Positions 1 through 35,060 of a DNA stretch of 35,060 nt are shown piece by piece (the stretch's first letter is position 1; each line of letters opens with the position of its first letter). The notes under the pieces were generated by a model that made no database searches, was not told where the DNA came from, and saw only the letters and a program-made list of their open reading frames with translations. Location of the stretch: assembly GCA_903927965.1 (NCBI GenBank), contig CAIYPA010000088.1:1-35060 (forward strand), read 5' to 3'. The DNA comes from an uncultured Bacteroidia bacterium (GTDB taxonomy: Bacteria; Bacteroidota; Bacteroidia; Bacteroidales; Prolixibacteraceae). The position numbers and the translations under genes are program-made.

Positions 1-1503
1 GTCGCCAATGTTCGATTCATAACCCTCTGATGTGGCAATGATAAAGTCGTGGGCATTGGCCACCTTCGCCGCAGTCTCGACCTGCTCCAGTGTGGCATTC
101 TCAACCCCAAAAGAGATATTGTTGAAAAAAGTGTCATTGAAAAGGATCGGGTCCTGATTGACATTTCCCATCAAACCACGCAGGTCGGCAATCTTGTAAT
201 CGCGGATGTCAATCCCGTCAACAAAAATCTGCCCTTCGCTGACATCGTAAAACCTCGGCAGCAAATCGACAAAAGTGGACTTTCCCGAACCCGATTGTCC
301 CACAAGGGCAATGGTTTTTCCAATCGGAATGGTCAGGTTTACCTTTCTGAGCACATCATCTTCCTGATAACGAAAGGTCACCTCTCTGTATTCTATCTCT
401 TTTAAAAATCGTTTTACAGGAATCGGGTCCACCTTATCTTTGATATTGTTCTCAGCCATCATCACCATATCGATCCGTTCCATCGAAGCCAACCCTTTCT
501 GGATCGCATAGAAAGCTGTGGTAAACGATTTAGCTGGATTGATGATACTGTAAAAGAACACAAGATAGGTGATGAACTCAGCAGGAGCCAGAGTACTGTG
601 ATTGCTCAAAACCAACCTGCCGCCATACCATAAAACGATCACGATCACGGCTGTTCCAAGGAATTCGCTCATCGGATGTGCCAGATACCTGCGCCACATC
701 AAGCTGTTCATAATGTGGTAATATTCGGAGTTTTGCTTCGTGAAATGCACTTTTACCTTTTTTTCAGCATTGAAAGCTTTGATGATCCTGAGTCCTGAAA
801 GCGACTCCTCGATGGTCGAGAGAAGCTCCCCCATCTTGTTCTGACCCCGCATGGATGGCTTTTTCAGGCTCTTACCCACTTTACCGATCAGGTAACCTAC
901 AACAGGCAACAAAAGAAAAACAAACAAGGTAAGCTCCCACGACATATAGATCATTACACCCAGATAGATGATGATCAGCAATGGTTCTTTAAGGAGCATT
1001 TCGAGCGAACTCATAATGGAGTTGTCGATTTCCTGTACATCGTTGGTCATACGGGCAATGATATCCCCTTTGCGTTCCTCAGAAAAGAATCCAATCGGCA
1101 GTTCAAGAATTTTGTTGTAAATCTGGTTTCGGATATCCAGTACGACACCGTTCCGTAAGGGAACAAGGGCATACAACGCAAGGTAGGTGAACAAAACTTT
1201 CAAAAATACCATGATCATAAGGAAAATCCCAATATAGACCAAAGCCTTTTCACTACCAAACTTTTGTATGATTTCACTAAGTTGGTACATGATATTGCTT
1301 GTGAGACTATCAATTGTCATGGACCATTCGGCAGGTTTTGCAACTATCTTATGGGCACTGAACAAAACCTCAAGGACCGGCTTCAATGCGGCAAACTGAA
1401 AGGCCCCAAAAATTGCCCCTAAAAGGTTGAATCCAAAAGCTGCGACTACCAAGCCTTTGTAAGGACGGATAAACCGTTTTAATAGAAGGTAGAGACCTTT
1501 CAT
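1..1503 (-). CDS. ABC exporter, MsbA-like (C-terminus beyond window start)
   Basis: The frame is open from ATG at 1503 to base 1 (501 codons), so the C-terminal part lies outside the window. The N-terminal ~330 residues form a transmembrane domain with hydrophobic stretches near residues 17-45, 90-115 and 175-205. An ATP-binding domain follows, with Walker A GQSGSGKST at residues 402-410 and the Q-loop in NVNQDP. The LSGGQ signature and Walker B would lie beyond the edge. This fused membrane/ATPase layout is that of homodimeric type IV exporters such as MsbA, which flip lipid A or other lipids across the inner membrane. The substrate is inferred from family only. It starts 9 bp after the purB stop on the same strand, so the two are probably cotranscribed. 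Confidence 0.9.
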   Translation of the reverse strand, partial: MKGLYLLLKRFIRPYKGLVVAAFGFNLLGAIFGAFQFAALKPVLEVLFSAHKIVAKPAEWSMTIDSLTSNIMYQLSEIIQKFGSEKALVYIGIFLMIMVFLKVLFTYLALYALVPLRNGVVLDIRNQIYNKILELPIGFFSEERKGDIIARMTNDVQEIDNSIMSSLEMLLKEPLLIIIYLGVMIYMSWELTLFVFLLLPVVGYLIGKVGKSLKKPSMRGQNKMGELLSTIEESLSGLRIIKAFNAEKKVKVHFTKQNSEYYHIMNSLMWRRYLAHPMSEFLGTAVIVIVLWYGGRLVLSNHSTLAPAEFITYLVFFYSIINPAKSFTTAFYAIQKGLASMERIDMVMMAENNIKDKVDPIPVKRFLKEIEYREVTFRYQEDDVLRKVNLTIPIGKTIALVGQSGSGKSTFVDLLPRFYDVSEGQIFVDGIDIRDYKIADLRGLMGNVNQDPILFNDTFFNNISFGVENATLEQVETAAKVANAHDFIIATSEGYESNIGD

Positions 1504-1512
1504 TTCATATAA

Positions 1513-2862
1513 TTAAATAGACACCCCGGTATAATTGTGTGGGGTAATCCGTTTTAGTTCATTTTTAATTTCCTCATTGACTGATAGTTTATCAATGAAT
1601 TCATGGATTAATTCACGGTCGATTTTCCTGTTTACACGGGTCAGCTCTTTTAAAGCCTCGAACGGATTTGGATAGGCTTCGCGGCGAAGAATGGTTTGTA
1701 TTGCCTCTGCCACAACAGCCCAATTGTCCTCCAGGTCACGTTCAATGACTTCTGTATTCAAAAGCAACTTATCAAGCCCTTTCAATGTCGATTTGATTGC
1801 CAGGATTGTATGGGCAATCGGTACGCCAATGTTGCGCAATACAGTCGAATCGGTGAGGTCGCGTTGCAGACGCGAAATTGGGAGCTTTGCAGACAGGTGC
1901 TCGAATATGGCATTGGCTATCCCAAGGTTCCCTTCCGAATTTTCAAAATCGATCGGGTTCACTTTGTGGGGCATTGCCGATGAACCAACCTCGCCCTTTT
2001 TTATTTGCTGCTTGAAATAGCTCATGGAGATATAAGTCCAGAAATCCCTATCGAAATCGATCAGTATCGTATTGATCCGCTTCATGTTATCGAAGATCGC
2101 CCCATAATTGTCATAATGGGCAATCTGGGTTGTTGCCTGTGAACGCTCCAATTGGAGGGCATCACGCACAAAATTATTCGCAAAGTTCACCCAATTGATT
2201 GAAGGATAGGCAACATGATGCGCGTTGAAATTCCCGGTCGCACCGCCAAACTTGGCATTGCACGGGATCCCTTTCAACAACTCGACCTGCACATTGATCC
2301 TTTCAATAAATACTTTGATCTCTTTCCCCAAACGGGTTGGGGAAGCAGGCTGGCCGTGAGTTTTTGCAAGCATCGATACATCTTCCCATGCAAAAGCCAT
2401 GGCTTCCAATTTTGCGAGTAAATCGTCGATTAAAGGATGATAGACATTTTGCATTGCATCGCGCAGGGAGCATGGGACAGCCGTATTGTTGATGTCCTGA
2501 GAGGTCAATCCGAAATGGATAAATTCCTTGAATTTTTCCAGCCCCAAAATGTCGAACTGATCTTTGATGAAATATTCGACCGCTTTAACATCGTGGTTGG
2601 TCACTTTTTCGATCTCTTTGATTTGCTGTGCATCGCTTAGGTCGAACGATTCATAGATGCTCCGAAGGGCCAGTTTCAGTTCAGGGTTGAAATCCTTCAG
2701 CTGTTCAAGAGGTATTTCTGTCAATGCTATAAAGTACTCTATTTCAACATATACCCGATATTTGATCAGCGCAAATTCCGAAAAATACTCTGCAAGTTCC
2801 ACAATTTTGTCGCGGTATCTTCCGTCAATGGGGGAAATGGCTGTCAGTAATTTTAATTCCAT
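1513..2862 (-). CDS. purB: adenylosuccinate lyase
   Basis: This 449-aa protein should cleave SAICAR to AICAR and adenylosuccinate to AMP, two steps of purine synthesis in the cytoplasm. It carries the fumarase/aspartase superfamily signature SSAMPHKVNP near residues 294-303, whose loop holds the catalytic serine, plus THGQPASPT and TSQDINNTAVP. Length and the PIDFENSEG continuation match the E. coli-type PurB. I chose the ATG at 2862 because the protein then begins MELKLLTAISPIDGRY, the usual family start. A longer in-frame extension to 2943 would run through the promoter box. The gene is divergent from mqnA and is followed closely by the ABC exporter. Confidence 0.96.
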   Translation of the reverse strand: MELKLLTAISPIDGRYRDKIVELAEYFSEFALIKYRVYVEIEYFIALTEIPLEQLKDFNPELKLALRSIYESFDLSDAQQIKEIEKVTNHDVKAVEYFIKDQFDILGLEKFKEFIHFGLTSQDINNTAVPCSLRDAMQNVYHPLIDDLLAKLEAMAFAWEDVSMLAKTHGQPASPTRLGKEIKVFIERINVQVELLKGIPCNAKFGGATGNFNAHHVAYPSINWVNFANNFVRDALQLERSQATTQIAHYDNYGAIFDNMKRINTILIDFDRDFWTYISMSYFKQQIKKGEVGSSAMPHKVNPIDFENSEGNLGIANAIFEHLSAKLPISRLQRDLTDSTVLRNIGVPIAHTILAIKSTLKGLDKLLLNTEVIERDLEDNWAVVAEAIQTILRREAYPNPFEALKELTRVNRKIDRELIHEFIDKLSVNEEIKNELKRITPHNYTGVSI

Positions 2863-2887
2863 CGTTTTTAACTTTTTCTTTTCTTCG

Positions 2888-2895
2888 CAAAGGTA
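2888..2895 (-). promoter_or_regulatory. candidate -7 box of purB
   Basis: The minus strand reads TACCTTTG, a full match to the Bacteroidota -7 consensus TAnnTTTG. It lies 25 nt upstream of the chosen purB ATG, so transcription would start near 2880. I did not find a convincing -33 TTTG at the usual distance. Confidence 0.5.
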
Positions 2896-2965
2896 GTAAA
2901 ATCTGTTAAAACTGATTGTTGGCTGTGACCTTTGAAATGTCATGCTGATTATCTGAAAACTTTGC

Positions 2966-2973
2966 TATGTTTG
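2966..2973 (+). promoter_or_regulatory. candidate -7 box of mqnA
   Basis: TATGTTTG matches TAnnTTTG fully and lies 18 nt before the mqnA ATG. A second match, TAAATTTG at 2981-2988, is probably too close to the start codon to serve. No clear -33 box is visible. Confidence 0.4.
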
Positions 2974-2991
2974 CTTTTGTTAAATTTGATT

Positions 2992-3741
2992 ATGGGAAAA
3001 ATAAGAATTTCTGCTGTTTCGTACCTCAATACGAAACCTTTTGTATATGGGTTGCAACACTCGGATCTGATCGAAAAGGTTGATCTTTCGTTGGATATAC
3101 CCTCACTCTGTGCATTTAAGCTTTCAAATGACTTGGCTGATATTGGGTTGGTTCCGGTTGCCGCTATTGCTGATGTACCAGGGGCACACATCATCTCCGA
3201 CTATTGCATTGCTTCTTCCGGGGCTGTCAGGACAGTGATCCTTGTAAGCAATGTGCCGTTAAAAGAGATAACCAATATCATTTTGGATGACCAATCAAGG
3301 ACTTCTGTTCAATTGGTTAAAGTATTGGCGAAACATTTCTGGAAGATTGCCCCTGTCTGGGAAAACGGTAAAACCGGGTTTGCCGAACAGGAACTTGATC
3401 CTACTACCGCTGCCGTTGTAATTGGTGACAAGGCATTTGCAGCTTCTGCCAGATATAAATATTGTTACGACATGGGCGAGGCATGGAAAACCTTTACCGG
3501 GTTTGATTTTGTTTTTGCCTGTTGGATAGCCAACAAACCTTTGCCCATTGAGTTTGTATCAGAATTTAACCAGGCCATGGAAATGGGTGTGTTACAAATC
3601 CAGCAAGTAATCGATGAATATGAAAAGGTCTATCCGGACTATCGGATCAACGAATATTTCCACGAAAACCTCGGTTTGGTATTCGATGAACCGAAACGCA
3701 AAGGGCTTGAATTGTTCCTAAACCTCATCAAATCCTTGTAA
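2992..3741 (+). CDS. mqnA: chorismate dehydratase, futalosine menaquinone pathway
   Basis: This 250-aa protein begins MGKIRISAVSYLNTKPFVYG, the typical MqnA opening. The family has a periplasmic-binding-protein-like fold without a signal peptide and turns chorismate into 3-(1-carboxyvinyl)benzoate, the first step of the futalosine route to menaquinone. Other matching stretches are DIGLVPVAAIAD near residue 65 and the FACWIANKP segment in the second half. I chose ATG 2992 because upstream in-frame codons give an unrelated hydrophobic leader and overlap the promoter. The gene is alone on this strand, divergent from purB, and is followed by the 11-bp repeats. It implies menaquinone synthesis without MenF/MenD-type enzymes, though no other mqn gene is in the window. 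Confidence 0.92.
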   Translation: MGKIRISAVSYLNTKPFVYGLQHSDLIEKVDLSLDIPSLCAFKLSNDLADIGLVPVAAIADVPGAHIISDYCIASSGAVRTVILVSNVPLKEITNIILDDQSRTSVQLVKVLAKHFWKIAPVWENGKTGFAEQELDPTTAAVVIGDKAFAASARYKYCYDMGEAWKTFTGFDFVFACWIANKPLPIEFVSEFNQAMEMGVLQIQQVIDEYEKVYPDYRINEYFHENLGLVFDEPKRKGLELFLNLIKSL

Positions 3742-3767
3742 TTAGCTGACATCTAAATATTTCCATC

Positions 3768-3811
3768 TTATTTCAACTTTATTTCAATTTTATTTCAACT
3801 TTATTTCAACT
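3768..3811. repeat. four tandem 11-bp repeats upstream of LytTR gene
   Basis: Four head-to-tail copies of TTATTTCAACT occur at 3768, 3779, 3790 and 3801. The second has one change (TTATTTCAATT). An inverted copy, AAAGTTGAAAT, is at 3899-3909. The 11-bp period puts each copy on about the same face of the helix. The minus-strand core AAAGTTGAA fits 8 of 9 positions of the published LytTR half-site pattern, so this may be an autoregulatory site. That role is inference. Confidence 0.75.
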
Positions 3812-3880
3812 TACACATCCAATTATTTAAATAAATGAATATAAAATATGGATAAGTTAGTTATTTGGAAATTAAAATCC

Positions 3881-3888
3881 TATATTTG
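3881..3888 (+). promoter_or_regulatory. candidate -7 box of the LytTR/kinase operon
   Basis: TATATTTG matches TAnnTTTG and lies 29 nt before the ATG at 3918. The inverted 11-bp copy at 3899-3909 would fall just after the transcription start, between promoter and start codon, where a bound protein could block transcription. A TTTG at 3864-3867 is closer than the usual -33 spacing. Confidence 0.45.
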
Positions 3889-3917
3889 ATATTTAATGAA
3901 AGTTGAAATATTAAGTA

Positions 3918-4673
3918 ATGATGACCGCCCCAACAATAATTACCATGCTCACATCCATCATCGTTGATGATGAACTTTTTGGCAGGGAGAACCTCAGGAT
4001 TGTCATCGAAAACTATTGTCCTGAAATTGAAGTGCTTGGGTGTGCTGATTCTGTTGTCTCAGCCAGGGAACTTGTAAATATCCAGCATCCGGATGTCGTT
4101 TTTCTTGACATCAACATGCCGGTACTTGATGGGTTTGATTTTCTCGATGGTTTTGAAGACCGGAATTTTCTTGTCGTATTCGTAAGTGCCCACGAAGAGT
4201 TTGGGATCAGGGCTGTGAAAGCAGGAGCTGCTGACTATCTTCTTAAACCTTTAAATATCAAGGAACTAAAACAAACTGTCAAAAACCTTTTGACTTTAAA
4301 AAACAAACATACAAAAATCGAACCTTTTCACGAGTCAGACAAGATTGCAGTTCCATCGTCCCATGGTTTTGATTTAATTGCAATTGATGATCTGATTCGT
4401 CTGGAAGCCGATGGATGTTATACAACTATTATTGTAACAGACGGTAAGAACAAAACTGTTTCACGGACGTTGAAGGAATATGAAGATACATTGCCTAAAG
4501 GCTGCTTCTTTAGGGCACATAAATCGCACCTGATCAATTTGAAGTATGTTAAAGATTATTCAAGTTTCGGCGGCTATTCTATTACGATGTCCGATGGCAG
4601 TAAGGTTGAACTGTCGCGCCGTAAAGCACCTGATTTTATTCTAAAGATAAAGGCAATGTTAAAAACAACCTGA
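3918..4673 (+). CDS. LytTR-family response regulator
   Basis: This is a 251-aa two-domain regulator. Residues ~12-130 are a receiver domain with the acidic pair DD at 17-18, the likely phospho-acceptor D64 in VFLDINMP, and the conserved lysine in LLKPLN. Residues ~150-250 are a LytTR DNA-binding domain (IRLEADGCYT, RAHKSHLINLKYV, ELSRRKAPDF), the AlgR/AgrA/LytR class that binds paired direct repeats. Two starts are possible: ATG 3918 (or 3921), or ATG 3945, which gives the more usual MLTSIIVDDE beginning. The kinase gene starts 2 bp after the stop, so they form one operon. The ACCGTT triplet at 7723-7773 is its best candidate target. Confidence 0.94.
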   Translation: MMTAPTIITMLTSIIVDDELFGRENLRIVIENYCPEIEVLGCADSVVSARELVNIQHPDVVFLDINMPVLDGFDFLDGFEDRNFLVVFVSAHEEFGIRAVKAGAADYLLKPLNIKELKQTVKNLLTLKNKHTKIEPFHESDKIAVPSSHGFDLIAIDDLIRLEADGCYTTIIVTDGKNKTVSRTLKEYEDTLPKGCFFRAHKSHLINLKYVKDYSSFGGYSITMSDGSKVELSRRKAPDFILKIKAMLKTT

Positions 4674-4675
4674 AC

Positions 4676-7663
4676 ATGCTTAACAGGAAAATTCTTTTGG
4701 CTTTAATCTCTTTTCTTTCATTTGTCAGGGTTAATTCACAGACACCTTCCTTTTATCATTACACTGCAACTGACGGGTTGGCTTCTTCGACTGTTTATGA
4801 TCTTATCCAGGATAAAAACGGATTGGTGTGGTTTGCCACATCTAACGGATTGAGCAATTTCGATGGCATTCACTTCTCGACATTCAGGACCAAAGATGGG
4901 CTTAATTCCAATTCTGTCATCTCGATGGTTGAAGGGAGATATGGTGAAATCTATATTGGGAATTATGAAAAAGGGATCAATGTTTTAAGAAATGGGCACG
5001 TTGAAAACTACTGCAAAAAGATAAAAGGGAAAAATTTCGCCACATCCTACATGCTTCTTGACACATTGGCACAGGGAGACCAAAAATTATATGCTTATCG
5101 TTCGTGGGGAAGTATCAATGTATTCCATGAAAAAATTGGCGATAGCAGATCAGACTATACTTTTTCCATAAACAAGCACATCATCAAACTAGAACAGCTA
5201 AAAGATGGACGTATAATCTCCTTAACTACAAAAGGACTAGACGAATTTATTGGCGATTCGCTTAGATCGTTAAATATCAATGGATTACCTGAATCACCAA
5301 TTTATTGTCTATCACAAGGAAAAGAAGGTGATTTTTACCTTGGTACAAGGGGAATGATCTACCAGATAAACAAAAATAGTGTTGTCCAACGAATTAAGAT
5401 AAACCTGAATGGAAATAATGATGTAGTTTCAATCCTGACAGACAGGAATGGCAATATCTGGTTTTCGGTCATGAACCGGGGTTTCTATTTAATCCAAAAA
5501 GGTTCAGATAACTACATTGACATTGGGAGTAAAATGAACCTTCAGAATACCCTTGTCAACAATTTTCTTGAAGACAATGAAGGAAATATCTGGGTAAGTA
5601 CCTTTGGTAAAGGGGTTTATTGCCTCAACAATCTTTACCTGAAAAACTTCAACGAGAACGATGGGTTGAGCAACAACAATATCTATTCAATGGAAAAGGT
5701 AAGCTCCGGCAAGTTAATCATCGGGACTTTTAACGGGATTAATATTTTCGAAAACGGGAAATTTTATCCTTTAAAGAGAAATTCTGGAAAAACCTTAACC
5801 GAAAATATAAACCATATCTCGAATTTTAATGACGAAATATATGTTTGTGGTGCTTTTGGCGGAAGCGAAATAATCAATTTAGCTTATCAAGGGATCAATT
5901 TTCATTTATTGGTTTATTCGGCATTCTGCAAAACGACATGGGGGGATTACCTTTTTGGCCAATGGGACAATTCGATATCTATTCACAGCAATATTAAGTT
6001 CATTAACAGTGAATTATCCAAAAAATACATTTTTGGGGACCGTACAAATGTTAACCGCATCAATTCTATTTTTGAGGATGCACAAAAGAATGTCTGGATT
6101 GGAACCGGTCTTGGTTTGTGCAAACTTTCGCCCTACACTGGAAAAACCGGATTGAAAGAATGGAATAAGCGATTGTTCCCTTCCGATCCTGTACTTAACT
6201 CCAAAATCACAGCGATCTACGAAGATACTAAAGGCACTGTTTGGTTTGCTTCGGAGAGGGGTATTGGGGTTTATGACCCTAAGAATGACTCCGTCAAAAC
6301 TTTTACTGCTCTAAAAGGATTTGATTTTTCCTCCTCTACTTCAATTGCTTCAGATAACAAAATGAGGATATGGGTGGGAAACATGAAAGGCTTATATCTG
6401 ATTAATAATGAAGATGTTAAATTTCTAAATACACAAACCGGCCTTCCATCCGATGAGGTATTTTCGCTTTGTTACGACAATAAAAATGACCAGCTGTACA
6501 TTGGCACAAGTAATGGCCTCTCGGTATTAAATGTGAAGCTTTTCGACAGTTACCCAAACCCTCCACCAAACGTCAAAATAACTAAGGTTGCGGTAGGTGA
6601 TTCTGTTTTTATTGATCCTAACAATTTAATATTTAAACCGGACCAAAACCATATCACCATTGGATTCAAAGCTTTAAGTTATTCCTCTCCCGGTTCTGTC
6701 AAGTATAAATATGTATTGAATCGGGATTCATCTGAAACTGACCAGGATTTCCTTGATTTTAGGTCACTTGACCATGGGAAATATAAGTTGACTATTGTTG
6801 CAAAATGTCAGAACAGTGTCTGGGGAAAACCTTGCAGTATCGAATTTGAAATTAAACCCCGATATTATGAGACCCTTTTGTTCAAGTTTGGAATGGTCCT
6901 CTTTATCGTTCTAATATCCATCACATTTATATCGTGGAGATGGAAACTGCAAAATAATAAAAACAGGCATGACCTGGAATTGTCTGAAAGGATCAATGAA
7001 TTGAAACACCAGGCACTTTCCGCAATGATGAACCCCCATTTTATTTTTAATGCGCTCAACTCTGTCCAATACCTTATCAATTCCAAACGGAACGAAGAGG
7101 CAAATGATTATGTTTCAATGATGGCCAGATTGATCAGGAAAAACCTCGACACAGCTGGAAATGGGTTTATCCCGATCTCGGAAGAAATTGCCCGCCTTAG
7201 GTTATATCTTGATCTTGAAAAACTCAGGTTTCAGGAAAGTTTTACCTATGAAGTTGTTACAGGAGACAGTGTAGATCCCGGATCGGTTCAGATCCCGAAC
7301 ATGATCATTCAACCATTTGTTGAAAATACCCTTTGGCACGGAATTATAAATAGTGGAAATGCAGGAAAGGTCACCATTTCCTTTTTATTTGAAGAAGTAA
7401 ATATTGATTCAGTCATATCCAAATCATTGATTATTAAAATCTCAGATAATGGAATAGGAATCAATGAGGCACGGAAGCATAAATCAGAAGACCATATTTC
7501 AAAAGGGATACAGATTATTGAAGAGCGTCTCAGGTTGTTGAGCACAAAAATGGACCTCCCAAAACCGATCATGCTCGAAGACCTCAGCAACAGGAACAAT
7601 AACTCACACGGAACAGAAGTGATAATTTCATTGCCGCCACAGCTTTATAAAATAAGCGGCTAG
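4676..7663 (+). CDS. propeller sensor histidine kinase (LytS/His_kinase class)
   Basis: This 995-aa sensor has a signal peptide (cleavage near VNSQT) and about 630 residues of two-component-regulator propeller repeats (DKNGLVWFATSNGLSNFDG, DNEGNIWVSTFGKGVYC, DTKGTVWFASERGIGVYD). A Y_Y_Y-type beta domain follows near 655-725, then one membrane helix near 735-757. The cytoplasmic kinase core has its phospho-acceptor H788 in MNPHFIFN, the N-box IIQPFVENTLWHGI and the G-box SDNGIGI. This is the short His_kinase/HATPase form that pairs with LytTR regulators, here the upstream neighbour. It is not a hybrid kinase and has no AraC domain, unlike many propeller sensors of polysaccharide loci. The periplasmic ligand cannot be told from sequence. 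Confidence 0.94.
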   Translation: MLNRKILLALISFLSFVRVNSQTPSFYHYTATDGLASSTVYDLIQDKNGLVWFATSNGLSNFDGIHFSTFRTKDGLNSNSVISMVEGRYGEIYIGNYEKGINVLRNGHVENYCKKIKGKNFATSYMLLDTLAQGDQKLYAYRSWGSINVFHEKIGDSRSDYTFSINKHIIKLEQLKDGRIISLTTKGLDEFIGDSLRSLNINGLPESPIYCLSQGKEGDFYLGTRGMIYQINKNSVVQRIKINLNGNNDVVSILTDRNGNIWFSVMNRGFYLIQKGSDNYIDIGSKMNLQNTLVNNFLEDNEGNIWVSTFGKGVYCLNNLYLKNFNENDGLSNNNIYSMEKVSSGKLIIGTFNGINIFENGKFYPLKRNSGKTLTENINHISNFNDEIYVCGAFGGSEIINLAYQGINFHLLVYSAFCKTTWGDYLFGQWDNSISIHSNIKFINSELSKKYIFGDRTNVNRINSIFEDAQKNVWIGTGLGLCKLSPYTGKTGLKEWNKRLFPSDPVLNSKITAIYEDTKGTVWFASERGIGVYDPKNDSVKTFTALKGFDFSSSTSIASDNKMRIWVGNMKGLYLINNEDVKFLNTQTGLPSDEVFSLCYDNKNDQLYIGTSNGLSVLNVKLFDSYPNPPPNVKITKVAVGDSVFIDPNNLIFKPDQNHITIGFKALSYSSPGSVKYKYVLNRDSSETDQDFLDFRSLDHGKYKLTIVAKCQNSVWGKPCSIEFEIKPRYYETLLFKFGMVLFIVLISITFISWRWKLQNNKNRHDLELSERINELKHQALSAMMNPHFIFNALNSVQYLINSKRNEEANDYVSMMARLIRKNLDTAGNGFIPISEEIARLRLYLDLEKLRFQESFTYEVVTGDSVDPGSVQIPNMIIQPFVENTLWHGIINSGNAGKVTISFLFEEVNIDSVISKSLIIKISDNGIGINEARKHKSEDHISKGIQIIEERLRLLSTKMDLPKPIMLEDLSNRNNNSHGTEVIISLPPQLYKISG

Positions 7664-7664
7664 T

Positions 7665-7707
7665 AACTGGCGGCTTGCAACTAGCTGGCCTCCGATAAGT
7701 AACTTGC
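7665..7707. repeat. decayed heptamer repeat at left edge of the cassette
   Basis: Right after the kinase stop codon lie three in-phase heptamers, AACTGGC, GGCTTGC and AACTAGC (7665-7685). A further AACTTGC is at 7701-7707, one base out of phase. They match the units of the 25-copy array at 18002-18176, so this looks like a degenerate member of the same repeat family. Confidence 0.6.
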
Positions 7708-7722
7708 AACCAAACCTGAAAT

Positions 7723-7773
7723 ACCGTTAAATTGATTTTTACTACCGTTCGTTTGCCGATACCCACCGTTAAC
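7723..7773 (+). promoter_or_regulatory. triple ACCGTT direct repeat, probable LytTR operator
   Basis: ACCGTT occurs at 7723, 7744 and 7765, two spacings of exactly 21 bp. The nonamers are ACCGTTAAA, ACCGTTCGT and ACCGTTAAC. The published LytTR pattern, [TA][AC][CA]GTTN[AG][TG] repeated with a 12-13 bp spacer, is matched at 8, 9 and 8 of 9 positions. A 12-bp spacer gives the 21-bp period seen here. The site lies between the LytTR/kinase operon and the secreted cassette, just upstream of a candidate promoter. The match is seen directly; binding by the regulator at 3918 is inference. Confidence 0.75.
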
Positions 7774-7783
7774 TGATTTGCTA

Positions 7784-7814
7784 TTGTGGATCGGGGCAAT
7801 CTGATGTAGGTTTA
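7784..7814 (+). promoter_or_regulatory. candidate promoter of the cassette
   Basis: TTG at 7784-7786, a 20-bp spacer and TAGGTTTA at 7807-7814 resemble the Bacteroidota -33/-7 layout, with one mismatch in the -7 box. It begins 11 bp after the last LytTR half-site, and the predicted start lies a few nucleotides before the ATG at 7837. A weak box next to activator sites would fit positive control. Confidence 0.35.
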
Positions 7815-7836
7815 AACAAAAGTTTAATCCTCTAAG

Positions 7837-8085
7837 ATGAATATTGTTAAAAAGCTGGTGGATTTATTTACTAAAAAGCAAGTTCGGCCTGCTCCTCTTA
7901 TCATTATCAAAAAAGACAAAGCAGAAGGCAACGTAATGGAATACAAATCCATTGACGATGCAATAGCCGATCTGGAAAAAGATCCCAATGTATCTTCCGC
8001 AAAAATTGAAAATCTAAAATCATCACTGAAGCAATTGAAGAACAAAACTTCAATCAAGATCAGAAATGGGGATATTTTACTTTAA
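7837..8085 (+). CDS. small charged hypothetical protein
   Basis: An 82-aa protein that I do not recognise. It is lysine-rich, has no signal peptide or membrane helix, and has a predicted helical middle (SIDDAIADLEKDP then ENLKSSLKQLKN) and a short beta-like end (IKIRNGDILL). It is the first reading frame after the LytTR-type operator and the candidate promoter, which supports it being real and coregulated with the cassette. An overlapping minus-strand frame (7824-8057) is less likely. The product would be cytoplasmic, unlike every later gene of the cassette. Confidence 0.6.
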   Translation: MNIVKKLVDLFTKKQVRPAPLIIIKKDKAEGNVMEYKSIDDAIADLEKDPNVSSAKIENLKSSLKQLKNKTSIKIRNGDILL

Positions 8086-8177
8086 ATACCTGATTATCTG
8101 AATTAACAATATGCGATATAAACGACTGTATGAATATATAATGATTGAACTCAACATTAATAAATAACAAAAAAGTA

Positions 8178-8903
8178 ATGAAAAAAGCACTATTTCTTTT
8201 ATTGGTTACATTAATTACCAATTGCTCATTTGCCTGTGATTGTGGAACCTGGGGCAAGTTGTTGGTACGCATACCAGCCGGATCAACCAGGTACGATTGT
8301 GGCAGCAAGATTGAATGGCCATGTAATCAGCCATTTTCCTTTACAAGCACCTACCAATGTACGCCAGCCAATGAGGCTTGTCAGGCAAAGAGTTCCTGGG
8401 ACGTTAAAAATGAAGCCGGTGTAGTAATCAAATCCGGTATTGGGACCAATAGCCTTAACGATGGTTTCAACCTCCCGGCAAGTGGAAAATACATTCTTAC
8501 CTTGCATGCCAGTTGCAATGGAATTATATGCAAGCCCTGTATTTATACCATAGTTGCCAATTGTCCCACTGTCTGTAACTGCGGAAACTGGGGTCAGCTT
8601 TTAGTTCAAGTTCCTGCTGGTTCAGCCAGATATGATTGCTTCAGTCAAATTAACTGGAAAGCGAATCAACCGCTTTCATTTACTAGTACTTACCAGTGTA
8701 GTCCAAACAACGCAGGGTGTCAGGCAAAAACAACCTGGGAAGTGAAGTCTGCCACTGGTACAGTAATTAAGTCAGGAACCGGTACTAATAACCTCAGCGA
8801 TGGTTTCAATCTCCCATCAAATGGCATTTTTTCACTTACCTTAAACGCAAGTTGTAACGGAATTGCCTGCAAACCATGTGTTTATAAAATAGTAATTCAG
8901 TGA
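8178..8903 (+). CDS. secreted cysteine-rich protein with two tandem repeats
   Basis: A 241-aa exported protein beginning MKKALFLLLVTLITNCSFAC. The mature part is two copies of a ~113-residue unit (bases 8235-8573 and 8574-8903). Each copy starts C-x-CG-x-WG-x-LLV and continues through PAGS-x-RYDC, FTSTYQC, CQAK-x-x-W-x-VK, GFNLP and ASCNGI-x-CKPC-x-Y. The evenly placed cysteines suggest disulfide-stabilised beta domains outside the cytoplasm. The cysteine just after the hydrophobic stretch could instead mark a lipoprotein, but the preceding SFA is not a good lipobox. ATG 8178 is chosen because it places the signal peptide at the N-terminus. I do not recognise the family. It opens the run of secreted genes. 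Confidence 0.85.
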   Translation: MKKALFLLLVTLITNCSFACDCGTWGKLLVRIPAGSTRYDCGSKIEWPCNQPFSFTSTYQCTPANEACQAKSSWDVKNEAGVVIKSGIGTNSLNDGFNLPASGKYILTLHASCNGIICKPCIYTIVANCPTVCNCGNWGQLLVQVPAGSARYDCFSQINWKANQPLSFTSTYQCSPNNAGCQAKTTWEVKSATGTVIKSGTGTNNLSDGFNLPSNGIFSLTLNASCNGIACKPCVYKIVIQ

Positions 8904-9044
8904 TCTTTACGCTGTATTCAAATACTCAAAACAATAGAACAGAACTATAATCAGGATTAGGAATAGAGAAATAATCAATTGATCTGCCAATATTTCAGAT
9001 TGAAAATGCCAGATGTTTTTAATTACATAAATGAAACAATAATC

Positions 9045-10727
9045 ATGAAAAAAACAATCTTATTATTTTTATTATTGATTGCTATTCAGGGGTTTACACA
9101 AAATTATCCGATTACCGGCATTAATATTACACTGCCAGCCAGCCCGGATGCCAATACAGCCAACTGGGGAACAGGCACCTCCATGCTTACGATTACTGCT
9201 TCAACAAAAGCAGAGAATGGAAGGGTTGCGCCAAATGTCATCGAAAGTAAAATACTGGTAATCATTAAGAAAGGCGGCTCTAAAGTGTGTGGCGATTTCA
9301 ATAGTAACACTGCACCTGCTGCAGGATTCAATACTTTGACAAAAGTGTGGAGTGGTGCCAATGCCGCTTCTTTATTGGGAAAAGGTTGTGTCCTGGCCCC
9401 GGGTGATTATGAGCTTTGTGTGCAGTTTTTTGGATATGCGCTAGCTAAAAATGGCGCGGTAAGTGATGAGCAATGTAAACCTTTTACAATCAGGGGAAAT
9501 GATCAACAAGCCTATCAACCGCCTCAAGCTATTGTACCGGCAGATGGAACTTCATTGACAGAAGCGGATATCAAAAAGCCCATCACTTTCAGGTGGACAC
9601 CTGTGATACCCAGACCGCAGTATCCTGTCACTTATCACTTATCGGTATGGCAATTGATGCAGGGACAAACCGGAGTTCAAGCCATGAAGTCAAATTCGCC
9701 AATCATTGAAAAGGATGTTGACAATCTGACGCAGGTGGTTGTAACTGATTTAATATCAGTCTCTTGTAAAGCACCTTATCTGTGCAGTTTTATCTGGAAT
9801 GTTCAGGCAATCAATAAAGAACGTAAAGGAGTTGGCACCAACGATGGGAAAAGCGGGTCAAATCAATTTAAACTCTTGTCTTCGGATGTTAATATCACTA
9901 ATTTTCAGATTGCATGTGTTTCTTATGGCGTATATAGCTATACACTTAAAGCAGAAAATCCCGGCAACGGGCAATTCTTTACAAATTCTATCGCTTTTAA
10001 CAGTTCGGGCGGATCTATTACTTTACCTACATTTAGTCCGGTTGTACCCGGCACGACCATCAGCAATGGAAGTCCTGTATCCTTTACAGGGACTTTTCAT
10101 TACAATGGGACTTATCCGGCGGCGATTTATTCAAAAATCAGTGGTTATCAGGTAGGAAATACTAACCTTACCAGTACTGACACAGATCAGGATACGTTAC
10201 AGGCCTGTTTGTGTAAAGATTGTGACAAGGCCATATTCAATTTTACGGCTACCTCCATCACGCCAAGCAGTGGCAACAACAGTAGGTTCAACCTGGCAGG
10301 GAATATCAATGTGACCGGTTTGCCTTCTGTTTACGGGATAGAGCTTCAGATTCAATCGTATGATTATACTCCGAATCCAGTAGCCTGTTCAAATGGTGTC
10401 ATGAATATTGAAAACTCAGGTATGTTTTTAATTCCTGGAACGACCATCAATAGTAGTTCATTAATTCAGATTTTTAACGAAACCATATCCGGTAGCCCAT
10501 CCACCAACAACAACGCCAGCAAGGATATCAAATATACCAGTGCCACCCCTCTTGGTGGAAGTATTCCTGTTAATCTGTTGATTGGATTGCCTGGACCAAT
10601 TTCGGCGTTAGGATCTGATTGCTGCAAAATAAAGTACAATGTTTGCATCAGTGTAAAAGTTTACTACGACAGAAGTTCTTGTAAATCATGTCTATTTACA
10701 AAATGCTTTCAATTTTCCAACCAATAA
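9045..10727 (+). CDS. secreted TANFOR-like protein with cysteine-rich C-terminal domain
   Basis: This 560-aa protein has a clear signal peptide (MKKTILLFLLLIAIQGFTQ). Residues ~20-160 form a beta-rich domain ending in LAPGDYELCVQFFG. Residues ~170-245 carry an Fn3-like segment with ITFRWTPVIPRPQYPVTYHL and GQTGVQAMKSNSPIIE. This segment recurs in the 15552 gene and resembles the region after TANFOR domains of Bacteroidota. From ~388 to the end is a cysteine-rich domain (CLCKDC, DCCKIKYNVC, CKSCLFTKC) that recurs at the C-terminus of the next gene product. No T9SS sorting domain is visible. Start chosen at ATG 9045 for the signal peptide. The next gene begins 11 bp downstream. The TANFOR assignment is from memory of the pattern and is tentative. 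Confidence 0.85.
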   Translation: MKKTILLFLLLIAIQGFTQNYPITGINITLPASPDANTANWGTGTSMLTITASTKAENGRVAPNVIESKILVIIKKGGSKVCGDFNSNTAPAAGFNTLTKVWSGANAASLLGKGCVLAPGDYELCVQFFGYALAKNGAVSDEQCKPFTIRGNDQQAYQPPQAIVPADGTSLTEADIKKPITFRWTPVIPRPQYPVTYHLSVWQLMQGQTGVQAMKSNSPIIEKDVDNLTQVVVTDLISVSCKAPYLCSFIWNVQAINKERKGVGTNDGKSGSNQFKLLSSDVNITNFQIACVSYGVYSYTLKAENPGNGQFFTNSIAFNSSGGSITLPTFSPVVPGTTISNGSPVSFTGTFHYNGTYPAAIYSKISGYQVGNTNLTSTDTDQDTLQACLCKDCDKAIFNFTATSITPSSGNNSRFNLAGNINVTGLPSVYGIELQIQSYDYTPNPVACSNGVMNIENSGMFLIPGTTINSSSLIQIFNETISGSPSTNNNASKDIKYTSATPLGGSIPVNLLIGLPGPISALGSDCCKIKYNVCISVKVYYDRSSCKSCLFTKCFQFSNQ

Positions 10728-10738
10728 ACAGTAAGGAT

Positions 10739-13700
10739 ATGAAATCTATTATAACTCAATTCAGGTTTTCATTTTTAACCTTGATCGCCTTTTTCTCTTT
10801 CCTGAATGTACAAGGCCAAACCATTGTTTCAAGTGATGTATGCAACAGTTTTGGCCAACCCTCAGAGGTTAGTTTGAAAAACAGTTCCGGCGCCCCATTA
10901 TTAGGCGAAAAAACCGGACTCGATTTTAACCTCCTCGTTGATGTTCCAGGTGGAATTTGTCAGGGTGGTCATTTTAACATTACCGTCACCACATCGGCCA
11001 ACCTTCAATTAGGAACCCAGGATCCTAACTATCCTTTTATTGCAGGAAGTACGCCAAATCAATACGTTAACGGAGGATTGATCACATCCAACAGCGGACA
11101 GGGGATCAATATTCCATTCCGGTTTTTACCGGGAGTTACCTGTAACGACGAACTGGGCACATTCGATATTACGACAACCTTAACCTGTACAGATGGTTCG
11201 GTTAAAACCTGTACTTTTAAGCAATTGTCATTAAAAGCCATTGCACAAAATTACTGGAAGGTAGAAAAGACCCATGTTTTTGGCAATTTATCAGGTGGTG
11301 GAATATATTGGGACGTGATTATCAGCAGTACAAATCCAAATCCAGGCATTGGCGATTTAAATATTTACAGTGGTTCAATTCAGGATGTAGTCTCCAGCGA
11401 TGCGATTGTTTCAGTGGCCGGTGGAAGCATGTCCGGACTTACAGGATTGAATACCCCTACTGCCTCATGGTTTACGGGAACGATATTAAGTACCACATCT
11501 ATAGTCATTTATCATGTTCAGACTTATAGTTGTAAACCTACAGGAACGGTGGTAAAGAATTGTGTGAATTATGATTTTTGTCTCGGGAAAGAGATTAAGA
11601 TGCATCCTTATGATCCATTGGAGAAAAAATTTCCCGGTGGTCCCGTAGGCCCCATCCAAAAACTTTGCTGTGAGAGAAAAACAGGTCAGGCCTGTGCTTC
11701 TGTAACATTAACAGGTACAGCAACCAATAGCGCAAATTTCGGAAAATCTTTAACTTATGGTACTAACCTGAACTATGCCCAGGGATGTGAGGGTGAATAC
11801 CAGATCAATGTCTCAAATAATGGAAATATCCCATTGAACAATCTGATCATCACCGATAATTTCCCTGCCGGGATCAACGTCTCTCAAATCAGCGTATCTG
11901 CCTATAACACGACAATGGGTTATGATGTTCCTACCGGAACCCCTTCATCACCGTACACTACTTCAGGCACCAATTATTCACAGTCATGGAGTTCGGGTTA
12001 TCCGACTAATTTTAAACTGACGACCAATTCAGGGGTACTTCTTGGCGGTTCTATAACTATCCTAATCAAGTTTACAATTACGGCCCCTGCAGGTACAGTC
12101 ATTTCAAATTGTGCAGATTTAAATTTTCAGGGAACTTACAATGGATGGAGCAACTGGTGCAATATTACCCTGCCACCGATAGGAAGTGGAACTGCTTCAC
12201 ACAGTTGTATTCCGTTCACCGTTCAGCAGCCCAAAGCAATTCCAGGTATCCGTAAATGCATCACCAATGGTTTGGGATCCTTTAGTGTCGGGGATGTTAT
12301 CCCTTTTCGGATCGTTGTTTCAAATCACGGGGCGGCAAATTTTTCAGGCAACCTTTCCGACTTTTTGGGCGCTCCAACCCTTCAGAATCTGGAACTGGTT
12401 TCCGGATCGGTTACCTATTCTTATGGATTGGCTTCATTCAGTCCCTATACGACCACACCAGGTTGCATTTCCAATTTTTCTAATGTTTCCTCAACCCCGC
12501 CTTCATGGGTATCGGTAACGCAACAGATCGCACAAGACTTAAAATGGACTATCAATAATATGCCCGGCGATTGCCATTTGGAAACTGCGTCTTACCTTAT
12601 CATTGAGTTTAATGCCAAAGTAAAATCACAATCATTTGGTAATTATTGCAATACGGCAACGCTCGTCAATACCGCAACCTCTGCTTCCATCTCTTCCGAT
12701 GCTTGTTACAATATCAGAAGAAGCGCCATCATTACAACTACCAAGCAGGAGAGTACTACCATGGTGGAACCGGGTCAGTCGTTTAGTTATACAATTGTAG
12801 TTAAAAATGAAGGAAGTGTAGCTTTGAAAGATATCACTGTTGAAGATGCCTTGCCGGATTGTGTCACTTATGTAAGCCGAAGTGCCAATAAACTGGATGT
12901 CAGCGGGAATTCAACTGTTGCCAGCGTAACTCCTGCCGGAGCGCCTCCATATACTTTCCCGGGATTGATTCTTCAACCAGGTGAGAGTGTAGTGGTGACC
13001 ATCAACGTAATCCGCAAATCGAATGATCAGGGTGCTGAATGTTGCAATCCGATGGCAGTAGGAAGGGGCGTCTCAAACGATGCAGTACTGACGCATGTTT
13101 GCTGTCAGGCTCCAATGGTTTGTGTAAAAAGCGGTCTTTGTTGTGACATTAAAGATTTGGAGGTTCAATTTAATACAACCATTATCAACGGAGGTATTGT
13201 TCCGGCATTCTTTATTACATCAGGTCCTTTGCCGGTTCAGGAAATTGATATCACTTTAATGGATTATCATGCTGAATACAGCAATCCATTATGCCAGCCA
13301 ACAAATATGGGAAACCTCACAGGGCATATCCAACCTTTTGTAGGGAGTGACAATAACAACAACTATTGGGATTTCAATTCATTACCGGGCACAGGAACTC
13401 CGTATTTAACCCTTCAGACTGTAATAAACCCTGTAAACAGCGCATTGACCTGGACCGGTACTAACCCAATTGATTTGACAGGTTCATCCTGGGCAACATT
13501 TGCAAACGGGTTAATCGCCTTAAACTTTATTGCCCCTGATATCCTAAACCTTGACTGTTGCGCCGGCCGGGTCTATTATTGTTTCAAAGTCAGGATCAAA
13601 GACGTTGACTGCAATGTTTGTGAAAAGATCGTATGCGGGTCATCAGAAATTCCAAAGAAAAGACAAGCCAGATGGAACAATGAAAAAGCTAAGGATCAGC

Positions 13701-13795
13701 AACAGATTCAATCACTGAAAGTTATCCCTGCAACAAAAGCCAATGGCAGTGGATTACCTGAACTTTTCAGGATCAAGAATCAAATCAAAAAATAG
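10739..13795 (+). CDS. large secreted DUF11-repeat protein with cysteine-rich C-terminal domain
   Basis: A 1018-aa protein with a signal peptide ending near LNVQGQT. ATG 10739 follows a TAAGG motif, a better Shine-Dalgarno than most here. At least three DUF11-type beta domains are visible: near 350 (YQINVSNNGNIPLNNLIITD), near 503 (IPFRIVVSNHG) and near 670 (FSYTIVVKNEGSVALKDITV). Such domains act as extracellular stalk modules. From ~801 to ~970 is a domain like that of the 9045 protein (CCDIKDL, DCCAGRVYYC, CNVCEKIVC), followed by a basic tail of ~45 residues (PKKRQAR, ending IKNQIKK). No type A or B T9SS domain is seen. The barrel gene starts 2 bp after the stop, implying tight coupling. 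Confidence 0.88.
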   Translation: MKSIITQFRFSFLTLIAFFSFLNVQGQTIVSSDVCNSFGQPSEVSLKNSSGAPLLGEKTGLDFNLLVDVPGGICQGGHFNITVTTSANLQLGTQDPNYPFIAGSTPNQYVNGGLITSNSGQGINIPFRFLPGVTCNDELGTFDITTTLTCTDGSVKTCTFKQLSLKAIAQNYWKVEKTHVFGNLSGGGIYWDVIISSTNPNPGIGDLNIYSGSIQDVVSSDAIVSVAGGSMSGLTGLNTPTASWFTGTILSTTSIVIYHVQTYSCKPTGTVVKNCVNYDFCLGKEIKMHPYDPLEKKFPGGPVGPIQKLCCERKTGQACASVTLTGTATNSANFGKSLTYGTNLNYAQGCEGEYQINVSNNGNIPLNNLIITDNFPAGINVSQISVSAYNTTMGYDVPTGTPSSPYTTSGTNYSQSWSSGYPTNFKLTTNSGVLLGGSITILIKFTITAPAGTVISNCADLNFQGTYNGWSNWCNITLPPIGSGTASHSCIPFTVQQPKAIPGIRKCITNGLGSFSVGDVIPFRIVVSNHGAANFSGNLSDFLGAPTLQNLELVSGSVTYSYGLASFSPYTTTPGCISNFSNVSSTPPSWVSVTQQIAQDLKWTINNMPGDCHLETASYLIIEFNAKVKSQSFGNYCNTATLVNTATSASISSDACYNIRRSAIITTTKQESTTMVEPGQSFSYTIVVKNEGSVALKDITVEDALPDCVTYVSRSANKLDVSGNSTVASVTPAGAPPYTFPGLILQPGESVVVTINVIRKSNDQGAECCNPMAVGRGVSNDAVLTHVCCQAPMVCVKSGLCCDIKDLEVQFNTTIINGGIVPAFFITSGPLPVQEIDITLMDYHAEYSNPLCQPTNMGNLTGHIQPFVGSDNNNNYWDFNSLPGTGTPYLTLQTVINPVNSALTWTGTNPIDLTGSSWATFANGLIALNFIAPDILNLDCCAGRVYYCFKVRIKDVDCNVCEKIVCGSSEIPKKRQARWNNEKAKDQQQIQSLKVIPATKANGSGLPELFRIKNQIKK

Positions 13796-13797
13796 AA

Positions 13798-15531
13798 ATG
13801 AACAATCTTATAAAAATTGCCTTCCTACTTGTCTTTTTATCAGCTTTCCAGACCAATGCACAGGAAAAGAAGAAATTCTTCTCTTTGAGCGGCGATATGG
13901 GAGTCTGGTACGAAGGTTATGGGCTCGATAAAACACCCGGGTCACCTTCTCCCGATTTTTATAAGGCAAGACGGCCATGGAACCTGTTCAGATATACCTT
14001 TAATCCGATCTTCACGATTGGTAAATGGGAAATTCCGTTCAATTTCAATTTCAGTCCTGGCTTGAATAATTTCACATTGCCAACTGGATTAAAACAAAAC
14101 TTCTGGCAGTTCCTGACCAATCCGGTCAATAGTTTCGGACTTCGGCCTAAGATCGGCAGTTCAGAGTTTTTGTTGGGAACACAATATCTGAAATACAGCG
14201 ATTTGAGTACAGGAGACCTCGGCGTATTTGGATATGGCATTAACTTATCTCCAGGGAAGTTCAGGATCAAATTGTTCAATGGAGTATCTCAAAGCCCTGT
14301 TGAATATATGGCCCCTTCTATCCAGGTACCTAACGGAGTGACCGGTGCCTATCAGCGCAACCAATGGATGGCACAATTGGGACTTGAAAATGACGGGAAG
14401 TACTTCGCCGGATTCAACTTTATAAAATCGGTTGACAAAATCGGTTCTGTATCAGCACCCCCTTTATTTCCGATAGCCCCGCAGGAGAATATGGTGGTCA
14501 GCTTCTTAGCAAATGCTACTTCCGCAAAAGGGTGGAAGTATCATATAGAGCTTGGTCAGAGCTTTTTTACAAGGGATTTGAATACACCTTTTTCCATTTC
14601 ACCGGTTGAAGATTTCAGGCCATTTCTCAATTCTCACCTCTCAACAGGTAAAGATAACGCAGTAATGTTGGGGGTCACCAAAAAGGGGAGCGACTGGGAG
14701 ATTGGAACAAAATTCAATTACTTCGGTGCAGGGTATTATACGGCAGGTTTTCAGTTTATGAACAACGACAGGATGGAATATCTGCTGAATACACGCTTCA
14801 ATGCATGGAAAAAGAAAGTGAACGTAGTTGCCAGTATCGGCGAACGATTTGGCAATCTGAGCCGTACAGCAGGCCCGGATCGGACTAAGCAGTTGATTGC
14901 CAATGTAAATGTATTTACTCAGTTTAACGATCATTTCAGCCTGAATTCAAGCTTTAACAATTTTGGATTTAACAGTCCGGGAATTTCCGGATACAAAAGC
15001 GTTAGCAATGAGCTTAGTATAAATCCGGTCTATACCTGGAACACAACTTCGATGGCAAACATGCTGAGTGGCACATATACCTGGAGCAAATACGATGAAA
15101 CGATCCTGAATGTGACTACCAATAACAATACCCATACGGCTTTGTTGCTTTACGTCCCTACTTTTTTCAACAGTAAACTCAGTCCCGATTTTAGCATCAT
15201 GTATTTCAAAAATTCGGCGCCGCTTATTAATGTGTCTTTATTTACGGCTACAGCAGGGTTGGGATGGAAAGTGAGCAAAAAGTTTAAAACTAAAGGACAG
15301 TTACAATATACCCTAAGTTCGATGGCTCCATTTACTGCCAATAAAAACCTGCTTGTCACGAGCGGTTTTGACTGGGATATCCTGAAAAAACTGACCTGGC
15401 AGTTAACAGGTACGGCAAATGTTTATCATTTCGGGTCTGAATTGCCCGGAGGTTCTTTAATGCCACCTTATTCCGGCATTCCGGCATATTTGGAGAGTAC
15501 TTTGAGAACCGGTTTACAATACAAGTTTTAG
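13798..15531 (+). CDS. large outer-membrane beta-barrel protein
   Basis: A 577-aa protein with a signal peptide (MNNLIKIAFLLVFLSAFQTNAQ). Alternating amphipathic strands run over its whole length, and it ends in phenylalanine (TGLQYKF), the usual terminal residue of outer-membrane barrels. I estimate 20 or more strands. I see no plug, POTRA or TonB box. It lies between the large secreted proteins and the second TANFOR-like protein, so it may be their outer-membrane partner, for example an anchor or export pore. That role is inferred from operon position only. Confidence 0.82.
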   Translation: MNNLIKIAFLLVFLSAFQTNAQEKKKFFSLSGDMGVWYEGYGLDKTPGSPSPDFYKARRPWNLFRYTFNPIFTIGKWEIPFNFNFSPGLNNFTLPTGLKQNFWQFLTNPVNSFGLRPKIGSSEFLLGTQYLKYSDLSTGDLGVFGYGINLSPGKFRIKLFNGVSQSPVEYMAPSIQVPNGVTGAYQRNQWMAQLGLENDGKYFAGFNFIKSVDKIGSVSAPPLFPIAPQENMVVSFLANATSAKGWKYHIELGQSFFTRDLNTPFSISPVEDFRPFLNSHLSTGKDNAVMLGVTKKGSDWEIGTKFNYFGAGYYTAGFQFMNNDRMEYLLNTRFNAWKKKVNVVASIGERFGNLSRTAGPDRTKQLIANVNVFTQFNDHFSLNSSFNNFGFNSPGISGYKSVSNELSINPVYTWNTTSMANMLSGTYTWSKYDETILNVTTNNNTHTALLLYVPTFFNSKLSPDFSIMYFKNSAPLINVSLFTATAGLGWKVSKKFKTKGQLQYTLSSMAPFTANKNLLVTSGFDWDILKKLTWQLTGTANVYHFGSELPGGSLMPPYSGIPAYLESTLRTGLQYKF

Positions 15532-15551
15532 AAAGAATAAAGTCAAGTTCA

Positions 15552-16451
15552 ATGAAAAAATACACCTATACATTATTGCTCGGATTACTGCTGTCTGGAC
15601 AGTTTTCTCAGGCTCAGATTACACTGAACCTTGCCCTAAACAGCAGGCCGCAGCCCTATCTGGCCGATTGGGTCTATCCCATTAACGGACAAATGATTAT
15701 CACCTATATAGGCGGGACAATCAGTATTGATCCCAATGTAAAAATAAAGACCACCTTGCTGGACCAAAGCGGCGGGATCATTGGCGTATCCAATTTAAAT
15801 GCAGCCCGTGTTTACAATTTGAAGGCTGGGGTCAATCAGTTTACAATGGCAGATGCTCTCCAACTTCAGAATTTGTCTTTATCAGGAAATTTGCAAAACC
15901 TCCTTCAAAGGACAGGCCGTTTGCCAGCCGGACAATATCAACTCTCGGTGGAAGTGGTCAATACCGCCGGCGATATTGTCAGGACAAAGCAAAGCAAACC
16001 ATTTTATGTCGTTTCGTATCAGCTACCGGTTTTAATGCAACCTGCAAACGGAGCTTCGCTGGATGCCCATATTGCACAAAATGTGATTACTTTCAGGTGG
16101 ACAAGTCTTGTACCAACTACGCCGGAACAAACATTTTACCGCATTCAGGTATTTGAAATCCTTCCAGGCCAGACTCCCATGCAGGCATTTCGTGGTAACC
16201 GTCCCTTACTGGATGAACCGGTTGGAAGGGGCATGACACAATACATCTGGCATCCAAACCTGCCTATGCAGGACTCAACAGCCAATAATCAGTTTATCTG
16301 GACCATACAGACACTGGATGCCAAAGGGCTACCAGTCCCTTCTGCGGATATGACCACACAGGGGAGAAGCGAACCTGCCATCTTTGGCATTTTGCACAAG
16401 TCGATTTCAGAAGATCACAACATCAATAAGGATGATCTAATAAAGCATTGA
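15552..16451 (+). CDS. secreted TANFOR-like protein, paralog of the 9045 product
   Basis: A 299-aa protein with a signal peptide (LLLGLLLSGQFSQAQ). Residues ~20-150 are beta-rich and contain PYLADWVYPINGQMIITY and LPAGQYQLSVEV, resembling the TANFOR domain of Bacteroidota surface proteins. The C-terminal half has VITFRWTSLVPTTPEQTFYR and GQTPMQAFRGNRPLLDE, clearly parallel to the FRWTPV and GQTGVQAMKSN segments of the 9045 protein. It lacks the cysteine-rich C-terminal domain. It starts 20 bp after the barrel gene and ends 2 bp before the OmpA gene. The two paralogs may be subunits of one assembly. Confidence 0.82.
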   Translation: MKKYTYTLLLGLLLSGQFSQAQITLNLALNSRPQPYLADWVYPINGQMIITYIGGTISIDPNVKIKTTLLDQSGGIIGVSNLNAARVYNLKAGVNQFTMADALQLQNLSLSGNLQNLLQRTGRLPAGQYQLSVEVVNTAGDIVRTKQSKPFYVVSYQLPVLMQPANGASLDAHIAQNVITFRWTSLVPTTPEQTFYRIQVFEILPGQTPMQAFRGNRPLLDEPVGRGMTQYIWHPNLPMQDSTANNQFIWTIQTLDAKGLPVPSADMTTQGRSEPAIFGILHKSISEDHNINKDDLIKH

Positions 16452-16453
16452 AT

Positions 16454-18001
16454 ATGAAACATTTAAAATATACGATTATTTTATGCTTTCTCTTTCTGCA
16501 ATTAGCGGCTCAAGACAATGCAGAGATAAAAAAGTCAACCCTGGTATTTCATACTTTTTACAACGATTTCAAAACGGCCCAATTGATAAGGACGAGCTCA
16601 TTGAAGAACGTATGGGACAACCATCTTTGGAGCAAATTTGGTGAAATGCAGATGGGTTTTGGTCTCAATTACCTGAAAGGGATGACCCAAAAATTGGATT
16701 TTGTTGCCACCATTGACGGAAGCTCGACCGATTACCTTTTTAAAGACGGGTCAACCAACGGTAGCAGTGCCTTTTTGCTGGATGTCAATACGGCTTTGAA
16801 CCTGAAGTTACTTTCAGATAAACACATCGTAACTCCTTATATTTCATTGGGTGCCGGATATTCTTTATACAAAGGCAAATCAGGGTTTTATCTTCCGATT
16901 GGAGTTGGATTGCAATTTAATTTGTTCAAAGAAGCTTTTGTCTTTGCCAATGGACAATATAGAACTGCCTTAAGTTCACAGGTAAACAACCATTTTCAAT
17001 ACACTATCGGGGTCGGAGCAAGTCTGGCTAAAAAAAAGAAAGTTGCCAAAGTGGCTGAAGCAATTGTAATACCAGAACCGGTAATAAAAGAACTGGTTGT
17101 AGTAATACCAGCCAGTAATATCTTAATATCCGTAAAAGACGAAGAAACCGGTCAACCACTTCCATTGGTGGATGTGATACTGAACGGACCCGACAACAAA
17201 AGGTTGACAGCAGTTACAGATGCGGAAGGAAAGGTCATTTTCTCAAAGATGGAGCCTGCCGATTATTCAATCACCGGATTGTTGAACCATATCAGTACCA
17301 CAGCGAAAAATATCGCAAAAGGCGATTTTGTAGCGAATGGTGAACAGATCTATATCTCACTGACTCACAACGATCCCCGGTTCACCTTTGCAGGTATAGT
17401 GATCAACAAGACCAAAAACATACCGGAGGGTGGGGCTGAAATTCAGATTAACAATGTTACTATCCAGAGTCAGTCAATCGAACAAAGCGATCCTGCAGAT
17501 GGTCGTTTTAAGGTTCAGTTGGCTGCTGAAAGTGAGTTTACGGTAGTTGGTAAGAAGGCAGGTTACATCTCAAACATTGAAAAAGTCAGTACCCAAGGGT
17601 TAAACAGAAGCACAACCTTGTATGTGAAGCTGGAACTTGGAATTGAAGAGGCGAAAGTTGGCCAGAGCATTGTATTGAAAGATATTAATTTTGAATTAGG
17701 AAAGTCAACATTGAACGCTGCTGTTTCGCCAGATCTCGACAGGTTGGTCCAATTTCTAAAAGATTTTCCTGAAGCAAGACTTGAAATCCAAGGACATACC
17801 GATAATATTGGAAGTCCAGAGTCGAACATCAAACTCAGCAATGCACGTGCCAATAGTGTGGTCTATTACCTGGCAAAACATGGGATTGACATCAGAAAGC
17901 TGTCTGCCAAAGGTTATGGCGCTTCAGTTCCTATTTTTGACAATGCAACTCCAGAAGGGAGGGCGAAAAACAGAAGGGTCGTGATGAAGGTGGTGCAGTA
18001 A
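16454..18001 (+). CDS. outer-membrane barrel / carboxypeptidase-like / OmpA fusion
   Basis: A 515-aa protein. Signal peptide (ILCFLFLQLAAQ), then ~170 residues of small-barrel type (GFGLNYLKG, TPYISLGAGYSLYKG). Next is a carboxypeptidase-regulatory-like beta domain near 235-300 (VKDEETGQPLPLVDVIL), then a second beta region. From ~405 to 515 is an OmpA peptidoglycan-binding domain (LEIQGHTDNIGSPESN, LSNARANSVVYYL, KNRRVVMKV). The OmpA end should hold the complex to the cell wall. ATG 16454 starts 2 bp after the preceding TGA; a TTG at 16448 is an unlikely alternative. It is the last gene of the cassette, and its stop codon abuts the heptamer array. Confidence 0.9.
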   Translation: MKHLKYTIILCFLFLQLAAQDNAEIKKSTLVFHTFYNDFKTAQLIRTSSLKNVWDNHLWSKFGEMQMGFGLNYLKGMTQKLDFVATIDGSSTDYLFKDGSTNGSSAFLLDVNTALNLKLLSDKHIVTPYISLGAGYSLYKGKSGFYLPIGVGLQFNLFKEAFVFANGQYRTALSSQVNNHFQYTIGVGASLAKKKKVAKVAEAIVIPEPVIKELVVVIPASNILISVKDEETGQPLPLVDVILNGPDNKRLTAVTDAEGKVIFSKMEPADYSITGLLNHISTTAKNIAKGDFVANGEQIYISLTHNDPRFTFAGIVINKTKNIPEGGAEIQINNVTIQSQSIEQSDPADGRFKVQLAAESEFTVVGKKAGYISNIEKVSTQGLNRSTTLYVKLELGIEEAKVGQSIVLKDINFELGKSTLNAAVSPDLDRLVQFLKDFPEARLEIQGHTDNIGSPESNIKLSNARANSVVYYLAKHGIDIRKLSAKGYGASVPIFDNATPEGRAKNRRVVMKVVQ

Positions 18002-18176
18002 GGCTGGAGGCTGGCGACTGGCGGCTGGAAACTGGCGGCTGGAAACTGGCAGCTGGCAATTGGCGACTGGCGGCTGGAAACTGGCGGCTGGAAACTGGCG
18101 GCTGGCAACTGGCGGCTGGCAACTGGCGGCTGGCGATTGGTAACTGGCAACTGGCGGCTGGAAACTGGCGGCCGGA
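18002..18176. repeat. 25-unit heptamer tandem array
   Basis: Starting at the base after the OmpA stop codon, 175 bp divide without gaps into 25 heptamers of form RRCTGGM. The most frequent are AACTGGC, GGCTGGA and GGCTGGC, often alternating as a 14-mer. Variants such as AATTGGC, GATTGGT and GGCCGGA are few. There are no spacers, so this is not a CRISPR array. Because seven is not a multiple of three and no heptamer creates stops, long meaningless minus-strand frames cross it. GG pairs every 3-7 bases could allow two-layer G-quadruplexes. A minisatellite of this kind is prone to length change. Confidence 0.95.
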
Positions 18177-18444
18177 ACTGATGAGTGTCCAGAAAACAAC
18201 ACTCTTTAGGTCTTCAGGTTAATACGATATAAATAAGGTAAATAAGGTTGGGTTATCTCCGAGACATGTGGCTATTAAGGTTAAAAAAATGGGGAAAATA
18301 AGGTTTTATATGCTTAAATATCTTATTCCCGATTGATAGTGATAGTCTCACTCGAAGTGAGGCTATCACTTGTTATTGCTGTCAAACCTGATTTTACATT
18401 TTTTTAAACCTATATAGCCACCGTTTGAACCTCAACTTAAAACT
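18177..18444. other. intergenic stretch between convergent genes
   Basis: Together with the heptamer array this makes a 443-bp gene-free stretch between the cassette and the CAP gene, which point toward each other. It holds two adjacent 9-mers AAATAAGGT (18231-18248), a third near 18297-18305, and the inverted repeat at 18338-18370. I see no coding signal, tRNA or promoter in it. Confidence 0.7.
18338..18370. repeat. 15-bp inverted repeat, possible bidirectional terminator
   Basis: AGTGATAGTCTCACT, a CGA loop, then AGTGAGGCTATCACT. The arms pair over 15 bp with one G-T wobble. It lies between convergent genes, as a shared terminator would, but neither side has a strong T-run, so intrinsic termination is uncertain. 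Confidence 0.6.
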
Positions 18445-19092
18445 TTAATTGCAAGAAAAATCCATAACACAATTGGTTCTATAGACCTTATGGGGCGCAA
18501 TGCCAACACCGACCATTTTTTGAACGGATTTTAAAATATTGGTCCGGTGCCCCAAGGAAGAGACATTGTTATCGATCAGCAACTGACAAACGATATTGAT
18601 TGCCGAAGCCATGCCGTAAGAACAGTTTTCGGACCAACACCGAATATTGGGGTTAAACCGTTGGATACGTTTGTCGCAACTGGTCCCATCGGAAGAGACA
18701 TGACCGGTCGTTCCCATCTTGCCCATATCCTGTGCATGAAAAGTTGCAGATAAATTTAGGTTTTTGAAAGGTTCGAGCAAACCAAACGCTTTGACCTTTT
18801 TCAGATCGGCCTTGAGGGAAAGCAAGTATTTGTTGTTGGGCAATATTTTATCGCCAAAGGTGCTGTTGTAATATTCTATAAATTCAGGGATATACGATTG
18901 GTAGAACCTTTCTCCATCCATACGGGCCAGGTTTATGTACTGGACCACTTTTTTCTCTTCTTCACTCATATACGAAACCGAACCCGCGGTATTGGCAGCA
19001 CCCATCTCGGCAGGGGTGAATTGTACCTGGCCTCGCATAACAGAAGAAAAGCCAATAAAAAGTAAAAGGGTCAAAAATGAGATTCGTTTCAT
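18445..19092 (-). CDS. secreted CAP (SCP/PR-1) domain protein
   Basis: A 215-aa protein with a signal peptide (MKRISFLTLLLFIGFSSVMRG). From ~45 it shows the CAP fold pattern: YINLARMDG in the first helix, LNLSATFHAQDMGKMGTTGH with the first conserved histidine, WSENCSYG with the glutamate, and LGHRTNILKS with the second histidine. It ends in NCVMDFSC with paired cysteines. These residues form the CAP cavity, but bacterial CAP functions are mostly unknown. The start is ATG 19092. TAAATTTG on the minus strand at 19117-19124 is a candidate -7 box, and the terminator of the upstream gene (19161-19203) makes it a separate transcript. Confidence 0.85.
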   Translation of the reverse strand: MKRISFLTLLLFIGFSSVMRGQVQFTPAEMGAANTAGSVSYMSEEEKKVVQYINLARMDGERFYQSYIPEFIEYYNSTFGDKILPNNKYLLSLKADLKKVKAFGLLEPFKNLNLSATFHAQDMGKMGTTGHVSSDGTSCDKRIQRFNPNIRCWSENCSYGMASAINIVCQLLIDNNVSSLGHRTNILKSVQKMVGVGIAPHKVYRTNCVMDFSCN

Positions 19093-19160
19093 TTGATTCT
19101 AGTATTGAAGATTTTACAAATTTAAAGAAATACTTCAGGTATATGATTGTTGGGAAAGAT

Positions 19161-19203
19161 AAAAAACAAGCGGTGCATGGCCAGAAACTGCCACACACCG
19201 CTT
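19161..19203 (-). terminator. intrinsic terminator after the small barrel gene
   Basis: On the minus strand AAGCGGTG pairs with CACCGCTT (19196-19203 with 19168-19175), with a further inner GGC/GCC pairing, followed by G and a run of six T (19166-19161). It lies 50 bp after the stop of the 19253 gene. Confidence 0.8.
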
Positions 19204-19252
19204 TCCAAATACTAATCAAAACTATTTACTAATCAACCACAAAACTTTCGAA

Positions 19253-19789
19253 TTAATGAAATGCAAGACCCAAGGTAGAAACCCCTGTTGAGAGGTCAAG
19301 GAACAAACCAACCTTATGACTAAGGTGGTATTCCGCACCAATATGCAAATCAAGGAATAAAGGATCGACCGTATGATAATTACTATCGCGGGTGTAACCA
19401 TTGTCCCATCTTGAATTAACAACTGAAAATCCTAACGAACCTGCAATGTAAAAATCCCAGTCGGAACTGGCACCCAAAGCCTCATCAAAATAATATGTTC
19501 CCTTAACACCCAATGGGATAACCGTTTCGCGGTAATAATTCTCATGATAGGAATAAAATGTTGCAAAAGGTGCTAAAGTGAAATTATTGGCCACACCAAA
19601 TTCGTAGTTGAGGCCGAAAACAGGCAAAGAATGGCCAACATAACCATAATATCCCGAATATCCTCCAATGCCAAGGCCCAGATTTAAGGTATGCCCATAC
19701 CCTTTGGAATAATCGGCATGTTGCTGTGCCGAAATATTGTTCCCAAATATAAAAAGGCAAATGAGAACTGATAGAAATTTTATTTTCAT
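19253..19789 (-). CDS. small outer-membrane beta-barrel protein
   Basis: A 178-aa protein with a signal peptide (LSVLICLFIFGNNISAQ). Alternating glycine- and aromatic-rich strands (LNLGLGIGGYSGYYGYVG, FYIAGSLGFSVVNS, LHIGAEYHLSHKVGLFLDLS) are typical of eight-stranded OmpX/OMP_b-brl barrels. The final GLAFH does not end in F, a slight departure. It follows the 19838 gene by 48 bp and is closed by the terminator at 19161-19203, so it is the last gene of an operon beginning with the OmpA lipoprotein. Confidence 0.82.
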   Translation of the reverse strand: MKIKFLSVLICLFIFGNNISAQQHADYSKGYGHTLNLGLGIGGYSGYYGYVGHSLPVFGLNYEFGVANNFTLAPFATFYSYHENYYRETVIPLGVKGTYYFDEALGASSDWDFYIAGSLGFSVVNSRWDNGYTRDSNYHTVDPLFLDLHIGAEYHLSHKVGLFLDLSTGVSTLGLAFH

Positions 19790-19837
19790 AATATTGAATA
19801 TTAAATCATTATAACCTTGAATTTTGAAATTATGTGA

Positions 19838-20398
19838 TTATTTCTTTTTCTCTTTTTCATTGCTTTTGCTACGAACGGCCTTTACGCTTCTACTATTCCC
19901 ACGTTTGTCGTAATTGCGGTCATCGTTTGCCTTGTTGTTGATGACCCTGTCAGTTCGGCCCCTGTTGACCTGGTTGCTTTCGCGATATTTCGGACCGGAA
20001 TAGTTTCCCCTTCCCGGACGTTCCCCGATCGTTCTTTGCTGCTCCCGGTGGAACCCTTTGGAATAGAGCCGTCTATGCTCAGAAAATTGTGTGTAAGGTG
20101 TATTGCCACGATAATCCCTCATGACAACTTTGTATCCATTGTAAAGGTCATAGTTCCTGTAGCGGCTGGGAAGATAACTTCTGCGGATCCATCTGCTGCC
20201 TTCAAAGTAGATGAACATGGAAGACTCGACATCGTAATAGGCCTGCACATCTGGCAGATAATAATAACGTACATCCGAGTATCCTTCTGGGCCCCAAGCT
20301 GGTGGGGTACCAATATTAATGTGAACCGATATTTGTGCCTGGGTTGTGCCAGCAAGGAGCAAGAACATTCCCAATACAACGATTTTTAATGCTTTCAT
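19838..20398 (-). CDS. secreted basic hypothetical protein
   Basis: A 186-aa protein with a signal peptide (VVLGMFLLLAGTTQAQ). The N-terminal half is tyrosine-rich (PPAWGPEGYSDVRYYYLPDV, YFEGSRWIRRSYLP) and the C-terminal ~75 residues are highly basic and low in complexity (RGRTDRVINNK, ending KSNEKEKKK). I have a general memory of Bacteroidota exported proteins with the PPAWGP...RYYYLPD pattern but know no function. A basic tail could bind LPS or peptidoglycan; that is a guess. It starts 18 bp after the OmpA lipoprotein stop, so they share a transcript. Confidence 0.78.
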   Translation of the reverse strand: MKALKIVVLGMFLLLAGTTQAQISVHINIGTPPAWGPEGYSDVRYYYLPDVQAYYDVESSMFIYFEGSRWIRRSYLPSRYRNYDLYNGYKVVMRDYRGNTPYTQFSEHRRLYSKGFHREQQRTIGERPGRGNYSGPKYRESNQVNRGRTDRVINNKANDDRNYDKRGNSRSVKAVRSKSNEKEKKK

Positions 20399-20416
20399 TT
20401 TATAGAGATTATCTGA

Positions 20417-21217
20417 TTAGTTACTGTACAGTAATTTATAAAGTTCCTTCATGTCGGGTGACAAGATTACCTCTGTCCTGCGGTTTCCACCACGCCCTTC
20501 AGCAGTTTCGTTCGTTTTTACAGGATGGAACTGACCCCTACCAGATGCCGTGATCCGCTCAGGATCAAAACCATATTCGTTCGTTAAGATACGTACGATT
20601 GAGTTGGCCCTGGCTGTACTGAGGTTCCAGTTGTCCTGAAATTGTTTTGTTTTTATAGGGACATTGTCGGTATGACCTTCTATCATTACCATAATATCGG
20701 AAGTTCCATCAATGACTTTAGCAAGGGACTTAAGGGCTTCTTTCCCTTTAGGGTCAACGACATCACTACCAGATTTGAACAGCAATTTTTCTTCCATCGA
20801 GACATAGACCATCCCATCCTTGAAGTAAACTGAGAGTTCATCGGTTTTGTAATTCATCAACGCATCGGCGATCGTATTTTTCAATTTGGCCATGACGTTC
20901 CGTTGTGATTGGATCATGTCCTGAAAGTTCTTTAACCGTTTGGCCTGATCGGCGATCGTCATTTTCGATTCATTTGAAAGTACCTTCAGGTCATTAAGAA
21001 CCGCTGCATTATCACTCAATAAGGAGGTTTTTTGGGTGTTCAGGTTGGCCACCTTCGCATCACAATCGTTTAATTTATTAAGTATAGTGGCGTTTTCGTT
21101 TTGCAATTGTGAAACAGTCGCTTCCGAAGCCTTGAATTTTTTACTCGAAACACATGAAGTAAAAGTCAAACCCATAATTAACAGAAGGAATGCAAAAAAT
21201 TGAAAAGCAATTTTCAT
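20417..21217 (-). CDS. OmpA-family lipoprotein with coiled coil
   Basis: A 266-aa protein with a lipoprotein signal (LLLIMGLTFTSC, lipid-bearing cysteine near residue 22). A coiled-coil stretch follows (ATVSQLQNENATILNKL through AKRLKNFQDMIQSQRNVM, to ~125). The C-terminal OmpA domain has MIEGHTDNVPI, WNLSTARANSIVRIL and NRRTEVILSPDMKELYKLL. It should tether the outer membrane to peptidoglycan. ATG 21217 is chosen because it places the lipobox correctly. It is the first gene of a three-gene operon, with the 39-bp element 60 nt upstream. Confidence 0.9.
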   Translation of the reverse strand: MKIAFQFFAFLLLIMGLTFTSCVSSKKFKASEATVSQLQNENATILNKLNDCDAKVANLNTQKTSLLSDNAAVLNDLKVLSNESKMTIADQAKRLKNFQDMIQSQRNVMAKLKNTIADALMNYKTDELSVYFKDGMVYVSMEEKLLFKSGSDVVDPKGKEALKSLAKVIDGTSDIMVMIEGHTDNVPIKTKQFQDNWNLSTARANSIVRILTNEYGFDPERITASGRGQFHPVKTNETAEGRGGNRRTEVILSPDMKELYKLLYSN

Positions 21218-21277
21218 TTTGCTGATTTTTAAGTGAATAATAATCCGACAAAGTTGAGTCGATTCAAATTGGGAAGT

Positions 21278-21316
21278 GTTACACAACTATTTGTTTAACT
21301 TACATGATTCACACAT
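21278..21316 (-). promoter_or_regulatory. 39-bp conserved element, copy 1
   Basis: On the minus strand it begins ATGTGTGAATCATGTAAG and ends TTGTGTAAC. The same ends with the same total length occur at 25938-25976 and 33718-33756. Here it lies just after the stop of the 21319 gene and 60 nt before the OmpA lipoprotein ATG, the position of a promoter or operator. Confidence 0.7.
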
Positions 21317-21318
21317 TT

Positions 21319-23160
21319 CTATTGGAAGATAACAATGGAGGGTTTGCCAATTTCAAAATCTGCCAACCCGAAATCGCTGGTCTTGTATGAGTTAGTCTTG
21401 AATATATTTTGTCCGACACCTGGAATGACTGGATAGAAAGCAATTGAAACCTGAAAAGTATTCAGCACAAGGTTCTCATTTTTGATCAGGAAACCAATTC
21501 CAATTTGCGAATACAATTTACTGTTTTTAAAGCGATTCTGTGGATCGCCCAATAATCCCATTGACCAGGTAAAAAAAGGGCCAAACCGGAACCCGATAAA
21601 ATTCCATGGGGCATAAGCTTGTGTTTGTAAGGTGAGCATTGCACGGCTGGTCCCTGATGATCCTTTACTGTTAAACCCATCAATGCCAAAACCCTGATTG
21701 AGCGTTAAACTATCGTATTCAAAACGGTTAATTCCAAGGGTAAGCTGAGGTTTGACAAATTGCCTGAATTTCCATTTCCCGATCTCCTTCAAACCTGTAA
21801 AATAGTTGGCACTTAATGAAAGTACACCTTGTTCAGATTTTGAATTCCCGAGGAAAGTTCCATAATCGCAATCATATCCGAAATATCCCCATGAGTAATA
21901 ATTCCCGAAGGAGATCCTTGCCCCTACATAATGTCGAACTTCGTTGTTTCTTTCCTGGATTCCCATCGTAATGCTAAAAACCTTGCCTATCGGGACATCT
22001 TCAACCACACCATATTTAAAAATATACCTATCCTGAACATACTGTCGGGTCGAAAGCCCGAAACTTAAAAGGTATAGATTTTCATTGGCAAACATATGCT
22101 GTGTATCAATTAGTTCTGTGGGCTTTTCAAGATACCTGATCCGTAAAAACCTGACAGAAGAAATTAGGTTAGTAGTCCTGTCATATTCAGAATTACCTTT
22201 AAATATGTGGATTGCATGACCAGCCCAATAATCCTGTGCATTCAGTTTAAAACGCTGCGGTACAAACAGCAAGTTGGGAATCCGAATTGAATCCTGGCGG
22301 AACTGTTGGGAAAGGCTGATGCCAGCCGCCCACTTTGCAAAAGGTGAAAAGAAAGGCCTGTCAATGATCAAACTACGGTTGTAATTTTCACTTCCCAGAA
22401 TATTGTAATGTAAGGTAGTGCCAATAAATGTGTTGCGGAAGTTTGGGATAGAATAGTTTGTGACATACGAGTTGGTCCGTTTATCAGAATTCCACTCATA
22501 GAAATTTTGAAATTCATGGCCTAATCCCAGGAAGTTTTTATCTGTCAGATTGACCCCAAACCCTGAGGTTGAGGCTGAACCGCCGGGGATGATGCTCCAG
22601 ATATCCAAAGCACGGATAGCAATATCGACCGAGTCGGAATTTATTGAGGTGGGGGAAACATAAAACGAAACATCCCGGATATAAGGCCGGCTGCGTACCA
22701 ACCTTTCGGATTCTTTTACAATCAATGAATCGAACAATTGATTCTGTCTGAATAACAATAAGTTACGAATAGTGATATTCAATGTTTTAACATGAAGCGA
22801 ATTCCCTGTTTTCGACAGTAAATTTTGGGATGGAACGATAGTGTCGCCAATTGAGTAACCAAAAGGGTCTAGGGTTACGATGTTGATATGCCTGATGACT
22901 TTACCTTCAAAAACGCTGTAAGGTTTCCTGATCAATTTTTTGTAAACCTTTTTTTTACTGTTCTTTTTTATCGTTACCGCTTTTATTGGGTTAAAAATCA
23001 GGGTATAAATGAATTTTGTAAATTTGCTTCGTTTCGAATAGGTTGCAATATCGGCATAGATTTTGGTAGTGTCTTTGGGAACTATTTTTTGTTGGGCAAA
23101 AGCTGGATCATAACCAAAAAATATAATAAAAATAAGTAAACAACTTTTTATTGATTGCAT
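21319..23160 (-). CDS. POTRA/Omp85-like outer-membrane barrel protein
   Basis: A 613-aa protein with a signal peptide (CLLIFIIFFGYDPAFAQ). Residues ~90-190 resemble POTRA-type modules: VIRHINIVTLDPFGYS, LHVKTLNITIRNLLLF, and ESERLVRSRPYIRDVSFYV. From ~200 to the end is a barrel like BamA/TamA (GGSASTSGFGVNLTDKNFLG, FFTWSMGLLG). It ends SIVIFQ rather than in F. It is too short and has too few POTRA modules for BamA itself. It lies 65 bp after the MCE gene of an Mla operon, which suggests an outer-membrane role in lipid movement. Known Mla systems use MlaA at this place, so the link is inference. Confidence 0.78.
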   Translation of the reverse strand: MQSIKSCLLIFIIFFGYDPAFAQQKIVPKDTTKIYADIATYSKRSKFTKFIYTLIFNPIKAVTIKKNSKKKVYKKLIRKPYSVFEGKVIRHINIVTLDPFGYSIGDTIVPSQNLLSKTGNSLHVKTLNITIRNLLLFRQNQLFDSLIVKESERLVRSRPYIRDVSFYVSPTSINSDSVDIAIRALDIWSIIPGGSASTSGFGVNLTDKNFLGLGHEFQNFYEWNSDKRTNSYVTNYSIPNFRNTFIGTTLHYNILGSENYNRSLIIDRPFFSPFAKWAAGISLSQQFRQDSIRIPNLLFVPQRFKLNAQDYWAGHAIHIFKGNSEYDRTTNLISSVRFLRIRYLEKPTELIDTQHMFANENLYLLSFGLSTRQYVQDRYIFKYGVVEDVPIGKVFSITMGIQERNNEVRHYVGARISFGNYYSWGYFGYDCDYGTFLGNSKSEQGVLSLSANYFTGLKEIGKWKFRQFVKPQLTLGINRFEYDSLTLNQGFGIDGFNSKGSSGTSRAMLTLQTQAYAPWNFIGFRFGPFFTWSMGLLGDPQNRFKNSKLYSQIGIGFLIKNENLVLNTFQVSIAFYPVIPGVGQNIFKTNSYKTSDFGLADFEIGKPSIVIFQ

Positions 23161-23225
23161 GTACTAATTGTTTAAATTTCATATTTCCTGATTTCACAGA
23201 CATCATTCTAATCTTGAACAGCTTT

Positions 23226-23930
23226 CTACTTCTTTTCATCGCTTGCTTTTTGTTCGGCAGCTTTTGCCTTCCGTTTAAAATATCCCCTGAACAGGAAGTT
23301 GTGCTTTGCGGCTTCCATATTTTCATCGAGTCCTTTGGAACTTCGTTTTAGGTTAACAATGGTCTGGTTTAAGTTTTGGGCAATTGTCGTATCCTGGATC
23401 AACCTGCCAAGGGTACCTTCCCCACCATTTATTTTCACCATGATCTCAGCAAGTTCCTGTGAAATGATCTCTACATTACCCGCCGTAACCTGCAAGCTTG
23501 CCATGATCTCATCTGTTTCGACTGGCTCTTTTGAGGTAAGTTGTTGACCTTCAGTAGCGATATTGGCTTCCGAACTACCTTGTGTAATGATCAGCAGTTT
23601 GTCACCTATGAGCCCTTCCGATCCAATCGCTGCCTCACTATCCGATTTAATAAACGGTTTTACCTCCTGCTTGATCAGCATATCGACCTTTACCGTCGAA
23701 TCGTTGATGATGGATATGTTGTCAATTGTGCCGATGTTGATTCCTGAAAAACGGATGTTGTTTCCAACCTGAAGTCCACTGACATTGTAAAAATTGGATG
23801 TCAGTTTAAAAACGGGGTTGAACAGGTTCTTTTGTTTCCCGATGATAAAAATGGATATGACGAAAAGGGCCAATCCACCAACAACAAAAAGCCCAAGGCG
23901 TATTTTAAAGTTCTGACTATTATTGTCCAT
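23226..23930 (-). CDS. MCE-domain lipid-transport protein (MlaD-like)
   Basis: A 234-aa protein with one N-terminal membrane helix (LGLFVVGGLALFVISIFII, ~9-28). The MCE domain runs ~38-115 (FYNVSGLQVGNNIRFSGINI, VKVDMLIKQEVKPFIKS, IGSEGLIGDKLLIIT). A helical C-terminal region and a lysine-rich end follow. MlaD proteins form a ring under the permease and pass phospholipids through the periplasm. At 234 aa it is longer than E. coli MlaD, mainly in the C-terminal helix. It is third in the order permease, ATPase, MCE. Confidence 0.9.
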   Translation of the reverse strand: MDNNSQNFKIRLGLFVVGGLALFVISIFIIGKQKNLFNPVFKLTSNFYNVSGLQVGNNIRFSGINIGTIDNISIINDSTVKVDMLIKQEVKPFIKSDSEAAIGSEGLIGDKLLIITQGSSEANIATEGQQLTSKEPVETDEIMASLQVTAGNVEIISQELAEIMVKINGGEGTLGRLIQDTTIAQNLNQTIVNLKRSSKGLDENMEAAKHNFLFRGYFKRKAKAAEQKASDEKK

Positions 23931-23971
23931 GATATTTGAGTTGGGGAATTTTAATATTTCCTTATCTATTG

Positions 23972-24754
23972 TTAATTGAAAAATGATTTGATCAATCCAT
24001 CACTTGAATTTTCAAAATCATCCAATGATCCTTCAAGATAGCACTCGCCATCATAAAGCATGATCAAGCGGTTAGCAGTGGCCCTGGCACATTTGATATC
24101 GTGCGTGATGATAATGGAAGAAGTCTTGTATATGTTCTGTACTTCGTTGATTAGCGTGCTGATTTCATCAGAAGTAACAGGATCGAGGCCGGTCGTCGGT
24201 TCGTCGTACAACATAATTGCAGGATCCATGACTATGGTCCTGGCAAGGCTGATCCTTTTTCTCATCCCACCCGAAAGTTGGGAAGGCATCTTGTTCAAAG
24301 CATCAGCCAAACCTACATTTTCCAGTGTCACCAATATTTTATCGTCTATCTCCTTTTTTGTCATATTTTTCTTGATCCTTTTCAATGGGAATTCAAGGTT
24401 TTGCTTCACTGTCATTGAATCGTACAGCGCACCACTTTGAAAAAGAAACCCAATTTTCTTTCTCAACTCCCCTAACCCATTACGGTCAAGTTCGCTAACA
24501 TCATCCCCATTTACCTTAATTACGCCACCATCAGATTCCAATAGTCTGACGATACATTTGATAAGGACAGACTTACCAGAACCCGATTTACCAAGTACAA
24601 CCAGGTTTTCGCCATCGTAAAGGTTTAAAGACACACCTTTCAGGACAGGTTGATTCCCAAAGGATTTCCTGAGGTAGTTTATTTCAATAACAGGTTCATC
24701 CTTTTTGTGGTCTTTCATTCCAATATCCAGCTTTTCCATAATAAACATGTCCAT
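23972..24754 (-). CDS. Mla-type ABC transporter ATPase (MlaF-like)
   Basis: A 260-aa ATP-binding subunit. Visible are Walker A LGKSGSGKSVL, a Q-loop in GFLFQSG, the signature LSGGMRKRISLART, Walker B IMLYDEPTTGLDP and the switch histidine in IIITHD. The SGGMRKR form of the signature is typical of MlaF-type ATPases. ATG 24754 gives an 18-bp gap after the permease gene. ATG 24739 (MEKLDIG) is equally possible. It should power the MlaE-like permease next door. Confidence 0.93.
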   Translation of the reverse strand: MDMFIMEKLDIGMKDHKKDEPVIEINYLRKSFGNQPVLKGVSLNLYDGENLVVLGKSGSGKSVLIKCIVRLLESDGGVIKVNGDDVSELDRNGLGELRKKIGFLFQSGALYDSMTVKQNLEFPLKRIKKNMTKKEIDDKILVTLENVGLADALNKMPSQLSGGMRKRISLARTIVMDPAIMLYDEPTTGLDPVTSDEISTLINEVQNIYKTSSIIITHDIKCARATANRLIMLYDGECYLEGSLDDFENSSDGLIKSFFN

Positions 24755-24772
24755 TATTCAATTCATTGTATA

Positions 24773-25624
24773 TTAAGTAAATAGCATATCCGTAATTTGA
24801 ACAGCTATCATGTCTACAATCAAAACCAGGAGCGAAGCCAGTACGACAGCCGAATTTGCAGCAATGCCTACACTTTCAGTTCCACGTCCGGCATTGTATC
24901 CCTTGTAGCATCCAACCAATCCGATAACAGCGCCAAAAAAGAATGATTTTACAAATGCGGGAATGAAATCGATGAACCCTACATGGCCAAATGCTTGGGA
25001 AAAAAACAAGGTAAACGTTACCTCACCTTTGATATTTGCACCGACCCAACTTCCAATTATCCCAAGAGCATCGGCGTATAAAATCAAAAGCGGTATCATC
25101 AATATAGCAGCCCAAACCCTTGTAACAACCAAATATTTCATTGGGTTGGTGGAGGAAACCTCCATGGCATCGATTTGTTCGGTCACTTTCATTGAACCCA
25201 ATTCTGCCCCCATACCGGAACCTATTTTGCCGGCACAGATCAAAGCTGTGATAACCGGCCCCATTTCACGTATGATCGAAATGGCCACCATGCCCGGAAG
25301 TTTGGATACTGCACCAAAATCAATAAGAACCGGACGCGATTGCAGTGTTAGTACCAATCCCATTATGGCTCCGGTAATGGTTATCAAAACCAATGTTTTT
25401 GATCCGATCTGGTAACACTGGCGGAAAAATTCCTTAAATTCAAAACCTCCCGAGAAGGTCTCCTTTATCATCCGTGTTGTAAAAATTAGGACATCTGCAA
25501 AGTCGGTCAAGAAATTACTGAACTCCGTTGTTTTCGCGATTGTTTTTTCGCTGATCCTGATTGTAAATTCTTTTGCCTTACCCAGATTGGGGATTAGTTT
25601 GATAACAGGTAATGTCCTTTTCAT
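24773..25624 (-). CDS. Mla-type ABC permease (MlaE-like)
   Basis: A 283-aa permease of the MlaE family. Typical stretches are LVLITITGAIMGLVLTLQSRP, SIIREMGPVITALICAGKIG, GSGMGAELGSMKVTEQIDAM and the final VVLASLLVLIVDMIAVQITD. It has an N-terminal amphipathic segment and about five to six membrane helices. ATG 25624 (MKRTLPVIKL) is preferred over an in-frame TTG three codons earlier. It heads the Mla operon; a terminator at 25646-25676 separates it from the CsbD gene. Confidence 0.93.
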   Translation of the reverse strand: MKRTLPVIKLIPNLGKAKEFTIRISEKTIAKTTEFSNFLTDFADVLIFTTRMIKETFSGGFEFKEFFRQCYQIGSKTLVLITITGAIMGLVLTLQSRPVLIDFGAVSKLPGMVAISIIREMGPVITALICAGKIGSGMGAELGSMKVTEQIDAMEVSSTNPMKYLVVTRVWAAILMIPLLILYADALGIIGSWVGANIKGEVTFTLFFSQAFGHVGFIDFIPAFVKSFFFGAVIGLVGCYKGYNAGRGTESVGIAANSAVVLASLLVLIVDMIAVQITDMLFT

Positions 25625-25645
25625 AACGGCCAATATATTTTAAAA

Positions 25646-25676
25646 TCATCGTCCCTGACGTACCAGATGACGATGA
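25646..25676 (-). terminator. intrinsic terminator after the CsbD gene
   Basis: On the minus strand TCATCGTC pairs with GACGATGA across a 15-base loop, followed by TTTTAAAATA. It lies 10 bp after the CsbD stop and before the Mla permease start, so the CsbD gene is probably a single-gene transcript. Confidence 0.65.
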
Positions 25677-25685
25677 CTTTAAATG

Positions 25686-25871
25686 TTAAAGTGCTGCGAT
25701 AATCTTATGGAGTTCTTCCTTCGTTTTTCCAAGTTTGATTTGAAGTTTTCCAAACATTTCTTCTTTTCTACCCTCTTCAAACATCAGGTCATTATCGGTC
25801 AAAATCGCAAACTTCTGTTTGAGCATTCCTTTCTGCTCGTTCCAGTTCCCTCTGACTTCAGTCGTATTCAT
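25686..25871 (-). CDS. CsbD-like general stress protein
   Basis: A 61-aa protein with the CsbD pattern: RGNWNEQKGMLKQKFAILTD near the start, then DLMFEEGRKEEMFGKLQIKLGKTKEEL. Family members are small, helical, cytoplasmic and often stress-induced (CsbD belongs to the sigma-B regulon of Bacillus), with unknown mechanism. It has its own terminator, and the 39-bp element lies 66 nt upstream of its ATG, so it seems separately regulated from the Mla operon. Confidence 0.9.
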   Translation of the reverse strand: MNTTEVRGNWNEQKGMLKQKFAILTDNDLMFEEGRKEEMFGKLQIKLGKTKEELHKIIAAL

Positions 25872-25937
25872 GGTTTTAAATTATTATTGTGAATGCATTT
25901 TCACGATGTAAAGATGAGGTTGCGACTGTTTCTTTGT

Positions 25938-25976
25938 GTTATACAATTTCAAATAAGTGTTGCATGATTCACACAT
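25938..25976 (-). promoter_or_regulatory. 39-bp conserved element, copy 2
   Basis: On the minus strand it begins ATGTGTGAATCATGCAAC and ends TTGTATAAC. It differs from the other copies at a few positions but has exactly the same length. It touches the stop codon of the 25976 gene and lies 66 nt before the CsbD ATG. Confidence 0.7.
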
Positions 25977-28426
25977 CAAAGAATATCTATAATAACCGTT
26001 CTGTTATAAAACCGTTCCTCCGGATATTTGTTTTCAAAATGTGCCGTGTTTAGGTCTTCGCCAAATCCATTTACTTCAAACTTAACATCATTCCTTCCAA
26101 TTTTTGCCAGGCCATTCTCAAGAATGACCTTAACATCATTGGCACGGGCTTTAGATAATTTCATATTATTGACTTCGGTACCGATGATATCGGTGTAGCC
26201 ATGCACAAGAACAGTTCCACCGGGAGGAATCTTGGGAATTATTGTTTCGGTGAGATACTTTGTGTAGATCGAAATTGATTTCGAGTCATTAAATTCAAAT
26301 ATTACACTGAACCTTGTCAATTCGATTTGTTTTTGTGGTAACAGGCGTTCCAGGTGAACGGGTGCCTCCTTTTTTATTACATTACCAAACTTTGTTTGTC
26401 CAACCATCCTGGCAGTGAAGTCTCCCTGAAACTTCAAACCTAATAGGCTAGTCACCGGGATACCCACCTGGTCATTCGTGTATGGCCCAAAACGTTGTGC
26501 TTCCCCTTTTTCATCTATGATTTCCAAAGACCAGGATGAAAAGGTGTTACTGGCCCCTTCAGCATTAAAATAAACATTGCTGTCAACTGGTATTTCCTGT
26601 TCATCATTGGTGGGCATTGGTTCCTGAATGGCTTCAGGGCCGCTCTGAAATTCTTTCAATATTGCAGGTGAGTTACTTTCTACCGACACCCTGCGGTCGC
26701 CCTCGCGCAACAGTGCGAGCTCAAGGATTCCACCTGGCTGCTCGGAAGGGATCTTGGGTTTATAGCGTCCTTCAAGGTTGATCCTATCCCCTCCAATACC
26801 AAATATATGCATCAAATATTTCCTGACGGAGGTTGCCATAGCCTTTCCGTCTTCGGGCCCTTTTTCTGACGATCCTACCAATGTAATGGTCGCATCCGGA
26901 TTTTTTCCCATACGGTCGCCAAGTATGTTAATAATATTGTAATAGACTGTCATTTGTCGTTTTGAACGGCCTGACACTTCAATGGGCGAATACTCCTCCA
27001 ATTGGTCTTCTTTAAAGCCTGTAACCTGATCGTCTGAAAGCAGAACATAGCGATTGATAATATCCGTTGAACCTAAATTGAAGAAAATATAGTTGCGAAG
27101 TGGAAAGGTTTCCCTTATTCTGATTTCTAGAGGCTTTATAACCGGAGCAATGACCGAAAACCTTACTACTGGTTTCAATATTTCAAACGAATAAATGTCA
27201 TCGCCTCCGCTACCCCCTACTCTGTCGGAAGAAAGAAAACCTTTGCTTAATTCGTCATTGACAATTAATCCAAAGTCATCATACTTGGTATTCATAGGCA
27301 ACCCGGCATTAAAAACCTGTCCTATTCCTGAATTGTTGACATGGCAACTATAGATGTCCAACCCTCCCAGGCCATAATGTCCGTTTGAAGCAAAAAAAAG
27401 GATTTCTTTGTTTTCCAGGAAGAACGGGAACATCTCATCACCTTCAGTATTGATTTTATTTCCAAGGTTTTCTGGTTTTAGCCATTTCCCGTTTCCATCT
27501 TTTGAGATTTTATAAATATCCGTTTTCCCATAACCGCCAGGCATATCGCTTGTAAAAAACATTCTATTTCCGTCGGATGACAAACATGGATGGCCAACCG
27601 AATATGCCTTATTATTATAGGCAAAAGATTCGGGTTCAGACCATTTCCCATCTTTATAACTGCTGAAATAAATCTGAAGTTCTACCACTTTATCCGGGTT
27701 CCTATTCTGATAATTATTTCGTGTGAAGGCCATATAGGTACCATCCTTACTAAAACTTGCAGGTCCATCATTCATATTGCCGTTCATTTCAATTTCAAAA
27801 ATTTCAGGTTTTACTAATTGGTTTCCAACTACTTCACCATAAAACATATTCCAAAATGGCTTTTGTGTCCAGTTGTATTTTCTTGAGCTTAAACCGGGTG
27901 TTGGCCGTGTTGAAGCAAAAACGACTTTGTTTTTATAGTAGGAGGTGCCAAAATCGAGTGCGTCAGTATTGATATCCAAATGTTCTATCTTACATATTCC
28001 CGCATCGGTCATTAAATTGATCAGTTGATCCTTATTGGCAACATAATCCTTTGCACGTAGGTCACCTGGTTTTAGTCCGATAAATTTGTTCATCCATTTA
28101 CCTGACTCGTCATCATTGCCATTGGATTTTAAAACCATAGCATAGTTATAATAATCCTCCGGCAAAATTCCATCAGATAAGTTGACTATATTGTTATAGA
28201 CCTTCCCTGCTTCAATAGATTGACCTGTTTTGTGATAAGCTTCAGCCAACCCACGTTGCCCGTTTAAACTCAAATGTTTTGCATGTTTGTAGGCAACAAT
28301 GGCTTTATCAAAGGAGTAACAAAACGAGAACTTGTCCCCTTTTTTTTCTTCGGACGAATTTACTTGTGCAATAACCTCAATTTCAGCCCCTATAATTAAT
28401 AATATAAGGATAAATAAATTTTTCAT
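25976..28426 (-). CDS. OmpA-family protein with PD40 repeats and two OmpA-like folds
   Basis: An 816-aa exported protein (signal peptide FILILLIIGAEIEVIAQ). A TPR-like region lies near 30-120 (GQRGLAEAYHKTGQSIEAGK). PD40/WD40-type repeats cover ~150-425 (RMFFTSDMPGGYGKTDIYK, ILFFASNGHYGLGGLDIYS, KGFLSSDRVGGSGGDDIYS). At ~435-580 is a region that looks like a degenerate OmpA fold, ending REGDRRVSVES, and at ~700-816 a standard one (VHGYTDIIGTEVNN, LSKARANDVKVIL). Such proteins accompany PorP/SprF in T9SS clusters, and PorE has this layout. ATG 28426 lies 22 bp after the PorP stop. NRTV replaces the usual NRRV near the end. Confidence 0.9.
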   Translation of the reverse strand: MKNLFILILLIIGAEIEVIAQVNSSEEKKGDKFSFCYSFDKAIVAYKHAKHLSLNGQRGLAEAYHKTGQSIEAGKVYNNIVNLSDGILPEDYYNYAMVLKSNGNDDESGKWMNKFIGLKPGDLRAKDYVANKDQLINLMTDAGICKIEHLDINTDALDFGTSYYKNKVVFASTRPTPGLSSRKYNWTQKPFWNMFYGEVVGNQLVKPEIFEIEMNGNMNDGPASFSKDGTYMAFTRNNYQNRNPDKVVELQIYFSSYKDGKWSEPESFAYNNKAYSVGHPCLSSDGNRMFFTSDMPGGYGKTDIYKISKDGNGKWLKPENLGNKINTEGDEMFPFFLENKEILFFASNGHYGLGGLDIYSCHVNNSGIGQVFNAGLPMNTKYDDFGLIVNDELSKGFLSSDRVGGSGGDDIYSFEILKPVVRFSVIAPVIKPLEIRIRETFPLRNYIFFNLGSTDIINRYVLLSDDQVTGFKEDQLEEYSPIEVSGRSKRQMTVYYNIINILGDRMGKNPDATITLVGSSEKGPEDGKAMATSVRKYLMHIFGIGGDRINLEGRYKPKIPSEQPGGILELALLREGDRRVSVESNSPAILKEFQSGPEAIQEPMPTNDEQEIPVDSNVYFNAEGASNTFSSWSLEIIDEKGEAQRFGPYTNDQVGIPVTSLLGLKFQGDFTARMVGQTKFGNVIKKEAPVHLERLLPQKQIELTRFSVIFEFNDSKSISIYTKYLTETIIPKIPPGGTVLVHGYTDIIGTEVNNMKLSKARANDVKVILENGLAKIGRNDVKFEVNGFGEDLNTAHFENKYPEERFYNRTVIIDIL

Positions 28427-28448
28427 TTTTTTTGTTTTTAGCGAAAAA

Positions 28449-29387
28449 TTAGAAATTCCTTGGTGAATGTATTTGTTTCTTACTAAACAATACATCATAT
28501 CGTAATACCAATTCGTGACTTCCTGAGTTGTAAGTTCCTGTCCTCACGCCAAAAGACCAGTCGTACGAATAACCCAGGTGAAGTTGTTCAGTGATATCAA
28601 AACCGACCAACCCTCCAAAAGCATCGCCAGAGCGGTACATCACACCAATAAGGAGCCGTTTCATAACTATAAATGATGCTGTCAGATCGGCTTCAATTGG
28701 AACACCAGGGGTTATTTTAACCAGTGTTGTAGGTTTAAATGCAAACCTATCTGAAATATTGACCAGGGTCCCAGCTATGAAAAAAAAGTGCCTTTGTTCC
28801 TTTCCAATCAAGGCACTTCCGTCAACCAACCTGATGGTCGTATAGTAATTTTGCAACAATCCGGGGATCGAAATGCCTGCATAGAAGCGTTCCCTTGAAT
28901 AGTAGGCACCAAAACCAAAGTTAGGGGTAATCTGATTGTTGATATTGTTTTGAAATGCAGGGTCATTTTGTTCGTCCAATAGAAGTGTATTTAGTGTCGC
29001 CTGAAAAATAGTTGCACCGGCACTTAATCCAAATGCCAATTTTGATCTTTCATTCAACTGCACTGTGTAGGAATAGTCCACAAAAAGAGACGTATTGTTG
29101 GTCGGTCCAATTTTATCGTTTGATACTGATAGCCCCAACCCAACATGTTCGTTTCTTAACGGGGTATGCATTGTAAAGGTCTCAGTATTTGCAGCGCCTT
29201 TAAATCCAATCCATTGCGAACGGTGTAGTGCTGTTAATGTCAATGCGTCCCTACTTCCGGCATAAGCCGGATTGACCATTAAAGTATTGTACATGTAATG
29301 GGTGTACATTGGGTCTTGCTGTCCATAGCTAGTCAGGCTGCCCAAAGTCAAAACCAGTGCAATGATTGTATTTTTTGATGTTTTCAT
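28449..29387 (-). CDS. PorP/SprF family outer-membrane protein
   Basis: A 312-aa protein with a signal peptide (ALVLTLGSLTSYGQ) and the canonical family opening QQDPMYTHYMYNTLMVNPAYAG, followed by HRSQWIGFKGA and barrel strands. PorP/SprF proteins belong to type IX secretion. Paralogs found beside proteins with type B sorting domains are thought to help secrete or anchor that partner. Here the partner gene lies 41 bp upstream and the OmpA/PD40 gene 22 bp downstream, the standard three-gene arrangement. Confidence 0.94.
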   Translation of the reverse strand: MKTSKNTIIALVLTLGSLTSYGQQDPMYTHYMYNTLMVNPAYAGSRDALTLTALHRSQWIGFKGAANTETFTMHTPLRNEHVGLGLSVSNDKIGPTNNTSLFVDYSYTVQLNERSKLAFGLSAGATIFQATLNTLLLDEQNDPAFQNNINNQITPNFGFGAYYSRERFYAGISIPGLLQNYYTTIRLVDGSALIGKEQRHFFFIAGTLVNISDRFAFKPTTLVKITPGVPIEADLTASFIVMKRLLIGVMYRSGDAFGGLVGFDITEQLHLGYSYDWSFGVRTGTYNSGSHELVLRYDVLFSKKQIHSPRNF

Positions 29388-29428
29388 CCTGTATCGTTTT
29401 CTATCACATAAATATTCCTCTACGGATA

Positions 29429-30394
29429 TTACCTGTTGAGATAAATTGTCCCTTTGATCACTTTTGAGCCATCGCCCAAATCAAGCAGATAGAAGTAAGT
29501 ACCAACAGGCAAATCACCTCCTCCAACTCTTATTCCAAATGTTGCTTTGCCGTGCCATGTGTTTTGATAAGAGTTTGCTTCAAAAACCTTATTTCCCCAC
29601 CGATTATAAATTTCAAATTTATTGTGAGGATAATTCAAAATTCCACGGATCACAAAAAGATCATTGATACCGTCACCATTGGGTGAGAATCCTTCTGGAA
29701 TGAAGAAATCAGTTGGAACTGTTGCAACAAATGAAACATTGTTGACCATATTCCGATCTTCTTCATTGCAGCTTATTGTGGACGTATTGTCATAGTTTCC
29801 TGATAGGTTCACAGTTGCTGTTATTGTGAGGTTAGCTGATGATCCGATTTTGAGGTTTCCAATGGTCCAGACACTATTTAAGAGATTATAGGAACCCATT
29901 GTTGATGTGGTTGATATATAGGCATATCCATCCTTCAATGGATTTGCGATTGAGACGCCTGTTGCATCATAAGGGCCATAATTGGTGGCTTTGACTGAAA
30001 ATATGACTTTGTTCCCAACAATGGGGTGAGAATTATCCACTGAATTGACAACTCCCAAGTCAGTGTTTTGAGAGGGAGTGACAAATATTTTTCCCGATCT
30101 TAAAGGGCCAGGGCATCCACCTGCGGAAAGTTCCTGTACCTCCAAAAAAAATGTACCTGCGATATTCCAGCTAATGTCAATACCATTATTTGTAGAACCT
30201 TTCTGTTCAACCCCGTCGATAGCCCATATATAGGTTGAACCAGAAACCGGATTGGGACTGACATTGTAATGTTTTGTTGCCCCGATACTTACATTGTCGG
30301 GCATTGCGAGTTGGGCAGTTGCGACAAGGTTGCCGGTCAGCACAATGTACATCAGGAACACACATCTAAACCAGTTAATCATAACATACTGCAT
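29429..30394 (-). CDS. PKD/DUF11 surface protein with T9SS type B sorting domain
   Basis: A 321-aa protein with an N-terminal signal (CVFLMYIVLTGNLVATAQ). A PKD-like domain occupies ~30-110 (SGSTYIWAIDGVEQKG), then a DUF11 domain ~112-215 (VIFSVKATNYGPYDATGVSI). From ~231 it has the gliding-type C-terminal domain: FIPEGFSPNGDGINDLF, FEIYNRWGNKVFEA, and GTYFYLLDLGDG, ending IKGTIYLNR. This marks it for type IX secretion to the cell surface. It is the only protein in the window with a recognisable T9SS sorting domain. ATG 30382 is an alternative start. Confidence 0.93.
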   Translation of the reverse strand: MQYVMINWFRCVFLMYIVLTGNLVATAQLAMPDNVSIGATKHYNVSPNPVSGSTYIWAIDGVEQKGSTNNGIDISWNIAGTFFLEVQELSAGGCPGPLRSGKIFVTPSQNTDLGVVNSVDNSHPIVGNKVIFSVKATNYGPYDATGVSIANPLKDGYAYISTTSTMGSYNLLNSVWTIGNLKIGSSANLTITATVNLSGNYDNTSTISCNEEDRNMVNNVSFVATVPTDFFIPEGFSPNGDGINDLFVIRGILNYPHNKFEIYNRWGNKVFEANSYQNTWHGKATFGIRVGGGDLPVGTYFYLLDLGDGSKVIKGTIYLNR

Positions 30395-30508
30395 TTACAA
30401 CCATTATAAATAATCAATTAGTCCCTTTTAATTCTTTCTGCCTGATGGGACCCTTTTCAAGCCCGATTGTACCATCGGTGTTTTCAATCATTTTATTTTT
30501 CTGAAATA

Positions 30509-30556
30509 AATACTGCCCCATACTGTCCCGCCACGTTGTGGTAGCGGGCAGTATTT
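30509..30556 (-). terminator. probable terminator with alternative stems, after the PKD-repeat gene
   Basis: On the plus strand, ATACTGTCCCGC (30520-30531) pairs with GCGGGCAGTAT (30544-30554) with one bulge. An outer AAATACTGCCC copy on the left and a GGGCAGTAA copy to the right could form rival stems. The minus-strand downstream side is T-rich (TTTATTTC). It lies about 57 bp after the stop of the 30613 gene. Confidence 0.6.
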
Positions 30557-30612
30557 TGGGCAGTAATATTCTGAACTGTTAAAGCGTATATGCTTTCAGT
30601 TTGTTATCCCGG

Positions 30613-32001
30613 CTAATTGTGCCAGATAGGAGATGTAGCCGGTAAAGGATTGACCGTTACATTGTAAAGCGTCGGACTGACAGCGGTACAACCCGAAACA
30701 TTGGAGTAGTTTACAGACACTGATTTAGCTCCAACAGATGTCCAGGTAATTGTAACTGATGCATCCGATGATGTTCCACCTGCGGTAATCGTTCCACCTG
30801 ATACAGACCAACCATAGTTTGTCATTCCAAGTTGAACGTTGTAAACATTGCCCGTTGAATTCAAGCAAGCTGCTGCATTCCCTGTAATGATTGGAACTGG
30901 AAGGTCATTGACCGTTACACCATAGACCGTAGGAATGGCTGCAGAACAACCTGACCCATTGGTATAGTTTACAGACACTGATTTGGCTCCTGCCGATGTC
31001 CATGTAATTGTTGCAGTTGCATCAGTTGATGTCCCGCCAGAAACGATTGTTCCTCCGTTTACGGACCATACATAATTTGTCATCCCTGCCTGAGTGGTAT
31101 AGATATTACCCGTTATATTTAAGCAGGCAGCAGCATTTCCTGTGATGACTGGTACTGGAAGATCATTGACAGTTACAGGATATATTGTCGGACTGGCTGC
31201 AGTACAACTTAATCCGGCAGAATAATTTACAGATACTGATTTAGCTCCAGCGGATGTCCATGTTATGGTTGCTGTAGCATCTGTAGATGTTCCACCTGTT
31301 GTAATCGTACCACCGGTTACAGACCATATATAATTTGTCATACCTGATTGCGTAGTGTAAACATTGCCTGTTGAATTCAAGCATGCTGAAGTGTTTCCAC
31401 TGATGGTTGGCAAAAGAAGGTCATTGACAGTTACATCATAAGCTGTAGGGCCGGCTGCAGTACAACCTGCGGCATTGGCATAGTTTACTGTAACTGATTT
31501 CGCACCCACCGATGTCCATGTAATTGTTGCTGTTGGATCAGTTATAGTCCCACCAGCAGTAATGGTACCTCCGGTTACTGTCCAGGCATAGTTTGTCATT
31601 CCTATCTGGGTTGAATAGATATTGCCAGTTGAATTCAAACATGCGGCAGTATTACCGGCAATTGATGGTGCAGGAAGGGCATCTACAGTAATATTCAGGA
31701 TCCTGGGATCGCCACTACAACCAGTTGTACTAGTAAATGTTTCAACAACCGTTAATTGGTAATCGCCTGTTGACGTCCAGCTTACCTTAATCTTATCTGT
31801 TCCCTGTCCGGTCGTAATTATCCCTCCACCAGACAATACCCAGTTGTAAGTCGATCCTGCCGTATTGACCACCCAATAATCTTGCAAAGAATTTAAACAC
31901 GCATGATCAGGGTCAGCAGATGATTGGGCCCAGGTTACTACTGTACTCAGTGCGAGCAACAGAGTAAAAGCCCATCGGAAAAATAAAAATTTCTTTTTCA
32001 T
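30613..32001 (-). CDS. secreted PKD-repeat protein
   Basis: A 462-aa protein with a signal peptide (TLLLALSTVVTWAQ), one diverged PKD-like domain and then four near-identical 86-residue PKD-like repeats. Each repeat runs ACLNSTGN, GMTNY-x-W-x-V, TATITWTS-x-GAKSV, VTVNDL. It ends abruptly in NPLPATSPIWHN, with no type A or B T9SS domain. Such repeats act as extracellular spacers or adhesion modules. It lies 104 bp after the ice-binding-like gene and may share its promoter. The missing sorting domain is odd for a surface protein of a T9SS locus. Assembly collapse of repeats is possible, but the frame is intact. Confidence 0.87.
   Translation of the reverse strand: MKKKFLFFRWAFTLLLALSTVVTWAQSSADPDHACLNSLQDYWVVNTAGSTYNWVLSGGGIITTGQGTDKIKVSWTSTGDYQLTVVETFTSTTGCSGDPRILNITVDALPAPSIAGNTAACLNSTGNIYSTQIGMTNYAWTVTGGTITAGGTITDPTATITWTSVGAKSVTVNYANAAGCTAAGPTAYDVTVNDLLLPTISGNTSACLNSTGNVYTTQSGMTNYIWSVTGGTITTGGTSTDATATITWTSAGAKSVSVNYSAGLSCTAASPTIYPVTVNDLPVPVITGNAAACLNITGNIYTTQAGMTNYVWSVNGGTIVSGGTSTDATATITWTSAGAKSVSVNYTNGSGCSAAIPTVYGVTVNDLPVPIITGNAAACLNSTGNVYNVQLGMTNYGWSVSGGTITAGGTSSDASVTITWTSVGAKSVSVNYSNVSGCTAVSPTLYNVTVNPLPATSPIWHN
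30640..31671. repeat. four 258-bp tandem repeats inside the PKD gene
   Basis: The same segment returns every 258 bp, for example TTGAATTCAA near 31372 and 31630, with matching positions near 30858 and 31115. The unit encodes one 86-residue PKD-like domain. The similarity at DNA level suggests recent duplication or gene conversion. Boundaries are approximate. Confidence 0.85.
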
Positions 32002-32105
32002 AATCTTATTACTAAATTGTTATTACATTGTATAGTATGCTTTTATGCCTACTTTTTAAAATTTATAAATTTTTGTATTGTTCTATTTTTACTTCTTATT
32101 GTTGT

Positions 32106-33656
32106 TTAGAAATGATGGATCAGGGTAGTTGCCGGAAGTGGATTGACGGTCAGGAATGCAATATTTGATGTTGCAATGTGGCCACCGCTACAATTGGTAA
32201 TAAAACACCGGTACTGATAGCTCCCTGAAGTTGTAAGTCCTGCCACGCTTAGGGTGGCCGTATTTACATTGGTGTAGGAAGCATTTGTTGGTGTATTATT
32301 TGCGACATTTTGCCATGTACCGGAATTATTCGATTGCCATTGATAAGTAAATGGGGCCGTACCTGAAGCAACTACAGTAAATGAACTATTTCCAATGACG
32401 TTGCACATATTGCCATCAACGGGTTGTGATCCAATTCCCACATCGGTACAGGGAACCTCAACGGTTACAGTTAAAGTAAATACCGGCCCAACACATGATC
32501 CGTAAGTAGGTGTCACGGAATAAATAGCACTGCCGGTTTCCGAAGGAATCGACAAAGTTCCGCTTATAAACAATTGTGGGCTTGTTTGCGCAACTCCCCC
32601 GGTCACATCTCCGGTATAAGTTGGAATTGTCCAACAATAGGTCGTACCTGCAGGAGCTCCCGCAGGTGTTATGGAGAATGATGCACCTGAGAATATAGAT
32701 GTTGACTGGTTGGCAACAATTATTTCGGTAGGCTTTGGATTGATCGTACAACTTGTACGGGCTGAAACATATCCATCTGAATTTTTAGCTGTCACATGGT
32801 AGTTGCCTGAAGCCACATCGGTAAATAAGCCTGTTGTATTGGTGTAATTAAAGCCATCGATGCTAAAAGTCATGCCGGTACCAGTAGGGGTAAGAACAGT
32901 GATCGTTCCGGTAGGTACTGTGCAGGTTGGTTGAACTAATTCTAGTGAAGGTGAGGAAGGTGGAGTTCCTAACCGGACTGTATTGCTTGCAAGCGAAACA
33001 GCCCCGGCAATACTAAGGCCCCTGCCTGTCAGGGATGATGATCCATATAAGTTGATTGCCCCATTCACAACAACAGTTCCCACGAAAGACGAAAGAGAAC
33101 CGGCTCCCAGACTGAAAGCCCCATTGACCTGCCAATAGACATTATTGGGAGAAGCCGAATTAATTAAAATAACGTTTGATCCTATAGTTGAACCTACCGA
33201 TAAAGCACCATCTATCCGAATGATAAACATTGCATTTGGATCACCTTGTCCATCTAAAGTCAGGTCACCGTTTAGTGTTGCTGCGGCTCCCGATCCAGTA
33301 TTCCAGACTCCCGGAACAAGGGTCTGTCCCCCCAACAAAACTGCGACAGAGGTACCGCCCTGGTTCAAATCTGTGAACAATAACCCAACATCTGTAGCCG
33401 CATTGTCCGCTACCATATCGCCCTTGTGATAGCTCGTTCCGGAAATTGTCCCTGGAGGAAACCCCGTAGGCAGATAAGAATTGCTACCTATATCGCCCAC
33501 TACTGAAGACGCTCCGGTGTTGTCAAATGCTCCGACTTTGGTAAACAAGGCAAAACCGGAAGTCGCCCCCAGGTTCGGTGACACCTGTCCGAAATTTACA
33601 TCTGGGAGAGATAACAGCGTAAATGATAGAAGGATAAACAGTAATTTATTTTTCAT
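32106..33656 (-). CDS. DUF3494 ice-binding-like protein with SprB/Ig modules
   Basis: A 516-aa protein with a signal peptide (LLFILLSFTLLSLPDVNFG). Residues ~24-232 match the DUF3494 ice-binding fold: NLGATSGFALFTKVGAFDNT at the start, VVGDIGSN, PNAMFIIRIDGALSVGSTI, YWQVNGAFSLGAGS, FVGTVVVNGAINLYGSSSLTGR, and a closing ALSLASNT-type strand. Then come a SprB-like repeat (~235-305, MTFSIDGFNYTNTTGLF), a PKD-like region and an Ig-like domain (FTYQWQSNNSGTWQNV). It ends NPLPATTLIHHF, like the next gene. Real ice-binding activity cannot be told from sequence; many DUF3494 proteins are adhesins. The 39-bp element lies 61 nt upstream. Confidence 0.87.
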   Translation of the reverse strand: MKNKLLFILLSFTLLSLPDVNFGQVSPNLGATSGFALFTKVGAFDNTGASSVVGDIGSNSYLPTGFPPGTISGTSYHKGDMVADNAATDVGLLFTDLNQGGTSVAVLLGGQTLVPGVWNTGSGAAATLNGDLTLDGQGDPNAMFIIRIDGALSVGSTIGSNVILINSASPNNVYWQVNGAFSLGAGSLSSFVGTVVVNGAINLYGSSSLTGRGLSIAGAVSLASNTVRLGTPPSSPSLELVQPTCTVPTGTITVLTPTGTGMTFSIDGFNYTNTTGLFTDVASGNYHVTAKNSDGYVSARTSCTINPKPTEIIVANQSTSIFSGASFSITPAGAPAGTTYCWTIPTYTGDVTGGVAQTSPQLFISGTLSIPSETGSAIYSVTPTYGSCVGPVFTLTVTVEVPCTDVGIGSQPVDGNMCNVIGNSSFTVVASGTAPFTYQWQSNNSGTWQNVANNTPTNASYTNVNTATLSVAGLTTSGSYQYRCFITNCSGGHIATSNIAFLTVNPLPATTLIHHF

Positions 33657-33717
33657 TCCGATTAAAATGTGAACAAATTGTCATGTTCTAAAGGTCATCC
33701 CATTCGTGAAGGAAAAA

Positions 33718-33756
33718 GTTACACAATCCAAGGAATAAGTTACATGATTCACACAT
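33718..33756 (-). promoter_or_regulatory. 39-bp conserved element, copy 3
   Basis: On the minus strand it begins ATGTGTGAATCATGTAAC and ends TTGTGTAAC, the best form of the element. It directly follows the terminator of the upstream OmpA gene and lies 61 nt before the ATG of the ice-binding-like gene, a position that favours a promoter or operator role. Confidence 0.75.
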
Positions 33757-33793
33757 AAAAAAGGCTGCCCGTATAATACCAGACAGCCTTTTT
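33757..33793 (-). terminator. intrinsic terminator after the OmpA/PD40 paralog
   Basis: AAAAAGGCTG (33758-33767) pairs with CAGCCTTTTT (33784-33793) around a 16-base loop. On the minus strand the stem is followed by a run of T, and an A-run on the other side would let it work in both directions. It lies 26 bp after the stop at 33820. Confidence 0.85.
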
Positions 33794-33819
33794 AAATGTG
33801 TGAATTTTCTTTTTAAAAT

Positions 33820-35060
33820 TTACTTTGCAGGAATAATATCGATGATAACAGTACGGTTATAAAAACGTTCCTCCGGGTATTTATTTTCAAAAGGTGCAAC
33901 GGTTTGGTCTTCGCCAAATCCACGTGCATCAAATTTAACGTCGGTCCTGCCAGCTTTTACCAGACCGTCCTCGAGAATCACCTTAACATCATTGGCACGG
34001 GCTATTGACAATTTCATATTAACATCTTCATTACCTATAATATCAGTATGACCATGGATAATGACTGTCGCACCTGTCGGGATTTTTGGAATGACAATAT
34101 TCGTTAGGTATTCTTTATAAATGTCGATAGCCTTTGAGTTGTTGAATTCGTAAAGGATACTGAAACGCATCATTTCCTCATCTACTGGTGGGGTCCAAAG
34201 TACCATATGCGCAGTTGATTCCCTTTTGATCACCCTGCCACTTGGAACCTGACCGATCATTGCCAATTTGTAATCACCTTCGGAACGAGTACCAAGGATC
34301 ACTTTCCCAGGAATACTGACAACATCCTGTGTATAAGGGCCGAATAACTGAATTGTGCCACTTTCATCCGTAATCTCAAGCGACCATGATGAGAAAGCGG
34401 AAGTTGCCCCGGTATTACTGATCGTAACATAACTATCAACCGGTGCTTCCTGAACCGTCGCAATTTCTACGGGCCGAAGTGGGGTATCAGGACCTGTTTG
34501 GAATTCCATTAACAATACCGGTGACTCGCTCCAGATTGAAACCCTGCGGTCACCTTCGCGAAGAAGGGTCAGCTCTTTTGTTCCCCCAGGTTGTTCAGAT
34601 GGGATCCTTGGTTTGATCCGCCCCTCAGTGTTGATCCTTGAACCTTCAATGCCAAATACATCAACCAGGTAGGTTTTAACCGATCCTGCCATGGTAAGCC
34701 CCTCTTTTCTGCCTTGCATTGAAGCGCCTGTAAGCCTTACAGTTGTTTGAGGATTTTTCAGCATCCTGTCACCTAGAATATTTAGGACATTATAGTAAAC
34801 AGCCAATTGTCTTTTTGAATGGCCTGTCAATTCTTTTGGTGTAAAAACCTCTAACCTGGATTCCTGGAATTCCGGTACCTGAACTTTTCTTAGCAATACA
34901 TAACGATTTGAAATCTGGGTAGTTCCTAAATCAAAAAATACATAGTTGCGGATTGGGAATGTCTCCCTGACCCTGCGGTCAACCGGTATATTCTTGGGTG
35001 AATTCACAGAAAATGTTATTACTGGCTCTGCGACAATTGCTGAAGGGGTCAAAACCTCCA
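33820..35060 (-). CDS. OmpA-family protein, paralog of the 25976 product (N-terminus beyond window)
   Basis: The frame is open to the window end; the TTG at 35052 is not a credible start, since codons upstream continue the homology. The visible 413 residues align throughout with the C-terminal half of the 25976 protein: RVRETFPIRNYVFFDLGTTQ against RIRETFPLRNYIFFNLGSTD, the degenerate OmpA-like fold ending REGDRRVSIWS, the YTQDVVSIPGKVILG linker, and the C-terminal OmpA domain (IHGHTDIIGNEDVN, LSIARANDVKVIL, NRTVIIDIIPAK). PD40 repeats are expected beyond the edge. A terminator follows. It probably ends a second T9SS-associated cluster. Confidence 0.9.
   Translation of the reverse strand, partial: EVLTPSAIVAEPVITFSVNSPKNIPVDRRVRETFPIRNYVFFDLGTTQISNRYVLLRKVQVPEFQESRLEVFTPKELTGHSKRQLAVYYNVLNILGDRMLKNPQTTVRLTGASMQGRKEGLTMAGSVKTYLVDVFGIEGSRINTEGRIKPRIPSEQPGGTKELTLLREGDRRVSIWSESPVLLMEFQTGPDTPLRPVEIATVQEAPVDSYVTISNTGATSAFSSWSLEITDESGTIQLFGPYTQDVVSIPGKVILGTRSEGDYKLAMIGQVPSGRVIKRESTAHMVLWTPPVDEEMMRFSILYEFNNSKAIDIYKEYLTNIVIPKIPTGATVIIHGHTDIIGNEDVNMKLSIARANDVKVILEDGLVKAGRTDVKFDARGFGEDQTVAPFENKYPEERFYNRTVIIDIIPAK

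What the first reader, a model, noticed from the sequence alone, without database searches (positions are those of the whole stretch)
7837..18001. Candidate undescribed surface-assembly system under its own two-component control
Seven + strand genes run in tight order (several gaps of 2-20 bp): small cytoplasmic protein, cysteine-rich secreted repeat protein, TANFOR-like protein, DUF11 giant, large barrel, second TANFOR-like protein, barrel/OmpA anchor. Six carry signal peptides. There is a barrel, a wall anchor, long beta stalks and cysteine-rich ends, but no T9SS sorting domain, so another export or anchoring route, perhaps the barrel itself, is suggested. I know of no named system with this set.
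Basis: inference. Interest (0 to 1): 0.75.

Follow-up and report, generated by a model that had tools for sequence, protein, structure and literature searches.

The report
Outer-membrane barrel paired with TANFOR proteins
A gene cluster in a Bacteroidota genome looks like a surface-display module built on a large outer-membrane barrel that matched no named family in the libraries searched and that usually lies beside, and in some genomes is fused to, a domain known from bacterial toxins whose way out of the cell is unsolved.

Summary
The seven genes are there, and their core recurs as a block. In 36 related loci the barrel is followed directly by the small TANFOR-type protein T2 in 35 of 35 where that place is visible; T2 by the OmpA protein in 25 of 33; the second TANFOR-type protein T1 is present in all 29 loci with enough DNA.

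Three results go further. (1) The barrel family, without a real Pfam, NCBIfam or PDB match, is in 151 of 392 Bacteroidota genomes (93 at E<=1e-20); in fetched loci its next gene has a TANFOR-type N-terminus in 43 of 65 cases, against 6 of 291 other genes. (2) In ten genomes of five families TANFOR and barrel are one polypeptide. (3) T1 and the DUF11 giant share a cysteine-rich module found nowhere else in this genome.

No T9SS sorting domain was found, yet all 151 barrel genomes have SprA. A two-component kinase lies upstream in 9 of 24 relatives.

Best reading: barrel, TANFOR adaptor and wall anchor dock and display T1 and a variable partner. Which pore exports them is open.

The parts
3918..4673 (+). 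LytTR-type response regulator (PF00072 + PF04397); candidate regulator
   Evidence: upstream RR together with HK in 4 loci (L175, L178, L183, L184) of 24 with enough upstream DNA
4676..7663 (+). sensor histidine kinase with Reg_prop propeller repeats and His_kinase domain (PF07494, PF06580); candidate regulator
   Evidence: relatives upstream of T1 in 9 of 24 loci, 56-63% identical in four of them (L167, L169, L172, L177), 25-30% in five
7837..8085 (+). small protein, 82 aa, no signal peptide seen
   Evidence: no family over cut-off; relatives only in L027 (61%) and L169 (58%)
8178..8903 (+). secreted cysteine-rich protein of two repeats of about 110 aa
   Evidence: similar repeats inside cysteine-rich giants of L170, L171, L186, L188-L190
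9045..10727 (+). T1: signal peptide, TANFOR-type N-terminal module, cysteine-rich C-terminal module T1C (about 10173-10727)
   Evidence: present in all 29 of the L160-L195 loci with enough DNA
10739..13795 (+). X-slot protein, here a DUF11 giant; carries a second T1C module (about 13163-13660)
   Evidence: orthologs in L166, L174 (60-61%) and L191, L192 (37-38%); other occupants of the slot elsewhere
13798..15531 (+). large outer-membrane beta-barrel, one copy in the genome, family without a model in the libraries searched
   Evidence: (25 strands of 9 or more residues); 151 of 392 phylum genomes
15552..16451 (+). T2: signal peptide, TANFOR domain plus Fn3-like domain, nothing after them; adaptor directly downstream of the barrel
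   Evidence: hhalign to TANFOR giants 99.6%, E 7.8e-24; 35 of 35 loci; related domain fused to the barrel in ten genomes
16454..18001 (+). OmpA-type anchor: N-terminal region that looks like a small barrel (inference), CarboxypepD_reg domain, OmpA peptidoglycan-binding domain
   Evidence: after T2 in 25 of 33 loci

Best explanation
The locus encodes one outer-membrane docking and display module. The large barrel is the centre. T2, a bare TANFOR plus Fn3 protein, is its constant partner, and the OmpA protein tethers the assembly to peptidoglycan. T1 (TANFOR domain plus cysteine module) docks at the barrel through its TANFOR domain, and the variable X protein (here the DUF11 giant) joins T1 through the cysteine module that both share, so that an Ig-like/DUF11 stalk is shown on the cell surface. 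Fused forms put the TANFOR domain in front of the first barrel strand, which for a barrel with both ends inward means the periplasmic side or the lumen; I therefore favour the barrel as holder and conduit of the TANFOR proteins. Shown here: gene order, TANFOR homology, fusion, shared module, model of a barrel. Inferred: physical complex (about 0.75), surface display (0.7), barrel rather than T9SS as the export pore (0.4).
For: Barrel directly followed by T2 in 35 of 35 related loci, OmpA next in 25 of 33, T1 in 29 of 29 with enough DNA. In more distant fetched loci the next gene after the barrel carries a TANFOR-type N-terminus in 43 of 65 cases by a profile built only from the window's near relatives; the gene before it in 3 of 56; other ORFs in 6 of 291. 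T2 profile versus nine TIGR02542-matching giants: 99.6%, E 7.8e-24 over 262 columns. TANFOR and barrel in one ORF in ten genomes of five families (families), confirmed by profile comparison for the barrel part (98.3%, E 2.1e-14) and for the N-terminal part of eight of them (99.3%, E 3.1e-20), with negative controls at 0.2% and 0.3%. All 14 TIGR02542-positive phylum genomes also have the barrel. T1C profile built from T1 proteins alone finds X proteins (window DUF11 E 1.7e-9) and, T1 proteins apart, nothing else among 470 ORFs. In the own genome barrel, TANFOR-type and T1C matches are all in this locus. Precedent by analogy: PorE-PorP-PG1035 complex (PMC9143113, passages).
Against: No complex was modelled or measured. 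Six of 18 TIGR02542 places have no barrel match near them and six more lie about 6-11 kb or two genes away; three of eight (G003, G025, G082) were not examined further. 22 of 65 next genes lack the TANFOR match. OmpA is missing in 8 of 33 loci. G126 has a T1C pair but no barrel match, and ten genomes have a lone T1C protein, without a barrel nearby in the three examined (L221, L222, L224). Two of the ten fusions (L229, L237) match TANFOR only in a short stretch. Foldseek hits of the barrel are loose (best TM 0.51, rmsd 13.2). The strict co-occurrence with SprA speaks for T9SS as exporter.
Confidence: 0.5

Rival explanations
1. T9SS (SprA) exports T1, X and other TANFOR proteins, by a signal not yet recognised, and the barrel is a shuttle and surface anchor, as PorP/SprF is for type B substrates; OmpA plays the part of PorE.
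For: All 151 barrel genomes have SprA and none of the 73 SprA-negative ones has the barrel; so do the 93 strong barrel genomes among them. PorP binds PorE and a type B substrate, and type B substrates need cognate PorP/SprF shuttles, often encoded next door (PMC12618676). Jana et al. propose T9SS export of TANFOR proteins. The OmpA protein has a CarboxypepD_reg and an OmpA domain, as described for PorE.
Against: No T9SS sorting domain in T1, X, T2 or the shared module. The barrel is not related to PorP/SprF (hhalign 0.2%) and is larger. [quoted passage not shown] The SprA correlation is confounded by ancestry: 14 of the 20 SprA-negative genomes listed are of one family, f19 (53 more are not listed).
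Confidence: 0.35
2. Contact-dependent antagonism: like longer TANFOR proteins, T1 and X deliver a toxic C-terminus to other bacteria and the barrel serves that delivery.
For: TANFOR proteins with C-terminal toxin domains are described and one was tested (PMC7073777); barrel loci elsewhere carry giants of about 1350-3470 aa with TANFOR-type N-termini.
Against: T1, T2 and X show no toxin domain and no separate immunity-like gene lies between them; the C-terminal 600 aa of ten barrel-linked giants gave only one Pfam match, Lcl_C, just below its cut-off.
Confidence: 0.12
3. A loose island of unrelated surface proteins kept together by chance or by shared regulation, with no common structure.
For: The X slot, the small gene and the cysteine-repeat gene vary between loci.
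Against: Fixed barrel-T2 adjacency, TANFOR-barrel fusions and the module shared by T1 and X.
Confidence: 0.04

Closest known systems
TANFOR (TIGR02542) polymorphic toxins of Bacteroidetes (Jana, Salomon, Bosis 2020, PMC7073777; parts 1-2 of 6, section 9 and search passages read)
   Same: T1 and T2 carry the same kind of N-terminal module behind a signal peptide; same phylum; T9SS-positive genomes.
   Different: T1 and T2 show no C-terminal toxin domain and no immunity gene; T2 ends after the module. The paper's main text does not mention a barrel or OmpA.
[quoted passage not shown] PMC12618676, part 1 of 9 and passages)
   Same: Outer-membrane barrel, peptidoglycan-binding OmpA/CarboxypepD_reg protein and a large surface protein working together; here encoded together.
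   Different: Barrel unrelated to PorP/SprF; no type B domain; the constant part of the cargo is N-terminal; OmpA protein lacks a PorE match over cut-off (88.6 against 600 bits).
MtrB of the Mtr complex (PDB 6r2q), FimD and PapC ushers
   Same: Among the best Foldseek matches (ranks 1, 6-7, 15); wide barrels that hold another protein (recalled).
   Different: Loose superposition (TM 0.51 or less, rmsd 13 or more), no sequence relation, no chaperone or usher family match over cut-off.

Membership tests
TANFOR (TIGR02542) proteins | N-terminal TANFOR domain | tested here: met
   Direct TIGR02542 scan of T1 and T2: no match. In the T2 alignment 3 of 11 members match, best E 0.0035. Profile-profile with nine TIGR02542-matching giants 99.6%, E 7.8e-24. 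No genome or 33 had a match over the curated cut-off, so that cut-off does not discriminate here.
TANFOR polymorphic toxins | C-terminal toxin domain, on the protein or next door, with immunity gene | tested here: not met
   No toxin family in T1, T2, X; the T1 C-terminus is the shared cysteine module.
T9SS substrates | C-terminal sorting domain (TIGR04183, TIGR04131/PF13585 or other) | tested here: not met
   No such match for T1, X, T2 (E up to 0.1) or the 20 T1C modules (E up to 1). cysrep has one sub-threshold TIGR04183 match, E 0.019, 15 of 23 bits, in an internal stretch.
T9SS-dependent systems | Present only with a T9SS | tested here: met
   151 of 151 barrel genomes SprA-positive, 0 of 73 SprA-negative genomes with barrel; not corrected for ancestry. 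Dependence of export is not testable here.
PorP/SprF shuttle barrels | PF11751 family, FadL-like 14-stranded barrel | tested here: not met
   No PF11751 match; hhalign against the window's own PorP/SprF 0.2%; model has 25 strands of 9 or more residues.
PorE | TPR, beta-propeller, CarboxypepD_reg, OmpA-type domains | tested here: not met
   CarboxypepD_reg and OmpA domains present, no TPR or propeller match; NF052230 88.6 bits against cut-off 600.
Chaperone-usher or two-partner secretion | Usher/chaperone or POTRA-bearing TpsB with TPS domain | tested here: not met
   No such family over cut-off in the eight proteins scanned; the only hint is a sub-threshold TcfC E-set match of T2 (E 0.028).

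The most novel reading that the evidence does not exclude
The barrel is the founding member of an undescribed outer-membrane export-and-display apparatus of Bacteroidota: TANFOR domains are its docking signal, TANFOR polymorphic toxins and TANFOR/T1C surface proteins are its cargo, T2 is its resident gate, and it works as a pore of its own beside T9SS.
Probability: 0.27. Interest if true: 0.9.

Novelty: new variant of a known kind. Interest (0 to 1): 0.7.

Why it matters
TANFOR proteins are described as a class of polymorphic toxins whose way out of the cell was left as a hypothesis (T9SS; PMC7073777). A barrel that is their frequent neighbour and, in ten genomes, part of the same polypeptide gives a concrete partner to test. 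It also points to a widespread outer-membrane barrel family (151 of 392 genomes at E<=0.001, 93 at E<=1e-20) without a model in the libraries searched, and to a use of TANFOR without any recognisable toxin, as a surface structure.

Tried and rejected
T9SS sorting domain hidden in the cargo: searched with Pfam and NCBIfam, not found. The shared cysteine module as a general sorting signal of the genome: rejected, only T1 and X carry it in the own genome. Barrel as a PorP/SprF relative: rejected. Solved relatives of barrel or T2: none of note (one plant receptor kinase at E 0.074). T1 model against PDB: generic Ig/Fn3/macroglobulin chains such as integrins, fibronectin, complement, pTM 0.34, not used further. 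Bacteroidota-type promoter pattern (recalled): 0 matches in the window, 1.36 expected. Promoter/terminator scan and a DNA repeat search of the cysrep region (nothing) were not informative. Plasmid relative: one partial hit in Bergeyella porcorum (42% of the query), no clear system around it.

Rows and counts dropped: the T1 query was out of frame (24 stops), so its T1 results were not used and the search was redone. The adjacency count used a profile trained on the same loci and is replaced (seed from near relatives only). Loci were picked mainly from the top of the barrel ranking, so 43 of 65 is not a random sample. The first look scored at most three candidates per genome, so copies per genome are a lower bound; 58 of its 151 genomes have only weaker matches (best E above 1e-20).
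Full report
What is there. The seven genes are real ORFs with the spacing described. T1, X (the DUF11 giant), barrel, T2 and OmpA follow each other with gaps of 11, 2, 20 and 2 bp; the 82-aa gene and the cysteine-repeat gene stand 92 and 141 bp before their downstream neighbours. The HK ends 173 bp before the small gene, the RR 2 bp before the HK. Domain scans put DUF11, OmpA and CarboxypepD_reg over cut-off and give no match over cut-off for cysrep, T1, barrel, T2 and small.

Is it a system? In the family of the window the barrel was found in 20 of 120 genomes. In nine fetched near relatives (L025-L033) barrel, T2 and OmpA, or the part of them on the contig, lie in the same order, with T1 close by in eight and not on the contig of L028. 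A scan of species genomes gave 36 loci from 35 assemblies, many of them metagenome assemblies, among them records titled Lutibacter, Daejeonella, Pedobacter, Mucilaginibacter, Sphingobacterium, Limnovirga soli, Lacihabitans, Ferruginibacter, Prolixibacteraceae and Chitinophagaceae, barrel identity 40-77%. There T2 follows the barrel directly in 35 of 35 (one contig ends inside the barrel); OmpA follows T2 in 25 of 33 (two more contigs end at T2); T1 is upstream in 28 and downstream in one, and the remaining seven contigs end before T1 could be seen (recounted). The slot X between T1 and barrel varies: DUF11 orthologs, cysteine-rich proteins of about 1400-2000 aa, a 704-aa protein paired with a 1600-aa T1, and others.

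Regulation. A relative of the window HK lies upstream of T1 in 9 of the 24 loci that show 1.8 kb or more there; four are 56-63% identical, five 25-30%; four of the nine show an RR as well. The five same-genus loci in that set have no HK there. Own two-component control is thus plausible but not general.

TANFOR. TIGR02542 does not reach T1 or T2, but three of eleven T2 family members match weakly and the T2 profile aligns with nine TIGR02542-matching giants over 262 columns at 99.6%. T1 and T2 are related to each other at about 25-30%.

The barrel family. A profile of 20 barrels finds 151 of 392 phylum genomes at E<=0.001, 93 of them at E<=1e-20. It has no match worth the name in NCBIfam or among solved structures. 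The window barrel is predicted with 25 strands of nine or more residues, pLDDT 82, pTM 0.69; the best Foldseek match is the Mtr complex barrel, TM 0.51, rmsd 13.2, with ushers among the next. All 14 genomes with a TIGR02542 match also have the barrel (Fisher 1.1e-6, or 2.0e-5 within SprA-positive genomes; not corrected for ancestry). Of the 18 TIGR02542 places, six have the barrel gene as neighbour, six lie about 6-11 kb or two genes away, and six have no barrel match nearby. Seen from the barrel, using a profile of 17 near relatives only, the next gene carries a TANFOR-type N-terminus in 43 of 65 loci, the previous gene in 3 of 56, other ORFs of 150 aa or more in 6 of 291. In L223 a 2307-aa protein with such an N-terminus lies directly before the barrel.

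Fusion. In ten genomes of five families (G425, G499, G503; G259, G335, G355; G295, G438; G386; G315) TANFOR-type and barrel matches are in one ORF of 863-1016 aa. Eight have the TANFOR match within the first 270 residues; L229 and L237 have only short matches (257-335, 311-419). Profile comparison supports the barrel part of all ten taken together (98.3%) and the N-terminal part of the eight (99.3%), and two negative controls gave 0.2% and 0.3%. Thirteen further distinct barrel ORFs of 680 aa or more show no TANFOR match. In G425 the operon is T1, X, then the fused TANFOR-barrel.

Shared module. A profile of the last 185 residues of T1 proteins finds, among 470 ORFs of L160-L195 and the window, 19 T1 proteins and 21 ORFs that lie between T1 and barrel or end just before the barrel at a contig edge, and no other. 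The window DUF11 protein matches at E 1.7e-9. In the own genome only T1 and X carry it. In the phylum 15 of 392 genomes have it: besides the window's own, G245, G425 and G259 near a barrel; G126 as a pair without any barrel match; ten as a single protein.

T9SS. No sorting domain was found. But SprA is in 319 of 392 genomes, in all 151 barrel genomes, and no SprA-negative genome has the barrel. Many SprA-negative genomes belong to one family, so ancestry may explain this.

Mechanism. I read the locus as a docking and display module: barrel, T2 and OmpA form the base; T1 docks through its TANFOR domain; X joins through the cysteine module. The position of TANFOR before the first strand in the fusions suggests docking on the periplasmic side or in the lumen (inference from the rule, recalled, that both ends of an even-stranded barrel face inward), which is why I lean, without proof, to the barrel as conduit. 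The T9SS-shuttle rival is nearly as likely. By analogy it works like PorP-PorE-type anchoring (PMC9143113, passages; PMC12618676, part 1 and passages), but it fails membership in that family.

Novelty. Searches for TANFOR and TIGR02542 gave one paper on the subject, one passing mention and one unrelated paper; the main text of the first has no 'barrel' or 'OmpA'. Further searches on PorP/PorE, type B domains and polymorphic toxins were seen mostly as listings. Within these searches I saw no description of the barrel or of its pairing; subscription papers and preprints were not searched.

Noticed in passing
window 25979-33656 (-): Next to the locus lie a PorP/SprF gene, a PD40+OmpA protein (PorE-like, recalled), a DUF11 protein with a CHU_C sorting domain, PKD and ice-binding proteins: a T9SS type B neighbourhood in the same window.
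   Followed up: partly
window 23229-25633 (-): MlaD, ABC and MlaE genes of a lipid transport operon.
   Followed up: no
L167, L168, L172, L173, L177, L178, L195 against L030-L033: The window barrel is 65-71% identical to barrels in records titled Flavobacteriaceae, Lutibacter, Daejeonella or Mucilaginibacter but only 50-53% to four of the seven same-genus genomes with a match; horizontal transfer or two paralogous lines.
   Followed up: no
L218 (G126), 1672-6867: Two adjacent proteins with the T1C module but no barrel match in that genome.
   Followed up: partly
L221 2501-6841, L222 2884-7290, L224 3240-6857: Lone cysteine-rich proteins of about 1200-1470 aa with one internal T1C module and no barrel nearby.
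   Followed up: partly
L111, L112, L113, L116, L119, L121, L125: Giants with TANFOR-type N-terminus after the barrel are often followed by a further protein of about 700-750 aa; a possible extra component.
   Followed up: no
window 18338-18370: A 15-pair inverted repeat about 340 bp after the OmpA stop, between convergent genes, possible terminator.
   Followed up: no
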